Positions 1-64,000 of a stretch of 64,000 nucleotides of DNA are shown here, one piece after another. The stretch lies in the NCBI GenBank assembly GCA_023665325.1, contig JAMPED010000010.1:1-64000 (forward strand). Reading direction: 5' to 3'. The notes beneath the pieces are model-generated. The model had not been told where the DNA came from. It saw only the letters and a list, made by a program, of their open reading frames with translations, and made no database searches. The position numbers were made by a program, and so were the translations under genes. Within the stretch, counting starts at the first letter, position 1, and each line of letters starts with the position of its first letter. The stretch is from Acetobacter sp. (GTDB lineage: Bacteria > Pseudomonadota > Alphaproteobacteria > RF32 > CAG-239).

Positions 1-214
1 TTTGTTTCTTTTAATATGTCATCGCTCTGAGCGTAGCGAAGTCAAGCGATCTCGTAAGAGTATGGGTGGCAGCGCCACAGGCAACGGTGCTAGCAGCACC
101 TGCTTAACTTAGGGCTGCGGTGTGGAGCGGGAGATCCCTTGACGGGGCTTTGCCCCGAGGGATGACATAGAGAAGAGGGCAATGCTTCGGTAGGTTGCGC
201 TTCCTCGCAATGAC
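1..214. repeat. Intergenic palindromic repeats (families A, B and C)
   Basis: Family A copy at 1-78 has outer arms ATCGCT and AGCGAT. Family B copy at 131-166 has constant arms (ATCCCTTGAC and GAGGGATGAC) around a CGGGGC/GCCCCG inner stem. A partial family C copy ending in CTCGCAATGACG lies at about 180-214. All recur elsewhere in the window, always between genes. No coding signal is seen in this stretch. Confidence 0.85.
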
Positions 215-245
215 GGGGAGGATGATAGGGGGTGAAAAAAAAGTA

Positions 246-273
246 TTGACAAAAAATATTTTAGGTGTATATA
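246..273 (+). promoter_or_regulatory. Sigma-70 type promoter for a candidate ncRNA
   Basis: TTGACA at 246-251, a 16-nt spacer and TATATA at 268-273. It lies upstream of a non-coding stretch that ends in a terminator at 546-579. Confidence 0.55.
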
Positions 274-279
274 GAGCGG

Positions 280-579
280 TAGTTAGATTAATTATTGATA
301 TATTTTTTGTTCATACTAGAGCTTTTTTTGACTTTAGATCTAATTCCGTAAAAAACGGGTTGTGTTTAATACACCATTAAGACTTGTTTACCGAAAATCT
401 TGCCAGAAAAACTGCGATTAAAAGTAACGCTTCAAAAACTCTAGTACATTATATTAGGTTAAATATGTGAAACACTTATTTCCAAAACTTGTTATTTGTG
501 GTAAATGATAAGTTTACACAGTGAAATAATGTTGGAATTTTATAAAGTCTCCTTTTGTGATAGAAGGGGACTTTTTTTG
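280..579 (+). ncRNA. Candidate structured RNA upstream of rpoD
   Basis: This roughly 300-nt segment lies between a good promoter (246-273) and a good intrinsic terminator (546-579), with no convincing ORF. The one small frame running through it (195-380) has no ribosome binding site and starts inside a repeat. Complementary segments include ACTAGAG near 315 with CTCTAGT near 440, short CCGT/ACGG and GTGT/ACAC hairpins, and TTCCAA/TTGGAA near the 3' end. I cannot assign it to a known RNA family. It could instead be a long untranslated leader whose terminator attenuates read-through into rpoD. Confidence 0.4.
546..579 (+). terminator. Intrinsic terminator before rpoD
   Basis: A 9-bp stem (AGTCTCCTT with AAGGGGACT, one G-U pair) is followed by a run of seven T. 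Confidence 0.75.
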
Positions 580-610
580 TGCGTGATGTCAAAAAATGTT
601 AAAAAACTAC

Positions 611-639
611 TTGACAAACCTATGGAAAAAGATTATTTT
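611..639 (+). promoter_or_regulatory. rpoD promoter
   Basis: TTGACA at 611-616, a 17-nt spacer and TATTTT at 634-639, about 70 bp before the rpoD start codon. Confidence 0.6.
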
Positions 640-707
640 ATTAACGTTTGCAAACCTATTTTTTAAGACCGCGTTATTGACGCGTAAAATCGATTTTAAG
701 GAACGAA

Positions 708-2774
708 ATGTCTGATACAGATAAAGAAGAATACCAAAGCTCTGATGCTCCGCTGTTGGATTCATTCGGCGGCGCCCTCAAAAAACTGATTGCCAAGGGC
801 AAGGAACAGGGTTATATCACTATTGAAGAATTAAACCAAGCACTGCCTTCTGAAAAGGAAACCTCAGACCAGATTGAGGATATTATGGCAGCAATTTCAG
901 ATATGGAAATTAGTATTATTTCTGCTGATGAAACCGAAGATTTTGAAGATGATAATGGCGAATCGGAAGAAACTGCTGCTGATGAGATGATGGAAGATGA
1001 AGAAAGCGGTGGTAATTTTGATGGCAAAGACCTTATGCGCTCTGATGATCCGGTTAGGATGTATTTGAAAGAAATGGGCACAGTAGAGTTGCTTTCTCGT
1101 GACGGTGAAATTGCGATTGCTAAGCGTATTGAAGCCGGTAAAACGGTGATGATTGGTGGACTTTGCGAAAACCCGATGACCTTGAAAGCTATTTCTAAAT
1201 GGCGTGATGAATTGGTTGAGGGAACAATGCAGTTGCGCAATATCATTGACCTTGAGATGATGTATGGGGTGGATGCGGCTGCGATTGTTTATGATGATGA
1301 CGTTACACCAGAAGATGATTTGGCTGATGTTGAGAAAGACTTGGCTGAGAAAAATCTGGATGAAATTGATGATGATTTGGAAACAGATATCGAATTTGAC
1401 GGTGCTGTTGACGATACACACGATGATGATATTGAAAGCGAAGATGGTTTAGACGGCGATGGTGATGGTGAGTTAGACGATGATGATGACGATGGCAGCC
1501 ATACCGCTACTTCTATTACAGCGATGGAAGCTGCTTTGTTTGAACCTGTACTTGATATCTTAAATAAAATATCAAGCTATTATGACGAATTGAGCCGCAT
1601 TCAAACTCAACGTATGAAAGCTTTGCTTGCTGGTCGTAAGGCTCAGCCTACGTTAGAGAAAAAATATCTTAATATTAAAAAAGAATTGATTGAATTGATG
1701 AGCTCTATTCATCTTAACTCGGCTCGTGTTGAAGAGTTAGTTGAACAGCTTAATGAGCTTAACCGTCGTTTGATGGGGGTTGAGGGGAAATTGATGCGTT
1801 TGGCACTTGCTTGCAAAGTAAAACGTGAAGATTTCTTGGAAACTTATCAACATTCAGAGCTTGATCCGAATTGGATTGAAAAACTGGAAGAGAAAAAAGA
1901 TAAGCACTGGACACGTTTTGTGACGGAAAATAAAAATGAAATTGTTGAGTTGCGTAATCAACTGACTGAAATGAGTCGTGAGTGTGGTTTGCCGATTGCT
2001 GAATATCGTAAGATGGTGGACACGATTAAACGTGGCGAGCGTGAGGCTGAACGTGCTAAGAAAGAAATGATTGAGGCTAACTTGCGCTTGGTTATTTCTA
2101 TCTCTAAAAAATATACTAACCGTGGTATGCAATTCCTTGACCTTATTCAAGAAGGTAATATTGGTTTGATGAAAGCGGTTGATAAATTTGAATATCGTCG
2201 TGGATATAAATTTTCGACATATGCTACTTGGTGGATACGTCAGGCGATTACTCGCTCGATTGCGGACCAAGCGCGTACAATTCGTATTCCGGTGCATATG
2301 ATTGAAACGATTAACAAACTTGTTCGCACTTCTCGCCAGATGATGTTAGAGATGGGGCGGGAGCCGATACCGGAGGAATTAGCAAAACGTTTGTCTATGC
2401 CGGTGGATAAAATCCGCAAGGTGATGAAAATTGCTAAAGAGCCGGTTAGCCTTGAATCTCCGGTGGGAGATGAGGAAGATTCCTCTTTGGGTGATTTTAT
2501 TGCGGATGAGAACGCTTTACAGCCGATTGATTCTGCGGTGCATTCTAACCTTAAAGAAACTTGTACCCGCATTCTTTCTTCTTTAACACCACGTGAGGAA
2601 CGTGTGTTACGTATGCGTTTTGGTATCGGGATGAACACTGACCATACGCTTGAGGAAGTTGGTCAGCAGTTTAATGTTACCCGTGAACGTATTCGTCAAA
2701 TTGAGGCGAAAGCACTTCGCAAACTCAAGCATCCGAGTAGGAGTAAGCGGTTGCGCTCTTTCCTCGACCAATGA
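708..2774 (+). CDS. rpoD: RNA polymerase primary sigma factor RpoD (sigma-70)
   Basis: Housekeeping sigma factor that directs RNA polymerase to -35/-10 promoters. Region 1.1 is at about residues 20-80 and region 1.2 begins with [12 protein letters not shown] near 113. A non-conserved region follows with a very acidic stretch (six consecutive Asp near residue 257). Regions 2.1-2.4 are at about 459-530, including the [16 protein letters not shown] segment, and region 4.2 with its HTH ([17 protein letters not shown]) is at about 647-675. Length 688 fits alphaproteobacterial RpoD. The ATG is preceded by AAGGA. It has its own TTGACA-N17-TATTTT promoter and a terminator at 2954-2995. Identity is certain; the acidic insert is longer than I would expect. 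Confidence 0.98.
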
Positions 2775-2799
2775 TATTATTTTCTACGGAAAAATTGTT

Positions 2800-2995
2800 G
2801 CGATTGAGTTCTGAAATGGAAGCCTGTCTTCAGTCGGGTCACGTACTTCAATGTACGCTCCCCTCCTTTGCAGGACATTTCAGGCTCACTCACAAAATTT
2901 TCCTCGTATAAAACGAATATCATCGTAATCTAAATTATCATCCTTTCTTTTCTGCGAGCTGGAGATGCGCTGTGATGGGCGTGGCTCGCTTTTTT
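2800..2995. repeat. Imperfect inverted repeat and rpoD-side terminator
   Basis: A long imperfect palindrome at about 2800-2905 pairs segments such as CTGAAATG and CATTTCAG. Its inner GTACTTCAATGTACGCTCC-like piece is echoed near 16610-16640. An intrinsic terminator follows at 2954-2995 (GCGAGC with GCTCGC, then six T). The same terminator and its downstream ACGTCATTATGA flank recur near 21117-21157, so the terminator itself is part of a repeated unit. Confidence 0.6.
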
Positions 2996-3021
2996 GTACG
3001 TCATTATGACAGAGGGGGAGG

Positions 3022-3247
3022 GAGATCCCTTGACTCAGGGTGCCGGAGCAGGGCACCCTGAGAGGGATGACACAGAGAAGAGAGTTTCTTTTAATATGTC
3101 ATCGCTCTGAGCGTAGCGAAGTCAAGCGATCTCGTGAGAGTATGGGTGCCAGCGGCGACGTTGTCGCCTCGCAATGACGGTATGCTCTTGGGGCGTGGAG
3201 ATCCCTTGACTCAGGGTGCCGGAGTAGGGCACCCTGAGAGGGATGAC
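3022..3247. repeat. Two family B repeats and one family A repeat
   Basis: Family B copies at 3022-3071 and 3198-3247 have an inner stem TCAGGGTGCC/GGCACCCTGA. A family A copy lies at 3085-3147. The 2775-3258 interval holds nothing else that I can support. Confidence 0.85.
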
Positions 3248-3258
3248 GGAGAGGCGGG

Positions 3259-3522
3259 TTATTCCTTTTTAATATCCGTTAGGGTGATGGTTAGCTCTTT
3301 TTTGTAGTGTTTGAGCAGAAGGGCGATGATGGTCCAGCGGGATTTACCGACACCACATTCGGCTTTGTCAATGAATTTTTGTGTGATGTTGGTTTGGCGG
3401 GAAATTATGTCTAGTCTTTGTTCGTGTTTGCGTCGTTCAGCAAACAGTAACTCGCCGATACGTTCAAAGACGTATTTTCTTAAAGTTATGCCTTGTTTGG
3501 TGTATTCGTTTAATTCGTTCAT
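3259..3522 (-). CDS. Small helix-turn-helix (XRE-like) protein
   Basis: An 87-residue, largely helical protein. Residues about 38-80 resemble a Cro/CI-type HTH (ISRQTNITQKFIDKAE, then SRWTIIALLLKHYKK), so a DNA-binding regulator is likely. The start is firm because AAGGAG precedes the ATG by 7 nt. It lies downstream, on the same strand, of a promoter at 3712-3739 and a structured RNA segment that ends in a terminator at 3546-3579. Its expression may therefore depend on read-through of that terminator. Specific targets are unknown. Confidence 0.65.
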   Translation of the reverse strand: MNELNEYTKQGITLRKYVFERIGELLFAERRKHEQRLDIISRQTNITQKFIDKAECGVGKSRWTIIALLLKHYKKELTITLTDIKKE

Positions 3523-3545
3523 TTGTAAACTCCTTGTTTTAAGTT

Positions 3546-3579
3546 AAAATAAAACTGACGCCAGAAAATCTAGCGCCAG
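3546..3579 (-). terminator. Intrinsic terminator of the 3546-3705 RNA
   Basis: On the minus strand, a 7-bp stem CTGGCGC/GCGTCAG with one G-U pair is followed by TTTTATTTT. Confidence 0.65.
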
Positions 3580-3705
3580 GGAGTTCAGAAAATCACATAG
3601 TTGATGACCCTTATAGCCTTCAATATATAGCTATAAGCTCCCTGACAAAGCAAGGATATAAAACTATGAGAGCCTCTGACAGCCCTGCCGGTATCTCTAT
3701 CGGCA
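3546..3705 (-). ncRNA. Candidate structured RNA or attenuated leader, opposite strand
   Basis: Transcription would start near 3705 from TTGACA-N16-TATACT (3712-3739, minus strand) and end at an intrinsic terminator (3546-3579). The RNA folds as a 5' hairpin (TGCCGATA with TACCGGCA) followed by a long, interrupted hairpin. That hairpin pairs TCAGA/TCTGA, CATAGTT/AACTATG and an 8-bp inner stem CTTATAGC/GCTATAAG, with CAGGGAG/CTCCCTG as an alternative. A long hairpin with large internal loops resembles 6S RNA architecture, but I see no diagnostic sequence. The HTH gene at 3259-3522 lies 24 nt beyond the terminator, so a regulatory leader is the alternative. Confidence 0.5.
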
Positions 3706-3711
3706 AGTGGG

Positions 3712-3739
3712 AGTATAAGGGATGAGGGGTTAATGTCAA
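3712..3739 (-). promoter_or_regulatory. Promoter of the 3546-3705 RNA
   Basis: Minus-strand TTGACA (3734-3739), 16-nt spacer, TATACT (3712-3717). Confidence 0.65.
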
Positions 3740-3784
3740 GTTAATTTGTGGGGATATGTTATAGAACGAAATACGAATCTTTGC

Positions 3785-3813
3785 TTGACTTTAAAGAGTG
3801 GGAACGGTATAAA
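3785..3813 (+). promoter_or_regulatory. Promoter of the rightward RNA candidate
   Basis: TTGACT (3785-3790), 17-nt spacer, TATAAA (3808-3813). It overlaps the terminator of the leftward small RNA. Confidence 0.65.
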
Positions 3814-3887
3814 AGAAAAGTCCGGTGCGCTAACACCGGGCTTAATCTTAACAAGAAAGGGGTTAAACCTAACTTAACTTCCTTACT
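3811..3887 (-). ncRNA. Candidate small antisense RNA
   Basis: A minus-strand promoter (TTGACA at 3917-3922, 17-nt spacer, TATCTT at 3894-3899) would start an RNA near 3887. It would end at a terminator formed by CCGGTG/CACCGG (3822-3839) followed by TTTTCTTTT. The product of about 75 nt is perfectly complementary to the 5' part of the rightward RNA at 3820-4071. A 64-codon frame across this region (3759-3953) lacks a ribosome binding site and I do not call it. Confidence 0.5.
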
Positions 3888-3893
3888 GAGGTT

Positions 3894-3922
3894 AAGATAA
3901 ACTATTTTTCTTGAAATGTCAA
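3894..3922 (-). promoter_or_regulatory. Promoter of the antisense RNA
   Basis: Minus-strand TTGACA (3917-3922), 17-nt spacer, TATCTT (3894-3899). It lies inside the rightward RNA and faces its promoter. Confidence 0.55.
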
Positions 3923-4043
3923 GAGAAATAGTGTGGTTTTTCCTCTTTCGCATTTACGAAAGGAAAGGATAATGATAATAAAGCTTATTATTGTTCTCGG
4001 GAAAATCCGAATTTTCTTGTCTATTAGAAAATAGCAAGAGAGG

Positions 4044-4071
4044 AGCGTCGTTTTTAAGCGGCGCTTTTTTG
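4044..4071 (+). terminator. Intrinsic terminator of the 3820-4071 RNA
   Basis: AGCGTCG/CGGCGCT stem (one G-U) followed by six T. Confidence 0.75.
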
Positions 4072-4077
4072 TTTATG

Positions 4078-4180
4078 GATTGCCACGACGACGTTGTCGC
4101 CTCGCAATGACGGTGGCAGCGCCACCTGCAACGATTAGGGCAGAGGTGTGGGGCGGGATGACACAGAAAAGCGAGAGGGA
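4078..4180. repeat. Family C repeat and partial copies
   Basis: Family C copy at 4078-4112 (GATTGCCACG outer arm, CTCGCAATGACG opposite arm). It is followed by a GGTGGCAGCGCCACCTGCAA-type fragment that recurs near 7960 and 19908, and by a decayed GGGATGACA tail. Confidence 0.7.
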
Positions 4181-4196
4181 TGACAGTAGGGGAGGG

Positions 4197-6197
4197 TTAG
4201 TCTTCTGGGTTGGCGGCGCGGGAGAGAATTTCGTCACGTTCTTTTTTAAGCTCGGTTAGGCGGGTGTAGTTTTCTTCGGTGAAGTTTTTGCAGACTTCAT
4301 CGGTCATTTTTTTGATTTCTTTTTCAAGTTCGCGTAGCTTCATATCTGAAAGTGCTGTTTCAATTTTCCTTCTTAAGTCATTGATAAATGGATTTTGTTT
4401 TTTGAGCATATCTAGCTCCCACAGTGTTTTTAGAGCTGGGTTGGGGGCTTGTTTAAGTATTTCTTCTTTTAAGGCATCGCCGGTGAGAGGTGTTTCTGTT
4501 TCGTGGTAGATATCGACCATTGTTTGCAATAGATTTTTTAAGTTATTATCTTTTATTTCGTCAAAATATATTTGTTCCTCAAAATCGTCTATTAACTCCG
4601 GATAAATCAGCATTGCAGCGATGATGAAAGAGATGTTATTATCTTGCTCGCTGTTAGCAGTTTGGCGTAGAGTTTCAGGCGAGGTCGCGATAAGGTGGTT
4701 TAAAGCGGGGCGTTTTGGCGCGGAATTTTGGTATCGGCGCGAGGGGGCTTTCTGACGTTGTAAATCTCTTGATGGCTGGCTATGCCATTCGAAGGGGGGC
4801 ATAGAGGAAGTAGAGGGATGTTGCCCAATTGGCTCAGTTGGTACTTGCATTACTTTTGGGGTTGCTATAGCGGGGGCAGAGGGGGATTGTGTTGCAGTGG
4901 GTTTTTCTTTTTGCCACGCCGTTTGGCGGAAGTTTAGATAGATACGGTTTTTGATTTCTTGCGCATAATAGCTGCGGACGATAGGATCGGTAATTTTGGC
5001 GACTTCGCCTAACAAGGTTTTTTCTATCAGTGCTTTACGTTCTGGTGTGGAACTATCTTCATTTTCGGTATATTTGCGCCATAAAATGTCTATTAACGGG
5101 CTGGTATTGGTCATCAGAGCGGCAAAACTGTCGTGTCCGTGTGCCTGTAAATATTCATCGGGGTCTTGATTATCTGGCAAAAAGAGGAATTTTAGCGAGT
5201 AGCCAGCTTTTAATATTGGTAAAACTCTATCTACGGCGCGCATAGCTGCTTTGACTCCAGGGGCGTCGCCATCCAAACATAAAATCGGCTCTGGTACAAC
5301 TTTCCAAGCTTCGGTTATTTGCTCTTCTGTTAAGGCGGTTCCTAACGGGGCGACCGCATAGCCGAAACCATATCTATCAAGCGCAATGACATCCATATAT
5401 CCTTCGCAGATAATCAGTTTCTTTTCTTTATATGCAACTTCACGGGCTTTGTCTAAGTTATACAAATTACGGCGTTTATTGAAAATTGGCGTTTCGGGAG
5501 AATTTAAGTATTTGGGCTCAATTTTTTCCATCACTCTGCCGCCGAAAGCAATGATTTTGCCTTGTTTATTCATAATTGGTATCATCACTCGATTACGAAA
5601 AAAGTCGTGCGGGCGGCGGGAGTTGTCTTCCGGAATTGCAATTAACCCCAGCTCTTTCATATCTTTTTCATCTATGTTTTGTGATTTTAGCAATGCCATT
5701 AGTGCATTGTTATTCGGGGCATAGCCTAAGCGGAATTTTTGGATGATTTCTTTTGATAGACCACGTTTTTCGGTAAAATATTTTAAGCCTTCGGCGCCGG
5801 CAGGAAGTCGGAGTGATTTTTCAAAGAATGTACAAGCTTGCTCCATTATCTCATAAAGAGATTTTTTTTCTTCGTGTTCAGCTTTGTCGCGCTGGTTAAA
5901 CTGTGGCATTTGCAAGCCAGCCTGATGGGCGAGTTTTTGCACAGCATCCATAAATGGCAGGCCGTTTGCATTTATTTCAAAGCCTAAAATATCTCCGTGA
6001 GCACCACAGCCAAAACAGTGGTAAAACCCTTTACTTTCGTTAACGGTAAATGATGGGGTTTTTTCATTATGAAAAGGGCATAAGCCTTGGTATTCTCTCC
6101 CTTTTTTGGTGAGCTTGACTTTGGCTCCGACGACATCAACGATGGAGACGCGGGCACGGAGCTCGTCTAGAAAGCGTTGTAAGTCGTCGTTTGCCAT
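4197..6197 (-). CDS. dnaG: DNA primase DnaG
   Basis: Synthesises RNA primers at the replication fork together with DnaB. The N-terminal CHC2 zinc-binding domain uses C40, H43, C61 and C64 (CPFHNEKTPSF, then CFGCGAHGD). The TOPRIM domain is at about residues 255-345 with the ICEGYMD acidic motif. A Pro/Ser-rich linker near 430-510 precedes the C-terminal helicase-interaction region. Length 666 is normal. GAGG precedes the ATG by 7 nt. The next gene upstream on the same strand is yqeY, 24 bp away, and rpoD is nearby, which matches the macromolecular-synthesis arrangement of alphaproteobacteria. Confidence 0.97.
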   Translation of the reverse strand: MANDDLQRFLDELRARVSIVDVVGAKVKLTKKGREYQGLCPFHNEKTPSFTVNESKGFYHCFGCGAHGDILGFEINANGLPFMDAVQKLAHQAGLQMPQFNQRDKAEHEEKKSLYEIMEQACTFFEKSLRLPAGAEGLKYFTEKRGLSKEIIQKFRLGYAPNNNALMALLKSQNIDEKDMKELGLIAIPEDNSRRPHDFFRNRVMIPIMNKQGKIIAFGGRVMEKIEPKYLNSPETPIFNKRRNLYNLDKAREVAYKEKKLIICEGYMDVIALDRYGFGYAVAPLGTALTEEQITEAWKVVPEPILCLDGDAPGVKAAMRAVDRVLPILKAGYSLKFLFLPDNQDPDEYLQAHGHDSFAALMTNTSPLIDILWRKYTENEDSSTPERKALIEKTLLGEVAKITDPIVRSYYAQEIKNRIYLNFRQTAWQKEKPTATQSPSAPAIATPKVMQVPTEPIGQHPSTSSMPPFEWHSQPSRDLQRQKAPSRRYQNSAPKRPALNHLIATSPETLRQTANSEQDNNISFIIAAMLIYPELIDDFEEQIYFDEIKDNNLKNLLQTMVDIYHETETPLTGDALKEEILKQAPNPALKTLWELDMLKKQNPFINDLRRKIETALSDMKLRELEKEIKKMTDEVCKNFTEENYTRLTELKKERDEILSRAANPED

Positions 6198-6221
6198 ATC
6201 TTTAAACCTCGGCGGAGAGTC

Positions 6222-6683
6222 TTAATTTCTTTGTGCTAACATCTTTTTTATGACGTCTGAAACTTTGCTCATATCAATTTGACCAGCGTAGTTTGCTTTG
6301 AGTTCAGCCATTACTTTGCCCATATCTTTGATGCCTTCGGCGTGGGTTTTTACTATTGCGGCAATGATGGCTAGTCTGGTTTCATTTTCATCCAATTGCT
6401 GAGGAAGAAAACGCTCAATAACTGCAATTTCAGCCTCTTCTTTAGCGGCGAGTTCAGGACGGTTGCCCTCTTTATAAATTCTAGCTGATTCATTACGCTG
6501 TTTAATCATTGTTTGCATCATAGACAATAAATCTGCATCGCTGGCGCATTCTTTGCCGGCACCACGTGCTGCAACATCTTTTTCCTTAAGTCCTGCAATA
6601 ATTAACCGGATGGCAGAAACGGTTTCCATATTTTTATTTTTCATTGCTTCTTTCAAAGCATTTTGTAAGTTTTCTCTTAACAT
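6222..6683 (-). CDS. yqeY: GatB/YqeY domain protein
   Basis: A 153-residue protein of the YqeY family, related to the C-terminal helical domain of the tRNA amidotransferase GatB. The whole length matches: N-terminal LRENLQNALKEAMKNKN, the IRLIIAGLKEK segment, AEIAVIERFLPQQL near 85-100 and the C-terminal KVMAELKANYAGQIDMSKVS. The exact cellular function of the family is not settled. It lies between dnaG and a zinc-ribbon gene on the same strand, a common alphaproteobacterial setting for dnaG. AGGAG precedes the ATG. Confidence 0.92.
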   Translation of the reverse strand: MLRENLQNALKEAMKNKNMETVSAIRLIIAGLKEKDVAARGAGKECASDADLLSMMQTMIKQRNESARIYKEGNRPELAAKEEAEIAVIERFLPQQLDENETRLAIIAAIVKTHAEGIKDMGKVMAELKANYAGQIDMSKVSDVIKKMLAQRN

Positions 6684-6714
6684 CTTATACTCCTTTGTTT
6701 GGTTTAACTTCTAT

Positions 6715-7605
6715 TTAGGGTTTCTTAAAACTTAAAATCAAGTTTGTTGAAGATTTTGTTTCGGTTAATGGTAATAAAATTTCAACAGTTGTTTTTTCAT
6801 AGCCTTTTAGCATTGGACGGGCAGGGGTAAAGGTTTGCTCGTATCCTTCGACGGTAATCTCTGGGATGCGTGTGGTATAATATGAATCATTATAAATCTC
6901 TGCCTCGATTTTCATCATTGGTTTATCTGCGGCAATTGTTTCGGAAACATATATGTTTTTAAACTGCAGATATTGTGGGTTGTTTTGTCCGCTGAGGCTG
7001 ATTTTGTTATAATAAGTTTCAGCGAGCGGGTAAAACGCTGTTATCTCACGACGGAAGAAAAACGCGATAGCGGCTATGCAAAGCAAGGTGAGCAGCAAAT
7101 ATGTTTTTTTATAGCCTTTAAATGATGTTTCTGGTTGTAAGCGATCATCTTTGCTGACTGTTAAACTTTGGGGAGTAGTGCTCAGATATGACGGAGTGGA
7201 GTCTTCGCCCTCATCTGCAGGGGCAGAGATAGTGAAAGATGTTCCCATATCTGAGGTGAGAGTGATTTCTTTTTTCTTTTTTATTTTGGGAGCAGGGGTA
7301 TATTCTTCTGTTCCCTCTTCAGCAAGTATCTCTTTAGACGAGCGAGTTTTACGACCAGATTTGCCATCTGCTGGTACCTTAAAAGCTGTTTTATTTGCCG
7401 GATAATTGCGATGAGGCGGCTCGGCAACTGGAATAGCCTCAATATATGGCTCGTCATTTTCATTTTCTTCATAGCCTATAGCATCTTGGCGCATTGCGTG
7501 CCAGACGTTTGCACACGCTTGGCAACGAAAGTTTTGACCAGTGCGCGGGATGAGGTCATCTGGTATTTCGTATATACTGTGGCACTTTGGGCAACTTATA
7601 AGCAT
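6715..7605 (-). CDS. Zinc-ribbon (MJ0042-type) single-pass membrane protein
   Basis: A 296-residue protein with an N-terminal MJ0042-type zinc ribbon (C5, C8, C28, C31), a long acidic/charged linker, a transmembrane helix at about residues 168-186 and a C-terminal domain of about 100 residues that looks beta-rich (DUF3426-like). The ATG at 7605 is chosen because AAGGAG lies 7 nt upstream; a longer frame to 7626 has no such site. The gene is divergent from ftsE-ftsX, which is the usual alphaproteobacterial arrangement. An envelope or division-linked role is possible but not shown. Confidence 0.8.
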   Translation of the reverse strand: MLISCPKCHSIYEIPDDLIPRTGQNFRCQACANVWHAMRQDAIGYEENENDEPYIEAIPVAEPPHRNYPANKTAFKVPADGKSGRKTRSSKEILAEEGTEEYTPAPKIKKKKEITLTSDMGTSFTISAPADEGEDSTPSYLSTTPQSLTVSKDDRLQPETSFKGYKKTYLLLTLLCIAAIAFFFRREITAFYPLAETYYNKISLSGQNNPQYLQFKNIYVSETIAADKPMMKIEAEIYNDSYYTTRIPEITVEGYEQTFTPARPMLKGYEKTTVEILLPLTETKSSTNLILSFKKP

Positions 7606-7749
7606 TATATCTCCTTTGGGGGACATTTGCGATTGTTTTTACAAATAATCCCATCCATTGTTATATTCGTTTATTGGAAGTTGTTTCCATTAATTTTTTG
7701 TTAGTATATGCATAAATTCTATTTAATCAAATCTTTTTTTGATTTATAG

Positions 7750-8010
7750 GTTGAAATTATGTTGCGTTGTAATGCTAAACGGCAAGGGTAACGGTGCGGT
7801 GGCGCACAGCCAATGATAGGGCTGTGGCGGGCAGCGGGAGATTCCTTGACGGGGCTTTGCCCGAGGGATGACACAAAAAAGAGGGGGATCCCTTGACTCG
7901 GGCAGCAGAGCAGGCTGCCCGAGAGGGATGACAGTGGGAAGGTGTGCTTCACAATGACGGTGGCAGCGCCACCTGCAACGATTAGGGCAGAGGTGTATGG
8001 AGAGTGTGAT
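7750..8010. repeat. Repeat block between the zinc-ribbon gene and ftsE
   Basis: Family B copies at 7838-7872 (GGGGC inner stem, slightly decayed) and 7886-7932 (TCGGGCAGC/GCTGCCCGA inner stem). Fragments of other repeat units lie at about 7775-7830 and 7940-7990, including the GGTGGCAGCGCCACCTGCAA palindrome. A 77-codon minus-strand frame here is made of repeat sequence and is not a gene. Confidence 0.8.
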
Positions 8011-8046
8011 TTTTAACGAGCGGGCTATGGTGATAAGGAAATTGGT

Positions 8047-8745
8047 TTGAAAGTAGGAAATATGGAAACAAGACAGTTTGAACCGATTGTTGAGATGAAA
8101 AATGTAGGGTTGGCGTATGGAGATAATTCGCCAGTGCTTTCTAATATTGATTTTTCATTTAGGCGTGGGTCGATACATTTTTTGACAGGAAAAAGTGGGG
8201 CGGGAAAAACGTCGTTGCTTTCTATGCTTTATCTGGCTCAGAAACCTACAGAAGGGACGCTTAAGGTATTTGGTAATAATGTGGCGATGACGGATCGTGA
8301 TACGTTGGCGTTTTTGAGACGGCGAATCGGGGTTGTGTTTCAAGATTTTCGGCTTTTAGAGCATCTGAGTGTGTTTGATAATGTGGCTTTGCCGCTCCGA
8401 CTCCGTGGAATGAAAGAAAAAGAGATTAAAAAACGTGTTATTGAGCTGTTGGCGTGGGTGGAACTTTCTGATAATATGTATACTAAAAGCTCGGAGATTT
8501 CAGGTGGTGAAAAACAGCGTGCGGCGATTGCTCGGGCTGTGATTAACCGACCAGAGATTTTGTTGGCAGATGAGCCGACGGGTAATGTGGATAGTGATAT
8601 TGCGGTGAAGCTGATGAAACTTTTTGCTGAATTGAACAGACTTGGAACGACTGTGATTATTGCAACACACTCAAACGAACTGATGGAGCGTTATAATTAT
8701 CCGCGGATAAAGCTCGAGAATGGGGGATTGAGCTATGTCAAATAA
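8047..8745 (+). CDS. ftsE: Cell division ATP-binding protein FtsE
   Basis: ATPase of the FtsEX ABC-type complex, which acts at the septum and controls peptidoglycan hydrolases. Walker A GKSGAGKT is at about residues 48-55, the signature SGGEKQR near 151, and Walker B ILLADEPTGN near 171. The start is ambiguous. The TTG at 8047 has AGGA 7 nt upstream, whereas the ATG at 8062 has AGGA only 3 nt upstream. It overlaps ftsX by 11 bp, implying coupled translation. Confidence 0.95.
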   Translation: MKVGNMETRQFEPIVEMKNVGLAYGDNSPVLSNIDFSFRRGSIHFLTGKSGAGKTSLLSMLYLAQKPTEGTLKVFGNNVAMTDRDTLAFLRRRIGVVFQDFRLLEHLSVFDNVALPLRLRGMKEKEIKKRVIELLAWVELSDNMYTKSSEISGGEKQRAAIARAVINRPEILLADEPTGNVDSDIAVKLMKLFAELNRLGTTVIIATHSNELMERYNYPRIKLENGGLSYVK

Positions 8746-9685
8746 AGTGATGCAACCAGTGGCAGATAAAGCTAAGGTTAAGGCTTTAAAAAAACAAAAG
8801 CCGCCTGCAGATAGAGGGACCGATTTACCGATTGATGAGGGATATTCAAAAACGTTTCTCAGAGTGATTGTCGCGGTGTCGGTGTTTTTATTTGCGATTA
8901 CACTAGCGGGGGTGCTGGGTATAAATACGATGTTTGAGAATTCTAAGCGGCAAGTGGTATCTAATTTTACAATTCAGGTGCTGCCGTTACCAAATGCGGA
9001 TGAAAGCCGGAAAGATTTGTTGACGGTGGTTGGGTTTATGGAAAAATATCCAGATGTGGAAGAGGTGACCGTGCTTAGTGACCAAGAACTGCAAGGGTTG
9101 TTAGAGCCGTGGCTTGGGAATAATGTGGATGTGCAATTGCTACCGATTCCGAAATTGTTAGATGTCAAAATTCGTAATGCAAAGAATTTTGATTATAAAG
9201 AATTGGCGGTGAGACTTTCTGAGATTTCTCCGCAAGCCTCTATAAATGATCATAATTTATGGTTGTCACGGTTATTGAGATTTATTAACTCGTTAAAAAT
9301 GTTAGCGGTGACGGTGTTGATTTTGGTGGCAGGGGCTTGTGTGGCAGCGATTGTCTATGCTGCAAAAACCGGGTTGAATGTTCACCGCGAGATTATTGCG
9401 ATTTTGCATACGATGGGCGCAACGGACGAATATATTGCTATCAATTATGTAAAACAAATTTCGCAAACAACTATTTTGGCTGGAATAATTGGGACACTGC
9501 TTGCTGTGCCGGCGATTATGGTGGTGGGGACGATGGCTAAAGATATTGAGGCGGGAATTTTTAATTCGGTGACGTTTGGCTTGGTTGATTGGGTTTTTGT
9601 TTTATTGCTGCCGTTGGTTTCGGCAATGTTGGTTGCAGTGACAGCATACGTTACTGTGGTGCGTACTTTAAAGAAAATGATGTAA
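8735..9685 (+). CDS. ftsX: Cell division protein FtsX (ABC permease)
   Basis: Membrane partner of FtsE. A basic cytoplasmic N-terminus is followed by TM1 at about residues 43-65, a periplasmic domain at about 66-185, then three TM helices near 188-212, 244-268 and 288-310. This is the standard FtsX topology. Length 316 fits. The overlapping start with ftsE and the following envelope genes indicate an operon. Confidence 0.92.
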   Translation: MSNKVMQPVADKAKVKALKKQKPPADRGTDLPIDEGYSKTFLRVIVAVSVFLFAITLAGVLGINTMFENSKRQVVSNFTIQVLPLPNADESRKDLLTVVGFMEKYPDVEEVTVLSDQELQGLLEPWLGNNVDVQLLPIPKLLDVKIRNAKNFDYKELAVRLSEISPQASINDHNLWLSRLLRFINSLKMLAVTVLILVAGACVAAIVYAAKTGLNVHREIIAILHTMGATDEYIAINYVKQISQTTILAGIIGTLLAVPAIMVVGTMAKDIEAGIFNSVTFGLVDWVFVLLLPLVSAMLVAVTAYVTVVRTLKKMM

Positions 9686-9697
9686 AGGATTTAGACA

Positions 9698-10249
9698 ATG
9701 AATGAGAGGTTGAAGAATAGTTTAAATGGGGTTTGTGCAACAATAACAAAAAGAAAGGTGTTTATGATGAAACGGAGACATTTTAAGACGGAAGATAATA
9801 AATTTAAGTTGTGGGTGAAACTTGCGGCTGGTGGTGTATTAGCGGCGATTGTGGTGTTTTATATGTCGCTGATGCAGATTGAGGCTGAGATTGCTCCGGT
9901 GCCTGCAGTGGAACCGGTGGAAGAACCAGTTGTTGTGCGTGGTGGTTGTCAAAATGCAGAAGATTTTGTGAATGCTAATATCTTGCTTCACGAAATAAAC
10001 TCAAAAGTTGATATGAGTGTATTATTGAAAGATATTCGTTTTGAGGATGGTGTGATTTATTATCCTGAAATGGAAGAAAATGCGGACGTATTGGCGTTGG
10101 TGAAAGACTTTTTTGCTAAAGTTGATATTAACAGTGAGGCAGATTTTGCTAATTGTGTTAGTTTATTAGAACGGACTGAACAATTTAACCGTGCGCATTA
10201 TGCAGTGAATGTTCAACGGCGCAAAGCGAATGCTGTTAAGGCTATATAA
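9698..10249 (+). CDS. Single-pass membrane protein of unknown function in the ftsEX operon
   Basis: 183 residues. A basic N-terminus precedes a TM helix at about residues 42-62, followed by a Pro/Glu-rich linker and an extracytoplasmic domain with two Cys (near 85 and 147). The ATG at 9698 has AGGA 9 nt upstream; a later start (MMKRRH, about 9764) is also possible. It lies 12 bp after ftsX and 22 bp before the glycosyltransferase. I recognise no family. Confidence 0.6.
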   Translation: MNERLKNSLNGVCATITKRKVFMMKRRHFKTEDNKFKLWVKLAAGGVLAAIVVFYMSLMQIEAEIAPVPAVEPVEEPVVVRGGCQNAEDFVNANILLHEINSKVDMSVLLKDIRFEDGVIYYPEMEENADVLALVKDFFAKVDINSEADFANCVSLLERTEQFNRAHYAVNVQRRKANAVKAI

Positions 10250-10271
10250 TCTAAAAATTTGAGGAAGAACG

Positions 10272-11846
10272 ATGATTAGAGAGAGAATATTTAACTTTTT
10301 GGGAATAACATCACTGATGCTTTGTGCAGTAGGGATATTTTATTTCGTGACTGGTCCGTATTTTGTATATGACCAGACAATGTATGATCTCTCTTTTATT
10401 GGTTGGGCTGAAATGTTAGTGCTATGGGGCGCTGGTTTGTGGTTGGCTCGGAAGGGTAAGCCTTTTATGCTTTCGTTTGCGGCGGGGGTGACTGTTTCTG
10501 CGGTGGCGTTTGAGTTGTATCGGATGTTGATGTTTGCGCAAATTCTTGAAAATGTTACCTATATTCGTGTATTGATGGCTGTGGAAGTCTTCTTTTTACT
10601 GGTTATAATTGCGGTGAAATGTTATGAATTAGTTTATATTGGGGGTGGGGTATTATTTATCTCTTTTTTTGGGGCATTGTTTGTTCTTCCTCAGCTGTGT
10701 CCGCTTGAGTATCTCTATGGGGCGGCTGGTGTGTTTGCAGCGTTGTGGCTGGTGTTTATTAAGATACAAAATGAATGTGGGAAAAAGTGGATTTCTTGGG
10801 GGAGCTTGTTTGCGGTTGCTGTTATTGTTGCTGTTTTGGCGGTGGTGTTTTATCTGCGTCAGCCAGGAATCCGTTTTTATGAGGCAAAAATTACTGAACC
10901 GGCGAAAGATGTGAAAGTTAGCATTATTGTTCCGGTGTATAATACGGAAGATAAAATTGAACGGTGTTTGGATAGTCTCCGTAAGCAGACGCTTAAAGAT
11001 ATTGAGATTATTGTGGTGGATGATGGCTCGACCGATGGAACGCCGGAGATTTTAGCAAAATATGCGGCGTATGATGCACGTATTCGCGTTATTCGTCAAG
11101 AAAATGCTTATGTTGGGATGGCTCGTAATCGTGGTATTGCTGAGGCGAGAGCTGAGTATGTTGGTTTTGTGGATAGTGATGACTGGGTTTCTTTAGATAT
11201 GTTTGAGAAACTTTATGAGGCGATTAAGACGAAAAATGTGAATGTGGCAATGGTGGGCAAAGTGCAAATAGTGACGCAGCCTAGAGAGGAGATGCAAGAG
11301 GTAAAGTTGAATTTTATTCATTTTACAGAGGATGGAAAAAAATTGATTTTAAAATTGCAAAAACCATATAGTGGGTATGTTTGGAATAAACTGTATAAGA
11401 AATCGTTTTTGGTGGATAATGAAATTTATTTTTCACCGTACCGGACGGCTTGGGAAGATAATTATTTTTCAATCTTGTTGATGGCGTATTTGGATGATTT
11501 AACAGTTGTAGAAGGTCCTATTTACTATTATTCTACATCTGAAAATATCACTTTGACAACTATAAAATTATCCCTTAAGGATGAGATGATTGAGCTATAT
11601 GTTGCACTTAAAACAGCACTATTAAAAGTAAATGATGTACAGCAAAGTGAGTATTGGTTGGAATATATACGTAAGGCGCTGACAATTCAGTTGCATTGCT
11701 ATTATCACCGCTTGGAGGATGCAGATAAGCTAAAATTTATGGAAAAATGTGTGGCTTTGCTGAATGAAGAAGATTGTTTACAAGCTACTGATGATAATGT
11801 ACATATTTTTGATCAGATGAAGGCTTTTGACAGCTATACTTGGTAG
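10272..11846 (+). CDS. Membrane glycosyltransferase, family 2
   Basis: The first roughly 205 residues contain about six hydrophobic helices. A GT-A fold family 2 catalytic domain follows from about residue 216 (VSIIVPVYNTEDKIERCLDS). The nucleotide-sugar binding DDGSTD is near 250 and the metal-binding DSDDW near 300. The C-terminal YVWNKLYKKSF and WEDNYF segments resemble bacterial capsule, LPS or teichoic-type GT2 enzymes. The N-terminal membrane module fused to a soluble GT2 is less usual. Substrate unknown. It lies inside the ftsE-to-hemW run, so an envelope polysaccharide role is likely. Confidence 0.85.
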   Translation: MIRERIFNFLGITSLMLCAVGIFYFVTGPYFVYDQTMYDLSFIGWAEMLVLWGAGLWLARKGKPFMLSFAAGVTVSAVAFELYRMLMFAQILENVTYIRVLMAVEVFFLLVIIAVKCYELVYIGGGVLFISFFGALFVLPQLCPLEYLYGAAGVFAALWLVFIKIQNECGKKWISWGSLFAVAVIVAVLAVVFYLRQPGIRFYEAKITEPAKDVKVSIIVPVYNTEDKIERCLDSLRKQTLKDIEIIVVDDGSTDGTPEILAKYAAYDARIRVIRQENAYVGMARNRGIAEARAEYVGFVDSDDWVSLDMFEKLYEAIKTKNVNVAMVGKVQIVTQPREEMQEVKLNFIHFTEDGKKLILKLQKPYSGYVWNKLYKKSFLVDNEIYFSPYRTAWEDNYFSILLMAYLDDLTVVEGPIYYYSTSENITLTTIKLSLKDEMIELYVALKTALLKVNDVQQSEYWLEYIRKALTIQLHCYYHRLEDADKLKFMEKCVALLNEEDCLQATDDNVHIFDQMKAFDSYTW

Positions 11847-11852
11847 GGCATT

Positions 11853-12527
11853 GTGATGCGGCGGCAGATTATCATTACGGGTTTTATGTTACTTGGACTG
11901 GTGTTTTGCTGGTTAGGTGGGTTTATGCTCTTTTGTCGTGAGGTGTTTTTTTATGCTGACAAAGGGGAGGCAGTGTTTGGGTCAGATTTGCGTTATGATT
12001 ATGCGTATTTGGATTTGACACGAGGAAGGCGTGGAAATGAATTTGCACCAGATGCGGATGATGTAATGGTGGGAATTGTGGCGTTAACAGGCGGACGTAA
12101 TCGGATTGCTAAAGCTTTAGAGCTTTTAGACTTTGGTATGGGAGATAGACTCTTAATTTCGGGTGTTAAATCGGGGACAGGGTGGAACCAGATTGCAGCA
12201 CGTGAAGATGTGGTGCTTAAAGAGGGGCAGCTTGTTGATTTGGGCTATCAGGCGACGGATACGGTTGGGAATGCAATTGAGGTGAAGGCGTGGGCTGCCA
12301 AGTACAAAATAGATAAACTTGCGGTGGTTACCTCTTTTTATCATATTCCGCGGGCACGTTTGGAGTTGGCGCACGTTATGCCTGAAAAAGATATCCGTTT
12401 TTATGCGGTACAGTCACCGTTTGTGTTACGCCGATGGTGGTCGTCTGTGAGGAGTTTTCTTTTTTTGGCAGCAGAATATACGAAGTTTTTGGCAGTTTAT
12501 GTGCAATATTATATGTTAGGATTATAA
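11853..12527 (+). CDS. YdcF/SanA-like (DUF218) membrane protein
   Basis: 224 residues with an N-terminal TM helix (about 5-28). The DUF218 domain is recognised by VGIVALTGGRNRIAKALELL near 68-88, RLLISGV near 98, and a C-terminal VTSFYHIPRARLELAH segment. ElyC/SanA-type proteins of this family affect envelope integrity, but the reaction is unresolved. Its position between a glycosyltransferase and plsC in the ftsEX run matches alphaproteobacterial synteny. The start overlaps a GTG/ATG choice near 11853-11856. Confidence 0.85.
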   Translation: MMRRQIIITGFMLLGLVFCWLGGFMLFCREVFFYADKGEAVFGSDLRYDYAYLDLTRGRRGNEFAPDADDVMVGIVALTGGRNRIAKALELLDFGMGDRLLISGVKSGTGWNQIAAREDVVLKEGQLVDLGYQATDTVGNAIEVKAWAAKYKIDKLAVVTSFYHIPRARLELAHVMPEKDIRFYAVQSPFVLRRWWSSVRSFLFLAAEYTKFLAVYVQYYMLGL

Positions 12528-12528
12528 G

Positions 12529-13251
12529 ATGAAGAAAATTGGACTTTTTTTACGTTCTTTAGTGGCTAATTTGTATTTTTATCCGGCTATGGCGCTGGGA
12601 TTTGTTATTAGTATTCCGGTGGGACTTTGCTCGCAAAAGGCGATGGTGGTACTTTGGGATAAATATTTGCATCCGCTAATTTGGGGAGGGATGCTTAAAC
12701 TTTGCGGTATTACGATTGAGGTGCGTGGGCAGGAGTATATTAGCGAGGGGGTAATTTTTGCCTCTAAGCACGAGTCTGCTTTTGAAACGTACGCTTATAC
12801 AGATATTATTCCGCATTCAGTATTTGTGCTTAAGAAAGAATTGACGTATATTCCGTTGTTTGGTTGGGGGCAGGCATTGTATGGGATGATTCCGGTAGAT
12901 CGCGGAGCAGGGGCTAAGGCGATGAAAAGTATGCTTAAAGCGGCGAAAGATCGGGTGGAGAAAGGGCGGTCAATTATCATTTTTCCTGAGGGGACGCGTT
13001 GTAAGCATTTGCAAGTGAAAGGATATAAATCTGGTATTATGTTTTTGGCTGAAGGGCTTGATATGCCGATTGTGCCGGTGGCGCTTAATTCGGATTTATG
13101 TTGGTCTAAAGGGGCTTTTCTCCGTCGTTCTGGAAAGGTTGTATTTGAATTTATGGCACCGATGAAGGTATCAGATTTTGCCTCTAAGAAGGAATTTATG
13201 GCGGAATTGGAGCGGCGGATTGAAGAGAAATGTAGGGAGATAGCGTTCTAG
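12529..13251 (+). CDS. plsC: 1-acyl-sn-glycerol-3-phosphate acyltransferase (PlsC family)
   Basis: Transfers an acyl chain to lysophosphatidic acid in phospholipid synthesis at the inner membrane. Two N-terminal hydrophobic segments precede the catalytic motif HESAFE (HX4E instead of the usual HX4D, near residue 80) and FPEGTR near 152. The HX4E variant is seen in some family members, so activity is still plausible. It starts 2 nt after the preceding stop. Confidence 0.9.
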   Translation: MKKIGLFLRSLVANLYFYPAMALGFVISIPVGLCSQKAMVVLWDKYLHPLIWGGMLKLCGITIEVRGQEYISEGVIFASKHESAFETYAYTDIIPHSVFVLKKELTYIPLFGWGQALYGMIPVDRGAGAKAMKSMLKAAKDRVEKGRSIIIFPEGTRCKHLQVKGYKSGIMFLAEGLDMPIVPVALNSDLCWSKGAFLRRSGKVVFEFMAPMKVSDFASKKEFMAELERRIEEKCREIAF

Positions 13252-13304
13252 CACTCCTATAGGAATGCTTGTGCTTTTTATTTATATGGAGAAGCTTTGA
13301 AAGA

Positions 13305-14396
13305 ATGAAAAAGGAAGTTTCCATATATATCCATTTTCCGTATTGTCGGTCTAGATGTCCGTATTGTGATTTTTTTCGGGCGTTGAAGCCGAAAGAGTTT
13401 GATGAAACTCTGTTGGTTGAACGGTATTTGACGGATTTGGAGCGGTTTCTGCCGTATATTTCGGGACGAGCGGTTAAGTCGGTCTTTTTTGGGGGCGGAA
13501 CACCATCGCTTTTATCTCCTCAGGCTATAGGGCTGGTTTTAGATGGAATTTCTAAGCGTTGTGATATGTTACCAAATGCTGAGGTTTCTTTGGAAGCTAA
13601 TCCGAATACGTTTGAGCGGGAGAAATTTTTGGAATTTCGTGCGGTAGGGATTAACCGCTTGTCGCTGGGGGTGCAGGCGCTTAATGTAGCAGATTTAAAA
13701 TTTCTTGGGCGCACACACTCGCTTGCTGATGCGTCACAGGCGATGGAATTAGGGGCAGAGGTGTTTCCAAAATTTTCGATTGACCTTATTTATTCTCGTC
13801 CTAATCAGCGGTGGGATGAGTGGCAAAAAGAGATTGATTTGGCGCTTTCTTATGGTTTGCAACACATTTCTCTTTATCAGTTGACGATTGAAGATGGGAC
13901 GATTTTTGCACGCAAAAACGTTCGGGGACTTGAGGAGGAAAAGTCCGCAAGTCTTTATGAGCAGACGGTTTCTTATTTGCGTTCTCAGGGGCTTGAACGT
14001 TATGAAGTTTCTAACTTTGCTAAGATTGGGCAAGAAAGTTGCCATAATATGGTATATTGGCAGGGGGGAGATTATATTGGTTTGGGAGAAGGCGCGCACG
14101 GTCGTTTGGGGACGAATGGAAAAATTTATGCGACGGTGGATGGGCAGCTTGCAGAAGTCTTAACACCCGAGGAACGTGCTGAAGAATTGGTCTTAATGGG
14201 GCTCAGAATTAAAGAAGGGCTTAATGCGGAGACTTTTTATCAAGCGTGTGGTGTGCGGTTGTTTGATTTTTTAAATCCGCAGGCTCTTAGAGCTTTAATG
14301 GGACAGGGACTTATTACGTACGATGAGCGAGGCGTACGGTTAACTGATGCGGGATTTTTACTTTTGGATGAAATTGTCTGCCAGTTGGTAAGCTAA
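13305..14396 (+). CDS. hemW: Radical SAM heme chaperone HemW (HemN-like)
   Basis: The [4Fe-4S] cluster motif C14-X3-C18-X2-C21 (YCRSRCPYC) lies at the very N-terminus, followed by FFGGGTPSLL near 62 and EANPNTF near 100. The conserved HNMVYWQGGDYIGLGEGAHG segment and a winged-helix-like C-terminus with GLRIKEGL complete the match. The short length (363) and position suit HemW, a heme-binding protein, rather than coproporphyrinogen oxidase HemN. The start at 13305 gives the standard N-terminus; a frame from 13269 has an atypical leader. Confidence 0.92.
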   Translation: MKKEVSIYIHFPYCRSRCPYCDFFRALKPKEFDETLLVERYLTDLERFLPYISGRAVKSVFFGGGTPSLLSPQAIGLVLDGISKRCDMLPNAEVSLEANPNTFEREKFLEFRAVGINRLSLGVQALNVADLKFLGRTHSLADASQAMELGAEVFPKFSIDLIYSRPNQRWDEWQKEIDLALSYGLQHISLYQLTIEDGTIFARKNVRGLEEEKSASLYEQTVSYLRSQGLERYEVSNFAKIGQESCHNMVYWQGGDYIGLGEGAHGRLGTNGKIYATVDGQLAEVLTPEERAEELVLMGLRIKEGLNAETFYQACGVRLFDFLNPQALRALMGQGLITYDERGVRLTDAGFLLLDEIVCQLVS

Positions 14397-14451
14397 TGTT
14401 AATCTTTTTTGTTTATACTGCGTCAAAATAATAGATTTTTAGGAGTTTAAG

Positions 14452-14850
14452 ATGCGGATTTTCTCTTTATTAGCTTTATGTTTGACACTTGCGGCGTGTT
14501 ATCCTTGTGTGGAGTATAACAAAGATGGCGACAGAGTACTTTATCAGGCGCAGAGCCCTTGGGCTGGGTATAAACCAGAAGTTACGGGTAAGGTTTTTAA
14601 GGCGGCTGGGTTTGAGATTGAGCAAGGGCAGCAGATGCGTGACTTTTTTGATGACTTTGAAGAGCCTATGCACGCTAAATATGTGGGTAATGATGTTATT
14701 CATTGGGTATATTATGTAGATTATCAAGATGGTGAAGGCAAAATTGTACGTTATTGTGAGTTAGACAAATATGAAGGGAAAAAGTTATGTCGTTTGGATG
14801 TGGATTTTTATAGAACATATGTGAGTGATGTGACTTCAAACTGTAAGTAA
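14452..14850 (+). CDS. Small lipoprotein of unknown function
   Basis: 132 residues. The signal peptide ends in a lipobox LAAC with C16 as the lipidated residue, preceded by AGGAG. The mature part contains HWVYYVDYQD and several Cys. The following gene encodes a second lipoprotein with a related VWVYYTNY segment, so the two are probably distant paralogues. The fold could be BamE/OmlA-like, but I cannot confirm that. Confidence 0.7.
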   Translation: MRIFSLLALCLTLAACYPCVEYNKDGDRVLYQAQSPWAGYKPEVTGKVFKAAGFEIEQGQQMRDFFDDFEEPMHAKYVGNDVIHWVYYVDYQDGEGKIVRYCELDKYEGKKLCRLDVDFYRTYVSDVTSNCK

Positions 14851-14913
14851 GGGGAATATAGTGTATTCCATAGAAAGGTGTGTACCTTTTTGGTTTTTAT
14901 CTCTTGTTTTTAG

Positions 14914-14946
14914 ACTGTTAAAGATTATATCTTTGGCAGTTTTTTT
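14914..14946 (+). terminator. Intrinsic terminator between the two lipoprotein genes
   Basis: A stem of about 12 bp (ACTG..AAAGAT with ATCTTT..CAGT) followed by seven T. Confidence 0.75.
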
Positions 14947-14966
14947 ATTTTATGGAGGTATGAGTT

Positions 14967-15320
14967 ATGAAAAAAAGATATATTGCAGCGGCACTTTTGG
15001 GAGCAGTATTAGCGGTGAGTGGATGTGAGTGCTTGACTTGTGGTAATGGCGCACGGCAAAATTATTATCCTGTGCAGGGGATTAACGCTTATCAAGGACA
15101 GAGTGTGACATCGCTTTTTAATACTAATGGTGCGCCAAATACGGTTCAAAACTTGGCAAATGGTGATGTAGTTTGGGTTTATTATACCAATTATCGTCCA
15201 GTGGGTGGCGGTGAGTTGATTTCTTATAATAATCCACCAGCAGGGCAAGCAGGGAAAACTTGTACGGTTAAGGTGACGCTACATAATGATGTGGTGGTTA
15301 ATGTGGTGTCTAATTGCTAA
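14967..15320 (+). CDS. Small lipoprotein, possibly BamE/OmlA-like
   Basis: 117 residues with a signal peptide and lipobox VSGC (C20). The mature domain has GINAYQGQSVTSLFNTNGAP followed by GDVVWVYYTNYR. This pattern of a turn, a short helix ending in GxP and a beta strand resembles BamE-type small outer-membrane lipoproteins. AGGT-type ribosome binding site upstream. It is distantly similar to the product of the preceding gene. Confidence 0.65.
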   Translation: MKKRYIAAALLGAVLAVSGCECLTCGNGARQNYYPVQGINAYQGQSVTSLFNTNGAPNTVQNLANGDVVWVYYTNYRPVGGGELISYNNPPAGQAGKTCTVKVTLHNDVVVNVVSNC

Positions 15321-15357
15321 TTTTTTTCATAAAAATGTTTACATCCTTGTTAAAAAG

Positions 15358-15386
15358 CTTGCATTAGTACGTAAATATTCCTAAAT
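15358..15386 (+). promoter_or_regulatory. Possible RpoH (heat-shock) promoter of dnaJ
   Basis: CTTG (15358-15361), 18 nt, CCTAAAT (15380-15386). This resembles the alphaproteobacterial RpoH pattern CTTG / CYTATNT with one mismatch, 45 bp before dnaJ. Confidence 0.4.
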
Positions 15387-15430
15387 AACCTTAAGATTTA
15401 AAATGAAATTTTATGATGGTTATTTGAAAT

Positions 15431-16552
15431 ATGAGTACAACGGCTGACTATTACGAAACTTTGGGTGTGGCAAAAACGGCAACGGCTGATGAATTGAAAA
15501 AGGCTTACCGTAAGCTTGCGATGCAATATCACCCAGATCGTAACCCTGACAATAAAGAGGCTGAGGCTAAATTTAAGGAAATTAACGAGGCTTATGAGGT
15601 TCTGAAAGATGAACAAAAACGTGCCGCATACGATCGATATGGGCATCAGGCGTTTGCTGGCGGAATGGGTGGCGGTGCTGGGGCTAATCCGTTTAATGGA
15701 TTTGATTTTACCGGTGCTGGGTTTGCTGATGTGTTTTCGGATATATTTTCTGAATTTACTGGTCAGGGGCGCTCGCGGCAACGTTCATATGCACAGCGTG
15801 GTGAAGATATCCGCTATGATGTGACGATGACCTTGGAAGAGGCTTTTCAGGGGATTGAAAAAGAAATCAATATTACGACCTCTAAAGAATGCGAACATTG
15901 TCACGGGCACGGAACGGCAGATGGTAAAGAGCCACCAGTTTGTGCGACTTGCGGCGGTTCTGGTAAGGTTCGCACGCAACAGGGTGGTTTCTTTGTATTT
16001 GAAACGACTTGTCCGCAGTGTCGTGGAGCAGGACGTGTGGTGCTTGATAAATGCAAAAAGTGCCGTGGTACAGGTAAGGAAAAAATCGAGAAAGCGCTTA
16101 AAATCAAAATTCCTGCGGGGATTGAACACGGGACGCGGATGCGCGTTTCTGGTGAGGGAGAAGTTGGGAAACGTGGTGGTCCAAAAGGGGATTTGTATGT
16201 TTTTATCACGGTTAAACATCATAACCTTTATGAGCGTGATGGTGCAGATTTGTTTACGGAAACTCCGATTTCGATGGCAAAAGCAGCCTTAGGCGGTAAA
16301 TTTAAGCTTAAAGGTATTGATGGTGAAGAAATTGAGGTGGAAGTTAAAGCAGGAACACAGCCTGGTGACCGGTTGCGCTTGCGTGGGAAGGGGATGCGTT
16401 ATATGAATTCAGATAAACGCGGAGATCTCTTTGTGCAGTTTAAGGTGGTTATTCCTTCAAAATTAACTGACAAGCAGAAAGATTGCTTGAGGCAATTCGA
16501 AGAAGAGGCACCGGAGGAAGAGAAGAGTTTTTGGAGTAAGCTCTTTTCATAA
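15431..16552 (+). CDS. dnaJ: Chaperone protein DnaJ
   Basis: Hsp40 co-chaperone that stimulates the DnaK ATPase and delivers unfolded clients. The J domain (about 6-70) carries HPD at 34-36. A Gly/Phe-rich linker follows at about 75-125. The zinc-finger region near 150-215 has four CxxCxGxG modules ([32 protein letters not shown]), followed by the two-lobed C-terminal substrate domain. Length 373 is typical. dnaK is not adjacent in this window. Confidence 0.97.
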
Positions 16553-16599
16553 AAAAACGTGTAATTTTGTGAACTAATCGTAGATGGACGCCTATCAAC

Positions 16600-16990
16600 G
16601 GTCAGGGGCGTACTTTAGTATGCTCCTTTCGTTTTGGAGCTGGGAGATCCCTTGACTCAGGGTGCCGAAGTTGGGAGATCCCTTGACTCAGGGTGCCGAA
16701 GTTGGGCACCCTGAGAGGGATGACGGGGAAAAGCGAGTATAGTTTTGTTTCTTTTAATATGTCATCGCCCTGAACGAAGTGAAGTCAAGCGATCTCGTGA
16801 GAGTATGGGTGGCAGCGCCACAGGCAACGGTGGGGCTGCGGCGGGTGGAGAGTGTGATTTTTAACGAGCGGGGTTATGTTGTTATGGGCCACGTCGCTAA
16901 CGCTCCTCGCTATGACGGGAGAGGGTGGGGCGCTTGGAGCGGGAGATCCCTTGACGAATGGCGTTGCCATTCGAGGGATGACGGGGAAAA
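16600..16990. repeat. Repeat block including a partially duplicated family B element
   Basis: A decayed GTACTTTAGTATGCTCC fragment near 16610 is followed by a family B element at 16644-16724 whose left arm is present twice (30-bp spacing). A family A copy lies at 16743-16821 in the variant form CTGAACGAAGTGAAG, and a second family B copy at 16943-16982 with the inner stem CGAATGGC/GCCATTCG. Small frames crossing it (for example 16779-17066) are repeat-derived. Confidence 0.85.
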
Positions 16991-17057
16991 GAGAGTAAGA
17001 TTTTGTTTTATTCTACAGTTATTAAGGTTTGATTTGAATTTGTGTTGCTTTTTTTGT

Positions 17058-17086
17058 TTGACATAGGGGGGATTTTAAGCTATTAT
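17058..17086 (+). promoter_or_regulatory. Promoter of the 17125 gene pair
   Basis: TTGACA (17058-17063), 17-nt spacer, TATTAT (17081-17086). Confidence 0.7.
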
Positions 17087-17124
17087 TAAGTATATTTTGT
17101 TATTTTTGTGTACGGAGGTGTATT

Positions 17125-18675
17125 ATGACTGACGTGATTGATTTAGGAACTATTACCTTAGAAAAAGAGGCTGGTAAACTTAAAGATAAACTTAAAGATA
17201 AGGCAAAAGAACAGGCTGAAGATCTTTTTAGCGGGTGGTTTTCTAAAAAAGAAAAATATACAGAAAATGAAGATGGTTCTCTTACACGGGAAATTAAAGT
17301 TTGTAAACAGAAACTATCTGTATCAGCAGTGAAGCGCGAAGATGGTAGTTATTTACTTTCTCAGGCGGATATGTCTAAGCTTGATGATAAAAATTTGCAA
17401 AAATTGACTGAGAAAATTAGCAAGGGGAAAAAGCTTTCTAATGATGAACAACTGTGGGTGAATTTTCAAGACCGCACAGCTGTTGGATTGGCTTTAAAAG
17501 GTATGGGGTTTGATGATGCGTCAGCAACAGCTCATTTGCCTTTTGCTAAAGAACAATTGACTGAAAAAAATGCTATTGGAGCGTTTTATGTTAATCTGAA
17601 TGGTTTTGAAGGTGATAAAACTGCGTTGTTAGAAGGAATTAAGCAGCAGATGATTGCTGTATATGGGGCTGAAGTTGGTGAAAAGCATTTTGATGAGTTT
17701 GTGAAACTTTCTGGGTTGACTGATGAAATGCAAAAACTGGCGGATAAAGAAAAAGCTCCGGTTGAAACGGTTAAAGATGAGACTGTTAAGAATGAACCGG
17801 TTAAAGAAGAAAATGTTGTGAAATCTGAAATTATTAAGGAAGATACTGTTATGACTATAGATAATCGTGAAGAAATTAAACAAACTATGAGTGCTGATGC
17901 TGGCGTTAATAAAGTAAAAGAGGCAGCGCCACAGCAGTTGGATGTTGTGAAAGTTTCTGTAAAAGAAGATATTAAGAACGATGCTAAAGTGGCAGCTGTG
18001 CGTGATTTACTTAATCGCCCAGGAGTTAAGATGGATGATAAAGAGGGAGCTCTTAATAAATTAGTTGAAAATTTTGGAGCAGAGGCTGCTTATCAGATTG
18101 CTTATAAATGTGTGGTTGAACCGGCTAATGCGATGAATGCGATGGGAGAAGGTTTTAAGCGTTCTGGTGCGTCTATGGAATATTTTGCAGCTATTGATCC
18201 AAATGATTCGGAAAAAATGGCAAAAGTAGCTGAAATGATTGGTGTTTCAGTGGATGAATTTAAGGGGAAACAGCCTGAACGAAAGACGCTTGACATTAAA
18301 GGTATTGACAAAGAATCTTTACATAATGCCTTGAAGCTTGATGTTAAGACTGTGGCTGATGTTAAACCTGAAGAGATTAAATTGGCTGATCCGTTTGAAA
18401 AGCAGTATGCGGATATGTGTCAGAAACTTAATGTGGATGCTCTGAAAGTTAAAGATTTAGTAGCTATAGGGGCGACAAAGCAAGATTTTGATATGGCTTG
18501 GAAGAAGATGCTTTCGAAAGAAAACGGAACTTCTGAGAATATGCAGAAATATGTTAGAGATGGGATGGGGCTTGATGGTGAGTCTCCGGTTACTAAAGAA
18601 TTTGCCAAAAAAGTTTTCTCTCAGCTTAAAGACAAAGAGTTAGTGATGGCTCGTAACAATGGAAAAGTACGCTAG
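17125..18675 (+). CDS. Large charged, mostly helical protein of unknown function
   Basis: 516 residues with no signal peptide or TM segment, rich in Lys, Glu and Asp. An N-terminal LKDKLKDKAKEQAE amphipathic stretch is followed by a domain at about 50-210. A low-complexity region near 212-250 has several Val-Lys-[Asn/Asp]-Glu style repeats (VKDETVKNEPVKEENV). A second domain follows at about 285-516. Good ribosome binding site (GGAGG) and a strong promoter. The next gene is 35 bp downstream and also encodes a charged unknown protein, so the two are probably an operon. Confidence 0.65.
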   Translation: MTDVIDLGTITLEKEAGKLKDKLKDKAKEQAEDLFSGWFSKKEKYTENEDGSLTREIKVCKQKLSVSAVKREDGSYLLSQADMSKLDDKNLQKLTEKISKGKKLSNDEQLWVNFQDRTAVGLALKGMGFDDASATAHLPFAKEQLTEKNAIGAFYVNLNGFEGDKTALLEGIKQQMIAVYGAEVGEKHFDEFVKLSGLTDEMQKLADKEKAPVETVKDETVKNEPVKEENVVKSEIIKEDTVMTIDNREEIKQTMSADAGVNKVKEAAPQQLDVVKVSVKEDIKNDAKVAAVRDLLNRPGVKMDDKEGALNKLVENFGAEAAYQIAYKCVVEPANAMNAMGEGFKRSGASMEYFAAIDPNDSEKMAKVAEMIGVSVDEFKGKQPERKTLDIKGIDKESLHNALKLDVKTVADVKPEEIKLADPFEKQYADMCQKLNVDALKVKDLVAIGATKQDFDMAWKKMLSKENGTSENMQKYVRDGMGLDGESPVTKEFAKKVFSQLKDKELVMARNNGKVR

Positions 18676-18710
18676 ATTTAAGAGATTTGTTTTGTGTTGG
18701 AGATTGTACA

Positions 18711-19694
18711 ATGGCAAAAAGTGATCTTGAGATAGCATACGAAAAGGCATATGGAGAACATTCAAAAACGATGCTTGACAGACGGATGGAAGTTAAAGAA
18801 GCGTCTATTCCGTTGAATGTGGCTGAAATGCCGAATGCTGAAGAGATGAAAATTGAGATTCCAAAAGAGATGGAACAATCAACTCCTGTTCAGGAAATGC
18901 CTGTCGTGGAAACTAAGGCACCTGAGGCTGAGCAAAAAGCGCCAGAAGTGCAAGCGGCAATTGAAGAGAAACCACAATTAGTGACGCCTAATAGTAAGGC
19001 AAAAGAGAAATATCCATCGTTGTTTAGTCTTTTTTCTGATATGATGACGGCAGGGGACAGCGATAAAAAAAGTGATGAGATGTGGGAGGCTATGTTTGCT
19101 TGGGCGATTGGCGCGATGATGGGGGTGGATGTATTTAAAGAGCGGCTTGAGCAAGCTGAACGAGAACAGACTGAACGATTGTTAGCTGAAATGCGTGAAA
19201 AAGAGCGTTTGGCAGCCGCAGAAAAAGAGGGGGAAGTTAAGGCTCCTGAAAAAGAAACAGCGACACGTGTTGATGTTGGAGCTGCGACTATTCCGTTACA
19301 AGTAGCAGAAAAGCCTGATTTGGCGCAAGTTAATTTAAATATTCCGCAGACTGGAAACGTGAATGCGGCTAAACTGCCTGAGCAGATGGCTGAGAAACCT
19401 GATTTGTCACAAATTAAAATCAAAACACCAGCAGAGATAGCTTATGATAATATTGCTAAGGGGAAAGATGAAGTAACGTTAGCGGATTTGAAAGCGGCTG
19501 GGGTTAATCTTAAAACAGATTTAGCACCGACACTTAAGGCTTTGACAAAAGATAATCCTGAGAAATTGGCTGAACTGGCGCCAAAAGGGTTGGGTGATGA
19601 GAATGCACCGATTGGCAAAGAGTTGGGGGTGGCCCTTATTGGTCGGCAGCAGCAACGTGAGGCGATGATTAAGCATAATTCTTTATCTCGGTAG
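18711..19694 (+). CDS. Charged protein with internal IPLxVAExP repeats, unknown function
   Basis: 327 residues. Three related segments occur at about residues 24-48, 195-220 and 222-247. Each has the form IPLNVAEMPN / IPLQVAEKPD / LPEQMAEKPD followed by an alternating hydrophobic strand and a Pro. Between them lie a short hydrophobic patch (MWEAMFAWAIGAMMG, about 122-140) and a Glu/Arg-rich helix that could form a coiled coil. The ATG at 18711 has GGAG 8 nt upstream; an upstream ATG in frame lacks a site. It is probably co-expressed with the preceding gene. Confidence 0.65.
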   Translation: MAKSDLEIAYEKAYGEHSKTMLDRRMEVKEASIPLNVAEMPNAEEMKIEIPKEMEQSTPVQEMPVVETKAPEAEQKAPEVQAAIEEKPQLVTPNSKAKEKYPSLFSLFSDMMTAGDSDKKSDEMWEAMFAWAIGAMMGVDVFKERLEQAEREQTERLLAEMREKERLAAAEKEGEVKAPEKETATRVDVGAATIPLQVAEKPDLAQVNLNIPQTGNVNAAKLPEQMAEKPDLSQIKIKTPAEIAYDNIAKGKDEVTLADLKAAGVNLKTDLAPTLKALTKDNPEKLAELAPKGLGDENAPIGKELGVALIGRQQQREAMIKHNSLSR

Positions 19695-19720
19695 AGGGTA
19701 TTGTGTGCGCTTGGTGTGAG

Positions 19721-19960
19721 GAGATCCCTTGACTCGGACGACAAAACTGGTCGTCCGAGAGGGATGACACAGAAAAGAGGGAGATCCCTTGACGGCTTGC
19801 AAGCAAGCCGAGGGATGACAGAGAAAAGCGAGTATAGTTTTGTTTCTTTTAATATGTCATCGCTCTGAGCGTAGCGAAGTCAAGCGATCTCGTGAGAGTA
19901 TGGGTGGCAGCGCCACCTGCAACGATTAGGGCTGCGGCGGTCGGATGCTCCTCGCGATGA
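19721..19960. repeat. Repeat block: two family B copies and one family A copy
   Basis: Family B at 19721-19768 (inner stem TCGGACGAC/GTCGTCCGA) and 19781-19819 (CGGCTTGC/GCAAGCCG), family A at 19839-19918, then decayed fragments. Nothing else is supported between 19695 and 20039. Confidence 0.85.
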
Positions 19961-20039
19961 CGGGAAAATAGTTCTTTACATTTATCTTCGTTCTGCTATA
20001 ACGACTGAAACGTAACTTTTATTTAGGATTTTTTTTATT

Positions 20040-21086
20040 ATGACTAAACAAACTTGGAAACCGGGGACAATGCTCTCGCCATTACCGCCGGCATTGATTT
20101 CTTCTGGCGATATGGAACACCCCAATGTGATGACTGCAGCGTGGACAGGGATTATCTGTTCTGATCCGGTGATTACATACGTTTCTTTGCGGCCCTCACG
20201 TTATACACACGAGTTGGTGAGCAAAAATAAGGAGTTTGTGATTAACTTACCAACCTGGAAAGACGCTGAGGCTGTGGATATGGTTGGGGTGAAATCTGGC
20301 AGAGATTTGGATAAATTTGCACTTACAGGGTTTGTTGCGGAGTCATCAACTCAGGTTAAAGCGCCTCAAATTATGCAATGTCCAGTGAGTATTGAATGTA
20401 AAGTATTAGAGGTTCGTTCATTTGGAACGCACGATATGTTTTTGGCTGAAGTTGTTGCGGTGAATGTGGATGAGCAGTATATTGACGATACTGGGGCGCT
20501 TGATTTGGAAAGAGCTGGTTTGTTGGCGTATGCTCACGGTTTTTATTATACCCTCGGACGGAAAATCGGTAAATTTGGCTTTTCGGTTGAGAAGAAGAAA
20601 AAACAACCGGCGGCGCCTCAGGTTAGCACTATCATTAAGGCGGATAAAAAATTTGCCACCGCTCTTAAAGTGCGGACGGTGGAAGAAACAACGATGGAAA
20701 ATGGGGTTGAGGTGGTGACACGGAAACCTAAGTTTAAGAAACCAGAGAGAAAGCCTGCTTCTCGTTTTGAAGAAAGAGATGCTTATGGCGAGCGTCGGGG
20801 TAGGGGAGAACGCCGAGAGTTTTCTTCTGATAGACGTCGTGAGGGTGGTTTTGCGCGTAAGCAACGCGAAGATGGTGAGCGGAGAGAATTTTCTCGTGAT
20901 CGTCGTGAATATGGTGAAAAGAAGGAGTTTTCTCGTGAGCGTCGTGAAGATATGCGAGGAGAGAGGAAACCTGCTGGACGGAAGTTTGCTGATAAGCGGG
21001 CAAAATCTACCTCTTATGAGGGAAAACCTTATAAAAAACGTCCGGATGGGAGTTTTAAACGAGGCGCTCCACGTAGGAATGATTAG
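20040..21086 (+). CDS. Flavin reductase-like (flavoredoxin family) protein with a long Arg-rich tail
   Basis: Residues about 1-190 match the FMN-binding split-barrel flavin reductase-like family: WKPGTMLSPLPPALISSG, HPNVMTAAWTGIICSDPVITYVSLRPSRYTH, and the EFVINLP segment. From about 190 to 348 the protein becomes Lys/Arg/Glu-rich and apparently disordered. It contains several REFSRDRRE-like repeats and ends in KRPDGSFKRGAPRRND. Such tails are familiar from RNA-binding proteins and DEAD-box helicases, not from flavin reductases. The frame is continuous, so this is a true fusion as read here. Function of the tail: inference only. Confidence 0.85.
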   Translation: MTKQTWKPGTMLSPLPPALISSGDMEHPNVMTAAWTGIICSDPVITYVSLRPSRYTHELVSKNKEFVINLPTWKDAEAVDMVGVKSGRDLDKFALTGFVAESSTQVKAPQIMQCPVSIECKVLEVRSFGTHDMFLAEVVAVNVDEQYIDDTGALDLERAGLLAYAHGFYYTLGRKIGKFGFSVEKKKKQPAAPQVSTIIKADKKFATALKVRTVEETTMENGVEVVTRKPKFKKPERKPASRFEERDAYGERRGRGERREFSSDRRREGGFARKQREDGERREFSRDRREYGEKKEFSRERREDMRGERKPAGRKFADKRAKSTSYEGKPYKKRPDGSFKRGAPRRND

Positions 21087-21116
21087 AACTATTTGTGCTT
21101 TGCACTGATAATATAG

Positions 21117-21157
21117 CGGGTTGCTGAGAAGTGGCTCGCTTTTTTTATACGTCATTA
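21117..21157 (+). terminator. Repeat-associated intrinsic terminator
   Basis: AGCGGGTTGC..GTGGCTCGCTTTTTTT forms an imperfect stem followed by T residues. The same terminator and its ACGTCATTATGA flank occur after rpoD. Confidence 0.5.
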
Positions 21158-21237
21158 TGAGGAGTGTGTGGGCGCACAGCCAATCAGAACAAGCCAACAA
21201 GTATAGGGAGGGAAATTAGTTTCTTTGTTAAAGAAAA

Positions 21238-22671
21238 TTATCTTCCTTGGTGGTGGGTAATCCTGTTGTTTTGGATGAGCGTGTTTTGGGTTTCAATTTG
21301 TTTTAAACCTTGTTCTAGATATTTGGCATAATAAGCTTTACGGGTATCTATGTTAATGTGTGGGTCGTATTCGGCGATTTCTTTTTTGCCGTGTATAGGT
21401 TCGTTTGTTTCACGGGTAGATACTCGTCCCTCGTCACGAGGAATTCCAAGAGCAATACCCATTGCGTCAAACTTATGACCTGAACAGTTAATATCCGGCT
21501 TATGTCCTTTGATTTCGATGTTTTCCCCCTCTTTGTCATAATAGGTTAATTTTGTTACACCAACTCGCATATTATAGCCGCAGGGCATAGCAAATGTTCC
21601 TTGAGTGTATTGTTGCATACCGGCGGTGTTTTCACCAATGTAGCGCGTGTTGGGGTGATGATAAAACGAGGTATAGGCACTTTCAGCAGAAGAACCGACA
21701 TCACGGTCAAGCAAAATGTCTAATCTACCGTTAAAGCCTTTTTCGGGATTAAAGGGGTAATAAGTCGTTGTTTCATCAAATAAAGGTTGATTTTTGCCAC
21801 TGAAATGGCTGCGATTTATCGGGGTGATGTTATCTTTTGCGAGGTTTTCTGGTTTATAAGCACCGTGTGTATGCAATATGGCGTTTGAGAGTGCTGTATC
21901 ACGCATTTCGCAACGTTTGTAGGTGTTGATAAGGTTGCCATATAAGCGTTTGGCGATGTGGTCTATTGGTTTATCTTCGCCGCCTCGGTTATTACGGACA
22001 TCAAGGATTATTCGTCCGTTTTCCCATTTTTCTTTGTTATTGAGATATATGTCATCAAATGTTTCGATGAATTTATCCCAGCTTTCGTATGTACCTTTGC
22101 GATTATCAAAATCGGGAATACTGACAACGAGGATGTCTTCATTATTGGGAGCTTTCATTGTGCCGATTTCCCATATTGGGCAGCGGGTGCCGTCTTCATT
22201 TAATATATCATTTCCTTGTTTGTCTTTTTTGTATTCTCCTCCTAAACACTGGTATCCAAAAGGTTTGTCTTTGAGTTTGGCAAAGTTACGTCCGACAGTG
22301 CGAGATTCTTTGTTGCCACCGCCGGTATGATATTTGTTTTTTCCGCAGTCTAGAGTGAAATGACGATCTTCGATATATTGACCAGTGTGGTCAAAAACTT
22401 CTTTCATAAAATCGTATTGTTGGCGAGGAGCGGTGATGTTGTTATATAATTGTTCTATGTTTTGCATAAATGCTTGTTGGTTATTTTCAGAAAAACCATC
22501 CCAGCCGATGTGTTCTCGGGCTGCTTTGGCGTAAAAAGCGAGATTTAGGCGTTGCTCCTCTTTGCTCATTTCTTTTGTGTGGAGATTAGTATCAATTTGC
22601 TCATTTGCGGGGTGAATGAGATTTATCATTTGTTGTTCGCTTATGGTGTTGATTATTTCTTCAAACGTCAT
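21238..22671 (-). CDS. S41-family (tail-specific) peptidase
   Basis: A 477-residue protein with a C-terminal-processing-peptidase fold: RIILDVRNNRGGEDKPI near 216-232, the catalytic-serine segment DRDVGSSAESAY near 325, and RYIGENTAGMQQY near 345. There is no signal peptide and no clear PDZ domain, so it may act in the cytoplasm or be exported by another route. Substrate unknown. GGAGA precedes the ATG. The 3' end runs into poorly conserved basic residues. Confidence 0.8.
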   Translation of the reverse strand: MTFEEIINTISEQQMINLIHPANEQIDTNLHTKEMSKEEQRLNLAFYAKAAREHIGWDGFSENNQQAFMQNIEQLYNNITAPRQQYDFMKEVFDHTGQYIEDRHFTLDCGKNKYHTGGGNKESRTVGRNFAKLKDKPFGYQCLGGEYKKDKQGNDILNEDGTRCPIWEIGTMKAPNNEDILVVSIPDFDNRKGTYESWDKFIETFDDIYLNNKEKWENGRIILDVRNNRGGEDKPIDHIAKRLYGNLINTYKRCEMRDTALSNAILHTHGAYKPENLAKDNITPINRSHFSGKNQPLFDETTTYYPFNPEKGFNGRLDILLDRDVGSSAESAYTSFYHHPNTRYIGENTAGMQQYTQGTFAMPCGYNMRVGVTKLTYYDKEGENIEIKGHKPDINCSGHKFDAMGIALGIPRDEGRVSTRETNEPIHGKKEIAEYDPHINIDTRKAYYAKYLEQGLKQIETQNTLIQNNRITHHQGR

Positions 22672-22797
22672 ATTTATCTCCTTTAGGATAGTATAACAAA
22701 AATTGAAGCGAGTGTCAAGGCAAGGTGGTTGCTTTTGCGGCTGGAAAAATGGTGTGGATTATGGTATGGCTCGCAATGACGAGGGAGAAGGGGAATT

Positions 22798-23766
22798 ATG
22801 AACTGGATTTTGCTAAGTTTGCTTTATGCGGTGATAAATGCGGTTTATGTGATGTTTAACAGTAAGCATCATTATGATGGTTATGTTTTGGGGATTTGGC
22901 GAGGGTTTGGTATTTCGCTGTTGGTGTCGCCATTGCTTTTTACGGTGCCGCTTGATATTGCGGCAGACTACTTTCTTATTCTTATTATGCAGGGGATTAT
23001 GATTGGTATTTATGATAGTCATTTATTTTTTGCAACATCTCGTTATGGGGCGCACGCAAGCTCTGGGTTTATGGCGACTACTGTTTTGGTAACGGTGTTG
23101 TTGTGGTGGAGTATTGATTTTGAAGAGTTACGACGGTTGTTACAAGAACCAGTGCGGTTGATTAGTTTGGGGTTGATTTTTTGCGGATTTTCGGTGAGTT
23201 ATTGGCAGATGATGAAGGTACACGTTAGCCTTGAAGCGGAGAAATATTTGTATCCGGCGGTGTTTGCTTTGGCGTTGATGAGCATTGCGACACGTTATAT
23301 TGCGCTTAATGGTGGGTCTGCTTATGCTGGAGTGGTGTATTATTTGACGATTGCTTGTTTTGTGAGTGGGGTGTATAATTTGGTGGCGTTTATGTTTAAG
23401 AGAAGTCGGAAAAAGATTGATTGTTTTCCCCCTCACCCTAACCCTCCCCCTCCAAGGGGGGAGGGAAGAGATAGTGCTATCTGCAACAGTGTGAATCCCT
23501 CAGACAATGATGGAGATAAAACAAAGTTACTTATGGCACCGCTGAAGCACTGGCGGGGAGCTTGGCTGATTGTTTTTAGTACAATTCTCATTGGGGCTAA
23601 GACGTTGGCGTTTCGTTATGCGGACAACCCTGCTTATGTGATGGCGATGTTGTTACTTTCACCGATGTTTGCGGAGGTGATACAGACACATAGGCTTAAA
23701 ATTACACCATTTGTGGTGTTGGTTTTGGTGTTTTTGGGGCTGATGTTGGGGATTGCGTTATCTTGA
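22798..23766 (+). CDS. EamA/DMT-type membrane transporter with an in-frame repeat insertion
   Basis: A 322-residue protein with about nine to ten hydrophobic helices in the drug/metabolite transporter pattern, two halves separated by a hydrophilic loop. The central loop (about residues 208-235) contains a Pro-rich stretch encoded by a palindromic GC-rich repeat at about 23427-23471. The repeat keeps the frame open. The N-terminus lacks the first helix half seen in some members. Substrate unknown. It is convergent with pepA, with a shared terminator between them. Confidence 0.75.
   Translation: MNWILLSLLYAVINAVYVMFNSKHHYDGYVLGIWRGFGISLLVSPLLFTVPLDIAADYFLILIMQGIMIGIYDSHLFFATSRYGAHASSGFMATTVLVTVLLWWSIDFEELRRLLQEPVRLISLGLIFCGFSVSYWQMMKVHVSLEAEKYLYPAVFALALMSIATRYIALNGGSAYAGVVYYLTIACFVSGVYNLVAFMFKRSRKKIDCFPPHPNPPPPRGEGRDSAICNSVNPSDNDGDKTKLLMAPLKHWRGAWLIVFSTILIGAKTLAFRYADNPAYVMAMLLLSPMFAEVIQTHRLKITPFVVLVLVFLGLMLGIALS
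23427..23471. repeat. GC-rich palindromic repeat inside the transporter gene
   Basis: CCCTCACCCTAACCCTCCCC followed by the hairpin CCCCCT/AGGGGG. It is strikingly different in composition from the surrounding gene and encodes a Pro-rich loop. Confidence 0.7.
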
Positions 23767-23803
23767 GATGTTATTGACAAGGAATTGTATTTGGTGTAAA
23801 GTT

Positions 23804-23836
23804 AAAGCCCTCTGTGGGGAGGGCTTTAGGGTTTTT
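23804..23836. terminator. Terminator between the convergent transporter gene and pepA
   Basis: AAAGCCCTC/GAGGGCTTT 9-bp stem with T-rich flank on the + strand and an A/T-rich flank on the other. Confidence 0.7.
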
Positions 23837-25310
23837 ATTTCTTTTCCAAGTTTTTCAAGAATTGGTTTATTAAGCGGACACCGAAGCCGGATGCACCCAT
23901 TGGGTATAACGGTTTGGCTTTTTCGACCTTATCCATACCAGCGATATCTAAGTGCGCCCACGGTGTGTTTTTGTTGACAAAGCTTTCTAAGAAGCAAGCT
24001 GCAGTGATGGAACCGGCGGAGCGTCCAGCAGAGATGTTTTTGATGTCTGCGATGTCTGACTTTATCATTTTACGATAATTATCAGTTAAAGGGAAGCGCC
24101 ATAGCAACTCGCCTGATTGTTCGCCGGCAATGCTTAATAACTCTGCCATACAATCATCATTAGTAAACATACCTGCCATTTCAGAGCCCAAAGCTACGAC
24201 GATGGCGCCAGTTAAGGTGGCAAGGTCGATAATCCGCTCTGGTTTGTATTGTTGTTCAACGTATGTTAAGCAATCTCCTAAAACCAAACGTCCTTCAGCG
24301 TCGGTGTTTAAGATTTCTACAGTTTGACCAGAGAGGGAGGTTACGATGTCTCCGGGGCGGGTAGCTGTGCCAGAAGGCATATTTTCAACCAAACCAACAA
24401 TACCAACAATATTAAGGTTTAGTTTTTGCTGAGCGGCTGCTTTTAAGCTGGCAACAACAACAGCAGAGCCTGCCATATCTTGTTTCATATCCCACATTCC
24501 GGCGGCTGGTTTTAATGAGATACCACCGGCGTCAAAGGTTACACCTTTACCAACTAATGCAATATCCCAGCCTTTATTTTGTTTGTTGCCTCGGTGTTCT
24601 AAAATGCAAACGTATGGCGGGTTTGCTGAACCTTGTGACACTGATAACAGCATATTAAAGCCTTTTTTCTTCAATTCGCTTTGGTTTAAGAGTGTTACTT
24701 TTAAGCCCAAATGTTCTAAGCGTTTAATATCTGCGGCGTAAATTTCTGGGGTGAGTTCATTTGCCGGTTCGTTGGTTAAATCTCTGGCATAGCGGACAGC
24801 ATTTGCCAAAGCTGCGGTTTGCTCGTAGGCTTTTTTATCAAGCTCGTCTTTTGCAACAAAGTTTATAGTTTCTAACTTCGGGAAATCTGACGGTTTCTTT
24901 TTGGTGTGATATTTATCAAAGCTGTATGAGGCAAGCTCTATACCAAAGGCTAAACTTTGAGCAACTTTTTCGGCTGTAAAGTCTGTTTTGGGGAGTTTGC
25001 GGGTATAAACAGCGGCAGATTTGAAATTTTTAATTCGGTTATATAATTTACCGCCTAGTTCTTCAAGCTCTGGGGTGTCGATTGTGTTTTTAACGCGTAA
25101 TAAAACCACCGCTTCTTTAACCATATCTAAAACGAGAATTTCTTTTTTATTTTCTTCGGTGTCTTCACGTTCTGTCAAGGCTTTTAATTTATTAAAAGTT
25201 GAGCGGTCAATGATTTGCGCTGCACCGTAGTTTAACTCTTCTTCCTTTGTGGCGATGAGGACTTTTACCTCTGCTGTTTCATAAGGTTGATTAAATGTTA
25301 TTTCGGTCAT
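23835..25310 (-). CDS. pepA: Leucyl aminopeptidase (M17 family, PepA)
   Basis: A 491-residue cytosolic di-metal aminopeptidase. The C-terminal catalytic domain has the metal/substrate motif GKGVTFDAGGISLKP near 250-265 and the signature NTDAEGRLVLGD near 330-341, with all expected Asp, Glu and Lys residues visible. The N-terminal regulatory domain (about 1-165) is more divergent. In some bacteria PepA is also a DNA-binding accessory factor for Xer recombination, which may be relevant to the dif-integrated element at 47-55 kb. GGAG precedes the ATG. Confidence 0.93.
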   Translation of the reverse strand: MTEITFNQPYETAEVKVLIATKEEELNYGAAQIIDRSTFNKLKALTEREDTEENKKEILVLDMVKEAVVLLRVKNTIDTPELEELGGKLYNRIKNFKSAAVYTRKLPKTDFTAEKVAQSLAFGIELASYSFDKYHTKKKPSDFPKLETINFVAKDELDKKAYEQTAALANAVRYARDLTNEPANELTPEIYAADIKRLEHLGLKVTLLNQSELKKKGFNMLLSVSQGSANPPYVCILEHRGNKQNKGWDIALVGKGVTFDAGGISLKPAAGMWDMKQDMAGSAVVVASLKAAAQQKLNLNIVGIVGLVENMPSGTATRPGDIVTSLSGQTVEILNTDAEGRLVLGDCLTYVEQQYKPERIIDLATLTGAIVVALGSEMAGMFTNDDCMAELLSIAGEQSGELLWRFPLTDNYRKMIKSDIADIKNISAGRSAGSITAACFLESFVNKNTPWAHLDIAGMDKVEKAKPLYPMGASGFGVRLINQFLKNLEKK

Positions 25311-25451
25311 TTGTTTCTCCTAAAGTTGTGTGCTGTTGCACTGGTTTATAGATTGCTGTGGTATATGTAGCTGATGCTACGACCTCGCAATGACGTTATG
25401 TGCTGTAAATATTGCTCTGTTATCAGTGAAGATTTGGTTAATAATTTGGGG

Positions 25452-25479
25452 TTGACATTGTTTTTTATGGTGATAATGT
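25452..25479 (+). promoter_or_regulatory. Possible promoter of tsaC
   Basis: TTGACA (25452-25457), 16-nt spacer, TAATGT (25474-25479). The -10 is weak. Confidence 0.4.
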
Positions 25480-25525
25480 CAAGAAAAAATGCTATGGTAT
25501 GCATTGACTTTATGAAGAGGGTTCT

Positions 25526-26470
25526 ATGAGTGGTATATATAAGATAGATGATGAGAATATGCAACAGGCGGTTGGGGTTATTCTATGTGGTGGATTAGTG
25601 GCTTTTCCGACTGAAACAGTTTATGGATTGGGAGCAAATGCGTATGATAGGCACGCTGTGGCGGCGATTTTTGAGGCTAAAGGACGCCCAACGTTTAATC
25701 CTCTTATTTCTCATATTGGTGTTCCTGAGATGTTGGGAGAATATGCGGCAGCGGATAGTCGGGCAGAATATTTAGCTAAAAAGTTTTGGCCAGGACCGTT
25801 GACTTTTGTTTTGCCACGGATTGATGATGAGCCAGCGCTTGATCTTGTTTGTGCGGGGTTACCTACAATTACGGTGCGTTGTCCAGATCATCCGATTGCG
25901 TTAAAATTGATTAACGACAGTGGGGTGCCAATTGTGGCGCCATCGGCTAATCGTTCGCAATCTATTTCGCCAACGACGGCAGAGGCTGTTTTTGAGAGCC
26001 TTGGTGAAAGTGTGGATATGATTTTGGATGGCGGTCCGTGTTCGGTTGGGGTGGAATCAACAATTTTGGATTTAACGACCAAAAAAGCTGTTCTTTTACG
26101 GGCTGGTGGAATTACCCGAGAGGAAATCGAGGATGCATTGCGCGAGCGTGTTTATATTTCAGATGGTAATCCAGATAAGCCGACATCTCCAGGGCAGCTC
26201 TTAAAACACTATGCGCCCTCTAAGAAGTTTCGCATTAACGTGACAGAGCCTGAGCCTGATGAGCTTTTTATTGCTTTTGGTGCAGGATATGACGGCGCAC
26301 AGATGAATCTTAGTCCCTCTGGAAATTTACGTGAGGCTGCGGCAAATCTGTTTGCTTTTATGCGGGCTGCAGATAATAATACTTTATATCAAAAGATGGC
26401 AATGGCGCCCATTCCTGAAGAGGGGGTCGGACTAGCGATTAACGATCGTATAAAAAGAGCTTCCCGTTAG
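25526..26470 (+). CDS. tsaC: Threonylcarbamoyl-AMP synthase (TsaC/Sua5 family)
   Basis: Makes threonylcarbamoyl-adenylate for the t6A37 modification of ANN-decoding tRNAs. The YrdC domain (about 10-200) shows FPTETVYGLGANAYD, the KGRPTFNPLISHI substrate-site segment, and PSANRSQSISPT. A C-terminal Sua5 extension (about 225-314) is present, making it the long Sua5 form (314 residues). GAGG precedes the ATG. Confidence 0.93.
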   Translation: MSGIYKIDDENMQQAVGVILCGGLVAFPTETVYGLGANAYDRHAVAAIFEAKGRPTFNPLISHIGVPEMLGEYAAADSRAEYLAKKFWPGPLTFVLPRIDDEPALDLVCAGLPTITVRCPDHPIALKLINDSGVPIVAPSANRSQSISPTTAEAVFESLGESVDMILDGGPCSVGVESTILDLTTKKAVLLRAGGITREEIEDALRERVYISDGNPDKPTSPGQLLKHYAPSKKFRINVTEPEPDELFIAFGAGYDGAQMNLSPSGNLREAAANLFAFMRAADNNTLYQKMAMAPIPEEGVGLAINDRIKRASR

Positions 26471-26493
26471 CGGAAAGTGTTGGGAATGTGCAG

Positions 26494-26533
26494 GAGCTCC
26501 CTTGACGATTGTCTGTGACAATTGAGGGATGAC
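26494..26533. repeat. Family B repeat with a CAATTG-type inner stem
   Basis: The inner stem is GATTGTC/GACAATT, a sequence unrelated to the other copies, while the outer arms are kept. Confidence 0.75.
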
Positions 26534-26622
26534 AGTAAGTAGGGCGTTGTCATTCAAGGGATGATGTTTGATGAAGAAAGGTTTGTGCTGATGGATGAGT
26601 GCAAATTTTCTTAATCTATTAC

Positions 26623-27015
26623 TTAAAAATTCTCTTTTAAGCTATTGAGTTTGTTTTCAAAAGTTGATTTTCCTTGTTCGATGGTGTCGTTGATATTGGT
26701 GAGGAGAGATTCGCGATATTCCTCAGCCCAAGCAACCATCGAATCAATAACAGGCTTTAGGTTATATCCGATATTTGTGAGGGTGTAGTCCACTCTGGGG
26801 GGGATTTGTGCATAAACGTGGCGGATGAGTATTCCGTTTTCTTCAAGCATACGTAAGTTAGTGGTTAACACTTTTTGGGTGATGTCGCCCAGTTCTTTTT
26901 TGAGTTCACCAAACCGCTTTGTGCCGTCCATTAAACATTCGATAATTTGGACTTTCCAACGGTCTCCGAGCATTTTAATAGTGGTTTCAGCTAATGATTT
27001 GGGCGTATTTTGCAT
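26623..27015 (-). CDS. HxlR-family winged-helix transcriptional regulator
   Basis: 130 residues with a winged helix of the HxlR type: MLGDRWKVQIIECLMDGTKRFGELKKEL, then TQKVLTTNLRMLEENGILIRHVY and the wing VDYTLTNIGYNLKPVI. The usual single conserved Cys near the N-terminus of many HxlR sensors is absent, so redox sensing via that Cys is unlikely. The ATG at 27015 is chosen because GGAG lies 6 nt upstream; longer frames run into repeat sequence. Confidence 0.88.
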   Translation of the reverse strand: MQNTPKSLAETTIKMLGDRWKVQIIECLMDGTKRFGELKKELGDITQKVLTTNLRMLEENGILIRHVYAQIPPRVDYTLTNIGYNLKPVIDSMVAWAEEYRESLLTNINDTIEQGKSTFENKLNSLKENF

Positions 27016-27118
27016 TGTGTTCTCCATATTCTTTTTGGGGGTAATATAAGCGTTGGTTTTGGTTTTGGCAAGAGGAAAGGGAGGTATGTGTATAATTGGT
27101 GGCAGCGGTGCGAAGAGG

Positions 27119-27295
27119 GAGATCCCTTGACGGCTTGCGGGCAAGCCGAGGGATGACAGGGAAAAGAGAGAGGGATGACGGAGAGAAGAGAGTTCTTTTT
27201 AATATGTCATCGCTCTGAACGAAGTGAAGTCAAGCGATCTCGTGAGAGTATGGATTGCCACGCGTTTATGCCTTACGGCGGCGCTCGCAATGACG
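27119..27295. repeat. Repeat block: families B, A and C in tandem
   Basis: Family B at 27119-27157 (CGGCTTGC/GCAAGCCG), family A at 27193-27253 (GAACGAAGTGAAG variant), family C at 27253-27295. Downstream 27296-27379 is AT-rich with no feature. Confidence 0.85.
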
Positions 27296-27379
27296 ATGGA
27301 GAGGGATGATAGTGGCAGCGTCGCAATGATGGAGGGATAAATATTTTTTTATTTTATTGGGGGAAAGGATGGATTTTTA

Positions 27380-27408
27380 TTGATTTTTAAGAAAAAATAG
27401 TGTATACT
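27380..27408 (+). promoter_or_regulatory. Promoter of the pilin-like operon
   Basis: TTGATT (27380-27385), 17-nt spacer, TATACT (27403-27408). Confidence 0.65.
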
Positions 27409-27441
27409 TCGCTTATATATGTATGTGACCGGAGTGTTTTT

Positions 27442-28332
27442 ATGTATTTGTTAATGCTGTTAGCGACGTATATGTCGGCAATTTATGGGTATAATTTATC
27501 GATACGCCCTGATTATGACAGGGATGTACCGCATAAACGCGCTGCGGCAGTTGTCTACAAATTTACACATCATCACAATGCTGTTAAAAAAGTAGTTAAT
27601 ATGATCAAATCTGGTGATTTGAGTGGCAAATATTTAATCTGGTTGTTGCCTGAAGATTTTATTTATACTAAAGATTCAAATGCTAAAAATGAAGAAAATA
27701 TTGTTTTGACATATAAACAAGGTTCCCACGAAGTGGAAATTCCTTTAAGAGAGAAAGGACGCTTGGGGAGTGATATTTCCGGTGGAGAAAATATTATGCC
27801 GCCAGGGCGAGTTTTGTATGGCTCTGATATGATGGTGAGTAAAATTCTTTGTCCTGATAATGAAATTGATGAAACGACGGTGAATCCTGTGTGTACACCA
27901 GAGACTGACCCTTCTAATCCGGCAGTAATTAAGGGAAGTTGTTGCGGGAAGGGGGGTACCTCTTATCTTGTGTCTTATCGGAAATTAGATGCGCGTTGGT
28001 TAAATCGACTGACGAATCAAGTTAATTCGGATATGTTTTGGGCTTTTGGGAAAGAGGCATATTCAAACAATATAGGTGTGATAACTTGGAATGGGTCGAA
28101 TTGGGAATTTAATGGGATGATTCGCTTGTTAGCGGTTTATCGGAAAGATAAAGAGAAATTTTTGGAAGATCATAAAGATGATCCAGCAGCATTTTATTCT
28201 TCATCAGATGCAAATAGAACATATTGGAAAATGCCTAATAAAGTTTTTAAGCGTGATTTCTTTACTGATGCTGAGGGGAAAAATAAAGATTTTTGTAAAC
28301 ACGGTTGTTTGTTTAAGATTGAGACAATTTAG
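27442..28332 (+). CDS. Membrane-anchored protein in the pilin-like operon, unknown function
   Basis: 296 residues. A short hydrophobic N-terminal segment (about 1-20) is followed by an extracytoplasmic body with a Cys-rich patch (VCTPETDPSNP...SCCGKGG near 150-175) and a C-terminal CKHGCLF. The ATG at 27442 has GGAG 8 nt upstream; the longer frame from 27400 starts in the promoter. It lies 23 bp before the giant prepilin-like gene, so it is probably a partner or minor subunit. No catalytic motif seen. Confidence 0.65.
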   Translation: MYLLMLLATYMSAIYGYNLSIRPDYDRDVPHKRAAAVVYKFTHHHNAVKKVVNMIKSGDLSGKYLIWLLPEDFIYTKDSNAKNEENIVLTYKQGSHEVEIPLREKGRLGSDISGGENIMPPGRVLYGSDMMVSKILCPDNEIDETTVNPVCTPETDPSNPAVIKGSCCGKGGTSYLVSYRKLDARWLNRLTNQVNSDMFWAFGKEAYSNNIGVITWNGSNWEFNGMIRLLAVYRKDKEKFLEDHKDDPAAFYSSSDANRTYWKMPNKVFKRDFFTDAEGKNKDFCKHGCLFKIETI

Positions 28333-28355
28333 AGGTTTTGATAAGGAGATTGGTT

Positions 28356-31300
28356 ATGTTTTTTAAGAAAAATAAGGAAAAGTCAGAGCAACGTGGTACA
28401 CTTATGGTGGAGGCGATTGCTATGCTGGGGCTGATTGCCATTGTGACACCGACTCTTTATAAAAAGTCTGCGGAAAGGCTGCAGGAGATTCAAGATATTA
28501 ACGTTGCTTCTCAGGCACGAACGATGACGCAGATTATTGAATCATTTGTGCGCAGTCATACAACGGCGTTTCGTGGTTTGGTTATGGATGATTCGGCAAA
28601 AATTGTTGAGTTGTGTAGTGATAGTACTTGTTCAGATGTTAAAAATCCGCTTGCTTCGCATTTGACGATTGGTTATTCGAGTGCTATTCCATACGGGTTT
28701 AATCCAGATGAAATTAAGGGTTTTAAGAAACCACGTGTGTTTGCTGTGGTTGAACAAGGAAATGTCGTTTTTTATGTGGTTTATCCAAAAGAACAAGACC
28801 TTGGTAAGAAGAGAACGGCGCGCTTAGCTTCTTTGATTGGTGCGAATGGTGGTTTTGTGAATGATAAAGCTTCTAGCGAAGTACTTGGTACTGGTGGTGC
28901 TTGGGGGCTAGATAGCGCAATGATTAACGAGTTTAAATTGCCAAAAGAAATATTGACCGAAAACTCTTTGGTTTTGACTAATAATGAGCCGATTACAACC
29001 AAGTTGGATGATACGGATATATATTTGTATCGTGTTCCTGGGGGAGATACGGTTGATGAATTTTACCATAATACGATGGTGACAGACCTTTATATGGGAG
29101 GAAATTCGGATGGTGAATCTTCAAAATATGAAGAAGAAGCAAAAGACTTTCAATCCATCTTTAACGTTCGTAAATTGACGTTGAATACAAACTGTTCTGC
29201 GGGATACATTTATAAAGGTGATTCATCTGGAATAGGAGAATTTTCTTGTGATCCGGATGTGGCAGATTTGTATGTTGGAAAGCCTGTGGGGATGTTTACA
29301 AAAGCGCCGCAAAGAGCGAGCGGTGTTGAAAGCGGAGGTGAAAAATATTATAGTGCGAACTCTGGTGCTGCGTGGATTTATGGTAATATGGCTGCGTTAA
29401 GTGACCGGTTTAAGTTATTTAATACAAGTTATGATAATAAATATGACCGTAAGGGTTATGATGTATTGCAGTTTTCACGTTTGGATAGCTCGGTTAGTGT
29501 TTGGGATGGTGAAGATTCTAGCAAAGTTAAATTAGAGATATTACGAGCTACGAATGAAGAAGATAGCGCACAAGTATCAATGATGAATGGGCTGGTGCGT
29601 GTGGTTGAGAAATATGATGGTGAGCCAGGGACGCCTTCTGCCTTTTTGGTTGGTGGTTCTAGTTTAGCTAATAATAATTCTGAGGGGCGCCTAATTACAG
29701 CTTTTTATAATGGTACTGGTGGAGAAGTTCATATTAACAGTGAGCACGATAATAAAGGTGTGACCAGAATTAACGATTACGGTGGTCAGGTTTATATTAA
29801 CGGTAGCTCATCAAGTGATGTAGGTGAGGTGACTGCCGAGACATTCATCAACCAAGGTGGTGGTATTTTGCTAGCTGGTAAAGGTGGTGACTGGATTAAC
29901 GCTGGTGGCGTGGAAGGTAGTGCACACGTTGACATTTTGCAGGCACATTCTTCTGGAACAGGAACACGACGCTTTTCTGTGGGGGGAGAACAAGTTACAA
30001 ATCATATGATTTTTGCAGATAGTTCAGTTGTTTCGTTACGTGATGGTGCGATTAGAACATATACACAGACGCCAACATTAGGAAATTTAGGTGGTACTGG
30101 TGTGTTGGGCGCTAGTGGTTATAATGGTAATACTGAAAAAATCTTAGAGCACGGAACTGTTGTTGCATCTAAATATACAGATATTTTGGGGGCGACATAT
30201 ATTGGCTATCAATCTCAAATGAATGCAGTGTATGAGGGGAACGCAGGTGCTGCAAGTGATTTTATTCGTGATAATTGGCACTTAGGTGTTGCGGGGTCTG
30301 CTTGGGTAGATGCTTTGTTATTTGCTGACCAAGCTAAGTTTAACAGTTCGTCGGTTAAAGAATTACACGCCGGTTTCAGCTCGTTTTCAGAAAGCCCTCG
30401 GACAGCTTGGTTGAATGTGTATAATGATGGGATGATTGTGCGTAATAGGGTAGCGGCGACGGATAGCACGGCAACAACGGTGCGCACGGGTGATACGCGT
30501 TTTTATGCAGGATCATCGGATGTTTATATGGGAGATTCTAAAGGAGCAATGGCTCACCTGAATGATGGTATTGCGCAATTAGGATATACAAAAACGCTAA
30601 ATAGTTCTGCTATTCCGGCGATGGAGAACTATGTGGGGGCGGATTCTACTTCGGCTTTTGTTGTGGGTGAAAAATTAGCACAAATTTATACCTCTTCAAA
30701 AGTGATTAACGATAGCAGTGTGGCTGTTGATATTCAAAAAGGGGCGATGCTCTTTCAGGGACATTCGTGGACAGATAGTACTCGGACTACGCATAATTAT
30801 GGTCAAAACCGGATTCAAACACACGCAGGACAGTTTACCTTGCAAACAGCAGAAGTTAAAGACAGCACTGGCGCTGTGATGACTGATACGGCGAATGCTG
30901 CAATGTTTTATGCTGATGCTTCCGAAATTCGTACAAGATATGTGGATTTTGCGGTACAACGTGAAAAAGACTATAAAGATATCTTGAGAGTTCGTCCAAA
31001 TGAGGCGGCAGATTCTAGTAATGGTGAGGGGAATGTTCGCATTGATGGCTCTATTCACGTGACAGGAAATGACGTGTTACACGTGGCGCCAAATTCTAGT
31101 CAGGCAGCTGGAAAAGATTCTGGTGAAAATCGTGCGACGTTTGAGATTGATCCGCAGTTTGTTCGCGTGATGGCACGGGCTAATGATAGCAGCTTTATTG
31201 CCGCAGATTCAGGTCAACTTGCTTTATTGGAAGTAAATGCATTCGATATTGAGGGGAATTCGTCGAGTGTTAATAATGGAGATGTAGATCCAACAACGCG

Positions 31301-32594
31301 TGCTTCTGTTTATATTCGCCGCGGTGCGATTGAGCTAGAACAGAGTGAAGGCAGCAGTGGAACATACGCAGCTGATGAGGGTTTTGGCTATATCAAGGCA
31401 AACAGATTTGTTTCAAACGCGAATGTTAAATCTATTCCATCCAAAGGAACACACGCTGATGGAACTGCATATGATAAATATATGGTTAACCCTGCATATA
31501 CGTCTGTGATGCACGATATTAAGTTAACCACACGTGGTGGGGCACGTTTGAGTGATATTTTACCTGACTATGTGTTAAAAGGTGTTTATAACGTTGGTAA
31601 TGACTTTGATGAACGCACTAATCAGCAATTATGTTGGAGTTCAGGACAAAAAGCAGGTTCAGGATGTCAAAACAAAGATGTTACTTGGGCAGCTCCATAT
31701 ATTGGTAAGATTCCATATGCTTCTTGCCCTCCGGGATATCGTAATTTGGCAACATTGATTCCAACTTCGTTCCAGATGGCGCAAGCAGGTAATATTGTTA
31801 AAGCTTCAACTGTTCAAGATAAACATAAGAATTTATTAGGTACACCAAGTCACGGGGTTAATTTCTATATTAAACCAGGACGCCAGACTGGTGTGTTAAA
31901 AGCTTTAGGTGCTGATTTTAAGAATAAACTAGAAACACCGCGTTTGACTGAGGTTGATAAATTTGACATTAACATTGGTGTGGCAACAGGTGCTGATTTT
32001 GATCCTGATGTTAATAGGATTACCCGTGTTCAAGGTTGGTTTTGGGGATATCCTGCATCGTATAATGGTTCAAGTCTTGCTTCTAGTATGAAATCAGAAA
32101 GTGATAATGATGCTTGGATTTATTCGACCACTGTTGGTAGTTCAGTTGTTCCTGAAGCACTTTATTTCCAAGCTAATACGTATTTAAAGACGTCTCTGGA
32201 ACCTTTGGAGTTTGAAGATGGTGGTTGGGAAGCTCGAATGGGGTTCTTATATGATACAAAACAATATCCGGGATTAGGTAATGGTGCTGGAAATGATGGT
32301 ATTAGACTTCAGAATAATGCTGCTGGGTATAATGATCATAATAATATTCCGTTTGATATGCCGGGTGATTGGGTGTGGAATTTATTCCCTGTACCAACGA
32401 ACAGTCTTGAGGGACACGCAACGGTTTATTGTTACTTTGATCGAACAGAGTTTCAAGGAGAATGGAGTAGTTTGGTTGACCCAATTGACCAGTTGAATGC
32501 GTATCGTGATACAAGTAAGGATGATGGTCGTAAGCCTACGAACTATAAAGAGCGCTTAAATGACCCGAGTTTGAAATATAAAGACCCGTGGTAA
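28356..32594 (+). CDS. Giant (1,412-residue) prepilin-like surface protein
   Basis: The N-terminus carries a type IV prepilin-like leader: basic FFKKNKEKSEQRG, cleavage predicted after G14, then TLMVE with Glu at mature position +5 and a hydrophobic helix (IAMLGLIAIVTPTL). Pilins are normally 120-200 residues. Here the helix is followed by more than 1,300 residues of Gly/Ser/Asn/Asp-rich, apparently beta-rich sequence. A C-terminal region (from about residue 1100) contains CPPGYRNLATLIPTSFQMA and paired Cys, reminiscent of PilV-type pilus-tip adhesins. The ATG at 28356 has AAGGAGA 6 nt upstream. A terminator follows at 32600-32624. A tip adhesin of a IVb-type pilus or pseudopilus is my inference. 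Confidence 0.75.
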   Translation: MFFKKNKEKSEQRGTLMVEAIAMLGLIAIVTPTLYKKSAERLQEIQDINVASQARTMTQIIESFVRSHTTAFRGLVMDDSAKIVELCSDSTCSDVKNPLASHLTIGYSSAIPYGFNPDEIKGFKKPRVFAVVEQGNVVFYVVYPKEQDLGKKRTARLASLIGANGGFVNDKASSEVLGTGGAWGLDSAMINEFKLPKEILTENSLVLTNNEPITTKLDDTDIYLYRVPGGDTVDEFYHNTMVTDLYMGGNSDGESSKYEEEAKDFQSIFNVRKLTLNTNCSAGYIYKGDSSGIGEFSCDPDVADLYVGKPVGMFTKAPQRASGVESGGEKYYSANSGAAWIYGNMAALSDRFKLFNTSYDNKYDRKGYDVLQFSRLDSSVSVWDGEDSSKVKLEILRATNEEDSAQVSMMNGLVRVVEKYDGEPGTPSAFLVGGSSLANNNSEGRLITAFYNGTGGEVHINSEHDNKGVTRINDYGGQVYINGSSSSDVGEVTAETFINQGGGILLAGKGGDWINAGGVEGSAHVDILQAHSSGTGTRRFSVGGEQVTNHMIFADSSVVSLRDGAIRTYTQTPTLGNLGGTGVLGASGYNGNTEKILEHGTVVASKYTDILGATYIGYQSQMNAVYEGNAGAASDFIRDNWHLGVAGSAWVDALLFADQAKFNSSSVKELHAGFSSFSESPRTAWLNVYNDGMIVRNRVAATDSTATTVRTGDTRFYAGSSDVYMGDSKGAMAHLNDGIAQLGYTKTLNSSAIPAMENYVGADSTSAFVVGEKLAQIYTSSKVINDSSVAVDIQKGAMLFQGHSWTDSTRTTHNYGQNRIQTHAGQFTLQTAEVKDSTGAVMTDTANAAMFYADASEIRTRYVDFAVQREKDYKDILRVRPNEAADSSNGEGNVRIDGSIHVTGNDVLHVAPNSSQAAGKDSGENRATFEIDPQFVRVMARANDSSFIAADSGQLALLEVNAFDIEGNSSSVNNGDVDPTTRASVYIRRGAIELEQSEGSSGTYAADEGFGYIKANRFVSNANVKSIPSKGTHADGTAYDKYMVNPAYTSVMHDIKLTTRGGARLSDILPDYVLKGVYNVGNDFDERTNQQLCWSSGQKAGSGCQNKDVTWAAPYIGKIPYASCPPGYRNLATLIPTSFQMAQAGNIVKASTVQDKHKNLLGTPSHGVNFYIKPGRQTGVLKALGADFKNKLETPRLTEVDKFDINIGVATGADFDPDVNRITRVQGWFWGYPASYNGSSLASSMKSESDNDAWIYSTTVGSSVVPEALYFQANTYLKTSLEPLEFEDGGWEARMGFLYDTKQYPGLGNGAGNDGIRLQNNAAGYNDHNNIPFDMPGDWVWNLFPVPTNSLEGHATVYCYFDRTEFQGEWSSLVDPIDQLNAYRDTSKDDGRKPTNYKERLNDPSLKYKDPW

Positions 32595-32599
32595 GTGTA

Positions 32600-32624
32600 A
32601 GAGCCCCTTTGTGGGCTCTTTTTT
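32600..32624 (+). terminator. Terminator of the pilin-like operon
   Basis: AGAGCCC/GGGCTCT 7-bp stem followed by six T. Confidence 0.85.
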
Positions 32625-32633
32625 GTGGAGAAT

Positions 32634-32671
32634 GAGATCCCTTGACGGCTGTTTCACAGCCGAGGGATGAC
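32634..32671. repeat. Family B repeat with CGGCTGT/ACAGCCG inner stem
   Basis: Constant outer arms with yet another inner stem, placed directly after the terminator at 32600-32624. Confidence 0.8.
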
Positions 32672-32779
32672 GTGAGGAAGGCGAGAGGGAAAGTGAGGGA
32701 ATTCCCTTGATGAAGTAATGTGTTATTTTTTATTTAAATAATTCTTTACAATATGCTGAAATTATACTATTATTTTTTT

Positions 32780-33067
32780 ATGAAGACAATGTATGTTTAT
32801 ATAATGACTAATTCTCGTCATACTGTTTTATATGTTGGTGTGACAAATAATTTAATTCGGCGTGTTGAGGAGCATAAACAGAAAACTTTGGGTGGATTTA
32901 CAGCGAAGTATAATGTTGATAAATTAGTTTATTATGAGTATGCAGATGATGAAATAGCTGCTATAGAACGAGAAAAATATTTGAAAAAGTGTTATAGAAA
33001 AACAAAAGATAAACTGATTAGTGAGTTTAATCCTGATTGGCAGGATTTGGCTAAGTTATTTTATTAA
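32780..33067 (+). CDS. GIY-YIG nuclease domain protein
   Basis: 95 residues. The short single-domain GIY-YIG fold is seen in MYVYIMTN, LYVGVTNNLIRRVEEHK with the catalytic Tyr and Arg, and a Glu in IEREKYLKK. It is similar to the YhbQ/UPF0213-type small proteins that are common and mobile in host-associated bacteria. Substrate unknown. The ribosome binding site is weak and the surroundings are AT-rich and repeat-flanked, which may indicate acquisition. Confidence 0.85.
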   Translation: MKTMYVYIMTNSRHTVLYVGVTNNLIRRVEEHKQKTLGGFTAKYNVDKLVYYEYADDEIAAIEREKYLKKCYRKTKDKLISEFNPDWQDLAKLFY

Positions 33068-33082
33068 ATCTTTGTAGCAACG

Positions 33083-33250
33083 GGATCCCTTGACGAATGG
33101 CGTTGCCATTCGAGGGATGACGGGGAAAAGCGAGTTCTTTTAATATGTCATCGCTCTGAACGAAGTGAAGTCAAGCGATCTCGTGAGAGTATGGTGTGTG
33201 CTTGAGGCGGGAGATCCCTTGACGAATGGCGTTGCCATTCGAGGGATGAC
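33083..33250. repeat. Two family B copies flanking a family A copy
   Basis: Family B at 33083-33121 and 33211-33250, both with the inner stem CGAATGGC/GCCATTCG, identical to the copy at 16943-16982. Family A lies between them at 33135-33194. The rest of 33068-33407 is AT-rich without a gene. Confidence 0.85.
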
Positions 33251-33407
33251 ACAGAAAAGAATGAGTTCCCTTGACGGAGAGGGGAAAAATCTACTTTCGG
33301 GTGGGTTGTATATTTTTTGGGGGATGGTTATATTATTGATATAAAAATATTATCAGAAATTACATTCGGATTGGGTGCAAATTTTGTTTATAAGTCGCGG
33401 AATACCT

Positions 33408-33435
33408 TTGATTTCAGCTTTTTTGTGCCTATACT
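33408..33435 (+). promoter_or_regulatory. malQ promoter
   Basis: TTGATT (33408-33413), 16-nt spacer, TATACT (33430-33435). Confidence 0.6.
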
Positions 33436-33488
33436 GCCCGCATAATGTAATATATACTATGTAAAGAATTTAAAGGATTTTTGTAAAG

Positions 33489-36074
33489 ATGGGAATCGAT
33501 CATTATATCGGCAGACTCGCACATCTTTGCGGAATTGAATATACCGCTAAAATTGATGTGAAGGTCGGATTGCTGAAAACGATGGGTATCCTTGACCGTG
33601 ATTTTGATAACCATACGCCGGATGAAAGTCTCCAGCGTAGGAATGTTGAGTTATTGAGGCAATTGGTTGAGGATAAAGAGGCTGAGGAATTTATTGATAT
33701 TGCTCACCACGTGCCGGTTTTGCGCCAAAATCAGGTGGAGGAAATTGTTGTTTCGCTTCCTGAGGGGGTGACTAAGCTTAGATGGAATTTTTATGAGGAT
33801 GAAGATCCGGCAAAATATTATAAAGGTGAGATGAGCGTTGTGGACGATGTGAGCGAAAGCGAGGAACGTCTGTATCGTGGAGAAGTTTCAGTTGATGAAT
33901 TGCAGCCATATGTTGGTGAACGCGAAACAAAAGAAATTAACGGTGTTAAATATCGTAAATATTTATTTAAGTTTCCTTTTGAAGTGCGGTTGGGATATCA
34001 CGAAGTTGAGTTTGAATATGATCGTGCAGATGGATCTGTGGCGGGACAGAAAACGCATCTTATCTCTGCGCCAGAAAAATGTTATGATGGACTTGGTATT
34101 CGTGAGGGAAAGAAAACTTGGGGAGTGCCAGTACAACTCTATGAGCAAGTTAGTGAAAATAATCTCGGTATTGGTAATTTTAGCGATTTGGCGCATTTGG
34201 GCTATGTGCTCGGAAAACACGGGGCAGGGCTTATTGGGGTGAATCCGTTGCACGCCTCGCAGGATAATATGCCAGAAAATGCTTCGCCTTATGGACCAGA
34301 TAGCCGGATGTTTTTTAACTATATCTATGTGGATGTGACGGCTGTGGATGAGTTTAAGAATAATCCGGATATTCAAGAGTATTATAATAGTGCTGAATTT
34401 CAGGCAAAAATGCAACGTAATCGGCGACGGACTTATGTTGACTATACAACAACGCAAGAGTTGGTTGATGATATTTTGCATCGGTGTTTTGAAAAGTTTG
34501 ACCGTGATCACGAAACAGAAGAACATAATCGCTTTGATGTATTTTGTGCTGATAGTGATGGTATTTTGGATATGTTTGCGACGTTTCGTGCGCTTAATAA
34601 ATATTTTTCCTCTGCTGAAGCGGTGCCAGTAAATTGGCGTGAATGGCCAGAGGCATATAAAAATCCAAACTCAGAAGTTGTCAAACGTTTTCAAGAAGAA
34701 CATAGGCACGAAATTGAGTATTACAAATATACACAATGGCTTTGCGAAAAGCAGCTGCAATTTGTGAAAGATACTTGCAATAATGCAGGAATGAAAATTG
34801 GACTGTATATGGATATGGCGGTTGGAGCGTCTTGTAAAGGATTTGAGGCGTGGTATTATTCTGACCTGTATCTGAAAGGAACAGCAGGGGCTGAACCGGA
34901 TATTCTTTCTCAAAATGGTCAGCAATGGGGATTGCTTGGATTTAATCCTTTGGAATTGCAGAAAGATGGTTATGAACCATATCGTCGGATTTTGGAAGCA
35001 AATATGCGTTATGCAGGGTGCCTCAGAATTGACCACGTGTTGCAGTTAAGCCGGCTTTATATTTATCCTGAAAATGGTGGTGAGGGCTCGTATGTGTATT
35101 ACAACTCACAAGAGCTGATGGCCGTGGTGGCGCTTGAGAGCTGGCGTAATAAGACGATGATTATTGGTGAAGACCTTGGTAATGCACGCGACTCGTTTAG
35201 ACGGGATTTGGAAGATTTCGGCATTATGTCTTATAAGGTTTTGCCGTTTGAGCACAAAAATGACTGTTGGGGATCTATGGTACGTCCTGAAGAATATATG
35301 CAGATGTCTGTGTGTGCGACTTCTACGCACGATACACCAACGCTTGTTAATCAATGGGATGTGCGCGATGTATGGCAAAAGAAACACTTAGGGATTATCT
35401 CTGAGGAGCAGGCTAATGCGAAATTTGGGCAATATGCTAACCAGCGTCAAGCTCTCAATTGGGCTTTAGGGGAATATCACTGTTGGGAAGAAGTGGGCGG
35501 TGCGCCTTCTCAAAACCCGAAGGAAGATGCGAACATTGTACCCGAAAAATATGTGCAGGCAGTGACATCATATATGGCGCAATCTAACTCGGCGATTATG
35601 TTGATGCCGTTTTCTGATATTTTTGGGATGAGTGAGATGGGAAATATTCCGGGGACAACAGAGATGGATTGGTCTGTTGGAAAGCCAATTTTGGAAATTC
35701 GCGGAGATAAATCTTTCCCGAACTGGCGTAAGAAAATGCATATTCCGGTTGAACATATCGAAGAAGTTGATAAATTTCAGGAAATTGTTGATATTATCAA
35801 TCGTTATCGCGCAAACGGAAATGATGGGCGCGGACGGTACTATCAATTTATGCGCCCAGGAAATAATCAGGAATCGACACTAGATTTTGATAAAGCCAAA
35901 CGTATTTATAATATCATTAAGCATAAAGAGGATTATCAGTTTTCGACATTACTGAAGAATCGTTATAGTGATAAGTATAAGCAAAATTTGGATAAACGGC
36001 GGCAAGAGACGCAGGCAAGATATCAAAGTGTGGTCGATGCGTGGGTTAAGTATAAACGTGTTAACGGACTTTGA
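33489..36074 (+). CDS. malQ: 4-alpha-glucanotransferase (GH77, MalQ)
   Basis: Transfers alpha-1,4-glucan segments in glycogen or maltodextrin metabolism. The catalytic GH77 barrel starts near residue 215 (VPVQLYEQVSENNLGIGNFSDL). It has the GVNPLHA segment, the LYMDMAVG strand, the nucleophile Asp in LRIDHV near 514, the general acid Glu in IGEDLG near 560, and the STHDTPT transition-state stabiliser near 615. The N-terminal 210 residues form an extra beta-rich domain as in longer bacterial MalQ proteins. Length 861 is on the long side. No other glycogen genes are nearby. Confidence 0.93.
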   Translation: MGIDHYIGRLAHLCGIEYTAKIDVKVGLLKTMGILDRDFDNHTPDESLQRRNVELLRQLVEDKEAEEFIDIAHHVPVLRQNQVEEIVVSLPEGVTKLRWNFYEDEDPAKYYKGEMSVVDDVSESEERLYRGEVSVDELQPYVGERETKEINGVKYRKYLFKFPFEVRLGYHEVEFEYDRADGSVAGQKTHLISAPEKCYDGLGIREGKKTWGVPVQLYEQVSENNLGIGNFSDLAHLGYVLGKHGAGLIGVNPLHASQDNMPENASPYGPDSRMFFNYIYVDVTAVDEFKNNPDIQEYYNSAEFQAKMQRNRRRTYVDYTTTQELVDDILHRCFEKFDRDHETEEHNRFDVFCADSDGILDMFATFRALNKYFSSAEAVPVNWREWPEAYKNPNSEVVKRFQEEHRHEIEYYKYTQWLCEKQLQFVKDTCNNAGMKIGLYMDMAVGASCKGFEAWYYSDLYLKGTAGAEPDILSQNGQQWGLLGFNPLELQKDGYEPYRRILEANMRYAGCLRIDHVLQLSRLYIYPENGGEGSYVYYNSQELMAVVALESWRNKTMIIGEDLGNARDSFRRDLEDFGIMSYKVLPFEHKNDCWGSMVRPEEYMQMSVCATSTHDTPTLVNQWDVRDVWQKKHLGIISEEQANAKFGQYANQRQALNWALGEYHCWEEVGGAPSQNPKEDANIVPEKYVQAVTSYMAQSNSAIMLMPFSDIFGMSEMGNIPGTTEMDWSVGKPILEIRGDKSFPNWRKKMHIPVEHIEEVDKFQEIVDIINRYRANGNDGRGRYYQFMRPGNNQESTLDFDKAKRIYNIIKHKEDYQFSTLLKNRYSDKYKQNLDKRRQETQARYQSVVDAWVKYKRVNGL

Positions 36075-36350
36075 TTTTGTGAACTAGCTTGCAGGAGCTT
36101 TAAGGTGTTGTTTTGAGTATTGGCGTGCTGGTTTGGTGGTAGCGCTAGTGCGAGCAACACCTGTTTAATTTGGGGCTAGGGAATTTATAGATTGCTAGGT
36201 GCTTTGTAGCTTACCTCGTCATAATGGAGGAGGTAGGTGGTTTTTGTGGATAATATGGTGTAGAGACTTGATATTTTGTTTTATTTAACGTTATTTTAAA
36301 CATTGCGTATTTAAACGTATAATTGTTTTGTTTAATATCTGGGTAGACTT

Positions 36351-36962
36351 ATGGCGGCGAAAAAACAACAGGTGCGGTTGATCTTTAAGCTCGGGGCTTT
36401 TGGTGCCTTTATTATGCTTGGTTATTTGGGTATTAGGAACTATAAAGATTCAGTTGAGAAACTTCGTGTTAATGGTTGTATTGATGAAATTGGTGAGATT
36501 ACACTAAATATTCGTGATCGTTTTTCTAATAATGTTTATACGGGGTTGGATTATAAGTCTGCGTCTGATTTGCAAATTTTTCCTAAGAAGATGTTTAAAG
36601 AAGGGTATCGGGAAGCGCTTAACTCATATATGGGGGGAGTGGATTTGTTTCCATCTGCTTTAGGACCTAAATCACCCGAAAATGCTTTTGAGGTTTCATT
36701 TCAAGGACTTAGCCAAAGAGGGTGTATGGATCTTATTCGAATGAACTGGGAAAATAGCTCTTTTCTTATTGCGGTTGCAGGATATCGTGTGGCAACGCCA
36801 AGCGGTGTACTTGATGAAATTTACCCTGAAACGAAACAAGAAGATATTAAGAATTATAATATTTTTAAGGGAAATGGTGCACGATTTGCGAGTGATGATA
36901 AATTAAAAGATGCGTGTCAATGTGATGATGATACGTGTACGGTGGTTTGGAAATTTCGATAA
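36351..36962 (+). CDS. Pilin-like (PilS-type) membrane-anchored protein
   Basis: 203 residues: a hydrophobic N-terminal helix (about 11-28) and a globular extracytoplasmic domain. The segment NIRDRFSNNVYTGLDYKSASDLQIFPKKM (quoted here only by its key parts NIRDRF, GLDY, IFPKKM), followed by NSYMGGVDLFPSA, FEVSFQGLSQRGC and paired Cys near the C-terminus (CQCDDDTC), resembles the C-terminal domain of type IVb pilins such as PilS. Unlike the giant protein it lacks a clear prepilin-peptidase site with Glu at +5. A terminator follows at 36977-37006. Confidence 0.6.
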   Translation: MAAKKQQVRLIFKLGAFGAFIMLGYLGIRNYKDSVEKLRVNGCIDEIGEITLNIRDRFSNNVYTGLDYKSASDLQIFPKKMFKEGYREALNSYMGGVDLFPSALGPKSPENAFEVSFQGLSQRGCMDLIRMNWENSSFLIAVAGYRVATPSGVLDEIYPETKQEDIKNYNIFKGNGARFASDDKLKDACQCDDDTCTVVWKFR

Positions 36963-36976
36963 TATTAAAGATACAA

Positions 36977-37006
36977 TAAAAAAACGCTCGAGAAGAGCGT
37001 TTTTTT
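36977..37006. terminator. Bidirectional terminator
   Basis: AAAACGCTC/GAGCGTTTT stem with A and T runs on both sides, between convergent genes. Confidence 0.85.
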
Positions 37007-37007
37007 G

Positions 37008-37505
37008 TTACTTTTGTTCGATGGAGAACAGTGCGATAAAGTTTAAGATTAAGCATATTATGCAGATTATCGCACTACCGAATGCTAAAAGTTTTAGCTC
37101 TGGTTGATACATTATGACCACAAAGGTTATAGGTATCAGGGCGATGATGTGGAGAAACGGTAAAATGATTGAACAAATGATGTTGACTGAGCTTGTTGGG
37201 GGAAGAGTGATGTGTTGGTTCAACTTTTCCCACTGTAAAGTGAAAACGACTTTGTTGTAGCATTTTATGATGTTTTTCCACCACATTGCAATGGCAATGC
37301 AACAGAGCATTGTGACTAGCAACAATTCCCAGCGTACTGGGTTTCTTGTTAGAGCGGTGATGGCAAGGAAAACCAAACCGATACCGTAGAGTGTTGAAAA
37401 TAATAAAAAATAACAGAGGGGGCGATAATACCCTTTTTTGTGGAAAGCTGTTCTTTCGTTGGTTGACATAAAGTCATAGGTTGTTCCGTGTTCTGTTAAT
37501 GACAT
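37008..37505 (-). CDS. Four-helix membrane protein of unknown function
   Basis: 165 residues with four hydrophobic helices, roughly at 30-50, 58-75, 108-130 and 138-158, separated by short loops. Start at 37505 is a guess, since no strong ribosome binding site is visible. It is divergent from lysS. No family recognised. Confidence 0.55.
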   Translation of the reverse strand: MSLTEHGTTYDFMSTNERTAFHKKGYYRPLCYFLLFSTLYGIGLVFLAITALTRNPVRWELLLVTMLCCIAIAMWWKNIIKCYNKVVFTLQWEKLNQHITLPPTSSVNIICSIILPFLHIIALIPITFVVIMYQPELKLLAFGSAIICIICLILNFIALFSIEQK

Positions 37506-37600
37506 AATTATTTGATTTTGGTTAATAATATGTTGATTGGCGGGGATTGTAGGGCGGTTTGAAATGTTTGTCAAGAGGTTTTGTGAGTGGAAAAAAATGC

Positions 37601-37628
37601 TTGCAAAATTTGTTGATTATGGTATAAA
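37601..37628 (+). promoter_or_regulatory. lysS promoter
   Basis: TTGCAA (37601-37606), 16-nt spacer, TATAAA (37623-37628). Confidence 0.55.
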
Positions 37629-37668
37629 GCCCGCAGTTTATGTAACTTTTTTTTATGGATGTTTTACA

Positions 37669-39144
37669 ATGGCAGAAGAAATCAGCGAGCAAAGACAGAG
37701 CCGTCTTAATAAATTGGCTAGACTTGAAGAAATGGGGTATAATCCATATCCGTATCGTTTTACCCCAGATAGTTTTGCAAAAGATTTGCAAGAAAAATAT
37801 AAAGATTTGGCTGCAGGAGAAAATACTGAAGACCGTGTGACTGTGGCTGGACGGGCGATGGCTGTTAGAAACGATGGTATGTTTATCGATATGAAAGATA
37901 AGACTGGTAATATTCAGCTGTTTTGTCATAAATGTCATTTGGATGAAGAAAATTTGAAACTTCTTAAATGTCTGGATATTGGTGATATTGTTGGGGTGAC
38001 TGGGTTTATTCGTCGGACACCGCGTGGTGAGCTTTCTGTGGCGGCGGAGAAGTTTGATATTATTGCAAAATCACTTGAACCATTGCCAGAAAAGTTTCAC
38101 GGTTTGACTGATGTGGAAACACGTTATCGTAAGCGTTATGTTGACCTTATCATCAATGATGAAGCTAAAGATGTATTGATGAAACGTTGTAAAATTGTTT
38201 CTGCTGTTCGTGAGTTTTTTAACTCTAATGAATTTTTAGAGGTTGAAACGCCGACTTTTCATCCGATTATGGGGGGGGCGAACGCTAAGCCGTTTACTAC
38301 GCATTATAATGCGCTGGATAATGAGTTCTTTTTGCGTATTGCGACAGAGCTTTATCTTAAAAAATTGGTTGTGGGTGGAATTGACCGTGTATTTGAAATT
38401 GGTAAAAACTATCGCAATGAGGGAATTGACAAGAACCACGTGCCAGAATTTACAGCGTTGGAGGCTTATATGGCATATGGCGACTATAATGATATGGCAG
38501 ATTTGATGTATCGTTTGGTCAATTTTGTGGTGAAAAAAGTATTTGGGACGGAAAAGTTGGTGTTAGATGGACACGAGATTGATTTTTCTAAACCATTCCC
38601 GAAAGTTTCTATTATTGATTTGATTAAGCGTGAGACAGGGGCTGATTTCCTTTCTGTTGAAACGGTTGAAGATGCGCGGGTGTTGGCGAAGTCTGTTGGC
38701 GTGGATGCTGACCATTGCTCGAATTGGGGAAAGGTTGTGCAAGAAGTGTTTGATGAGAAAGTTGAGCATACACTCATTGAGCCAATTCACGTTTCTGATA
38801 TGCCAAAAGATATTTCTCCGTTGGCAAAAACCCATCGTGATAATCCTCGGTTAGTGGAACACTTTGATACATATCTGTTAGGAATGGAGCTGGGGTGTGC
38901 TTATTCTGAGCTTTCAAATCCGTTGGAACAGATGGAGCGTTTTAAGGCACAGATGGCCGAGCGTGAGAATGGGGATGATGAAGCTCAGATGCTCGATGAA
39001 AGCTTTATTGATGCGTTGTCATATGGTTTTGTGCCGACGACTGGTATGGGTATGGGAATGGACCGATTAGCGAAGTTGTTGACTGGTGCACCGACTTTGC
39101 GTGATGTCATTTTGTTCCCGACTTTAAAGCAGGTCAAGAAATAA
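37669..39144 (+). CDS. lysS: Lysyl-tRNA synthetase, class II
   Basis: Charges tRNA-Lys. The N-terminal OB-fold anticodon domain is at about 50-150 (VTVAGRAMAVRNDGMFIDMKDKTG). The class II motif 2 (FEIGKNYRNEGIDKNHVPEFT) lies near 245-265 and motif 3 (GMGMGMDRLAKLL) near 465. The ATG at 37669 gives the standard N-terminus; longer frames run into the promoter. Many alphaproteobacteria use a class I LysRS, so the class II enzyme is worth noting. A terminator follows at 39164-39198. Confidence 0.95.
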   Translation: MAEEISEQRQSRLNKLARLEEMGYNPYPYRFTPDSFAKDLQEKYKDLAAGENTEDRVTVAGRAMAVRNDGMFIDMKDKTGNIQLFCHKCHLDEENLKLLKCLDIGDIVGVTGFIRRTPRGELSVAAEKFDIIAKSLEPLPEKFHGLTDVETRYRKRYVDLIINDEAKDVLMKRCKIVSAVREFFNSNEFLEVETPTFHPIMGGANAKPFTTHYNALDNEFFLRIATELYLKKLVVGGIDRVFEIGKNYRNEGIDKNHVPEFTALEAYMAYGDYNDMADLMYRLVNFVVKKVFGTEKLVLDGHEIDFSKPFPKVSIIDLIKRETGADFLSVETVEDARVLAKSVGVDADHCSNWGKVVQEVFDEKVEHTLIEPIHVSDMPKDISPLAKTHRDNPRLVEHFDTYLLGMELGCAYSELSNPLEQMERFKAQMAERENGDDEAQMLDESFIDALSYGFVPTTGMGMGMDRLAKLLTGAPTLRDVILFPTLKQVKK

Positions 39145-39163
39145 ACTGTTAGTGTTTCTTATT

Positions 39164-39198
39164 AACCGCACAAGCTGTTTGGATTGTGCGGTTTTTTT
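39164..39198 (+). terminator. lysS terminator
   Basis: CCGCACAA/TTGTGCGG stem, then seven T. Confidence 0.9.
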
Positions 39199-39227
39199 GT
39201 GGTTTTGATGAGGGACGCTTGGGGCGG

Positions 39228-39712
39228 GAGATCCCTTGACTCGGGCAGCGGAGCTGGCTGCCCGAGAGGGATGACGGTGGCAGCGGCACGGGCAACGGTT
39301 TTGACTGTGCTTGGAGCGGGAGATCCCTTGACGGCTTGCAAGGCAAGCCGAGGGATGACGGGGAAGAGCGAGTATGATTTTGTTTCTTTTAATATGTCAT
39401 CGCTCTGAGCGTAGCGAAGTCAAGCGATCTGGTGAGAGTATGGGTGGCAGCGGCACGGGCAACGGTTTTGACTGTGCTTGGAGTGGGAGATCCCTTGACG
39501 GGGCTTTGCCCCGAGGGATGACGGGGAAGAGCGAGTATGATTTTTGTTTCTTTTAATATGTCATCGCTCTGAACGAAGTGAAGTCAAGCGATCTCGTGAG
39601 AGTATGTTTTATGGATTGCCACGGTAGGTTGCGCTTACGCGCCGACCTCGCAATGACGGGTTGCTGCTTGGAGCGGGAGATCCCTTGACGGGGCTTTGCC
39701 CCGAGGGATGAC
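39228..39712. repeat. Densest repeat cluster: four family B, two family A, one family C
   Basis: Family B: 39228-39275 (TCGGGCAGC/GCTGCCCGA), 39320-39359 (CGGCTTGC/GCAAGCCG), 39487-39522 and 39677-39712 (both CGGGGC/GCCCCG). Family A: 39379-39456 (GCGTAGCGAAG form) and 39544-39606 (GAACGAAGTGAAG form). Family C: 39613-39658. Small frames through here are repeat-derived. Confidence 0.9.
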
Positions 39713-39829
39713 GGTGGCTGCAGCGGGCAGATGCTGCCTTACGGTGGTGCTTGCAATGACGGGGGAAATGTTGCTTTTTTGCTTGTTATTTGCAAATAAT
39801 AGCGCATAATGCCTTGAGTTGACTTGATT

Positions 39830-40894
39830 ATGAGGCGTATGATGCGACGGTTGGTTTATGTGTGTGTACTTATATTTGGGGGGATTGGTGGTTGGCTTGC
39901 GGTACAAGCAAAGCATCCGTTTGGGCTGAATTATCGCCGAGTGGTGCTTAATCTGCCGGTGACGTATTCTAAATTTTTGCAACAGTCTAATTATGCACTT
40001 GGAGAAAAATATTTGGCAGAGGATATGGCTAATGTTTTGCAACAATTAGGTTTTGATACAAAAATTTATGCATTGGAAGATGTTTATTCTAATAAAAATT
40101 TTCGGGCGGGATATGAAATTTATATGCGTGCCTTTCCAGAATTACAGTTTTCTGATTATCATAATTATTTTGATAATGATAAAATTGCGGTGCTGTATGA
40201 AACTATTCCTTATACATTTGATGAAGTAGCGCAGGCAGATGTGGTTTTTACAGGTTCGATGAAAAAGAATCGGGAATATCGTGAAAAAGGTATATATTCA
40301 CATTTTTTACCACAATTTACGCGTTTAGATAAATTTTATTATGCGCCTAAATCTGAATTAAAAACGAAATTATTATTTGTGGGTAATCGTTGGCCTGATA
40401 CTGAGAATCGTAAATCTGTACAATATGCAATGGAATATGGTTTGGAACTTGATGTGTATGGAGCGTGGTGGGATACTGTTTTGACAGGTGAATATGCTAA
40501 ATTGCATAAAGGAAAGCAAATCTTAAGTGATAAGCTGAAGTATTATTATTCTTCGGCAGATATTGTGTTGAATGATACGCGCGAGGATATGATTGAGGCG
40601 GGTTTTATTAGCAATCGGATTTTTGATGTGACGGCGTGTGGCGGGTTTATAATTTCTGACTATATTCCTGAAATTGAAGAAATTTATGGTGATACGGTAC
40701 CAATGTATAAAACTAAAGAAGAGTTTAAAATGCTGATTGATTATTATCTTGCACATCCGGAAGAACGACGGGAAAAAGCATTACGAGCGCAAAAAATTAC
40801 ACGGGAACGATTTGGCGCAGAACAAGCAATGGCAGAAATGATGCGGATATTGGAGGAATATCGACGGATGAGAGGATTGGGTGAAAATGAGTAA
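39830..40894 (+). CDS. Membrane-anchored glycosyltransferase (GT-B, CgeB-like)
   Basis: 354 residues with an N-terminal TM helix. The C-terminal half resembles the glycosyltransferase family 1-like domain found in CgeB/spore-maturation-type proteins: KLLFVGNRWPDTENR, LDVYGAWW, YYYSSADIVLNDTRED, then FISNRIFDVTACGGFIISDY and a C-terminal ARERF-type helix. Donor and acceptor unknown. The next gene overlaps it and has a similar layout, so the two may work together on a surface glycan. Confidence 0.75.
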   Translation: MRRMMRRLVYVCVLIFGGIGGWLAVQAKHPFGLNYRRVVLNLPVTYSKFLQQSNYALGEKYLAEDMANVLQQLGFDTKIYALEDVYSNKNFRAGYEIYMRAFPELQFSDYHNYFDNDKIAVLYETIPYTFDEVAQADVVFTGSMKKNREYREKGIYSHFLPQFTRLDKFYYAPKSELKTKLLFVGNRWPDTENRKSVQYAMEYGLELDVYGAWWDTVLTGEYAKLHKGKQILSDKLKYYYSSADIVLNDTREDMIEAGFISNRIFDVTACGGFIISDYIPEIEEIYGDTVPMYKTKEEFKMLIDYYLAHPEERREKALRAQKITRERFGAEQAMAEMMRILEEYRRMRGLGENE

Positions 40895-41816
40895 AAGTTG
40901 GAAAATATTTGCTATGGTTATGGTTTGTTTGCTCGTTGGTGTTGGGGGCGGTGTGTTTTTGCGACAAAATCAAGGGATGATTTTCGGAGAGCGTGTTGTT
41001 ATTCGCGTGGGAAATGTTAAGGCGGAGATGGACTATGATTTGGCAGCGGCGATTGATTATTTGGCGTATAAGATGGAACAAAATGGAGCGACTGTTTTAG
41101 GGATTACATATAGTGGGGAACTGTATCCTGAACGGTTTGACGAGGCGGACGTTAATGTGTATGTGCGCGGATATATTCCTTTTTATGATGTTCGTTTAGA
41201 TGAAAATAGCAAAAATATATATTATATGCATCGGGTGCAGGGATTTCACAAAGAAGAATTGCGTGGGTTTGATAAATATCTTTTTTCTCAGAGAGAGGTA
41301 TTATCGCAGATGGAAAAAGAAGTTGCGGCTGCTTATCTGGAGGGGGGAGCAGTGCCTCATTCGCGTTTGGAGCCAAGTTATGAATATGATATATTATATA
41401 TTTTTGAAGAAGATAAAAATGGCTTTTATCATTTTATTAGCTCTCAATTTAAGGCGAAAGTTTTGAGTGGAATGGAGTTTGCGGCTTTAACAAATGAGGA
41501 AAAAGAGACTGTTTTGAGTAAGGCTAAATTGGTGGTCTACAATATGATGGTATCTGAAGAAAATGATGTGGCAGACTATGATGACGAATATGTTGCGTAT
41601 GCGGTGTATGATATTATGAGTTATGGACGTCCGTTAGTGACGAATAGACGGCAAGGACTGGAAGAACGTTTTAGTGGGACGATGTGGTTGTATAATAATG
41701 ATTTTAATAGTCAGGCGATGGCTGTTATGCAGGCGTTGAGTTTGGCTGATACGGTACGGGAAAATGCAGCAGCAGCGGCACGCAAGCAATTATTAGGGGA
41801 GGGAAGTTATAAGTAA
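40887..41816 (+). CDS. Membrane-anchored, glycosyltransferase-like protein
   Basis: 309 residues with an N-terminal TM helix (about 6-24). The C-terminal part parallels the preceding gene: LDENSKNIYYMHRVQGF, a KAKLVVYNMM-VSEEND strand-loop, and AYAVYDIMSYGRPLVTNRRQGLEE, which occupies the place of the donor-binding segment in GT-B enzymes. It overlaps the preceding stop codon by 8 nt. It may be a paralogue that has lost or altered catalytic residues. Confidence in the fold is moderate. Confidence 0.6.
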   Translation: MSKSWKIFAMVMVCLLVGVGGGVFLRQNQGMIFGERVVIRVGNVKAEMDYDLAAAIDYLAYKMEQNGATVLGITYSGELYPERFDEADVNVYVRGYIPFYDVRLDENSKNIYYMHRVQGFHKEELRGFDKYLFSQREVLSQMEKEVAAAYLEGGAVPHSRLEPSYEYDILYIFEEDKNGFYHFISSQFKAKVLSGMEFAALTNEEKETVLSKAKLVVYNMMVSEENDVADYDDEYVAYAVYDIMSYGRPLVTNRRQGLEERFSGTMWLYNNDFNSQAMAVMQALSLADTVRENAAAAARKQLLGEGSYK

Positions 41817-41930
41817 AGTTTTTTTTGTGGGGTTTAGATATTTTTAACTAAATAGGTAGTATAGGTCTTATATGCAGCAGAGGAGAACCAATGCGGGCAT
41901 AATGGAAAAATATAATAAGGAAATATGAAA

Positions 41931-42149
41931 ATGACGACAAATGCACAAGTTGATTTTTTGAACGATATTAAAGATAAAAAAGTTTCGGTGACTGTTTTTT
42001 TGATTAACGGTGTGAAATTACAAGGTGTTATCACTTGGTTTGATAACAGCTCATTGTTACTCAGACGTGATGGTCATACTCAGCTTGTTTATTCTCACGC
42101 TGTGTCAACGATTATGCCGGCTACGCCGATTGATGTGGTTGAAGATTAG
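41931..42149 (+). CDS. hfq: RNA chaperone Hfq
   Basis: 72-residue Sm-like RNA chaperone that pairs small RNAs with mRNAs. Sm1 [19 protein letters not shown] and Sm2 [20 protein letters not shown] are complete. The usual K-H in Sm2 is S-H here. The second of two in-frame ATGs (41931) has AAGGA 9 nt upstream; the first (41925) is too close. It is followed 2 nt later by hflX. Its presence fits the candidate small RNAs in this window. Confidence 0.97.
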
Positions 42150-42151
42150 TT

Positions 42152-43417
42152 TTGCTGGTTATCGAAAAAGATAAAAAGACAAAAACGGCGGTTGTCTGCC
42201 CTGTGGTGAAAGCCGACCGGATGTTTTGCTCGGATGAGGATATGACGAATCGGAAGAGTGAGGCGGAAGGTTTGGTGACAGCGATGGGGCAGGACGTCGT
42301 TTTTTGTTGTGTTATCAAATTAGCCAAAGTGCTCTCTGGAACGTTTTTTGGCAAAGGGGTGATTGAACGACTGAAAACGGCTTGTGAAGAAAACGAAGCT
42401 GAGCTTTTGGTGGTTGATATGACCTTAACCCCTGTGCAACAGCGTAATCTTGAAAAAGCGCTTAAAGTTAAGGTTATTGACCGGACGGCTGTAATATTGG
42501 AAATATTTGGTCGGAGAGCGCAAACTAAAGAGGGTAAACTACAGGTGGAGTTGGCACACCTAACGTATCAACGTGGACGATTGGTGCGTAGTTGGACACA
42601 CTTGGAGCGGCAACGTGGTGGCGGCGGTTTTTTGGGCGGTCCAGGAGAAACCCAAATTGAGCTTGATCGGCGACATTTGGATACTCGAATTCTTAAAATT
42701 AAAAAAGAATTAGAAAAAGTACGGCAGACTCGTGCCATTCAGCGTTCGGCTCGAGTAAAAGTTCCATATCCGGTGGCGGCATTGGTGGGATATACTAATG
42801 CGGGAAAATCGACGTTATTTAATTATATTACTAAGTCTGATGTGTTTGCCAAGGATATGCTTTTTGCGACACTTGACCCGACGATGCGTAAAATTGAGTT
42901 GGGGCAGGGGATGGATATTATTCTTTCGGATACGGTAGGATTTATTTCTAACTTGCCACACGAGTTGGTGATGGCTTTTCGAGCAACGCTTGAGGAGGTG
43001 TTAGAGGCTGATGTGATTTTGAATGTTATTGACTGTGCTAATCCGAAATATAAAGAGCAACGTGAGGATGTGTTGGCGGTTTTGCACGAACTAGGATTGA
43101 CAAAGATTGAGTTTGAGCAAAACTATGTGGAAGTGTTTAATAAAATTGATTTACTGGATGAGGATGAAAAAGAACATCTACTTAAGCGACGCGGGAATAA
43201 TCTGGCTGTTGTATCAGCCCTTGATGGTGCGGGAGTTGATGAGCTATTGGCTTTATTGTATCAGAAATTTGAGAAGAAGAGGGTTGTTTCTGAAGTGGTA
43301 TTGGAGATGACGGATGGGCAGGGGATTGCGGCTGTTTATCGTCATAATGTTGTTTTAGAACGTAGAGATGATGTGAAACAAGGGAAAGTTTATCTGAAAA
43401 TTAAGAAAAACGTATAA
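42152..43417 (+). CDS. hflX: Ribosome-rescue GTPase HflX
   Basis: 421 residues. The N-terminal HflX domain (about 20-130) is followed by the linker with RQRGGGGFLGGPGETQIELDRR (key part GGPGETQ near 165) and the GTPase domain: G1 GYTNAGKST near 212, G3 DTVG near 260, G4 NKID near 330. It splits stalled or hibernating ribosomes. The predicted start is a TTG 2 nt after hfq, implying translational coupling; no independent ribosome binding site is visible. Confidence 0.94.
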   Translation: MLVIEKDKKTKTAVVCPVVKADRMFCSDEDMTNRKSEAEGLVTAMGQDVVFCCVIKLAKVLSGTFFGKGVIERLKTACEENEAELLVVDMTLTPVQQRNLEKALKVKVIDRTAVILEIFGRRAQTKEGKLQVELAHLTYQRGRLVRSWTHLERQRGGGGFLGGPGETQIELDRRHLDTRILKIKKELEKVRQTRAIQRSARVKVPYPVAALVGYTNAGKSTLFNYITKSDVFAKDMLFATLDPTMRKIELGQGMDIILSDTVGFISNLPHELVMAFRATLEEVLEADVILNVIDCANPKYKEQREDVLAVLHELGLTKIEFEQNYVEVFNKIDLLDEDEKEHLLKRRGNNLAVVSALDGAGVDELLALLYQKFEKKRVVSEVVLEMTDGQGIAAVYRHNVVLERRDDVKQGKVYLKIKKNV

Positions 43418-43422
43418 AGTGT

Positions 43423-43451
43423 TTGATTATATTGTAAAAATAAGGTAAAAT
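43423..43451 (+). promoter_or_regulatory. Promoter of the lysozyme-like gene
   Basis: TTGATT (43423-43428), 17-nt spacer, TAAAAT (43446-43451). Confidence 0.5.
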
Positions 43452-43481
43452 AATTTTGTATTTAGGTGGAGGATCCGGAAG

Positions 43482-45098
43482 ATGATAGAATTAGGGGAAG
43501 AATTTAGCAAAAATGATCGCTATTTGGTGGATGAATATTTGCAGTATGGAACGGATGATTTCCTCTTTGTTGGTGTGGGGGATAAGAGTTTTGTGGTGCC
43601 CTATAAATATCGGGTGGGGGCAAAAGATGAAACAGCTGCGGTTGAGCAATTTAAAGAAGCATTGCTTGATTTTCAAAATAATGATATACGGCAATATCAA
43701 AAGGCGGGTTTGCCGGTGCGTCGAGTGAGTTATGAACGGACGCAATATGTTGTACCATTTGAGGCGAGAGATGCGGTTAATGTTTCACCCAAAAAGGTTG
43801 CTGATTATGTATCTGGTTTAGCACAGAAAAAGTATGATTTAATTATCAATGCACATCGTTATTTAAAAAATGGTGGGATAGGACTGGGGGATGTTGATAT
43901 GTCTTCTGCGGCATATAAGAAATATTCTCATTATCTTAATCTACATTGTGAGCAAGAGCGGAAGCAAGGATTGCGTGTTCAGTCTGTGGCACAGAAAGCT
44001 AAAGGTCAAAAGAGTAAACAATTTAATATTAGTGCAGAAGAAATTGCAATTCAGGCGGGACGTTTGGCTGAAAAGGCTTGGAATACAGTCAAAGAATATC
44101 CGAAAACTTCAGGTGCTGCTGCCTTTTTGATTGGGATGACGATGTTGGGAGGGCATTTGCAGCCTAGAGGATGTTCAAGCGATGAACCTTGGGAAGAAGT
44201 ACCGATTGAAGATATTGTTGATACAACAAGTTATACAGACTTTATGGGGACAAAACATTCGGATTCATTGGGAAATATTGCTCGAATTATGAATATGAAA
44301 GCTGAAATTTCAGCGATGTTGATTGCCGTGGAAGGATATGCGGATGAGGCGTATCCTGATGGTAAAAAAGTGCCAACGATTGGTTCGGGGACGACGTTTT
44401 ATATTGATGAAAACGGTAAAGAGACGAAAGTTACACTTACTGACGTCACAACACCGGAGAAAGCAATGCGAGATAAATGGCGTTATATTGAGGCAAAAAT
44501 GTTGCCACTTTTAGGGGATTGTATAGGGCGAAGTTGCTCTAATGAAGAGTTGATGGCGTGTATAGGTGCTGGTTTTTGTTGGGGAAAAGATGCTTTTAAG
44601 GACTCAAGTTTTTATAAATCTGTTTGTGCAGGGGAGTCACTTGAACAACAGAAACGGAAATTAACTGGTTTTAGAAAGCAAAAAGGACTGCTTAAGAGAA
44701 GTTATGTTTTAGCGGCGTGTTTGACAGGGGACTGGACTGCAAAAGATTTGCTAGAGATGCCGATTTACAAATATAAAGATTATGGATATTTGAATAGTGC
44801 TATTTATCGACTAGCGCTTAGTGATATTATGCCGTGCAAAAAAGATAAAAATGGTAAATTTTTAAGAGATAAAGACGGAAATCAAATTCCAGTGGTGGAG
44901 AAAGATGGTTTTTGTTCGTTTTATGACAATACGGCTGAAATTAAGAAAAAGATTCAGTATCAGGCGGAACTTTCAAAAGCGCAAAAGAAAAGAGTGAGAG
45001 ATTTTATGCCTGATGAAATGATACAAAGTATCAATTTGCAATTTAATAGTGAGGCGTTTAATCTGGCATTACAAGAACACCAGCGTGGTGGGCGGTAA
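43482..45098 (+). CDS. Large protein with a GH24-like lysozyme domain
   Basis: 538 residues. The N-terminal 200 residues form an unknown domain. A hydrophobic segment (TSGAAAFLIGMTMLGG) is near 208-224. From about 270 a phage-lysozyme (GH24)-like domain follows: the catalytic Glu in VEGYADEAYPDG near 282, PTIGSGT near 298, a Thr/Ala-containing helix and CIGAGFCWGKDAF, matching the GH24 core layout. A basic, helical C-terminal tail follows. It may remodel peptidoglycan or be a phage-derived domesticated enzyme. No phage genes are adjacent on this side. Confidence 0.7.
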   Translation: MIELGEEFSKNDRYLVDEYLQYGTDDFLFVGVGDKSFVVPYKYRVGAKDETAAVEQFKEALLDFQNNDIRQYQKAGLPVRRVSYERTQYVVPFEARDAVNVSPKKVADYVSGLAQKKYDLIINAHRYLKNGGIGLGDVDMSSAAYKKYSHYLNLHCEQERKQGLRVQSVAQKAKGQKSKQFNISAEEIAIQAGRLAEKAWNTVKEYPKTSGAAAFLIGMTMLGGHLQPRGCSSDEPWEEVPIEDIVDTTSYTDFMGTKHSDSLGNIARIMNMKAEISAMLIAVEGYADEAYPDGKKVPTIGSGTTFYIDENGKETKVTLTDVTTPEKAMRDKWRYIEAKMLPLLGDCIGRSCSNEELMACIGAGFCWGKDAFKDSSFYKSVCAGESLEQQKRKLTGFRKQKGLLKRSYVLAACLTGDWTAKDLLEMPIYKYKDYGYLNSAIYRLALSDIMPCKKDKNGKFLRDKDGNQIPVVEKDGFCSFYDNTAEIKKKIQYQAELSKAQKKRVRDFMPDEMIQSINLQFNSEAFNLALQEHQRGGR

Positions 45099-45257
45099 AG
45101 CTTATAATATTCGGTAGAACAAACGGATAATTGTTTTTAGAATAAAAATAGAACAAAAAAGAGCAGGGGACTGTGCAAAACTTTGACAATGTGCTTGTCA
45201 ATCAGTGCATTTTAGGCATTATAACCATATATGTATTATGATTTAGGAGCTGAATTT

Positions 45258-46064
45258 ATGGTTAAAACTTTGGTGGTTATTCCGGCACGATATGGATCTT
45301 CAAGATTTCCGGGGAAGCCTTTGGCAAAAATTGCTGGCAAAGAAATGTTGTTACGTGTGGTGGAGATTGCAAAAAAAGGAACTGCACACACAGAAGCACG
45401 AATTGTTGTAGCAACGGAAGACCAGCGGATTGTTGATTTTTGCGTGGCTAATGGTGTTGAGTGTTTGATGACAAGTGATGCTTGCAAGACAGGTTCTGAC
45501 CGTGTTTGTGAGGCGGTTAAACTTTTGGGCGAAAAGCCAGAGTTTATTATAAATTTACAAGGAGATAATCCTGTTTGCCCTCCAAAGTTTATTGAAGAGT
45601 TGATTAGGGCTTTTGAAGAAGATAAAACGGTTGATTTGGTTACACCTTGCACCGAGCTTAGCTGGGACGCTTTGGATAAATTGCGTGAAAGCAAAAAGAC
45701 GACGCCATTTTCGGGGACGACTTGTGTGGCTGATAAAAATGGGTATGCGCTTTGGTTTTCAAAAAATATTATTCCAGCAATTCGAAAAGAAGCTGATTTG
45801 CGCGAGAAAAGTGAGAAAAGTCCTGTATTGCGGCATATTGGTCTTTATGGCTATAAGTCTGAATCTTTGTTTAAGTTCAAAGAGTTAGAAGAGAGTTCTT
45901 ATGAGAAACTTGAAGGATTGGAACAGCTGAGATTTTTAGAGAATGGAATGAAAATTAAGATTGCTAAGGTGGATTATGGCGCATTTGAGGGAATGAGCGG
46001 AGTTGATTCGCCTGAGGATTTGAAACGTGCTGAAGCATTGTTTGAGAAATATGGTGAGTTTTAG
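45258..46064 (+). CDS. kdsB: 3-deoxy-manno-octulosonate cytidylyltransferase (KdsB)
   Basis: Activates Kdo as CMP-Kdo for lipopolysaccharide core synthesis. The N-terminal VVIPARYGSSRFPGKPLAKI nucleotide-binding loop is complete, followed by VVATEDQRI, MTSDACKTGSDRV (usual: TS.DHPSGTDRV), NLQGDNP, and RHIGLYGY. AGGAG lies 8 nt before the ATG at 45258. Presence indicates a Gram-negative envelope with Kdo. Confidence 0.95.
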   Translation: MVKTLVVIPARYGSSRFPGKPLAKIAGKEMLLRVVEIAKKGTAHTEARIVVATEDQRIVDFCVANGVECLMTSDACKTGSDRVCEAVKLLGEKPEFIINLQGDNPVCPPKFIEELIRAFEEDKTVDLVTPCTELSWDALDKLRESKKTTPFSGTTCVADKNGYALWFSKNIIPAIRKEADLREKSEKSPVLRHIGLYGYKSESLFKFKELEESSYEKLEGLEQLRFLENGMKIKIAKVDYGAFEGMSGVDSPEDLKRAEALFEKYGEF

Positions 46065-46076
46065 GAGGTATTGTTT

Positions 46077-46724
46077 ATGACGACGAGAATCATTATTGCA
46101 CGCCACGGTAACACATTTACTAAAGACCAAACGCCACTGAGAGTAGGCGGGCGGACGGACTTGCCTTTGGTTGAGACAGAAAGAGGTGCTAATATTGGTA
46201 AATATTTGAAAATGCGTGGTTTGATTCCAGCAGTTGTTTTTGCTGCGCCGTTAAAACGGACAACCGAAACGGCTCGTTTGGCGATTGCAGCGTTGGATAA
46301 AGATATTCCTTTGAAAAGTGATGAGCGTTTTACTGAGATTGATTATGGTCCAGATGAGGCGAAGACTGAAGAAGAGGTTATTGCCCGTATTGGTCAAGAA
46401 GCTATGGATAAGTGGAATGCTGAAGCGATTGTTCCTGAAGGATGGAATGTGTCTGTTGACGGAATTATTAAGGCTTGGCAAGACTTTGCTGCAGAAATTG
46501 AACGTGATTATAAAGGTAAGACGGTGATGTTGGTTAGTTCAAATGGAATTATTCGTTTTGCTCCATATTTGACAGGCGATTTTGAGAAGTTTATTGAAGA
46601 ACACAATATCAAGGTTGGTACAGGCGGGGTGTGTATTCTTGAGAAAGAGGATGATGAGACATATTGGTCTGTGACTGATTGGGGAATTAAACCTAAAGAT
46701 AAATTGGTTGGTCTTGGTATTTAG
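46077..46724 (+). CDS. Histidine phosphatase family (phosphoglycerate mutase-like) protein
   Basis: 215 residues. The RHG catalytic motif is at about 9-11 (IIIARHGNTF), with APLKRTTETA near 56, the second catalytic Glu region DERFTEIDYG near 82, and the late His replaced by a Ser/Asn context (VSSNGIIRF near 155). The replacement of the second His may alter activity. It follows kdsB by 12 bp, with GGAGG before the ATG, so it may act on a sugar phosphate in the same pathway, though that is inference. A terminator follows at 46737-46762. Confidence 0.85.
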   Translation: MTTRIIIARHGNTFTKDQTPLRVGGRTDLPLVETERGANIGKYLKMRGLIPAVVFAAPLKRTTETARLAIAALDKDIPLKSDERFTEIDYGPDEAKTEEEVIARIGQEAMDKWNAEAIVPEGWNVSVDGIIKAWQDFAAEIERDYKGKTVMLVSSNGIIRFAPYLTGDFEKFIEEHNIKVGTGGVCILEKEDDETYWSVTDWGIKPKDKLVGLGI

Positions 46725-46736
46725 GTTTGGATTAAG

Positions 46737-46762
46737 GCTCTGAGTTTTTCAGAGCTTTTTTT
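46737..46762 (+). terminator. Terminator of kdsB-phosphatase operon
   Basis: GCTCTGA/TCAGAGC stem followed by seven T. Confidence 0.9.
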
Positions 46763-46984
46763 AGCGATGTGAGCGTGGAAATTATCATTTGTTTATATTG
46801 AGCTCGTTCTGAGCGTCCAAAATTTTATGTTGTAATTTGGCTGGAAGTCTTATCTGAATTGGTTTTGAAGTTGTTTGCAAAATAATTTTGTGTTTAATTT
46901 GTGTATGATTGATAAAAATGCGACATTTTATATTATTTAAATTTTGTTTATAAGATATTGTTTTTAATATTCTTTTTATATCTA

Positions 46985-47012
46985 ACTATACATAATATAT
47001 ATTATGCGACAA
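46985..47012 (-). other. dif: Intact dif-like Xer recombination site (left junction)
   Basis: Read on the minus strand: XerC arm TTGTCGCATAA, centre TATATA, XerD arm TTATGTATAGT. Compared with E. coli dif (arms GGTGCGCATAA and TTATGTTAAAT, centre TGTATA), the arms match at 7/11 and 8/11 positions and the inner bases next to the centre are identical. The XerC arm and centre are contributed by the element; the XerD arm lies on the chromosomal side. The host therefore keeps a complete dif at this junction. Confidence 0.8.
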
Positions 47013-47013
47013 G
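46994..47013. repeat. Left att direct repeat (20 bp)
   Basis: AATATATATTATGCGACAAG, identical to 55013-55032. It contains the dif centre and the XerC arm. Confidence 0.9.
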
Positions 47014-47019
47014 CTACTA

Positions 47020-47029
47020 AAACCCCACC
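47020..47029. promoter_or_regulatory. Left arm of a 10-bp inverted repeat that flanks attP in the circular form
   Basis: AAACCCCACC, the reverse complement of 54997-55006. Each copy lies exactly 6 nt from the att repeat, so in the circular form the 20-bp core is centred between them. Confidence 0.7.
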
Positions 47030-47144
47030 TACAAAGTTATAAATATAATCAATATCTTAAAAAAACGTTAAAATTTTTTAGTTTAAATTCAAAAAAAATT
47101 TTTATATACATACATAAAAATAATAAACGTTTTAGGAATTCTAA

Positions 47145-47549
47145 ATGAAATACGAAAATATTGTCCACATAAAAAGAATGATATCCACTTATTTCGAAGA
47201 TATTGAGGGTTTACTCAATGAATTAGAAGATTTTTCATTGAGTCCAATGAATTCCTCTTTTCTTAAGCAAGAACGTGATAAGTGTGCAAACGAGGCTTTT
47301 ACCTATTTTTTAGCTGGTTACGCTGTTGGTGAGATAAAAACACGCTTAAAGTTGATTTATAAAACTGTAGATGTTGACTTGATTGTTAATGAAACATACC
47401 GTGTTTTTGAGAAACGTATAACTCCACAACGCATTTTTGCGGCTCAAGCTATGAAAAAAGCAGATGTATCGACAAAGAAAATAGCCCAAGTTTTAGGCTT
47501 GAGCGTTCCGACTGTGCTTAAATATTTAAGTAAAACAGATATTAGCTAG
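47145..47549 (+). CDS. Phage HTH protein, candidate repressor or regulator
   Basis: 134 residues, helical. The C-terminal 30 residues form a helix-turn-helix (STKKIAQVLGLSVPTVLKYL), similar to recombinase/invertase-type or sigma-like HTHs. It is the only rightward gene of the element. In the circular form it diverges from the HTH gene at 54277-54975 with att between them, the usual place for a regulator. It could instead be an accessory factor for Xer recombination. The upstream 130 bp are extremely AT-rich and hold two AACGTT palindromes (47064, 47126). Confidence 0.6.
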   Translation: MKYENIVHIKRMISTYFEDIEGLLNELEDFSLSPMNSSFLKQERDKCANEAFTYFLAGYAVGEIKTRLKLIYKTVDVDLIVNETYRVFEKRITPQRIFAAQAMKKADVSTKKIAQVLGLSVPTVLKYLSKTDIS

Positions 47550-47976
47550 TTTTCTTAATAAAATGTGCTGGGTTTCCTGCCCAGACTTCACCTGCTGGAA
47601 TATCTTTGAGGACGATACTCCCTGCTCCGATGACTGCATTGTCGCCGATGTGAACGTTGCCGATAACGACGGCGTTGGCGTATATGGTTACATTATCGCC
47701 TAAAGTTGGGGCGTATTCCCCTTTTCTTCCGATGGTAACATTTTGATATATTGTGCAATTTTTACCGATTGTGGCTCTATCTGAAATGACTATACCTACT
47801 TGATGTATGAGTTTTAAATTATTTTCTCTATACCACTTTTTTAATAAATTATATGGTATATTGCAGCATCTCTTAGCTTTTTTGAATTTATTGGTATAGT
47901 ATTGAAAAATTTTTATACCAAATATGTAAAACTCACGTTTTCCGTTTTCGTATTTGACTCTGTGATATGCTTGCAT
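47542..47976 (-). CDS. Left-handed beta-helix acetyltransferase (serine acetyltransferase-like) carried by the prophage
   Basis: 144 residues. After an N-terminal helical part, residues about 60-140 show hexapeptide repeats typical of the left-handed beta helix: VGIVISDRATIGKNCTIYQNVTIGRKG, then NVTIYANAVVIGNVHIGDNAVIGAGSIVLKDIP and AGNPA (shown as separate motif pieces). The arrangement resembles serine O-acetyltransferases and LPS or capsule O-acetyltransferases. Its start lies 5 nt beyond a perfect 14-bp hairpin (47982-48014). As the last leftward gene, separated from the structural genes by that hairpin, it is best explained as a cargo (lysogenic-conversion) gene. Acceptor unknown. Confidence 0.8.
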   Translation of the reverse strand: MQAYHRVKYENGKREFYIFGIKIFQYYTNKFKKAKRCCNIPYNLLKKWYRENNLKLIHQVGIVISDRATIGKNCTIYQNVTIGRKGEYAPTLGDNVTIYANAVVIGNVHIGDNAVIGAGSIVLKDIPAGEVWAGNPAHFIKKTS

Positions 47977-47981
47977 AGATA

Positions 47982-48014
47982 AATCTCTTAAAAGTTTAAT
48001 ACTTTTAAGAGATT
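47982..48014 (-). promoter_or_regulatory. Perfect 14-bp hairpin between structural genes and acetyltransferase
   Basis: AATCTCTTAAAAGT (47982-47995) pairs with ACTTTTAAGAGATT (48001-48014) around a 5-nt loop. No T run follows on the minus strand, so a classical terminator is unlikely. The only purine-rich stretch that could bind the ribosome for the acetyltransferase (AAGAGA) is inside the stem. It could hide the start on long transcripts or be a protein-binding palindrome. Confidence 0.6.
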
Positions 48015-48052
48015 AGTTTAATCAAAAGTAAGTGTCAATTTAAAACTAAAGG

Positions 48053-48181
48053 TTATGAGTTTAGAAAATCAGATAAAAAGCCCCTGCTCTTCTTTTTTCT
48101 CGTTGTCTTTCTTTTGCGTGTTGTAACCTTGCGTTTTGTTGTTTTCTTACGTGTAGATGTGCGTTTTTTACGTGTTGCCAT
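48053..48181 (-). CDS. Protamine-like basic protein of the prophage (42 aa)
   Basis: Read directly from the sequence: ATG at 48181, stop at 48053. 42 residues, of which about half are Lys or Arg in the first 35 (MATRKKRTSTRKKTTKRK...), ending in a short hydrophobic segment GFLSDFLNS. GGGGG precedes the start and the stop of the previous gene is 2 nt upstream. It is probably a DNA-condensing or membrane-binding virion protein. A larger frame in another register (48061-48279) overlaps it but lacks a start signal. Confidence 0.7.
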   Translation of the reverse strand: MATRKKRTSTRKKTTKRKVTTRKRKTTRKKKSRGFLSDFLNS

Positions 48182-48182
48182 A

Positions 48183-48317
48183 TTAGCCCCCTATAAGTTG
48201 AATAAGTGATGTTAAAAATTCCGGAAAGGTTGCCGACCCTGCGACAAGTGCGCCCAGTGCCGACAAAAATCCACCCCAAAAGGTTTTACTTTTTATAGTA
48301 TCTTTGATGTTGCTCAT
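48183..48317 (-). CDS. Small membrane protein of the prophage (44 aa)
   Basis: ATG at 48317, stop at 48183. 44 residues with a hydrophobic segment (FWGGFLSALGALVAGSATF). It overlaps the end of the holin-like gene in another frame and ends 2 nt before the basic protein gene, so the three are tightly packed. Unknown role; membrane or lysis component. Confidence 0.6.
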   Translation of the reverse strand: MSNIKDTIKSKTFWGGFLSALGALVAGSATFPEFLTSLIQLIGG

Positions 48318-48438
48318 TGATAATCCCCTCAATCTGTGCAATTCTTTCGCCTAATTCGCCAATTTTTCGTGCGTAATACATAAAAATCACAAAAAATGGA
48401 CTATTGGCTAAAAGTTGGTTAAAAAGCTCTTGTTCCAT
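48286..48438 (-). CDS. Holin-like protein of the prophage (50 aa, BhlA/UviB-type)
   Basis: ATG at 48438, stop at 48286. 50 residues: a short N-terminal part, one hydrophobic helix (SPFFVIFMYYARKI) and a charged amphipathic helix (GELGERIAQIEGII). This layout matches the BhlA/UviB class of small holin-like proteins. It lies just downstream of the SleB hydrolase region, which fits a lysis module. GGTAGGGA precedes the start. Confidence 0.6.
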   Translation of the reverse strand: MEQELFNQLLANSPFFVIFMYYARKIGELGERIAQIEGIINEQHQRYYKK

Positions 48439-48451
48439 TCCCTACCCCGCT

Positions 48452-48637
48452 TTACTTCTTTTTCATTAAAGAAAAGCCGTAAACAACGCACGCACCAATT
48501 AAAAGCCATTTACCCCAATTAGCCTGCTTTTTCATTTGTTCGTTTTCCTTTTTGTTCTCTGTGTAGCTATCCCAAGCCCAATCAATACCAAGCCCTGCTA
48601 ACAAAGAACCGCCTACTTTTGCAATAGTTGCCCACAT
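48452..48637 (-). CDS. Small membrane protein of the prophage (61 aa)
   Basis: Hydrophobic N-terminal segment (about 3-20), a charged middle with KKENEQMKKQ, and a second hydrophobic segment (WLLIGACVVYGFSLM, about 44-58), ending in KKK. GGAGG precedes the ATG. Probable membrane or virion component. Confidence 0.7.
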   Translation of the reverse strand: MWATIAKVGGSLLAGLGIDWAWDSYTENKKENEQMKKQANWGKWLLIGACVVYGFSLMKKK

Positions 48638-48649
48638 AGTTTTTACCTC

Positions 48650-48802
48650 CTATAATTTTTTTATCATTTTGTACCCGAAATAAAGGATAAAAGCCGTTGA
48701 AACAACGTTGAAAATGCTTAATCCTTTATTGTCGGCGTTGATTGACTTATCGAAGATCGAAAAGCCTAAGGCGCCGCCTAAAAAACTTACTAAATATCCC
48801 AT
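48650..48802 (-). CDS. Small membrane protein of the prophage (50 aa)
   Basis: ATG at 48802, stop at 48650. 50 residues with two hydrophobic segments (YLVSFLGGALGFSIF, and FNVVSTAFILYFGY) flanking a polar loop. GGGAGG lies 5 nt before the start, and the gene fits exactly between the SleB gene and the next small gene. Unknown role. Confidence 0.65.
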   Translation of the reverse strand: MGYLVSFLGGALGFSIFDKSINADNKGLSIFNVVSTAFILYFGYKMIKKL

Positions 48803-48812
48803 TTATCCTCCC

Positions 48813-49268
48813 TTATTTGTAAAAGATGTGATTACCGATTACTGCTGTTTGGGTCATATTTTTTGCCCACGTCGGCGAAACGTTTGTTGCGTGGTAATTT
48901 GTTGCGCCGTTGGTGATGTCGTCAAGACTGCCGCTTATGAGTTGTTCGGCAATTTTTCGGGCTTGCGCAAGGTCTTTATCTGTTGCGTTTAGCATTTTTA
49001 CCCTGTTGGGGTCGTTAATATTCCACGCTGAAAACTGATAAGGCTTTAATACTACGTCTTTTATGCTTGCGCCGTACCAGCCACCGGCTTTTACACGGTT
49101 TAAGATAACGTTTCCGACTGCTTGCATACCGCGGGCGCCCTCTCCTCGGGCTTCTCCCCACATTGTGCGCGCTAAATAGTCGGTTTGGTTGTCTGTCATA
49201 TCGTACCCCTTTTTAAGTATCCTATACGCCAAATAAGCGGCGGCTATGTATGCAAGCCACTTAATCAT
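48813..49268 (-). CDS. SleB-type cell wall hydrolase of the prophage
   Basis: 151 residues with an N-terminal membrane anchor (about 1-20) and a Hydrolase_2/SleB-like catalytic domain: the catalytic-Glu segment ARTMWGEARGEG near 33-44, QAVGNVILNRV near 48-58, YQFSAWN near 78, and ATNYHA near 125. These enzymes cleave peptidoglycan glycan strands. A membrane-anchored small muralytic enzyme fits either endolysin with delayed release or a virion entry enzyme. Overlaps the next upstream gene slightly. Confidence 0.88.
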   Translation of the reverse strand: MIKWLAYIAAAYLAYRILKKGYDMTDNQTDYLARTMWGEARGEGARGMQAVGNVILNRVKAGGWYGASIKDVVLKPYQFSAWNINDPNRVKMLNATDKDLAQARKIAEQLISGSLDDITNGATNYHATNVSPTWAKNMTQTAVIGNHIFYK

Positions 49269-49578
49269 TTAAATTAACTTTCGGATATTTCTCTTTGATT
49301 TCTTTGATTTTTTCAAACCATAAGTTTGTGCCGTTTTCCTTATCGTGGAAAATCATATCAAGTTGTTCGCCGATGTCTGGATATTCTGCAAGGCGTTTTT
49401 CTTTATATGTTAATTCAGGTTTTGATGGCGCATAACCAGCAATATACCACTCACCAGTATAAGCTTGTTCTACGTCCATTTCTTCCATTCCGAGGGATTT
49501 ATAGTATTCTATATCATCATCTAATCCAACATCGCACTGTTTTGTTGTATTATTAACTATGGTCGCATATCTAAACAT
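49261..49578 (-). CDS. Phage protein with a tail-fibre/assembly-type C-terminal segment
   Basis: 105 residues from ATG 49578, preceded by AGGAGA. The C-terminal part RLAEYPDIGEQLDMIFHDKENGT, in which the key element is YPxIGxQLDxIxHD, is a motif often seen in phage proteins next to receptor-binding genes. The N-terminal part is unknown. Likely partner of the two upstream beta-rich proteins. Confidence 0.65.
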   Translation of the reverse strand: MFRYATIVNNTTKQCDVGLDDDIEYYKSLGMEEMDVEQAYTGEWYIAGYAPSKPELTYKEKRLAEYPDIGEQLDMIFHDKENGTNLWFEKIKEIKEKYPKVNLND

Positions 49579-49586
49579 TTTCTCTC

Positions 49587-49994
49587 CTAATCTGTGCATT
49601 TATAGGTTTTAAATGTACGCGTTATATTATAACCCGACACAATATTTTTAAATTTATATGTACAACCTTTAGGTACCAATACAAAAACTGTGCAGGCATT
49701 ATATTCAAATGATTTTAAATTTGCTATTGCTGTACCATTAACTTCTATATTTATTTCTGCAGCAGAACCCCCTCCTTCTGCACCACTTAATAAGGATGCG
49801 TATAACCATAAATTATCTTCTGCTGTATATTGAGTATCCATTGTTTTTGATACTCCAGTTTTTGCAGATATTGTACCCCATTTAATAATTTTTTGCTTTG
49901 TGTCTACTGTTGCATTATTAGCGGTAAAACCTGCTATAGTTTGCTTTTGTGCTGTTGTTGCGCCGTCTGGTGTGAAATTTATGGCTTGTAACAT
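49587..49994 (-). CDS. Beta-rich structural protein, spike or receptor-binding candidate
   Basis: 135 residues from ATG 49994 (GAGG 9 nt upstream; a longer TTG frame to 50009 is less likely). Predicted mostly beta strands with Thr/Ala/Gly-rich turns, no TM. Position between the 194-residue beta-rich protein and the IGxQLD-motif protein suggests a virion spike or host-recognition part. Confidence 0.6.
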   Translation of the reverse strand: MLQAINFTPDGATTAQKQTIAGFTANNATVDTKQKIIKWGTISAKTGVSKTMDTQYTAEDNLWLYASLLSGAEGGGSAAEINIEVNGTAIANLKSFEYNACTVFVLVPKGCTYKFKNIVSGYNITRTFKTYKCTD

Positions 49995-49995
49995 T

Positions 49996-50580
49996 TTAGT
50001 ACCTCGCAATTATAACGTTTGCTATACCTGTTCCGGTAAGTGTGAGTGTTCCAGCAGTTGAAAAAACAACTTCAAAGCTTTCACCGCCTTGCATTTGATA
50101 GTTGGTAAAACCCAAGCCCGAAACGGTGATACTTCCGCTTTTGACAAGAAAATTGACTTTGTCGCCCGATGTGATGTCTAGTGTTGCATTGTCGACGATG
50201 TTTAACGTTTGGGCGTTTATGCTCGAATATGATTTATCTTGTGAAATTGCCTGAATTGCGCCGGAAACTGATAGCCGGTTATCTTGAATTTCACCGATGG
50301 CAAGGGCAAAATCAACCTCTAAATCACTTGCGCTATCATTAAATAAAATGATGTATTGCACCGGCTCTGTTAATTTATAACCCATACCGGTTTTGAAGTA
50401 TGTTTCATTTACTGCACCGCCAAAGTTGATGCGTAAAGCGTTTTCCACGCTTGCGTACAACAAGTTAAATGCTTGAAAAACATAATCAATTTTTAAGCTG
50501 CGTCCTGCCGGAATTGTATATTTAAACTCTTGATAAGGTGCTTGAACTGAACCGATGTTAATAAGTTGATTATCTGCCAT
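49996..50580 (-). CDS. Beta-rich virion protein, penton/spike candidate
   Basis: 194 residues without TM or signal peptide, alternating hydrophobic/polar strands throughout, ending in a Gly/Thr-rich strand pair (VVFSTAGTLTLTGTGIANVII). In corticovirus-like genomes a spike or penton protein of similar character lies downstream of the capsid gene. AGGT(A/T) site upstream. Confidence 0.6.
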   Translation of the reverse strand: MADNQLINIGSVQAPYQEFKYTIPAGRSLKIDYVFQAFNLLYASVENALRINFGGAVNETYFKTGMGYKLTEPVQYIILFNDSASDLEVDFALAIGEIQDNRLSVSGAIQAISQDKSYSSINAQTLNIVDNATLDITSGDKVNFLVKSGSITVSGLGFTNYQMQGGESFEVVFSTAGTLTLTGTGIANVIIARY

Positions 50581-50583
50581 TGT

Positions 50584-50988
50584 TTACCTCTTGTTTTTGA
50601 AGATAAAATAAAAGATTGCGGCAATCATTCCATACATTGCAATCGGGCGTATGGCGTCGATTGCATTGCGTAACTCGCTTTTGCTTTCCGCATAAGCGTT
50701 GCCGGTTTCGGTGATTGCTGTTTCGGTTGTTTTTTGTACGGCTTGCACTGCTTGCCCGAATAAATCACGTGTTAGGGTTTGAGAGCTTTCGACTGTTCCT
50801 AAAACAGATTCTAAATTTTCTCCCGTAAGTCCTTGTTCAACATAGCTATAGTTCGAACCGCTACCAATAACGAGGTTATCGTGCGACAATGCGCCCAAAC
50901 TTGCCGCTGAATCGTTATTTGTCGAATTGTCGGTGTAAGTTGTGGTTGTGGAAGATTTTGACTTCGATTTTGAACTAAATAACCCCAT
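50584..50988 (-). CDS. Virion membrane protein candidate (134 aa)
   Basis: Ser/Thr/Lys-rich N-terminus (MGLFSSKSKSKSSTTTTYTD), a long helical central region and a C-terminal TM helix (MYGMIAAIFYFIF, about 118-131) ending in KNKR. C-terminal anchored proteins like this are characteristic of tailless, membrane-containing viruses. Confidence 0.65.
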   Translation of the reverse strand: MGLFSSKSKSKSSTTTTYTDNSTNNDSAASLGALSHDNLVIGSGSNYSYVEQGLTGENLESVLGTVESSQTLTRDLFGQAVQAVQKTTETAITETGNAYAESKSELRNAIDAIRPIAMYGMIAAIFYFIFKNKR

Positions 50989-50991
50989 TTG

Positions 50992-51288
50992 TTACCTCGC
51001 AATCTTTTTAAACAGCCAATAGCCGACCAAAACAACGCCGCCAATCATTAAAATTTTACCAAACCCAAGTGTCGGGCTGTCAATTTGGATATTTGACGAG
51101 TGAACGCCCCAATTACCGGTAGACAATCCAGAGTTTGCAGTTGCACTGGAAGAGCCTAACCCCGCACCGAAATTGTTTAAAAAATTGCTAGGGTTGAGGA
51201 AGTCGTCCAAGCCGAAACTTGCCTCAACTTCCCCAACATAGCCGCCGGTGTTTTGGTTATTATCCGCATTGTTTTGACTGCTTGCCAT
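50992..51288 (-). CDS. Virion membrane protein candidate (98 aa)
   Basis: Asn/Gly/Ser-rich N-terminal 75 residues followed by a C-terminal TM helix (ILMIGGVVLVGYWLF) and KKIAR. It starts 3 nt after the previous stop. Same topology as its two neighbours. Confidence 0.65.
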   Translation of the reverse strand: MASSQNNADNNQNTGGYVGEVEASFGLDDFLNPSNFLNNFGAGLGSSSATANSGLSTGNWGVHSSNIQIDSPTLGFGKILMIGGVVLVGYWLFKKIAR

Positions 51289-51291
51289 TGG

Positions 51292-51546
51292 TTATTTTCT
51301 CCGTAACAAAACCACCAATACAACGGCAAGAATAGAACCGCCGGCAATCCAAAGCAAAGTTTCTTTTGAAAGCTGCATCCCTAAAAAAGATAGTTTTTCA
51401 TTTTTCGTTTGTGCTTCAGCGAGAACTTTTTGTTCTTTTACGGCTTGATTAGATTGTAAATATTGGTTAGTTGTACCCAAAATGGCGTTGCCCCACCATT
51501 CCCACCAACTTTGTCCGTTGTCGTTTGCTGTGCTATTACCTGACAT
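51292..51546 (-). CDS. Virion membrane protein candidate (84 aa)
   Basis: N-terminal polar part with WWEWWGNAILG, a helical middle (about 30-50) and a C-terminal TM helix (LLWIAGGSILAVVLVVLL) ending in RRK. Third consecutive gene with a C-terminal membrane anchor. Confidence 0.65.
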   Translation of the reverse strand: MSGNSTANDNGQSWWEWWGNAILGTTNQYLQSNQAVKEQKVLAEAQTKNEKLSFLGMQLSKETLLWIAGGSILAVVLVVLLRRK

Positions 51547-51600
51547 TTTAAACCTCTTTTCTTATTGAGGGCGTCATAAAAACGCCCTCTTCCCCCTTAA

Positions 51601-52464
51601 TTAAGCCGCTACAGCTTTGAGCATTCCCTCCGGAATATTCCGGATAGAAACGGCTAACAAGTCATAAGTTCCGTTTGCTGGTGCAGCTGAAAACGTTGTC
51701 TTTAGGCGCAGTTCTGTAACGCCGACCATCGGTAAGAATGTTTTAACTGAACCATCGCTGAAAGAGTAGTTAAACACATTTTCAACTTGTGAAAGCCCGC
51801 GGGCGTCGCAAATATAGTTGACTTTAGCCAAGCTTGTCGGGTCATAAATTGAGTTACCATTTACTACGCATTCACCAAGCGAAATTTCTCCGCCGCCATT
51901 GTGCGCCATAATCTGCAAGTATCCCTCATTGGAATCACGTGGCAAGGTATCGACCGTTGAAATACCTGTTGTGTTCATTGTCTGCGGATAGTTGATAACT
52001 TTAATAAACGACCCAAGATTTGCGGTCATTGAGCGGCGAATTGTCGAAATTGCACAATCTGTTACATCTGTTACGGTTGCGTTTACATATACCTGCAGTT
52101 GTAAAGTTTGTACGTTTTGACAACCCCAAGCAAAATAATCTTCGGTTGTTGGGTCTTTGAACAAATAACGAGCCACATTTAAGCCGATAACGTTGGCAAG
52201 CTTTTGTGTTACTTCTGTGCCTAAAGACGCATAAACATCGTATAAACGGGCTAACGGGCAGTTTATTACCTGTTCACCGTTAATAGTTAGCGCAATTTTG
52301 CCGATTGAAGACAAAATATTGGCTTTTTCTGCTGGTGCGCCTGCGTTGGTGAACTCAACGAGAACATCGTCGATTACATCAAAAGACGGAATATTGAAAG
52401 TCAAAACAGTTCCTGCAGAGAGTGATTTTGTGTCGTGGTCGATAATTTTTTTAACTTGACTCAT
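51601..52464 (-). CDS. Major capsid protein candidate (double jelly-roll type)
   Basis: 287 residues, all-beta in character, two successive domains of about 140 residues each with similar strand/turn patterns. Key early motifs are LSAGTVLTFNIPSFDVI, SSIGKIALTINGEQV and ARLYDVYASLG; late ones are VTELRLKTTFSAAP and YDLLAVSIRNIP. Length and position, just downstream of the packaging ATPase and next to tiny membrane proteins, match P2 of corticovirus PM2 (about 270 residues) and relatives. GGGGG precedes the ATG. The double jelly-roll assignment is recognition from overall pattern, not an alignment. Confidence 0.7.
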   Translation of the reverse strand: MSQVKKIIDHDTKSLSAGTVLTFNIPSFDVIDDVLVEFTNAGAPAEKANILSSIGKIALTINGEQVINCPLARLYDVYASLGTEVTQKLANVIGLNVARYLFKDPTTEDYFAWGCQNVQTLQLQVYVNATVTDVTDCAISTIRRSMTANLGSFIKVINYPQTMNTTGISTVDTLPRDSNEGYLQIMAHNGGGEISLGECVVNGNSIYDPTSLAKVNYICDARGLSQVENVFNYSFSDGSVKTFLPMVGVTELRLKTTFSAAPANGTYDLLAVSIRNIPEGMLKAVAA

Positions 52465-52479
52465 ATTAACCCCCTACCC

Positions 52480-52563
52480 TTATTTTGAAGTTGAATCTTT
52501 GATAAATTCGTAAATGTAAATTCCGGCAACTACACCGGCAACAATTTTAAGAAGTGATTTCAT
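52480..52563 (-). CDS. Tiny membrane protein of the prophage (27 aa)
   Basis: ATG at 52563, stop at 52480. 27 residues with a single hydrophobic helix (LLKIVAGVVAGIYIYEF). GGGGGAAA precedes the start. Such 25-45-residue membrane proteins are common in PM2- and PRD1-type viruses. It lies right before the capsid gene, in the same transcript. Confidence 0.65.
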   Translation of the reverse strand: MKSLLKIVAGVVAGIYIYEFIKDSTSK

Positions 52564-52610
52564 AGTTTCCCCCTGTTAATTAAATAAAATCTAGGGAAAT
52601 ATTACATAAC

Positions 52611-52640
52611 AAAAAACAGCGGGTCAAAATGCCCGCCGCT
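52611..52640 (-). terminator. Terminator between ATPase and capsid genes
   Basis: Minus strand: GCGGG/CCCGC stem with a 7-nt loop followed by TGTTTTTTG. It would separate early genes (HTH to ATPase) from the virion genes. Confidence 0.65.
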
Positions 52641-52671
52641 TATATATGTTATATATATGTATATTATATAA

Positions 52672-53313
52672 TTATTTTGTAACAGTAACAACAACGCCTG
52701 TACGCATTTTGTAAACATACTGATAATTCGCTAAACTTTGGATTTTATCTTTATAAGGCTTTCCAATCATTTTAACGGCGTTATCTATATCGTTGAAGTC
52801 GGCAAGTCTGAAGACGAATAAATCGCTTAAATTTGCTCTGAAAGGCAAGTCTACAAGCGACATTCTTTGTGAGATACCTACGATATTTACGCCATAATGA
52901 CGCCCACGACAACAAAGGAAGTAAAACCAATTACTAGGATTTACACGTGATTGATTAAGCGGAAATGATAAATCTAATTCGTCAACAAATAGTGTTATAT
53001 TTGCATTTGAAGCGCCATCTTTAAATTGTCTTTGAATATTTACGATAAGTTCGCAAAGTTTCGATAATTCTATAATCATAGCTGGGAAATGAGGCGTATA
53101 TCGGACTTGAAAACCCTTGTTGTAATTTTTCATAATAAAATCAAATAAACTAACGATGCTTGAAAAACTTTTCTTTACCGGTAAATCGTCTAATGGGTCA
53201 AAATAAATCACACGTTTAACGTTTTTGACTAATCCTAGGGCAAGGGTCGTTTTACCGCTACCGCTTGCCCCGAAAATCCCGATCCTTGCAGATTGTTTAA
53301 GCTCTTTCTTCAT
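52672..53313 (-). CDS. Packaging-type ATPase (FtsK/HerA superfamily)
   Basis: 213 residues, no TM. Walker A GASGSGKT at 14-21, Walker B LFVDELD near 107-113, and a sensor-like GVNIVGISQR near 138-147. The compact size and the RHYGVNIVGISQRM arrangement fit genome-packaging ATPases of tailless DJR viruses (PM2 P9, PRD1 P9) rather than filamentous-phage Zot, which is longer and has a C-terminal TM. It overlaps the preceding gene by 17 bp. Confidence 0.85.
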   Translation of the reverse strand: MKKELKQSARIGIFGASGSGKTTLALGLVKNVKRVIYFDPLDDLPVKKSFSSIVSLFDFIMKNYNKGFQVRYTPHFPAMIIELSKLCELIVNIQRQFKDGASNANITLFVDELDLSFPLNQSRVNPSNWFYFLCCRGRHYGVNIVGISQRMSLVDLPFRANLSDLFVFRLADFNDIDNAVKMIGKPYKDKIQSLANYQYVYKMRTGVVVTVTK

Positions 53314-53812
53314 TTGCTTTACCTTTTAAGAATGGGAAAAAGCCGCTTTTTTCCGGCTCGGATTGTTTTAACTTGAATAAACGCTTAAACACACGTTTAA
53401 TTCGTCCGCCTAGGGTTAAACCGCCAATCTTTCGGCTTAAGGCGTCCGCTTTTGCATAAGCAAAAATTCCAACCATTACAAAATCACCAAACCAACCGCC
53501 GGTTGGCTCAATCAAGAAATGTAGCATTTTATAGCGTTCAGCCATCGAATAAAGTTTTTTTGCTGATACTTTGGCGCCAGCAACCTCGAATGGCTTGTTT
53601 ACATCGATAGCGAAACCGTCAATTTTCCAAAATTCACCGACAAGCCCAAAGAACTCGAAAAAGTATTTTTCAAACTCTTCAGGCGTTAAAAGTAAGTTTT
53701 GTTCGCTCTGTGTTGGGTTTTCGGCGGCGGATGTCATCACTTCTTCAAAAACTTCCTCAACGTTGATTGTGCCATCATTGTTTGCGATAATATCGTTTAA
53801 ATTTTCCATCAT
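53297..53812 (-). CDS. Prophage protein of unknown function (171 aa)
   Basis: Acidic N-terminal 45 residues, a helical middle domain with FEKYFFEFFGLVGEFWKIDG and a moderately hydrophobic segment (WFGDFVMVGIFAYAKADAL, about 108-126), then a basic tail with GGRIKRVFKRLFKLKQ. It may be membrane-associated. It lies directly before the ATPase. GAGGAG precedes the start. Confidence 0.65.
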   Translation of the reverse strand: MMENLNDIIANNDGTINVEEVFEEVMTSAAENPTQSEQNLLLTPEEFEKYFFEFFGLVGEFWKIDGFAIDVNKPFEVAGAKVSAKKLYSMAERYKMLHFLIEPTGGWFGDFVMVGIFAYAKADALSRKIGGLTLGGRIKRVFKRLFKLKQSEPEKSGFFPFLKGKANEERA

Positions 53813-54087
53813 TAAAACTCCTCTTCTTCGTCATTCCAAAATGATTTTTTTGATTCTGCAGAATCTGCTTTTACTGCTTGAACGGGCGTAATAACTCCGA
53901 TTTTCTCAACGGCAATGCTTTTGCCTGCTGATAAACTTGCTAAAACAGCTCTACTTTGTTTTGCCCCTAATTGCGCCTTGCAACCATTGTCGCAAAACGA
54001 ATAAATCTTGCGGTTTTTGTTTGCTTTTACGTCTTGTGCCCGTTCACCACATATCGGGCAAGTCCATCTTCCTATGATTTCCGGCAT
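53812..54087 (-). CDS. Prophage zinc-finger protein (91 aa)
   Basis: A four-Cys zinc finger: CPIC (about 10-13) and CDNGC (about 32-36), followed by a helical C-terminal part with DEEEEF at the end. Likely DNA-binding or a regulator. It overlaps its neighbours at both ends, typical of compact phage genomes. Confidence 0.7.
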   Translation of the reverse strand: MPEIIGRWTCPICGERAQDVKANKNRKIYSFCDNGCKAQLGAKQSRAVLASLSAGKSIAVEKIGVITPVQAVKADSAESKKSFWNDEEEEF

Positions 54088-54275
54088 AATTCCCTCGCAC
54101 TTTCTCTTGTTAGTAAAATTCCATTTACTGTAAAGCTTTCATATTCTTTACAATGCTTTAATATTCTGCGCCATTGCTCCAAAACTTCTGGCGTAAACTC
54201 GCCGATGTATTGATTTTCAATGAGCTTGCGCTTTTTTCCGTTCTTAAAAACATAACCGGTTACGATATAGGGCAT
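54072..54275 (-). CDS. Small prophage protein (67 aa)
   Basis: From ATG 54275 (GAGG 6 nt upstream, located inside the preceding gene). Mixed alpha/beta, with YIVTGYVFKNGKK and a helical ILKHCKEYESF segment. Unknown role. An upstream ATG at 54296 has a poorer site. Confidence 0.55.
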   Translation of the reverse strand: MPYIVTGYVFKNGKKRKLIENQYIGEFTPEVLEQWRRILKHCKEYESFTVNGILLTRESARELCRKS

Positions 54276-54276
54276 A

Positions 54277-54975
54277 TCAAACCTCACTTTCACCATATAT
54301 ACGATTGTTGAAATTCAAATAAGCTATTTCATAGCCTAGTTGATAGGTTAAAAATTCCGCAATTTGGCTTTTATCCTCTACTTGCGGGTGCAAAAAAATA
54401 CCACACAGCGGGCGCACATAGACGCCTTGCGGTGTGGCTAATAGTTTAAAATCTGATAAGTAAGCGTATTTGTTTTGTAGGTCTTTGAAGTTGTCGTGAA
54501 GTTGCTTTTTTTCCTCGTCGCTTAAAACTTGCACATCTTCATTGCCTAGCTCGGCGACTTTGTCGCCCTCGCGCGCGGGTACGCACGCGGTATTTAAATT
54601 AAAATTATTATTATTACATTGCTTATAGTTCGTTGCGACATCTGTGTCGTATGGGGTGCGACATTCTTGTCGCATACCCTGCGACATATTTGTCGTATCG
54701 CTTTCGGGGTCTAATTTTAAGTAATATCCATTTGAAGTGTAGCCGCCATCTTGTTTAATTCTTTTCGAGCGTGCTATAACTTTTTCTTTTTCTAAACGTG
54801 ATAAACTTCTTTCTACGGTACGCCGACACACGCCTAAAATTGTAGCAATTTTGGCGATAGATGGGAAACAATAACCGTCAGAATTAGCGAATCCTTGAAT
54901 TGATAAATAAACACGTAAGTCTGTTGATTTTAAATTTTTGTTTATAAATACTTTTTGTGGACATATAGAAAACAT
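54277..54975 (-). CDS. HTH_36-type protein, candidate replication initiator or early regulator
   Basis: 232 residues. Residues about 15-90 form a winged HTH of the type found at the N-terminus of plasmid and phage replication initiators: LKSTDLRVYLSIQGF, CFPSIAKIATILGVCRRTVERSLSRLEKEKVI. The C-terminal half is unassigned. I see no HUH or rolling-circle motifs. It is the first gene of the leftward train. Its ribosome binding site (GGAGG, 6 nt before the ATG) is inside a hairpin at 54977-55006. Either replication initiation or transcription control is possible. Confidence 0.7.
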   Translation of the reverse strand: MFSICPQKVFINKNLKSTDLRVYLSIQGFANSDGYCFPSIAKIATILGVCRRTVERSLSRLEKEKVIARSKRIKQDGGYTSNGYYLKLDPESDTTNMSQGMRQECRTPYDTDVATNYKQCNNNNFNLNTACVPAREGDKVAELGNEDVQVLSDEEKKQLHDNFKDLQNKYAYLSDFKLLATPQGVYVRPLCGIFLHPQVEDKSQIAEFLTYQLGYEIAYLNFNNRIYGESEV

Positions 54976-54976
54976 A

Positions 54977-55006
54977 AAACCCCTCCGTTGCTACACGGTG
55001 GGGTTT
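54977..55006 (-). promoter_or_regulatory. Hairpin masking the ribosome binding site of the first prophage gene
   Basis: AAACCCC (54977-54983) pairs with GGGGTTT (55000-55006), and CCG with CGG inside, around an 8-nt loop. The strand complementary to GGAGGGG lies in the stem. The right arm GGTGGGGTTT (54997-55006) is also the inverted repeat of 47020-47029, so in the circular form the arm has two possible partners. Confidence 0.65.
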
Positions 55007-55012
55007 ATCGAA

Positions 55013-55032
55013 AATATATATTATGCGACAAG
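55013..55032. repeat. Right att direct repeat (20 bp)
   Basis: Identical to 46994-47013. Read on the minus strand, the XerC arm and centre are intact but the third part is TTTTCGATAAA, a poor XerD arm. This identifies the phage attP as XerC-proficient and XerD-degenerate. Confidence 0.85.
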
Positions 55033-55073
55033 GTGAAGGTGCCCTTTTTAGTGCTATAAAATATCCATACAAT

Positions 55074-55105
55074 AAAAACCGACGTTGTTGGACGTCGGTT
55101 TTTTA
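55074..55105. terminator. Bidirectional terminator next to the prophage
   Basis: ACCGACGT/ACGTCGGT 8-bp stem with A run on the left and T run on the right. It ends the 55116-55766 gene and would also block transcription into the prophage from the right. Confidence 0.85.
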
Positions 55106-55115
55106 TGGGTTGTGT

Positions 55116-55766
55116 TCATTGTTTACGTTGTGTGAACAACTGAGAGATGTCTTCTTTGCTTAAGACATCTTGATAGCTCATCAAGGCTTTAAAATAGCTA
55201 TCCATAAATGTATTGCGGTGCCAATCTGTTTGTTGGTTTTCTCCGCAATTATTTAGGTAGATGTATCCCTTCTCTAGCAATGGTGGAATACCATTTATCA
55301 GCTCCTCACCGTGAGTATGCTCTGGGTGATTGATGAAGTAGTGTACAGTTTCCTGATTAAACAAACTGTTAGGAGCACATATTGTTTGGCTCCCCAAAAG
55401 TAACAGTTGTTTAGCATAGATGCAAACGTATATTTGCCAAAAGTCTGCAAGCTGTGTATCCTTTTGTTTCAGTAATGGCTGCATTTCCTTTTGCAATTGT
55501 ATGGCAAGTGTTTTGGTGTCATAAACACCACTAGCTAAGCAATCTTGCCATATTGCAATGTTTTCAGGTTTTAGCCCTAGCTCCCGAAAGCGGAAACTGA
55601 TTTCAGGCTTTGTAGAGAACTTTTCAAGGTCTGAAATAAAGGATTTCAAACGATATACGGGGAGGTTTTTTGCACCTTTGAGGGCAAAAATTAGACTGGA
55701 TGCGAATATGCGTTTAAGCATCCCCTGCCCGACAACGGATAATCTGTCAGTTAATAATGTGGACAT
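55116..55766 (-). CDS. Protein of unknown function next to dif (216 aa)
   Basis: Predominantly helical, no TM or signal peptide. It contains HPEHTHGEEL and IYLNNCGENQQTDWHRNTFMDSYFKALM segments (shown only to indicate His/Trp content). No family recognised. Before integration of the prophage this gene lay directly beside dif. Confidence 0.65.
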   Translation of the reverse strand: MSTLLTDRLSVVGQGMLKRIFASSLIFALKGAKNLPVYRLKSFISDLEKFSTKPEISFRFRELGLKPENIAIWQDCLASGVYDTKTLAIQLQKEMQPLLKQKDTQLADFWQIYVCIYAKQLLLLGSQTICAPNSLFNQETVHYFINHPEHTHGEELINGIPPLLEKGYIYLNNCGENQQTDWHRNTFMDSYFKALMSYQDVLSKEDISQLFTQRKQ

Positions 55767-55909
55767 AAATATTTGAGTTTTAAGAATTATATATTTTGTA
55801 TATTTGGGGTAGCATATTTTATGGTGGGAGTCAAGGTGATTTTACTTGATTTTACATTTTGGGAGGGATATGGTTGAGATAAATAAATGTTTAAATTTGG
55901 GAGATTGAT

Positions 55910-56698
55910 ATGCGACGGTTTGGTCTAAAGTTATGGTCGAAAGATTTTATTAAAAACAAAGAGTTCGCGAAGGATGCTGAGAAAGCACTTAAAGATGGGA
56001 AGTTTGATTATTTGGAGTTATTTGCCCTGCCCTCTACGTTTGAAGATACGAAAGATGCTGTTAAGGCTGGCTTTTTAGGGCAAAAAGTTATTATTCACGC
56101 ACCACACGGAATACAAAATTTGGATATATCTAATCCTGAAGAGTTGGAAAATAATCGTGTTCGGCTTAAAGATTCGCAGCTTTTTGCTGATATGTTGGGG
56201 GCGGATATTATTATTTTGCACCCTGGAATGCAGCGCGGTGAGTCGTTTTTAGAAGAGAGTATTCGACAATTTAAACTGATGAATGATGAGCGTTTAACTG
56301 TGGAAAATTTACCAGGATACTGTTCACAAACAAAACGTCTTTTGCACGGAATTGAGCCGGTGGAAATTAAACGGTTAATGCAGGAAACTGGTGCAAAGTT
56401 TTGTCTTGATTTTTCACACGCAATTTGTGGTGCAAATACCTATAATCGTGATATTTATGAGGTTTTGAATGAGTTTAAGGCGTTAAAGCCTGCAATGTAT
56501 CATCTTTGCGATGGTGATGTCGCGAGTACGAATGACAGCCATTTGCATTATGGCGAAGGAAATTATGATTTACGACGTTTGGTAATAGAGTTTACAAGCG
56601 AAGACGCCTTGATTACGATGGAAACAGGGCACGGGATTCCGACAGATGTGACACCTTGGTTGGCGGATATTGAATATATTCGGCGAGTGGTGGCTTAA
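55910..56698 (+). CDS. Sugar phosphate isomerase/epimerase-like TIM-barrel protein
   Basis: 262 residues of the xylose isomerase-like/AP endonuclease 2 TIM-barrel superfamily. Metal-site strands are visible: VIIHAPHG near 62, IIILHPG near 102, LTVENLPG near 128, LDFSHA near 165, YHLCDGD near 200 and ITMETGHG near 238. The usual H, E, D/H set of metal ligands is complete. Substrate unknown. GGGAG precedes the ATG. Confidence 0.85.
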   Translation: MRRFGLKLWSKDFIKNKEFAKDAEKALKDGKFDYLELFALPSTFEDTKDAVKAGFLGQKVIIHAPHGIQNLDISNPEELENNRVRLKDSQLFADMLGADIIILHPGMQRGESFLEESIRQFKLMNDERLTVENLPGYCSQTKRLLHGIEPVEIKRLMQETGAKFCLDFSHAICGANTYNRDIYEVLNEFKALKPAMYHLCDGDVASTNDSHLHYGEGNYDLRRLVIEFTSEDALITMETGHGIPTDVTPWLADIEYIRRVVA

Positions 56699-56846
56699 GG
56701 TAAAGCTTTGGAGAAACACTGAGGCGCGTACGCTATGGTGTTGTTGTTTTCCTCCTTAAGGGGAGGAAAATTTTGCTTGTGTCTTTTTAGGAAATGATGT
56801 ATAATCTTTTTATGTTGTAGATAAAACGGCGAGAAGGATTAGAACT

Positions 56847-57113
56847 ATGGGCTGTTTTTTGTTAAATGAATTGGGTGAGGTATTGCTAGAACTTGCTTCT
56901 GGGCTTGATTTTCGCTCGGATTTGCGTTTAGAAATTGATGAAGAAGCGCAATCTGCTGTTTTGAAGAGTGAAAATGGGAGTTTTACCGTGGGGTTTGTGC
57001 ATCGCGATTTATTGTTACCGCTTAAAAAAAATCGCTATTTATTTGTGGTAGAAAGAAATAATCAGTTTTATGCAATGAAAACAAAACTGGCTAAAGTGGT
57101 GTTTACAGGATAG
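56847..57113 (+). CDS. Small protein of unknown function (88 aa)
   Basis: Begins MGCFLLNELGEVLLEL; mixed beta with Lys-rich C-terminal half. AAGGA precedes the ATG, and it lies 10 bp before the zincin-like gene, so the pair may be an operon. No family recognised. Confidence 0.55.
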   Translation: MGCFLLNELGEVLLELASGLDFRSDLRLEIDEEAQSAVLKSENGSFTVGFVHRDLLLPLKKNRYLFVVERNNQFYAMKTKLAKVVFTG

Positions 57114-57123
57114 GAATTTTAAT

Positions 57124-58491
57124 ATGAAAGCAAATGTTTATACTGGTTTCTTAACTGATAAAATAAAAATTTATGATACGAAAAAAGACTGTCAGCCTAA
57201 AAAGGTTTCAGGGAGAAAATTGTATCGTGCGTTTCCTTTGCTTTTATCTTCATTGATGGTATCGCCTGTGTCTTGTCTGGTACCAGAACATTCTTCGCAA
57301 AATGGTGAAGATGCGCATAAAATAACCTGGTTTGCTCCTGATGTTGCATCTAAGGATGATACTAAGGAATTTTTGTCGGATGCTGAAGTTAAGAAAATTA
57401 TAGCAAATCCCTGCCCTACGCCATTGAAAGATATCAATTTTAATCATTTACCAGAACATCAGGAGAATTTTTGGGAGATTGTTCTTAATGGTGTGGCTGT
57501 TAGTAATGAAGTGCAACGTAGTTCGAGATTATCGGCTGAACAGAAAGCAGAATATCGGATTACAACATATAAGATGCTTTCGCAGATTAGTCGTATTAAA
57601 GGAAGTACAAATGATGTTGATGTGCGTGATTTCAATAATTTAAAAACGTTTCTTTATTTTGAAAAAATGGTACGCTATAAAGATAAATATGCAAAAGTTT
57701 TAGGACAGCAGAGCGGTGTTATTGATGAAAGATGTGCGTTATTTGGACGATATTATCAAGATCAGGAGAATTTGAAAACTGCGGTTGAGGCGCATTCTGG
57801 AGTGAAGAAATTTGCTAAAGCTTTATATGGATGCGATGAGCGATTCGTTTTGAGTTATAATGACAGTATTCAAGCTAATAAAATGAGTCGGGAGATATTA
57901 GCTGATTGGCTTGCTAAGCAACAAGTGAATGATGATAATTTGTGGTATTATGTTAAAAATGATGAATATGATTATTGTAATACGTTGGTTGTTTATACTT
58001 CGCGAGGAAATCCAGTTCGGGTACAATTAGGTGTGGACCCTACTGGTGATTTGGGAGATGGATGTTATTCACCAGTTGGTTCAACTTTAATTCACGAATT
58101 GATGCATTTGGGGCAGAAAAAGCCTTCTTCTAAAGAAAAACCGGAAGATAACCAGAAAGATGATGGAGATGTAAAAGTACGTCCCTCGCGCTATGATGAT
58201 TATACGATGGAATTAGGACCAACTCTTTATTCTCTAGCAATTGAAGATCAGATGTATAAGAAAATTCACGGGATTGATCAGGATGCTGTGGTTGATTATG
58301 GGGATATTGATTTTGGGACGCACCGTGTGAGTGTTGGAAAGACTGCAGTATGGTTTCGAAAAATGATTGAAAAATATCCTTCTTTAAGTGTGGATAAGGT
58401 TTTGACAGAACCGGAGGTACTTGAATATATGGAACATTTGGGTAATAATGCAATTGTGCAACATATGCAGCAGGTACGTGGTGGAAGATGA
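57124..58491 (+). CDS. Exported zincin-like metallopeptidase candidate
   Basis: 455 residues. A hydrophobic segment (about 34-50) ends in SPVSC, so a lipoprotein or signal-anchored form is possible although the basic N-terminal part is long. The HELMH motif (HExxH zinc site, about residue 324) follows TLIHELMHLG, with a possible third ligand Glu in DYTMELGPTLY about 40 residues later. No known peptidase family is recognisable. The body is helical and unlike typical secreted proteases. Substrate unknown. Confidence 0.6.
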   Translation: MKANVYTGFLTDKIKIYDTKKDCQPKKVSGRKLYRAFPLLLSSLMVSPVSCLVPEHSSQNGEDAHKITWFAPDVASKDDTKEFLSDAEVKKIIANPCPTPLKDINFNHLPEHQENFWEIVLNGVAVSNEVQRSSRLSAEQKAEYRITTYKMLSQISRIKGSTNDVDVRDFNNLKTFLYFEKMVRYKDKYAKVLGQQSGVIDERCALFGRYYQDQENLKTAVEAHSGVKKFAKALYGCDERFVLSYNDSIQANKMSREILADWLAKQQVNDDNLWYYVKNDEYDYCNTLVVYTSRGNPVRVQLGVDPTGDLGDGCYSPVGSTLIHELMHLGQKKPSSKEKPEDNQKDDGDVKVRPSRYDDYTMELGPTLYSLAIEDQMYKKIHGIDQDAVVDYGDIDFGTHRVSVGKTAVWFRKMIEKYPSLSVDKVLTEPEVLEYMEHLGNNAIVQHMQQVRGGR

Positions 58492-58565
58492 GATGTAAAT
58501 CTTCTGGTGGATAGCGACGATTTTGCTTGCAATTTATTTTTTATACCTTTACATATAGGGCAGCT

Positions 58566-58655
58566 GGAGAGATGGCAGAGTGGTCGAATGCGGTTGACTC
58601 GAAATCAATTGTGCGTGTAAGCGTACCGGGGGTTCAAATCCCTCTCTCTCCGCCA
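58566..58655 (+). tRNA. tRNA-Ser (anticodon CGA)
   Basis: 90-nt class II tRNA with acceptor GGAGAGA/TCTCTCC, discriminator G and encoded CCA. The anticodon loop is CTCGAAA (CGA, reads UCG), followed by a long variable arm and the T-loop GGTTCAAATCC. A terminator follows at 58669-58692. Confidence 0.95.
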
Positions 58656-58668
58656 GTTTATTGCTTGT

Positions 58669-58692
58669 GGCTCCTTATTGGGGAGCTTTTTT
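58669..58692 (+). terminator. tRNA-Ser terminator
   Basis: GCTCC/GGAGC stem then six T. Confidence 0.75.
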
Positions 58693-58780
58693 GTTTTTCC
58701 TTTCTTTTGATAAAGACATTGACAAAACGGAAACTTGCTGTTAGTTTGTGAGTGTTAATAAAAATTATAAGTATATCATT

Positions 58781-59245
58781 ATGGAAAAACAGTGTTTAAT
58801 CGGCGTGATTTTGGCAGGATGTGGAATTGCGCTTGTGTGGGGGCAGTTGCTTCTCACGATGGTTATTAACTGCAGAATATTGCAGGACTTGGCGCAGAAT
58901 AAAAAACCGAGATATCCGTATGTGACGGACTATCTAAAAGGAATTACCGATATGTCGGTTTTTCTGCGATTTGTGGATGATCGTGCAGACTATCGCCTGA
59001 CTGAGGTGGTGTATCGGGAACCGTTTAAATGTGAGCGGAGGTTATCTATTTCTGGTAAGATATTAGAGTTTATCGGCGGAATGGTGCTGTGTTTCTATTT
59101 CTTTAATCTTGATGGAAAATCTCCGGCCTTTCAGGTTTTGGTTTGTGGAACGGGTGTTTGGGTATTAGAATATGCTGTTAATTTGGTATTCGAATTTTTC
59201 ATCGCCCAAATTGCATCCTATCAATATTGGAGATGTCTTAGATGA
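58781..59245 (+). CDS. Membrane protein of unknown function (154 aa)
   Basis: Hydrophobic N-terminal segment (about 5-28, GVILAGCGIALVWGQLLLTMV), a polar middle, and two further hydrophobic segments near 95-115 and 125-145. No ribosome binding site is clear for either the ATG at 58781 or the GTG at 58748. Terminator follows at 59254-59290. No family recognised. Confidence 0.55.
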   Translation: MEKQCLIGVILAGCGIALVWGQLLLTMVINCRILQDLAQNKKPRYPYVTDYLKGITDMSVFLRFVDDRADYRLTEVVYREPFKCERRLSISGKILEFIGGMVLCFYFFNLDGKSPAFQVLVCGTGVWVLEYAVNLVFEFFIAQIASYQYWRCLR

Positions 59246-59253
59246 CAGGACAA

Positions 59254-59290
59254 TAAAAAAGACCGCAGCATTGAGCTACGGTCTTTTTCT
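59254..59290. terminator. Terminator between convergent genes
   Basis: AAAAGACCG/CGGTCTTTT stem flanked by A and T. Confidence 0.8.
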
Positions 59291-59307
59291 TTAAGGTGAA
59301 GGGAAAA

Positions 59308-60033
59308 CTAGAGTTTGTCTACCTCCAAGCTTTCTACTTCGTAGAGGTTCATTGAGCCGATTTTGGTCGGTTCTTTCAGTTTTTTTACCAGCTTGCGGTA
59401 TTTGACCGCATTGAGCTTTTTGAGCTCTTTGCCGGTGGAAGTGTACACCGTGCCAGTGGTTACTTTACCTTTGACTTTCGGGATGACCACGATGGCTTCT
59501 TCGGTACGCTTGCTCTTAAGAATCAAGGCATCAGTGGGGAAAACCCAGCTCATCTTGCCGTCGAAAGTGTAAATCTGCCATAAGTTCTCTTTCTCAACGA
59601 AAAGATTTTTTGCTGTCATATATGACAGTGTGCTGCTGACGAGCGGCTGACCGGGGAAGAAGTAGTAAGTTGTTTCCTCGGCTTTGCCGACGTAGTAGAT
59701 GTTGTCGGCGTTGGTCTGCTGTTCGAAAGTTGCGTAGGTTTTGGGACCTACGGGCTCTCCGGTGAGTGTGTAGACGTCTGTGGCAGCGTCTGGACGGGCG
59801 CAAGTGATGCAGTTGTTGTCAGCGGTGATTGATGTGTAAGCAGCGGCGGGGATGATTTCTTTGTCTTTTTTTCCTGTTTTGTCTTTAACACCGAGGAGGA
59901 CTTCGCCTTTCTTGGTGCCTTCGGCAGTGTAGGTGACGAGATTACCGGTGAGCGGCTTTTCTTCTGATTTGAAACCACAGCTGGCAACGAGCATAGCAAG
60001 TGCGCCAACTAAAAGAATTGAACACTTTTTCAT
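59308..60033 (-). CDS. Lipoprotein, Bacteroidota-like, paralogue of the next gene
   Basis: 241 residues from ATG 60033. Signal peptide with lipobox VASCG (C19). The mature part is beta-rich with a WVFP and IYTFDG strand pattern. Its GC content is visibly higher than its neighbours, and no Shine-Dalgarno sequence precedes the start. Both features are common in Bacteroidota genes. It shares the TYT / SITADNNCITC (versus SITADDYIITC) core and a C-terminal YRKLVKKLK segment with the gene at 60170-60886. Function unknown. Confidence 0.7.
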   Translation of the reverse strand: MKKCSILLVGALAMLVASCGFKSEEKPLTGNLVTYTAEGTKKGEVLLGVKDKTGKKDKEIIPAAAYTSITADNNCITCARPDAATDVYTLTGEPVGPKTYATFEQQTNADNIYYVGKAEETTYYFFPGQPLVSSTLSYMTAKNLFVEKENLWQIYTFDGKMSWVFPTDALILKSKRTEEAIVVIPKVKGKVTTGTVYTSTGKELKKLNAVKYRKLVKKLKEPTKIGSMNLYEVESLEVDKL

Positions 60034-60169
60034 ACTAATTAGATTTAATAGTGAATAAAAAAATAGATTATCTGCCTGCAGTATAGTCATAAAAAATAAA
60101 TAATCAATAGTTTTTTTGTACAAAAAACACAAAAAAAGACCGAGGAATATTCCAGCGGTCTTTTACAAT

Positions 60170-60886
60170 TTAGAGTTGATTAAAGTTTTCAGTGGTGGTA
60201 ACACGTACAGTGTCATTGATTACTTTTTCAATTTTGAGGAATTTACTCCTTTTTTGCCACTGACGAGGCGTTAGTTTCTTATATACCTCCCCTGTTGTTT
60301 TATACAATGTACAAGCGGGATACTTTCCCGCAGTTTCAACGGCGACCCATATTTGGGAAGGAATTTTATCATTTTTGATGATAACGAACCCCTCTGCAAA
60401 GTTGCTCAACTGTTTGCCCTCATAATCAAAAACATCCCAACTTTCACCATTGTTTATAAACATCACCTTATATTCGTTATGTACGTTTTGTGAGGTGATT
60501 ATCTTATTGGTAAGGGGAAAATAAAACGTTTTGTTAATATAACGGACACCGAGATAATATTTTCCATTTACATCCCAAGGGGTTATCATCTCAAACCTAC
60601 CGATAAGCTCACCATCTGTTTTAAACACAGCGAAGGTGCCGCTTGGCTCTTTACAGGTGATGATATAATCATCGGCGGTGATGCTTTGATATGCAGCAGG
60701 TGTAATGATGACTTTGCCTGATTGGGGCTGAGCAACACCGGTTAAGATAGTTTTACCATCTTCTGCCGTTGTTGTAAACGTGTAGAGTGTGGGGTTGCCA
60801 GCAATAGGCGTGCTATTGTTCTGATTGCCACAAGATACACACACCAGCATCAGTATGATTGATGCGAAGAAAATCATTCTTTTCAT
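60170..60886 (-). CDS. Lipoprotein, Bacteroidota-like, paralogue of the previous gene
   Basis: 238 residues. Signal peptide with lipobox VSCG (C19). The beta-rich mature domain has SITADDYIITC, a DVFDYEGKQL segment and a C-terminal RQWQKRSKFLK stretch, corresponding piece by piece to the gene at 59308-60033. No ribosome binding site precedes the ATG. The pair looks like a tandem duplication brought in together. Confidence 0.7.
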   Translation of the reverse strand: MKRMIFFASIILMLVCVSCGNQNNSTPIAGNPTLYTFTTTAEDGKTILTGVAQPQSGKVIITPAAYQSITADDYIITCKEPSGTFAVFKTDGELIGRFEMITPWDVNGKYYLGVRYINKTFYFPLTNKIITSQNVHNEYKVMFINNGESWDVFDYEGKQLSNFAEGFVIIKNDKIPSQIWVAVETAGKYPACTLYKTTGEVYKKLTPRQWQKRSKFLKIEKVINDTVRVTTTENFNQL

Positions 60887-60985
60887 AATAATTCGTATTT
60901 AGTTGTGAATAAAAATTTGTTTTTTCGTCGTTAGTATATACGAAGAATTCATTTTTGCAAGATTTTTATACAAAATGGACGAATT

Positions 60986-62059
60986 TTATTTTTCTCTAGT
61001 GATAATCTGATGGCATAAGTCTTCGATGGTGGTGGTTTTTACGGGGTTTTGTTGCATATTTTTAATATAAGTCTCTTTTTCTTTGAAAACTTTTTCGATG
61101 GTTGAAAGTAAAATTTCTTTATCTACAATAGTTTCATCGGTTATTAAAGTGGCGAACCCTTTGTTACAGAAATTTTTAGCATTTAAGGATTGCTCACCAC
61201 GGGAAGATGTGTTTGGCAGAGGGACGAGTATCATCGGTTTACATAAGCTAGCAAGCTCAAAAATAGCATTTGATCCTGCGCGTGAGATAACTATATCTGC
61301 CAGAGCCATCAAGTCTTTTAGTTCTTTATCTACATATTCATATTGTACATAGCCCTCGCCGGTGAGTTCTGGATTATAACCATTTTTGCCGGCGATATGG
61401 ATAATTTGATATTTTTGAAGCAAATCTTTCAGGTTTTGAGCAACTGCATTGTTTAAGCTTTTAGCTCCTAAACTGCCACCGATAAACATTATGGTCGGTT
61501 TATCTGCTTTTAAACCAGCAAAACGGGCCCCTTCTTTTTTACTACCATTAAATAAGCGAGGGGACATTACTGGCCCGACACAGTGAACTTTATGTTTCTG
61601 CTTAATTGTATTGATGGTTTCGGGAAAGGTGGTGAAAAAGTTACTAACAAAAGGCAGGCTCATTTTATTTGCCAGACCGGGGGTGATATCTGATTCGTGC
61701 ATAAAAATTTTTTTGCGATTTATAAAGCCGCCCACAACAACAGGAAATGAAACGAATCCCCCTTTTGAAAAGATAATATCGGGGTTTTCTTTATGAATCA
61801 AAGCACAAGCTTGTAGGCAACCTAAGGGAATCTTAACCATATCAGCGAGATTTTTTAAAGAAAAATAACGTCGAAGTTTGCCGGTTAAGATACTTTTATA
61901 TACAACTGTGGGAAATTGTTTAACTAACTCTTCTTCCATTCCGCCGTTTGAGCCAATGTAGGTTACTTGCCAGCCGTGCTCTAAAAACCAAGGGATGAGC
62001 GCTAAGTTGAGTGTGACGTGACCAGCTGAACCGCCGCCGGTGAAGATTATTTTAGGCAT
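60986..62059 (-). CDS. murG: MurG-type UDP-GlcNAc:lipid I glycosyltransferase (Bacillota-like)
   Basis: 357 residues, GT28 family. N-terminal GGGSAGHVTLNLALIP (a variant of GGTGGHxxPxLA), FSKGGFVSFPVVVGG near 97, HESDITPGLANK near 122, IGGSLGAKSLN near 193, and the donor-binding SRAGSNAIFELA near 265. The HESDxTPGLANK and FSKGGFVS forms are those of Bacillota MurG rather than proteobacterial ones (HEQN..G..N..). It is isolated from a division/cell-wall cluster here and sits beside rmuC. Acquired second copy or replacement are both possible. Confidence 0.85.
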   Translation of the reverse strand: MPKIIFTGGGSAGHVTLNLALIPWFLEHGWQVTYIGSNGGMEEELVKQFPTVVYKSILTGKLRRYFSLKNLADMVKIPLGCLQACALIHKENPDIIFSKGGFVSFPVVVGGFINRKKIFMHESDITPGLANKMSLPFVSNFFTTFPETINTIKQKHKVHCVGPVMSPRLFNGSKKEGARFAGLKADKPTIMFIGGSLGAKSLNNAVAQNLKDLLQKYQIIHIAGKNGYNPELTGEGYVQYEYVDKELKDLMALADIVISRAGSNAIFELASLCKPMILVPLPNTSSRGEQSLNAKNFCNKGFATLITDETIVDKEILLSTIEKVFKEKETYIKNMQQNPVKTTTIEDLCHQIITREK

Positions 62060-62061
62060 TA

Positions 62062-63432
62062 TTATTCTCCTGTTAGTTCGGTTGTATTATCTTCTAATAA
62101 TAAGTCTGTATCGTTTAATGGTAGGTTAATGTTTTTATTGGTTTTTGAACCTAATAGGCGCATTTTTTCAGCTTGAGAAAGAGCGCCTCCCCTGCCCTGT
62201 AATTTGGTCATTGCTGAAGTATAGGCGTTATTGGCTTGATTGATGCCGCGCTCAAGTGTTTTCATATCTTCTACAAAGGCGGCAAGTTTATCATATATTT
62301 TTCCACCCAAATCAGCAATTTTTTGTACATTACGGTTTTGGCTATCTATTCGCCAGAGATTTTCTACTGTACGCAAGGTGGGGAGTAATGAAAGCGGTGT
62401 GGCGAGGATGACATTGCGCTTGTATGCATAGTCGTAAAGTGTGTTATCAGAATCGAGAGCGGCGATGTAGGCGCTTTCTACTGGAATGAACATTATTACA
62501 TAATTTAATGAAGTATCTTTAAGGAGTTTTTGGTATTCTTTAGCGGCAAGTTCATCAATATGAGCTTTCAGGCTTGCAGTGTTTTTCCGTAGATGTTGTT
62601 CTTGTTCTTTTTCATCTTCGGTATTGATGGCGGCAAGGTAATCTACAAGTGAGACTTTCGAATCGACTATAATATCGCGGTTTTCGGGCAGATGGATGAT
62701 GACATCAGGGCGATAGAGATTTTTTTCTTCGTCTTGGTATGAGCCTTGTGTTTCATAATCAATCCCTTTACGGAGTCCAGATATTTCTAAAACACGGTTT
62801 AGTTGGCATTCTCCCCAATTTCCTTGTGTTTTTTTGCCACCTTTTAAGGCTTCGGTTAGGTTTTGAGCATCTTTACTAAGAGATTGGTTAAGTTTTGAAA
62901 GTGTTGCAAGTTGTGCATCTAGTCCTGATTTGTGTTTAATACTCTCTTCACGAGCAGCGCTGACTTCAGTTTTGAAGGCTTTGAGCTGTTCAGCAAAAGG
63001 GTTTAGCACGGCAGAAAGGGTGTTTTTCTGCTCTGACGTAAACGATTCGTGTTGTGATTTGATGATTTCTGCTGAAATATCTTTAAATTTTAGGCTTAAA
63101 TCTTCTTTTATTTTTTCTAAATAGGTGATTTTTTCAACCATAGCTTCTTCTCGGGCGGCTGATGAGGCTTTTATAGCGCTCATTTCGCGTTCGGCATCTA
63201 TGAGGGCAATTTGTAATGAGCGATTCTCTTGTTCATATTTGCGATTCTGCGCTGTAGAATCTGCGAATCGTTGCTCTATACGTGTAAAATTAGTCTGTAA
63301 TGATGTGTAATTTTCTATTAAATATTTGTTTTTGATTGTTTTATTTAAAGATATAAAAAGCAAAATAAGTGAAATGACTGTCAGCGTGATAGCGAGACAG
63401 AATGTTATGTCTGGGGATAGAAAAGTGATCAT
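62062..63432 (-). CDS. rmuC: RmuC-family protein
   Basis: 456 residues. N-terminal TM helix (about 8-28), a long coiled-coil region (about 40-180) with heptad-like Leu/Ala, and the RmuC nuclease-like domain: GNWGECQLNRVLEISGL near 205, PDVIIHLPENRDIIVDSKVSL near 240, FIPVESAYIAAL near 315. Family members are linked to limiting DNA rearrangement at inverted repeats, notable given the many palindromes here. The start at 63432 is preferred; upstream frame to 63513 lacks signals. Confidence 0.92.
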   Translation of the reverse strand: MITFLSPDITFCLAITLTVISLILLFISLNKTIKNKYLIENYTSLQTNFTRIEQRFADSTAQNRKYEQENRSLQIALIDAEREMSAIKASSAAREEAMVEKITYLEKIKEDLSLKFKDISAEIIKSQHESFTSEQKNTLSAVLNPFAEQLKAFKTEVSAAREESIKHKSGLDAQLATLSKLNQSLSKDAQNLTEALKGGKKTQGNWGECQLNRVLEISGLRKGIDYETQGSYQDEEKNLYRPDVIIHLPENRDIIVDSKVSLVDYLAAINTEDEKEQEQHLRKNTASLKAHIDELAAKEYQKLLKDTSLNYVIMFIPVESAYIAALDSDNTLYDYAYKRNVILATPLSLLPTLRTVENLWRIDSQNRNVQKIADLGGKIYDKLAAFVEDMKTLERGINQANNAYTSAMTKLQGRGGALSQAEKMRLLGSKTNKNINLPLNDTDLLLEDNTTELTGE

Positions 63433-63735
63433 TTTAAAGCTTTCAACAAGAATTATTCGCTTAATTTTATAATTATGTTTATTTTTTTCAATATTTTTTG
63501 CATATATATTCATAGCAAAAACACCCCTTAATTAGTTAATATTTGGTTAATTTTATAGTTCCGTTTTTTAAAAACATATAATATTTTATAATTTTTGGGT
63601 TGGGGTTATCTCCATTTTGAAAAAAATAAGAAAAAAAGTATTGCATAATTTTATATAACGCTTTATGGTTGTGTTATATCAGGAAAATGATTTAATTTAT
63701 GTTTTTTTTAGTAATTTTAGAGAGTGAGGCACACT
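63433..63735. other. AT-rich intergenic region without recognised features
   Basis: About 300 bp of very AT-rich sequence between rmuC and the partial gene at the right edge. A TTGCAT and TATATAAC pair near 63640-63658 could be a promoter, but the spacing is poor. Nothing else is supported. Confidence 0.5.
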
Positions 63736-64000
63736 ATGAAGATGTTGTCAAATGAATGCGGAAGTCGCAATGGGTTTGGTTTTTATGACACCAGAGCTAG
63801 AGAGATTGTATTAACTCGTCCGTGTACGAGAAAAAGTGATATTAACGAAGTTTATTTTTGGCTTGATGAAGCTACTGATTTACAGAAACTTTCTATTGGT
63901 ATAGGTGGTGCTGAAAATTTTGTTGCTGACCATACTTCGGGTGGGTTATATACTGCTGCTCGTAGCACAATCAGACAAAGTGTTATCCAAAATGCTGCGG
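63736..64000 (+). CDS. Partial gene at the right edge, unknown function
   Basis: Open from ATG 63736 to the window end (88 codons) with GAGG 6 nt upstream. The visible part begins MKMLSNECGSRNGFGFYDT and has no signal peptide or recognised motif. Truncated by the window, so length and function cannot be judged. Confidence 0.6.
   Translation, partial: MKMLSNECGSRNGFGFYDTRAREIVLTRPCTRKSDINEVYFWLDEATDLQKLSIGIGGAENFVADHTSGGLYTAARSTIRQSVIQNAA

Follow-up and report, generated by a model that had tools for sequence, protein, structure and literature searches.

An 8.0-kb element in the dif site of an alphaproteobacterium is very probably a tailless-virus prophage of the order Vinavirales

A block of genes between positions 46994 and 55032 of the window (the whole 64,000-nucleotide stretch of DNA that was analysed) raises the question of what kind of mobile element resides there and how it entered the chromosome. 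The original prediction was of a tailless, probably double-jelly-roll prophage integrated at dif. The flanking KdsB and Pgm are 88% and 81% identical to those of L001, a locus in an alphaproteobacterial MAG from water deer rectum; by sequence, the host is an alphaproteobacterium related to this deer-gut one. We interpret the 8.0-kb element, with high confidence, as a prophage lying in the dif of its host, likely inserted there by Xer recombination and derived from a tailless member of Vinavirales, of the gut, clade A kind.

The predicted 20-bp direct repeats were re-found at 46994-47013 and 55013-55032, spaced 8,019 bp apart, and by sequence both element ends are derived from dif. An intact 28-bp dif (46985-47012, reverse strand), with all arms intact and its XerC arm towards the element, remains at the train's 3' end, and a half dif (55004-55031, reverse strand) lies at the replication-gene end, matching at 11 of 11 positions of the XerC arm, 6 of 6 of the centre and 6 of 11 of the XerD arm. 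Among 127,946 window positions, no further 28-mer combined one arm of at least 10/11 with a centre of at least 5/6. Of 153 related genomes, 110 each carry the dif motif once, and the reversed motif used as control gave 0. Related elements sit at the sole intact dif found in their respective genomes, and an empty dif site is present in related genomes; dif anatomy and empty sites thus support the prediction of a dif-integrated, temperate-looking element. On the other side, host GC skew shows no flip at the dif of the element. The right flank was judged mainly from a 262-aa gene, because homologues of the gene at 55116-55766 are few (6 of 153 genomes) and 22-27% identical.

The attP implied by the end sequences keeps the XerC arm and the entire dif centre, and its XerD arm is degenerate. 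The same layout is described for TLCphi: its attP agrees with dif on the XerC side and in the centre, and departs from it on the XerD side (PMC5357621). As in TLCphi-type elements, no integrase was found among the 21 ORFs, and Xer-type genes are present in all eight related genomes searched (two such genes in six of them). Host XerC/XerD likely made the insertion, as judged from these sequences. TLCphi differs in being a satellite without virion genes (PMC4246890), and differs also from two relatives of the element, L013 and, more weakly, L014, whose attP uses the mirror half of dif; five of the seven elements compared belong to the class with XerC arm and centre. VGJphi-type integration was considered and dropped, because an identical six-base centre agrees more closely with what is described for TLCphi.

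The gene train is compact and runs leftward, as predicted; unless stated otherwise, the ORFs given below lie on the reverse strand. Among all 21 ORFs, no Pfam match to integrase, terminase, portal or tail families reached its cut-off, in agreement with the prediction; beside this stand a weak Terminase_5 match of the 134-aa helix-turn-helix protein (E 0.0044, 17.4 bits vs a cut-off of 20.3) and a match of the ATPase to positions 318-519 of 555 of PHROG 2666, annotated 'terminase large subunit' (E 2.1e-17). The capsid candidate (287 aa, 51601..52464) comprises two jelly rolls in its structure prediction, so that the first of two outcomes named as refuting the prediction did not arise, and its predicted fold resembles that of the phage PM2 capsid protein. 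Sequence links to this protein depend on the profile: hhalign gave 75.5% to PM2 P2 with a capsid profile of 47 rows and only 7.8% with one of seven loci, the sequence profile reached only E 0.051, and the match to Pfam P2_C (18.2 bits) is under the cut-off of 25. The packaging ATPase (213 aa, 52672..53313) is P9-like by profile, with hhalign values of 99.2% to Jorvik P9 and 97.7% to PM2 P9. Fold prediction and ATPase profiles together support the tailless, double-jelly-roll part of the prediction; we consider it very likely that the prophage belongs to Vinavirales, for which a capsid of predicted double jelly rolls and an internal membrane would be expected.

When profiles of 19 gene families were compared with the proteins of PM2, Jorvik and NO16, only the ATPase and the zinc ribbon were clearly linked. 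The latter is a P14-like zinc-ribbon-type protein (91 aa, 53812..54087) that matches NO16_0023 (86.4%) and PM2 P14 (81.5%) by hhalign over about 30 residues, with a weak Lar match under the Pfam cut-off. Spike, ORF h and membrane proteins were assigned by position, not homology. Three consecutive proteins between capsid and spike candidate, the place of P3, P8 and P10 in clade A, of 84 (51292..51546), 98 (50992..51288) and 134 aa (50584..50988), have their most hydrophobic stretches near the C-terminus (residues 65-81, 73-89 and 113-129), consistent with the predicted C-terminally anchored membrane proteins; their best profile match is 21%. The candidate penton or spike in the P1 position (194 aa, 49996..50580) was modelled as a two-domain all-beta protein (pLDDT 79.4, pTM 0.47) with non-specific fold matches. 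In the position of the ORF h/P10 assembly factor, upstream of the ATPase, and placed there by position and conservation, is a 171-aa protein (53297..53812) with an hhalign value of 5.0% to Jorvik gp6; PM2 gp h is outside its four best matches. A membrane-type ORF of 27 aa in the P7 position (52480..52563), overlooked by the original prediction, recurs in five of the six relatives checked (L001, L010, L011, L013 and L014, not L009; L012 was left out). A candidate receptor-binding protein (140 aa, 49587..50009) has no Pfam match and matches PHROG 18834, of no assigned function, weakly (E 0.013); it occupies a slot that holds tail-fibre-type proteins in some relatives: L001 and L009 have a Collar domain there, L010 a gp34/gp53-like protein. 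Proteins of 112 aa (49261..49599) and 74 aa (54072..54296; no Pfam match) have no assigned role.

The predicted SleB hydrolase (151 aa, 48813..49268) is a likely endolysin (PF07486, E 2.7e-25; PHROG 938 endolysin, E 5.5e-28). Five ORFs of 42-61 aa account for the predicted proteins under 62 residues: hydrophobic proteins of 50 (48650..48802), 61 (48452..48637) and 52 aa (48183..48341), a lysis-region protein of 50 aa (48286..48438) and a very basic protein of 42 aa (48053..48181) with 93% identity in L001. The 52-aa protein is holin-like by size and hydropathy only, and has no Pfam match. The replication initiator candidate (232 aa, 54277..54975) is a helix-turn-helix protein (PF13730, HTH_36, E 5.5e-14; PHROG 270 replication initiation, E 3.6e-17); no HUH family is among its Pfam matches, PM2 P12 is outside its four best profile matches, and Jorvik Rep is unmatched (3.5%). 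At the opposite end, adjoining the intact dif, a helix-turn-helix protein on the forward strand (134 aa, 47145..47549), with weak HTH Pfam matches all below cut-off and relatives at the same element end in L001, L009, L010 and L011, is a candidate regulator in what may be the TR_Z1 position, a label taken from PMC9502842. Next to it is a hexapeptide acyltransferase (144 aa, 47542..47976; PF00132, E 2.3e-15), a cargo candidate whose best NCBIfam match is EpsC (95 bits vs a cut-off of 150); no homologue was found in the seven related loci searched, of which L012 is without that end. A variable cargo slot adjoins the regulator.

In predicted capsid fold, P9, P14-like protein and gene order the element resembles PM2 (Corticoviridae), but it has a helix-turn-helix Rep and a SleB hydrolase where PM2 has its P12 replication protein and P5 lysin. 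PM2 P12 is an HUH-type replication protein. PM2 P5 (LytD-type) appeared once, at 2.3%, among the four best matches per family, in what is a weak single-sequence test. The predicted PM2/corticovirus-like affinity is therefore one with the order Vinavirales rather than with Corticoviridae. In an ATPase tree that carried long-branch warnings, Jorvik and phage YY fall on the gut side and PM2, NO16 and Vibrio E12 are separate (98/98).

Closer parallels are found in Vinavirales clade A, for which Yutin et al. (2022; PMC9502842) proposed the family name Mestraviridae (HGV groups) and with which the element has in common capsid, ATPase, SleB hydrolase and fibre genes. According to the same paper, clade A replication proteins include DnaD-like winged-helix ones, as here, and the element is further like clade A in its candidate regulator in the P15 locus, its alphaproteobacterial host and its prophage state. 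Yutin et al. describe Vinavirales as the main part of gut varidnaviruses; they class 142 of their 176 contigs of gut Vinavirales as prophages, hosted chiefly by Alphaproteobacteria and Verrucomicrobia, and report that clade A has SleB hydrolases. Jorvik and phage YY are ratified Mestraviridae (PMC12451628), and Jorvik is a temperate alphaproteobacterial relative (a Rhodobacter phage) with an 8.8-kb circle, a P9-type ATPase, dif-like att sites and no predicted integrase (PMC10589892). It differs in its location in a RuBisCO operon, its attB location being called variable (PMC10589892), in its M15 peptidase and transglycosylase in place of SleB, and in its capsid, which the capsid profile of the element missed (Jorvik P2, hhalign 2.8%). 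Gut tailless viruses of this kind are therefore already known, and the predicted widening of host and lifestyle range is not supported, given earlier gut alphaproteobacterial Vinavirales prophages (PMC9502842) and Jorvik (PMC10589892). NO16 (Asemoviridae) and further tailless prophages of Vibrio are likewise reported to have double jelly rolls and to reside at dif or a site resembling it (PMC9966536, PMC11630473); these differ in having Gammaproteobacteria as hosts, and the Vibrio paper reports that dif-targeting tailless prophages regularly carry integrase genes, leaving the route inconclusive.

The capsid gene was found in seven of 153 genomes of the order and not in the other 146, and a search across 385 genomes of the class added two capsid matches to that in G001: a distant one in G162, and one in G174, where the contig is 4.4 kb long and lacks ends. 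Capsid searches of phage records and of IMG/VR gave no relative. The ATPase profile found seven loci in IMG/VR, all distant; five of them align with most of the profile at 32-35%, and two are short. The half-dif pattern occurs in at least 120 IMG/VR stretches; among 127 viral loci, made up of 120 such stretches and these seven, none had the capsid and four had weak Rep matches (28-30%).

Such rarity, the variable cargo slot and the fact that a free form is not directly seen would all suit a decayed, immobile remnant kept for its dif copy or for useful cargo such as the acyltransferase. We regard this as improbable: the window ORFs are uninterrupted and their order is kept in relatives with capsid identities of 34-74%, an element|element junction is present in G069, and 37 of the 120 capsid homologues listed are on contigs close to genome length. 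An inovirus- or plasmid-like Xer-exploiting element, with a Zot/pI-like ATPase and a beta protein other than a capsid, seems less credible still. Integrase-free dif insertion is typical for filamentous phages (PMC4246890, PMC5357621), and the ATPase matches Pfam Zot at E 6.7e-4 (19.6 bits, 0.7 under the cut-off of 20.3), as do 19 of 40 ATPases at E up to 0.01; its profile nevertheless prefers P9 to M13 pI, the sole Zot-type protein compared (hhalign 16.9%), so that the second outcome named as refuting the prediction, a grouping with Zot or plasmid transfer proteins, did not come about either. We give equally little credence to an ssDNA virus with a double jelly roll that, like FLiP/PhiCjT23, inserts at dif; the dif ends and a comparable size (6.0-8.4 kb in PhiCjT23-like prophages; PMC9719478) would fit it.

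For the preferred Vinavirales prophage, XerCD would join attP to dif in a TLCphi-like layout, and a working dif would therefore stay at one element edge. In the circle, regulator and replication gene would stand back to back, divergent, around attP, so that insertion would place them at opposite prophage ends. The excised circle would be replicated by the helix-turn-helix initiator. The double-jelly-roll protein would form a capsid over a membrane that holds the small membrane proteins, the P9-type ATPase would package DNA into this capsid, and cell lysis would fall to the SleB hydrolase and a holin.

Yutin et al. call integration mechanisms outside HGV-2 unclear, and their main text contains no whole-word dif, Xer, att or integrase (PMC9502842). 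Mapping both element ends, together with empty dif sites and the element|element junction, makes the integration question testable; it also supplies exact ends that help in finding such prophages, and adds a gut double-jelly-roll lineage to the viruses that exploit the site of chromosome-dimer resolution. We tentatively suggest, while thinking it somewhat doubtful, that gut Vinavirales are a Xer-exploiting family entering dif by either half, with insertion splitting replication control; most might then enter via XerC arm and centre, and one clade, with the same reservation, via centre and XerD arm. This mirror layout is not described in the portions of the review literature drawn on here. If true, the split control region would tie dormancy to recombination while the host keeps one working dif, and if closely related elements use opposite halves of dif, they would provide a natural test of which Xer arm an invader needs.

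An Rfam search of the element gave no match. An att hairpin switch, suggested by the GGTGGGGTTT/AAACCCCACC pair on either side of the window's inferred attP, was rejected as a mechanism. Its duplex energy was reached by 8 of 1000 shuffles in the window, 18 of 1000 in L010 and 809 of 1000 in L001, so that it beat shuffles in the first two but not in the third. In some cells swapped pairs equalled that strength, and when the joined leader is folded at minimum energy a different hairpin persists.

In the features on which it had been based (the direct repeats, the train of genes and the characteristics of their products), the original prediction of a tailless prophage at dif was borne out by re-examination of the sequence. 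Read in the dif register, the left repeat, on the minus strand (46985-47012, TTGTCGCATAA TATATA TTATGTATAGT), is a complete dif; the right one, at 55004-55031, preserves the XerC arm and the centre, and only 6 of 11 XerD-arm bases. The window has no further site of this type. The repeat spacing gives an element length of 8,019 bp, in which 21 ORFs are named. Most of the element has a GC skew between about -0.13 and +0.02; in nearby host DNA the skew is mostly +0.2 to +0.4. Host skew (window 42000-60000) keeps a positive sign to the left and right of dif and does not approach zero until 60-62 kb, which differs from the usual flip at dif.

The observation is sound and its reading largely right; the virus itself, which had been expected to widen the known range of its group, is of a known kind. 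The element is very likely the same kind of virus as the gut group described by Yutin et al. (2022, PMC9502842), whose account covers 142 prophages among 176 gut Vinavirales contigs, with hosts mostly among Alphaproteobacteria and Verrucomicrobia, and genes such as SleB, a DnaD-like Rep and fibre genes. Integration mechanisms beyond the HGV-2 transposase are described there as unclear. A link between dif and double-jelly-roll phages has already been made in papers on Jorvik (PMC10589892), NO16 (PMC9966536), Vibrio tailless prophages (PMC11630473) and PhiCjT23 (PMC9719478). For the gut group, our searches of open-licence papers turned up no report of dif. What is new here is the route by which gut members are proposed to integrate, in two forms that mirror each other.

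In a scan of genome contigs, one stretch of 25 (L001) encodes a relative, and within the order of L001 the capsid is carried by 7 of 153 genomes. The dif pattern occurs as a single copy in each of 110 of these 153 genomes (reversed control, 0). When one extra base of the pattern is left free, a single intact dif is present in six of the seven capsid carriers, where it borders the element, and none in the seventh (G095).

Seven elements, including the window's, have both ends assembled (L009 by way of a second contig, L081; L012 was excluded as too short). In 7/7, the gene of the candidate helix-turn-helix replication initiator, rep (54277-54975, minus strand, in the window), is at one end, with a degenerate half site, and the complete dif is at the other. 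In five (the window, L001, L009, L010 and L011) the half site retains the XerC arm (11/11), the centre (6/6) and 3-6 of 11 XerD-arm bases. The half site of L013 is the mirror image (centre 6/6, XerD 10/11, XerC 5/11), and that of L014 is weaker (XerD 9/11, centre 4/6, XerC 4/11). Because an empty sister site, L203, confirms the ends of L013, with flanks of 1.9 and 5.5 kb at 90-91% identity and dif at the junction, the mirror class, as judged from sequence, rests on one firm case and one weak one. In the ATPase tree, L013 and L014 group with L012 in a single clade. L013 and L014 also carry an additional HTH gene between rep and the half site (12091-12480 and 11963-12382, respectively; HTH_19, HTH_3), divergent from rep.

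Among 30 pattern loci, four (L021, L022, L023 and L026) have a single dif and no element between the genes that border the element in the window, KdsB and Pgm on the left and a 262-aa gene on the right; on short contigs, Pgm alone was accepted as left neighbour. L205 and L206 show this arrangement too, across wider stretches, and none of these six empty-site genomes has a capsid match. In G069, host-element, element-element and element-host junctions are found on two contigs (L009 5941-13952 and L081 1-90), which point to either a tandem prophage or a circle coexisting in the sample.

Two reviews describe three layouts among Xer-exploiting phages (PMC4246890, PMC5357621); in that of TLCphi, attP matches dif in the XerC side and centre and diverges at the XerD side (PMC5357621). 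As the attP deduced from the element ends has a TLCphi-like layout and related genomes carry Xer-type genes, we infer that host XerCD inserts the element into dif. Xer-type recombinases are encoded in 8/8 related genomes searched, two of them full-length in 6/8, none scoring over the curated cut-off. G058 and its sister G065, one of which hosts a mirror-type element, yielded a single full-length Xer-type recombinase, perhaps owing to assembly gaps. An HTH regulator candidate lies at the complete-dif end in five elements by homology and in L013 by weak matches; for L014 the assignment comes from its DNA similarity to L013. In the circle, regulator and rep would be divergent around attP, and insertion would therefore move them to opposite prophage ends; one might guess that this separation aids dormancy. 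A hairpin is predicted just 5' of the rep start (window 54975-55009, minus strand), as also in L001 and L010, three cases only, with differing sequences.

A 40-row profile of the ATPase (52672-53313, minus strand), comprising the window's protein and 39 of 103 hits, matches Jorvik P9 at 99.2%, PM2 P9 at 97.7% and M13 pI at 16.9%. Pfam matches at E up to 0.01 among the 40 ATPases include HerA (25/40), Zot (19/40) and Pox_A32 (17/40). In a 27-row tree, which carries long-branch warnings, Jorvik and YY fall on the gut side, with PM2, NO16 and a Vibrio phage separate (98/98). The L009 capsid (8884-9753) is 74% identical to the window's (51601-52464, minus strand), and its ATPase (7983-8660) just 45%, grouping with another clade; this mismatch in sequence points to module exchange between such prophages.

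Between ATPase and capsid lies a 27-aa membrane-type ORF (MKSLLKIVAG...), in the position of P7 in PM2, which recurs in five of six relatives examined (L001, L010, L011, L013 and L014) and was not found in L009. By profile comparison, a 91-aa zinc-ribbon-type protein matches NO16_0023 (86.4%) and PM2 P14 (81.5%) over ~30 residues. The candidate spike, of 194 aa, is modelled as a beta protein of two domains, and its fold matches are non-specific. The gene in the slot after it (window 49587-50009) varies between elements and is of tail-fibre type in three; since this slot holds tail-collar-domain proteins in L001 (12464-12979) and L009 (11213-11695) and, in L010 (6590-7189), a fibre end resembling gp34/gp53, the window's 140-aa protein is a candidate receptor-binding protein. 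The cargo slot (window 47542-47976) encodes a hexapeptide acyltransferase akin to EpsC/WcaB models, which, speculatively, could change the host surface against superinfection. Elsewhere in the window, 28338-32594 encodes a protein of 1,418 aa with an N-terminus that, on visual inspection, resembles that of a prepilin.
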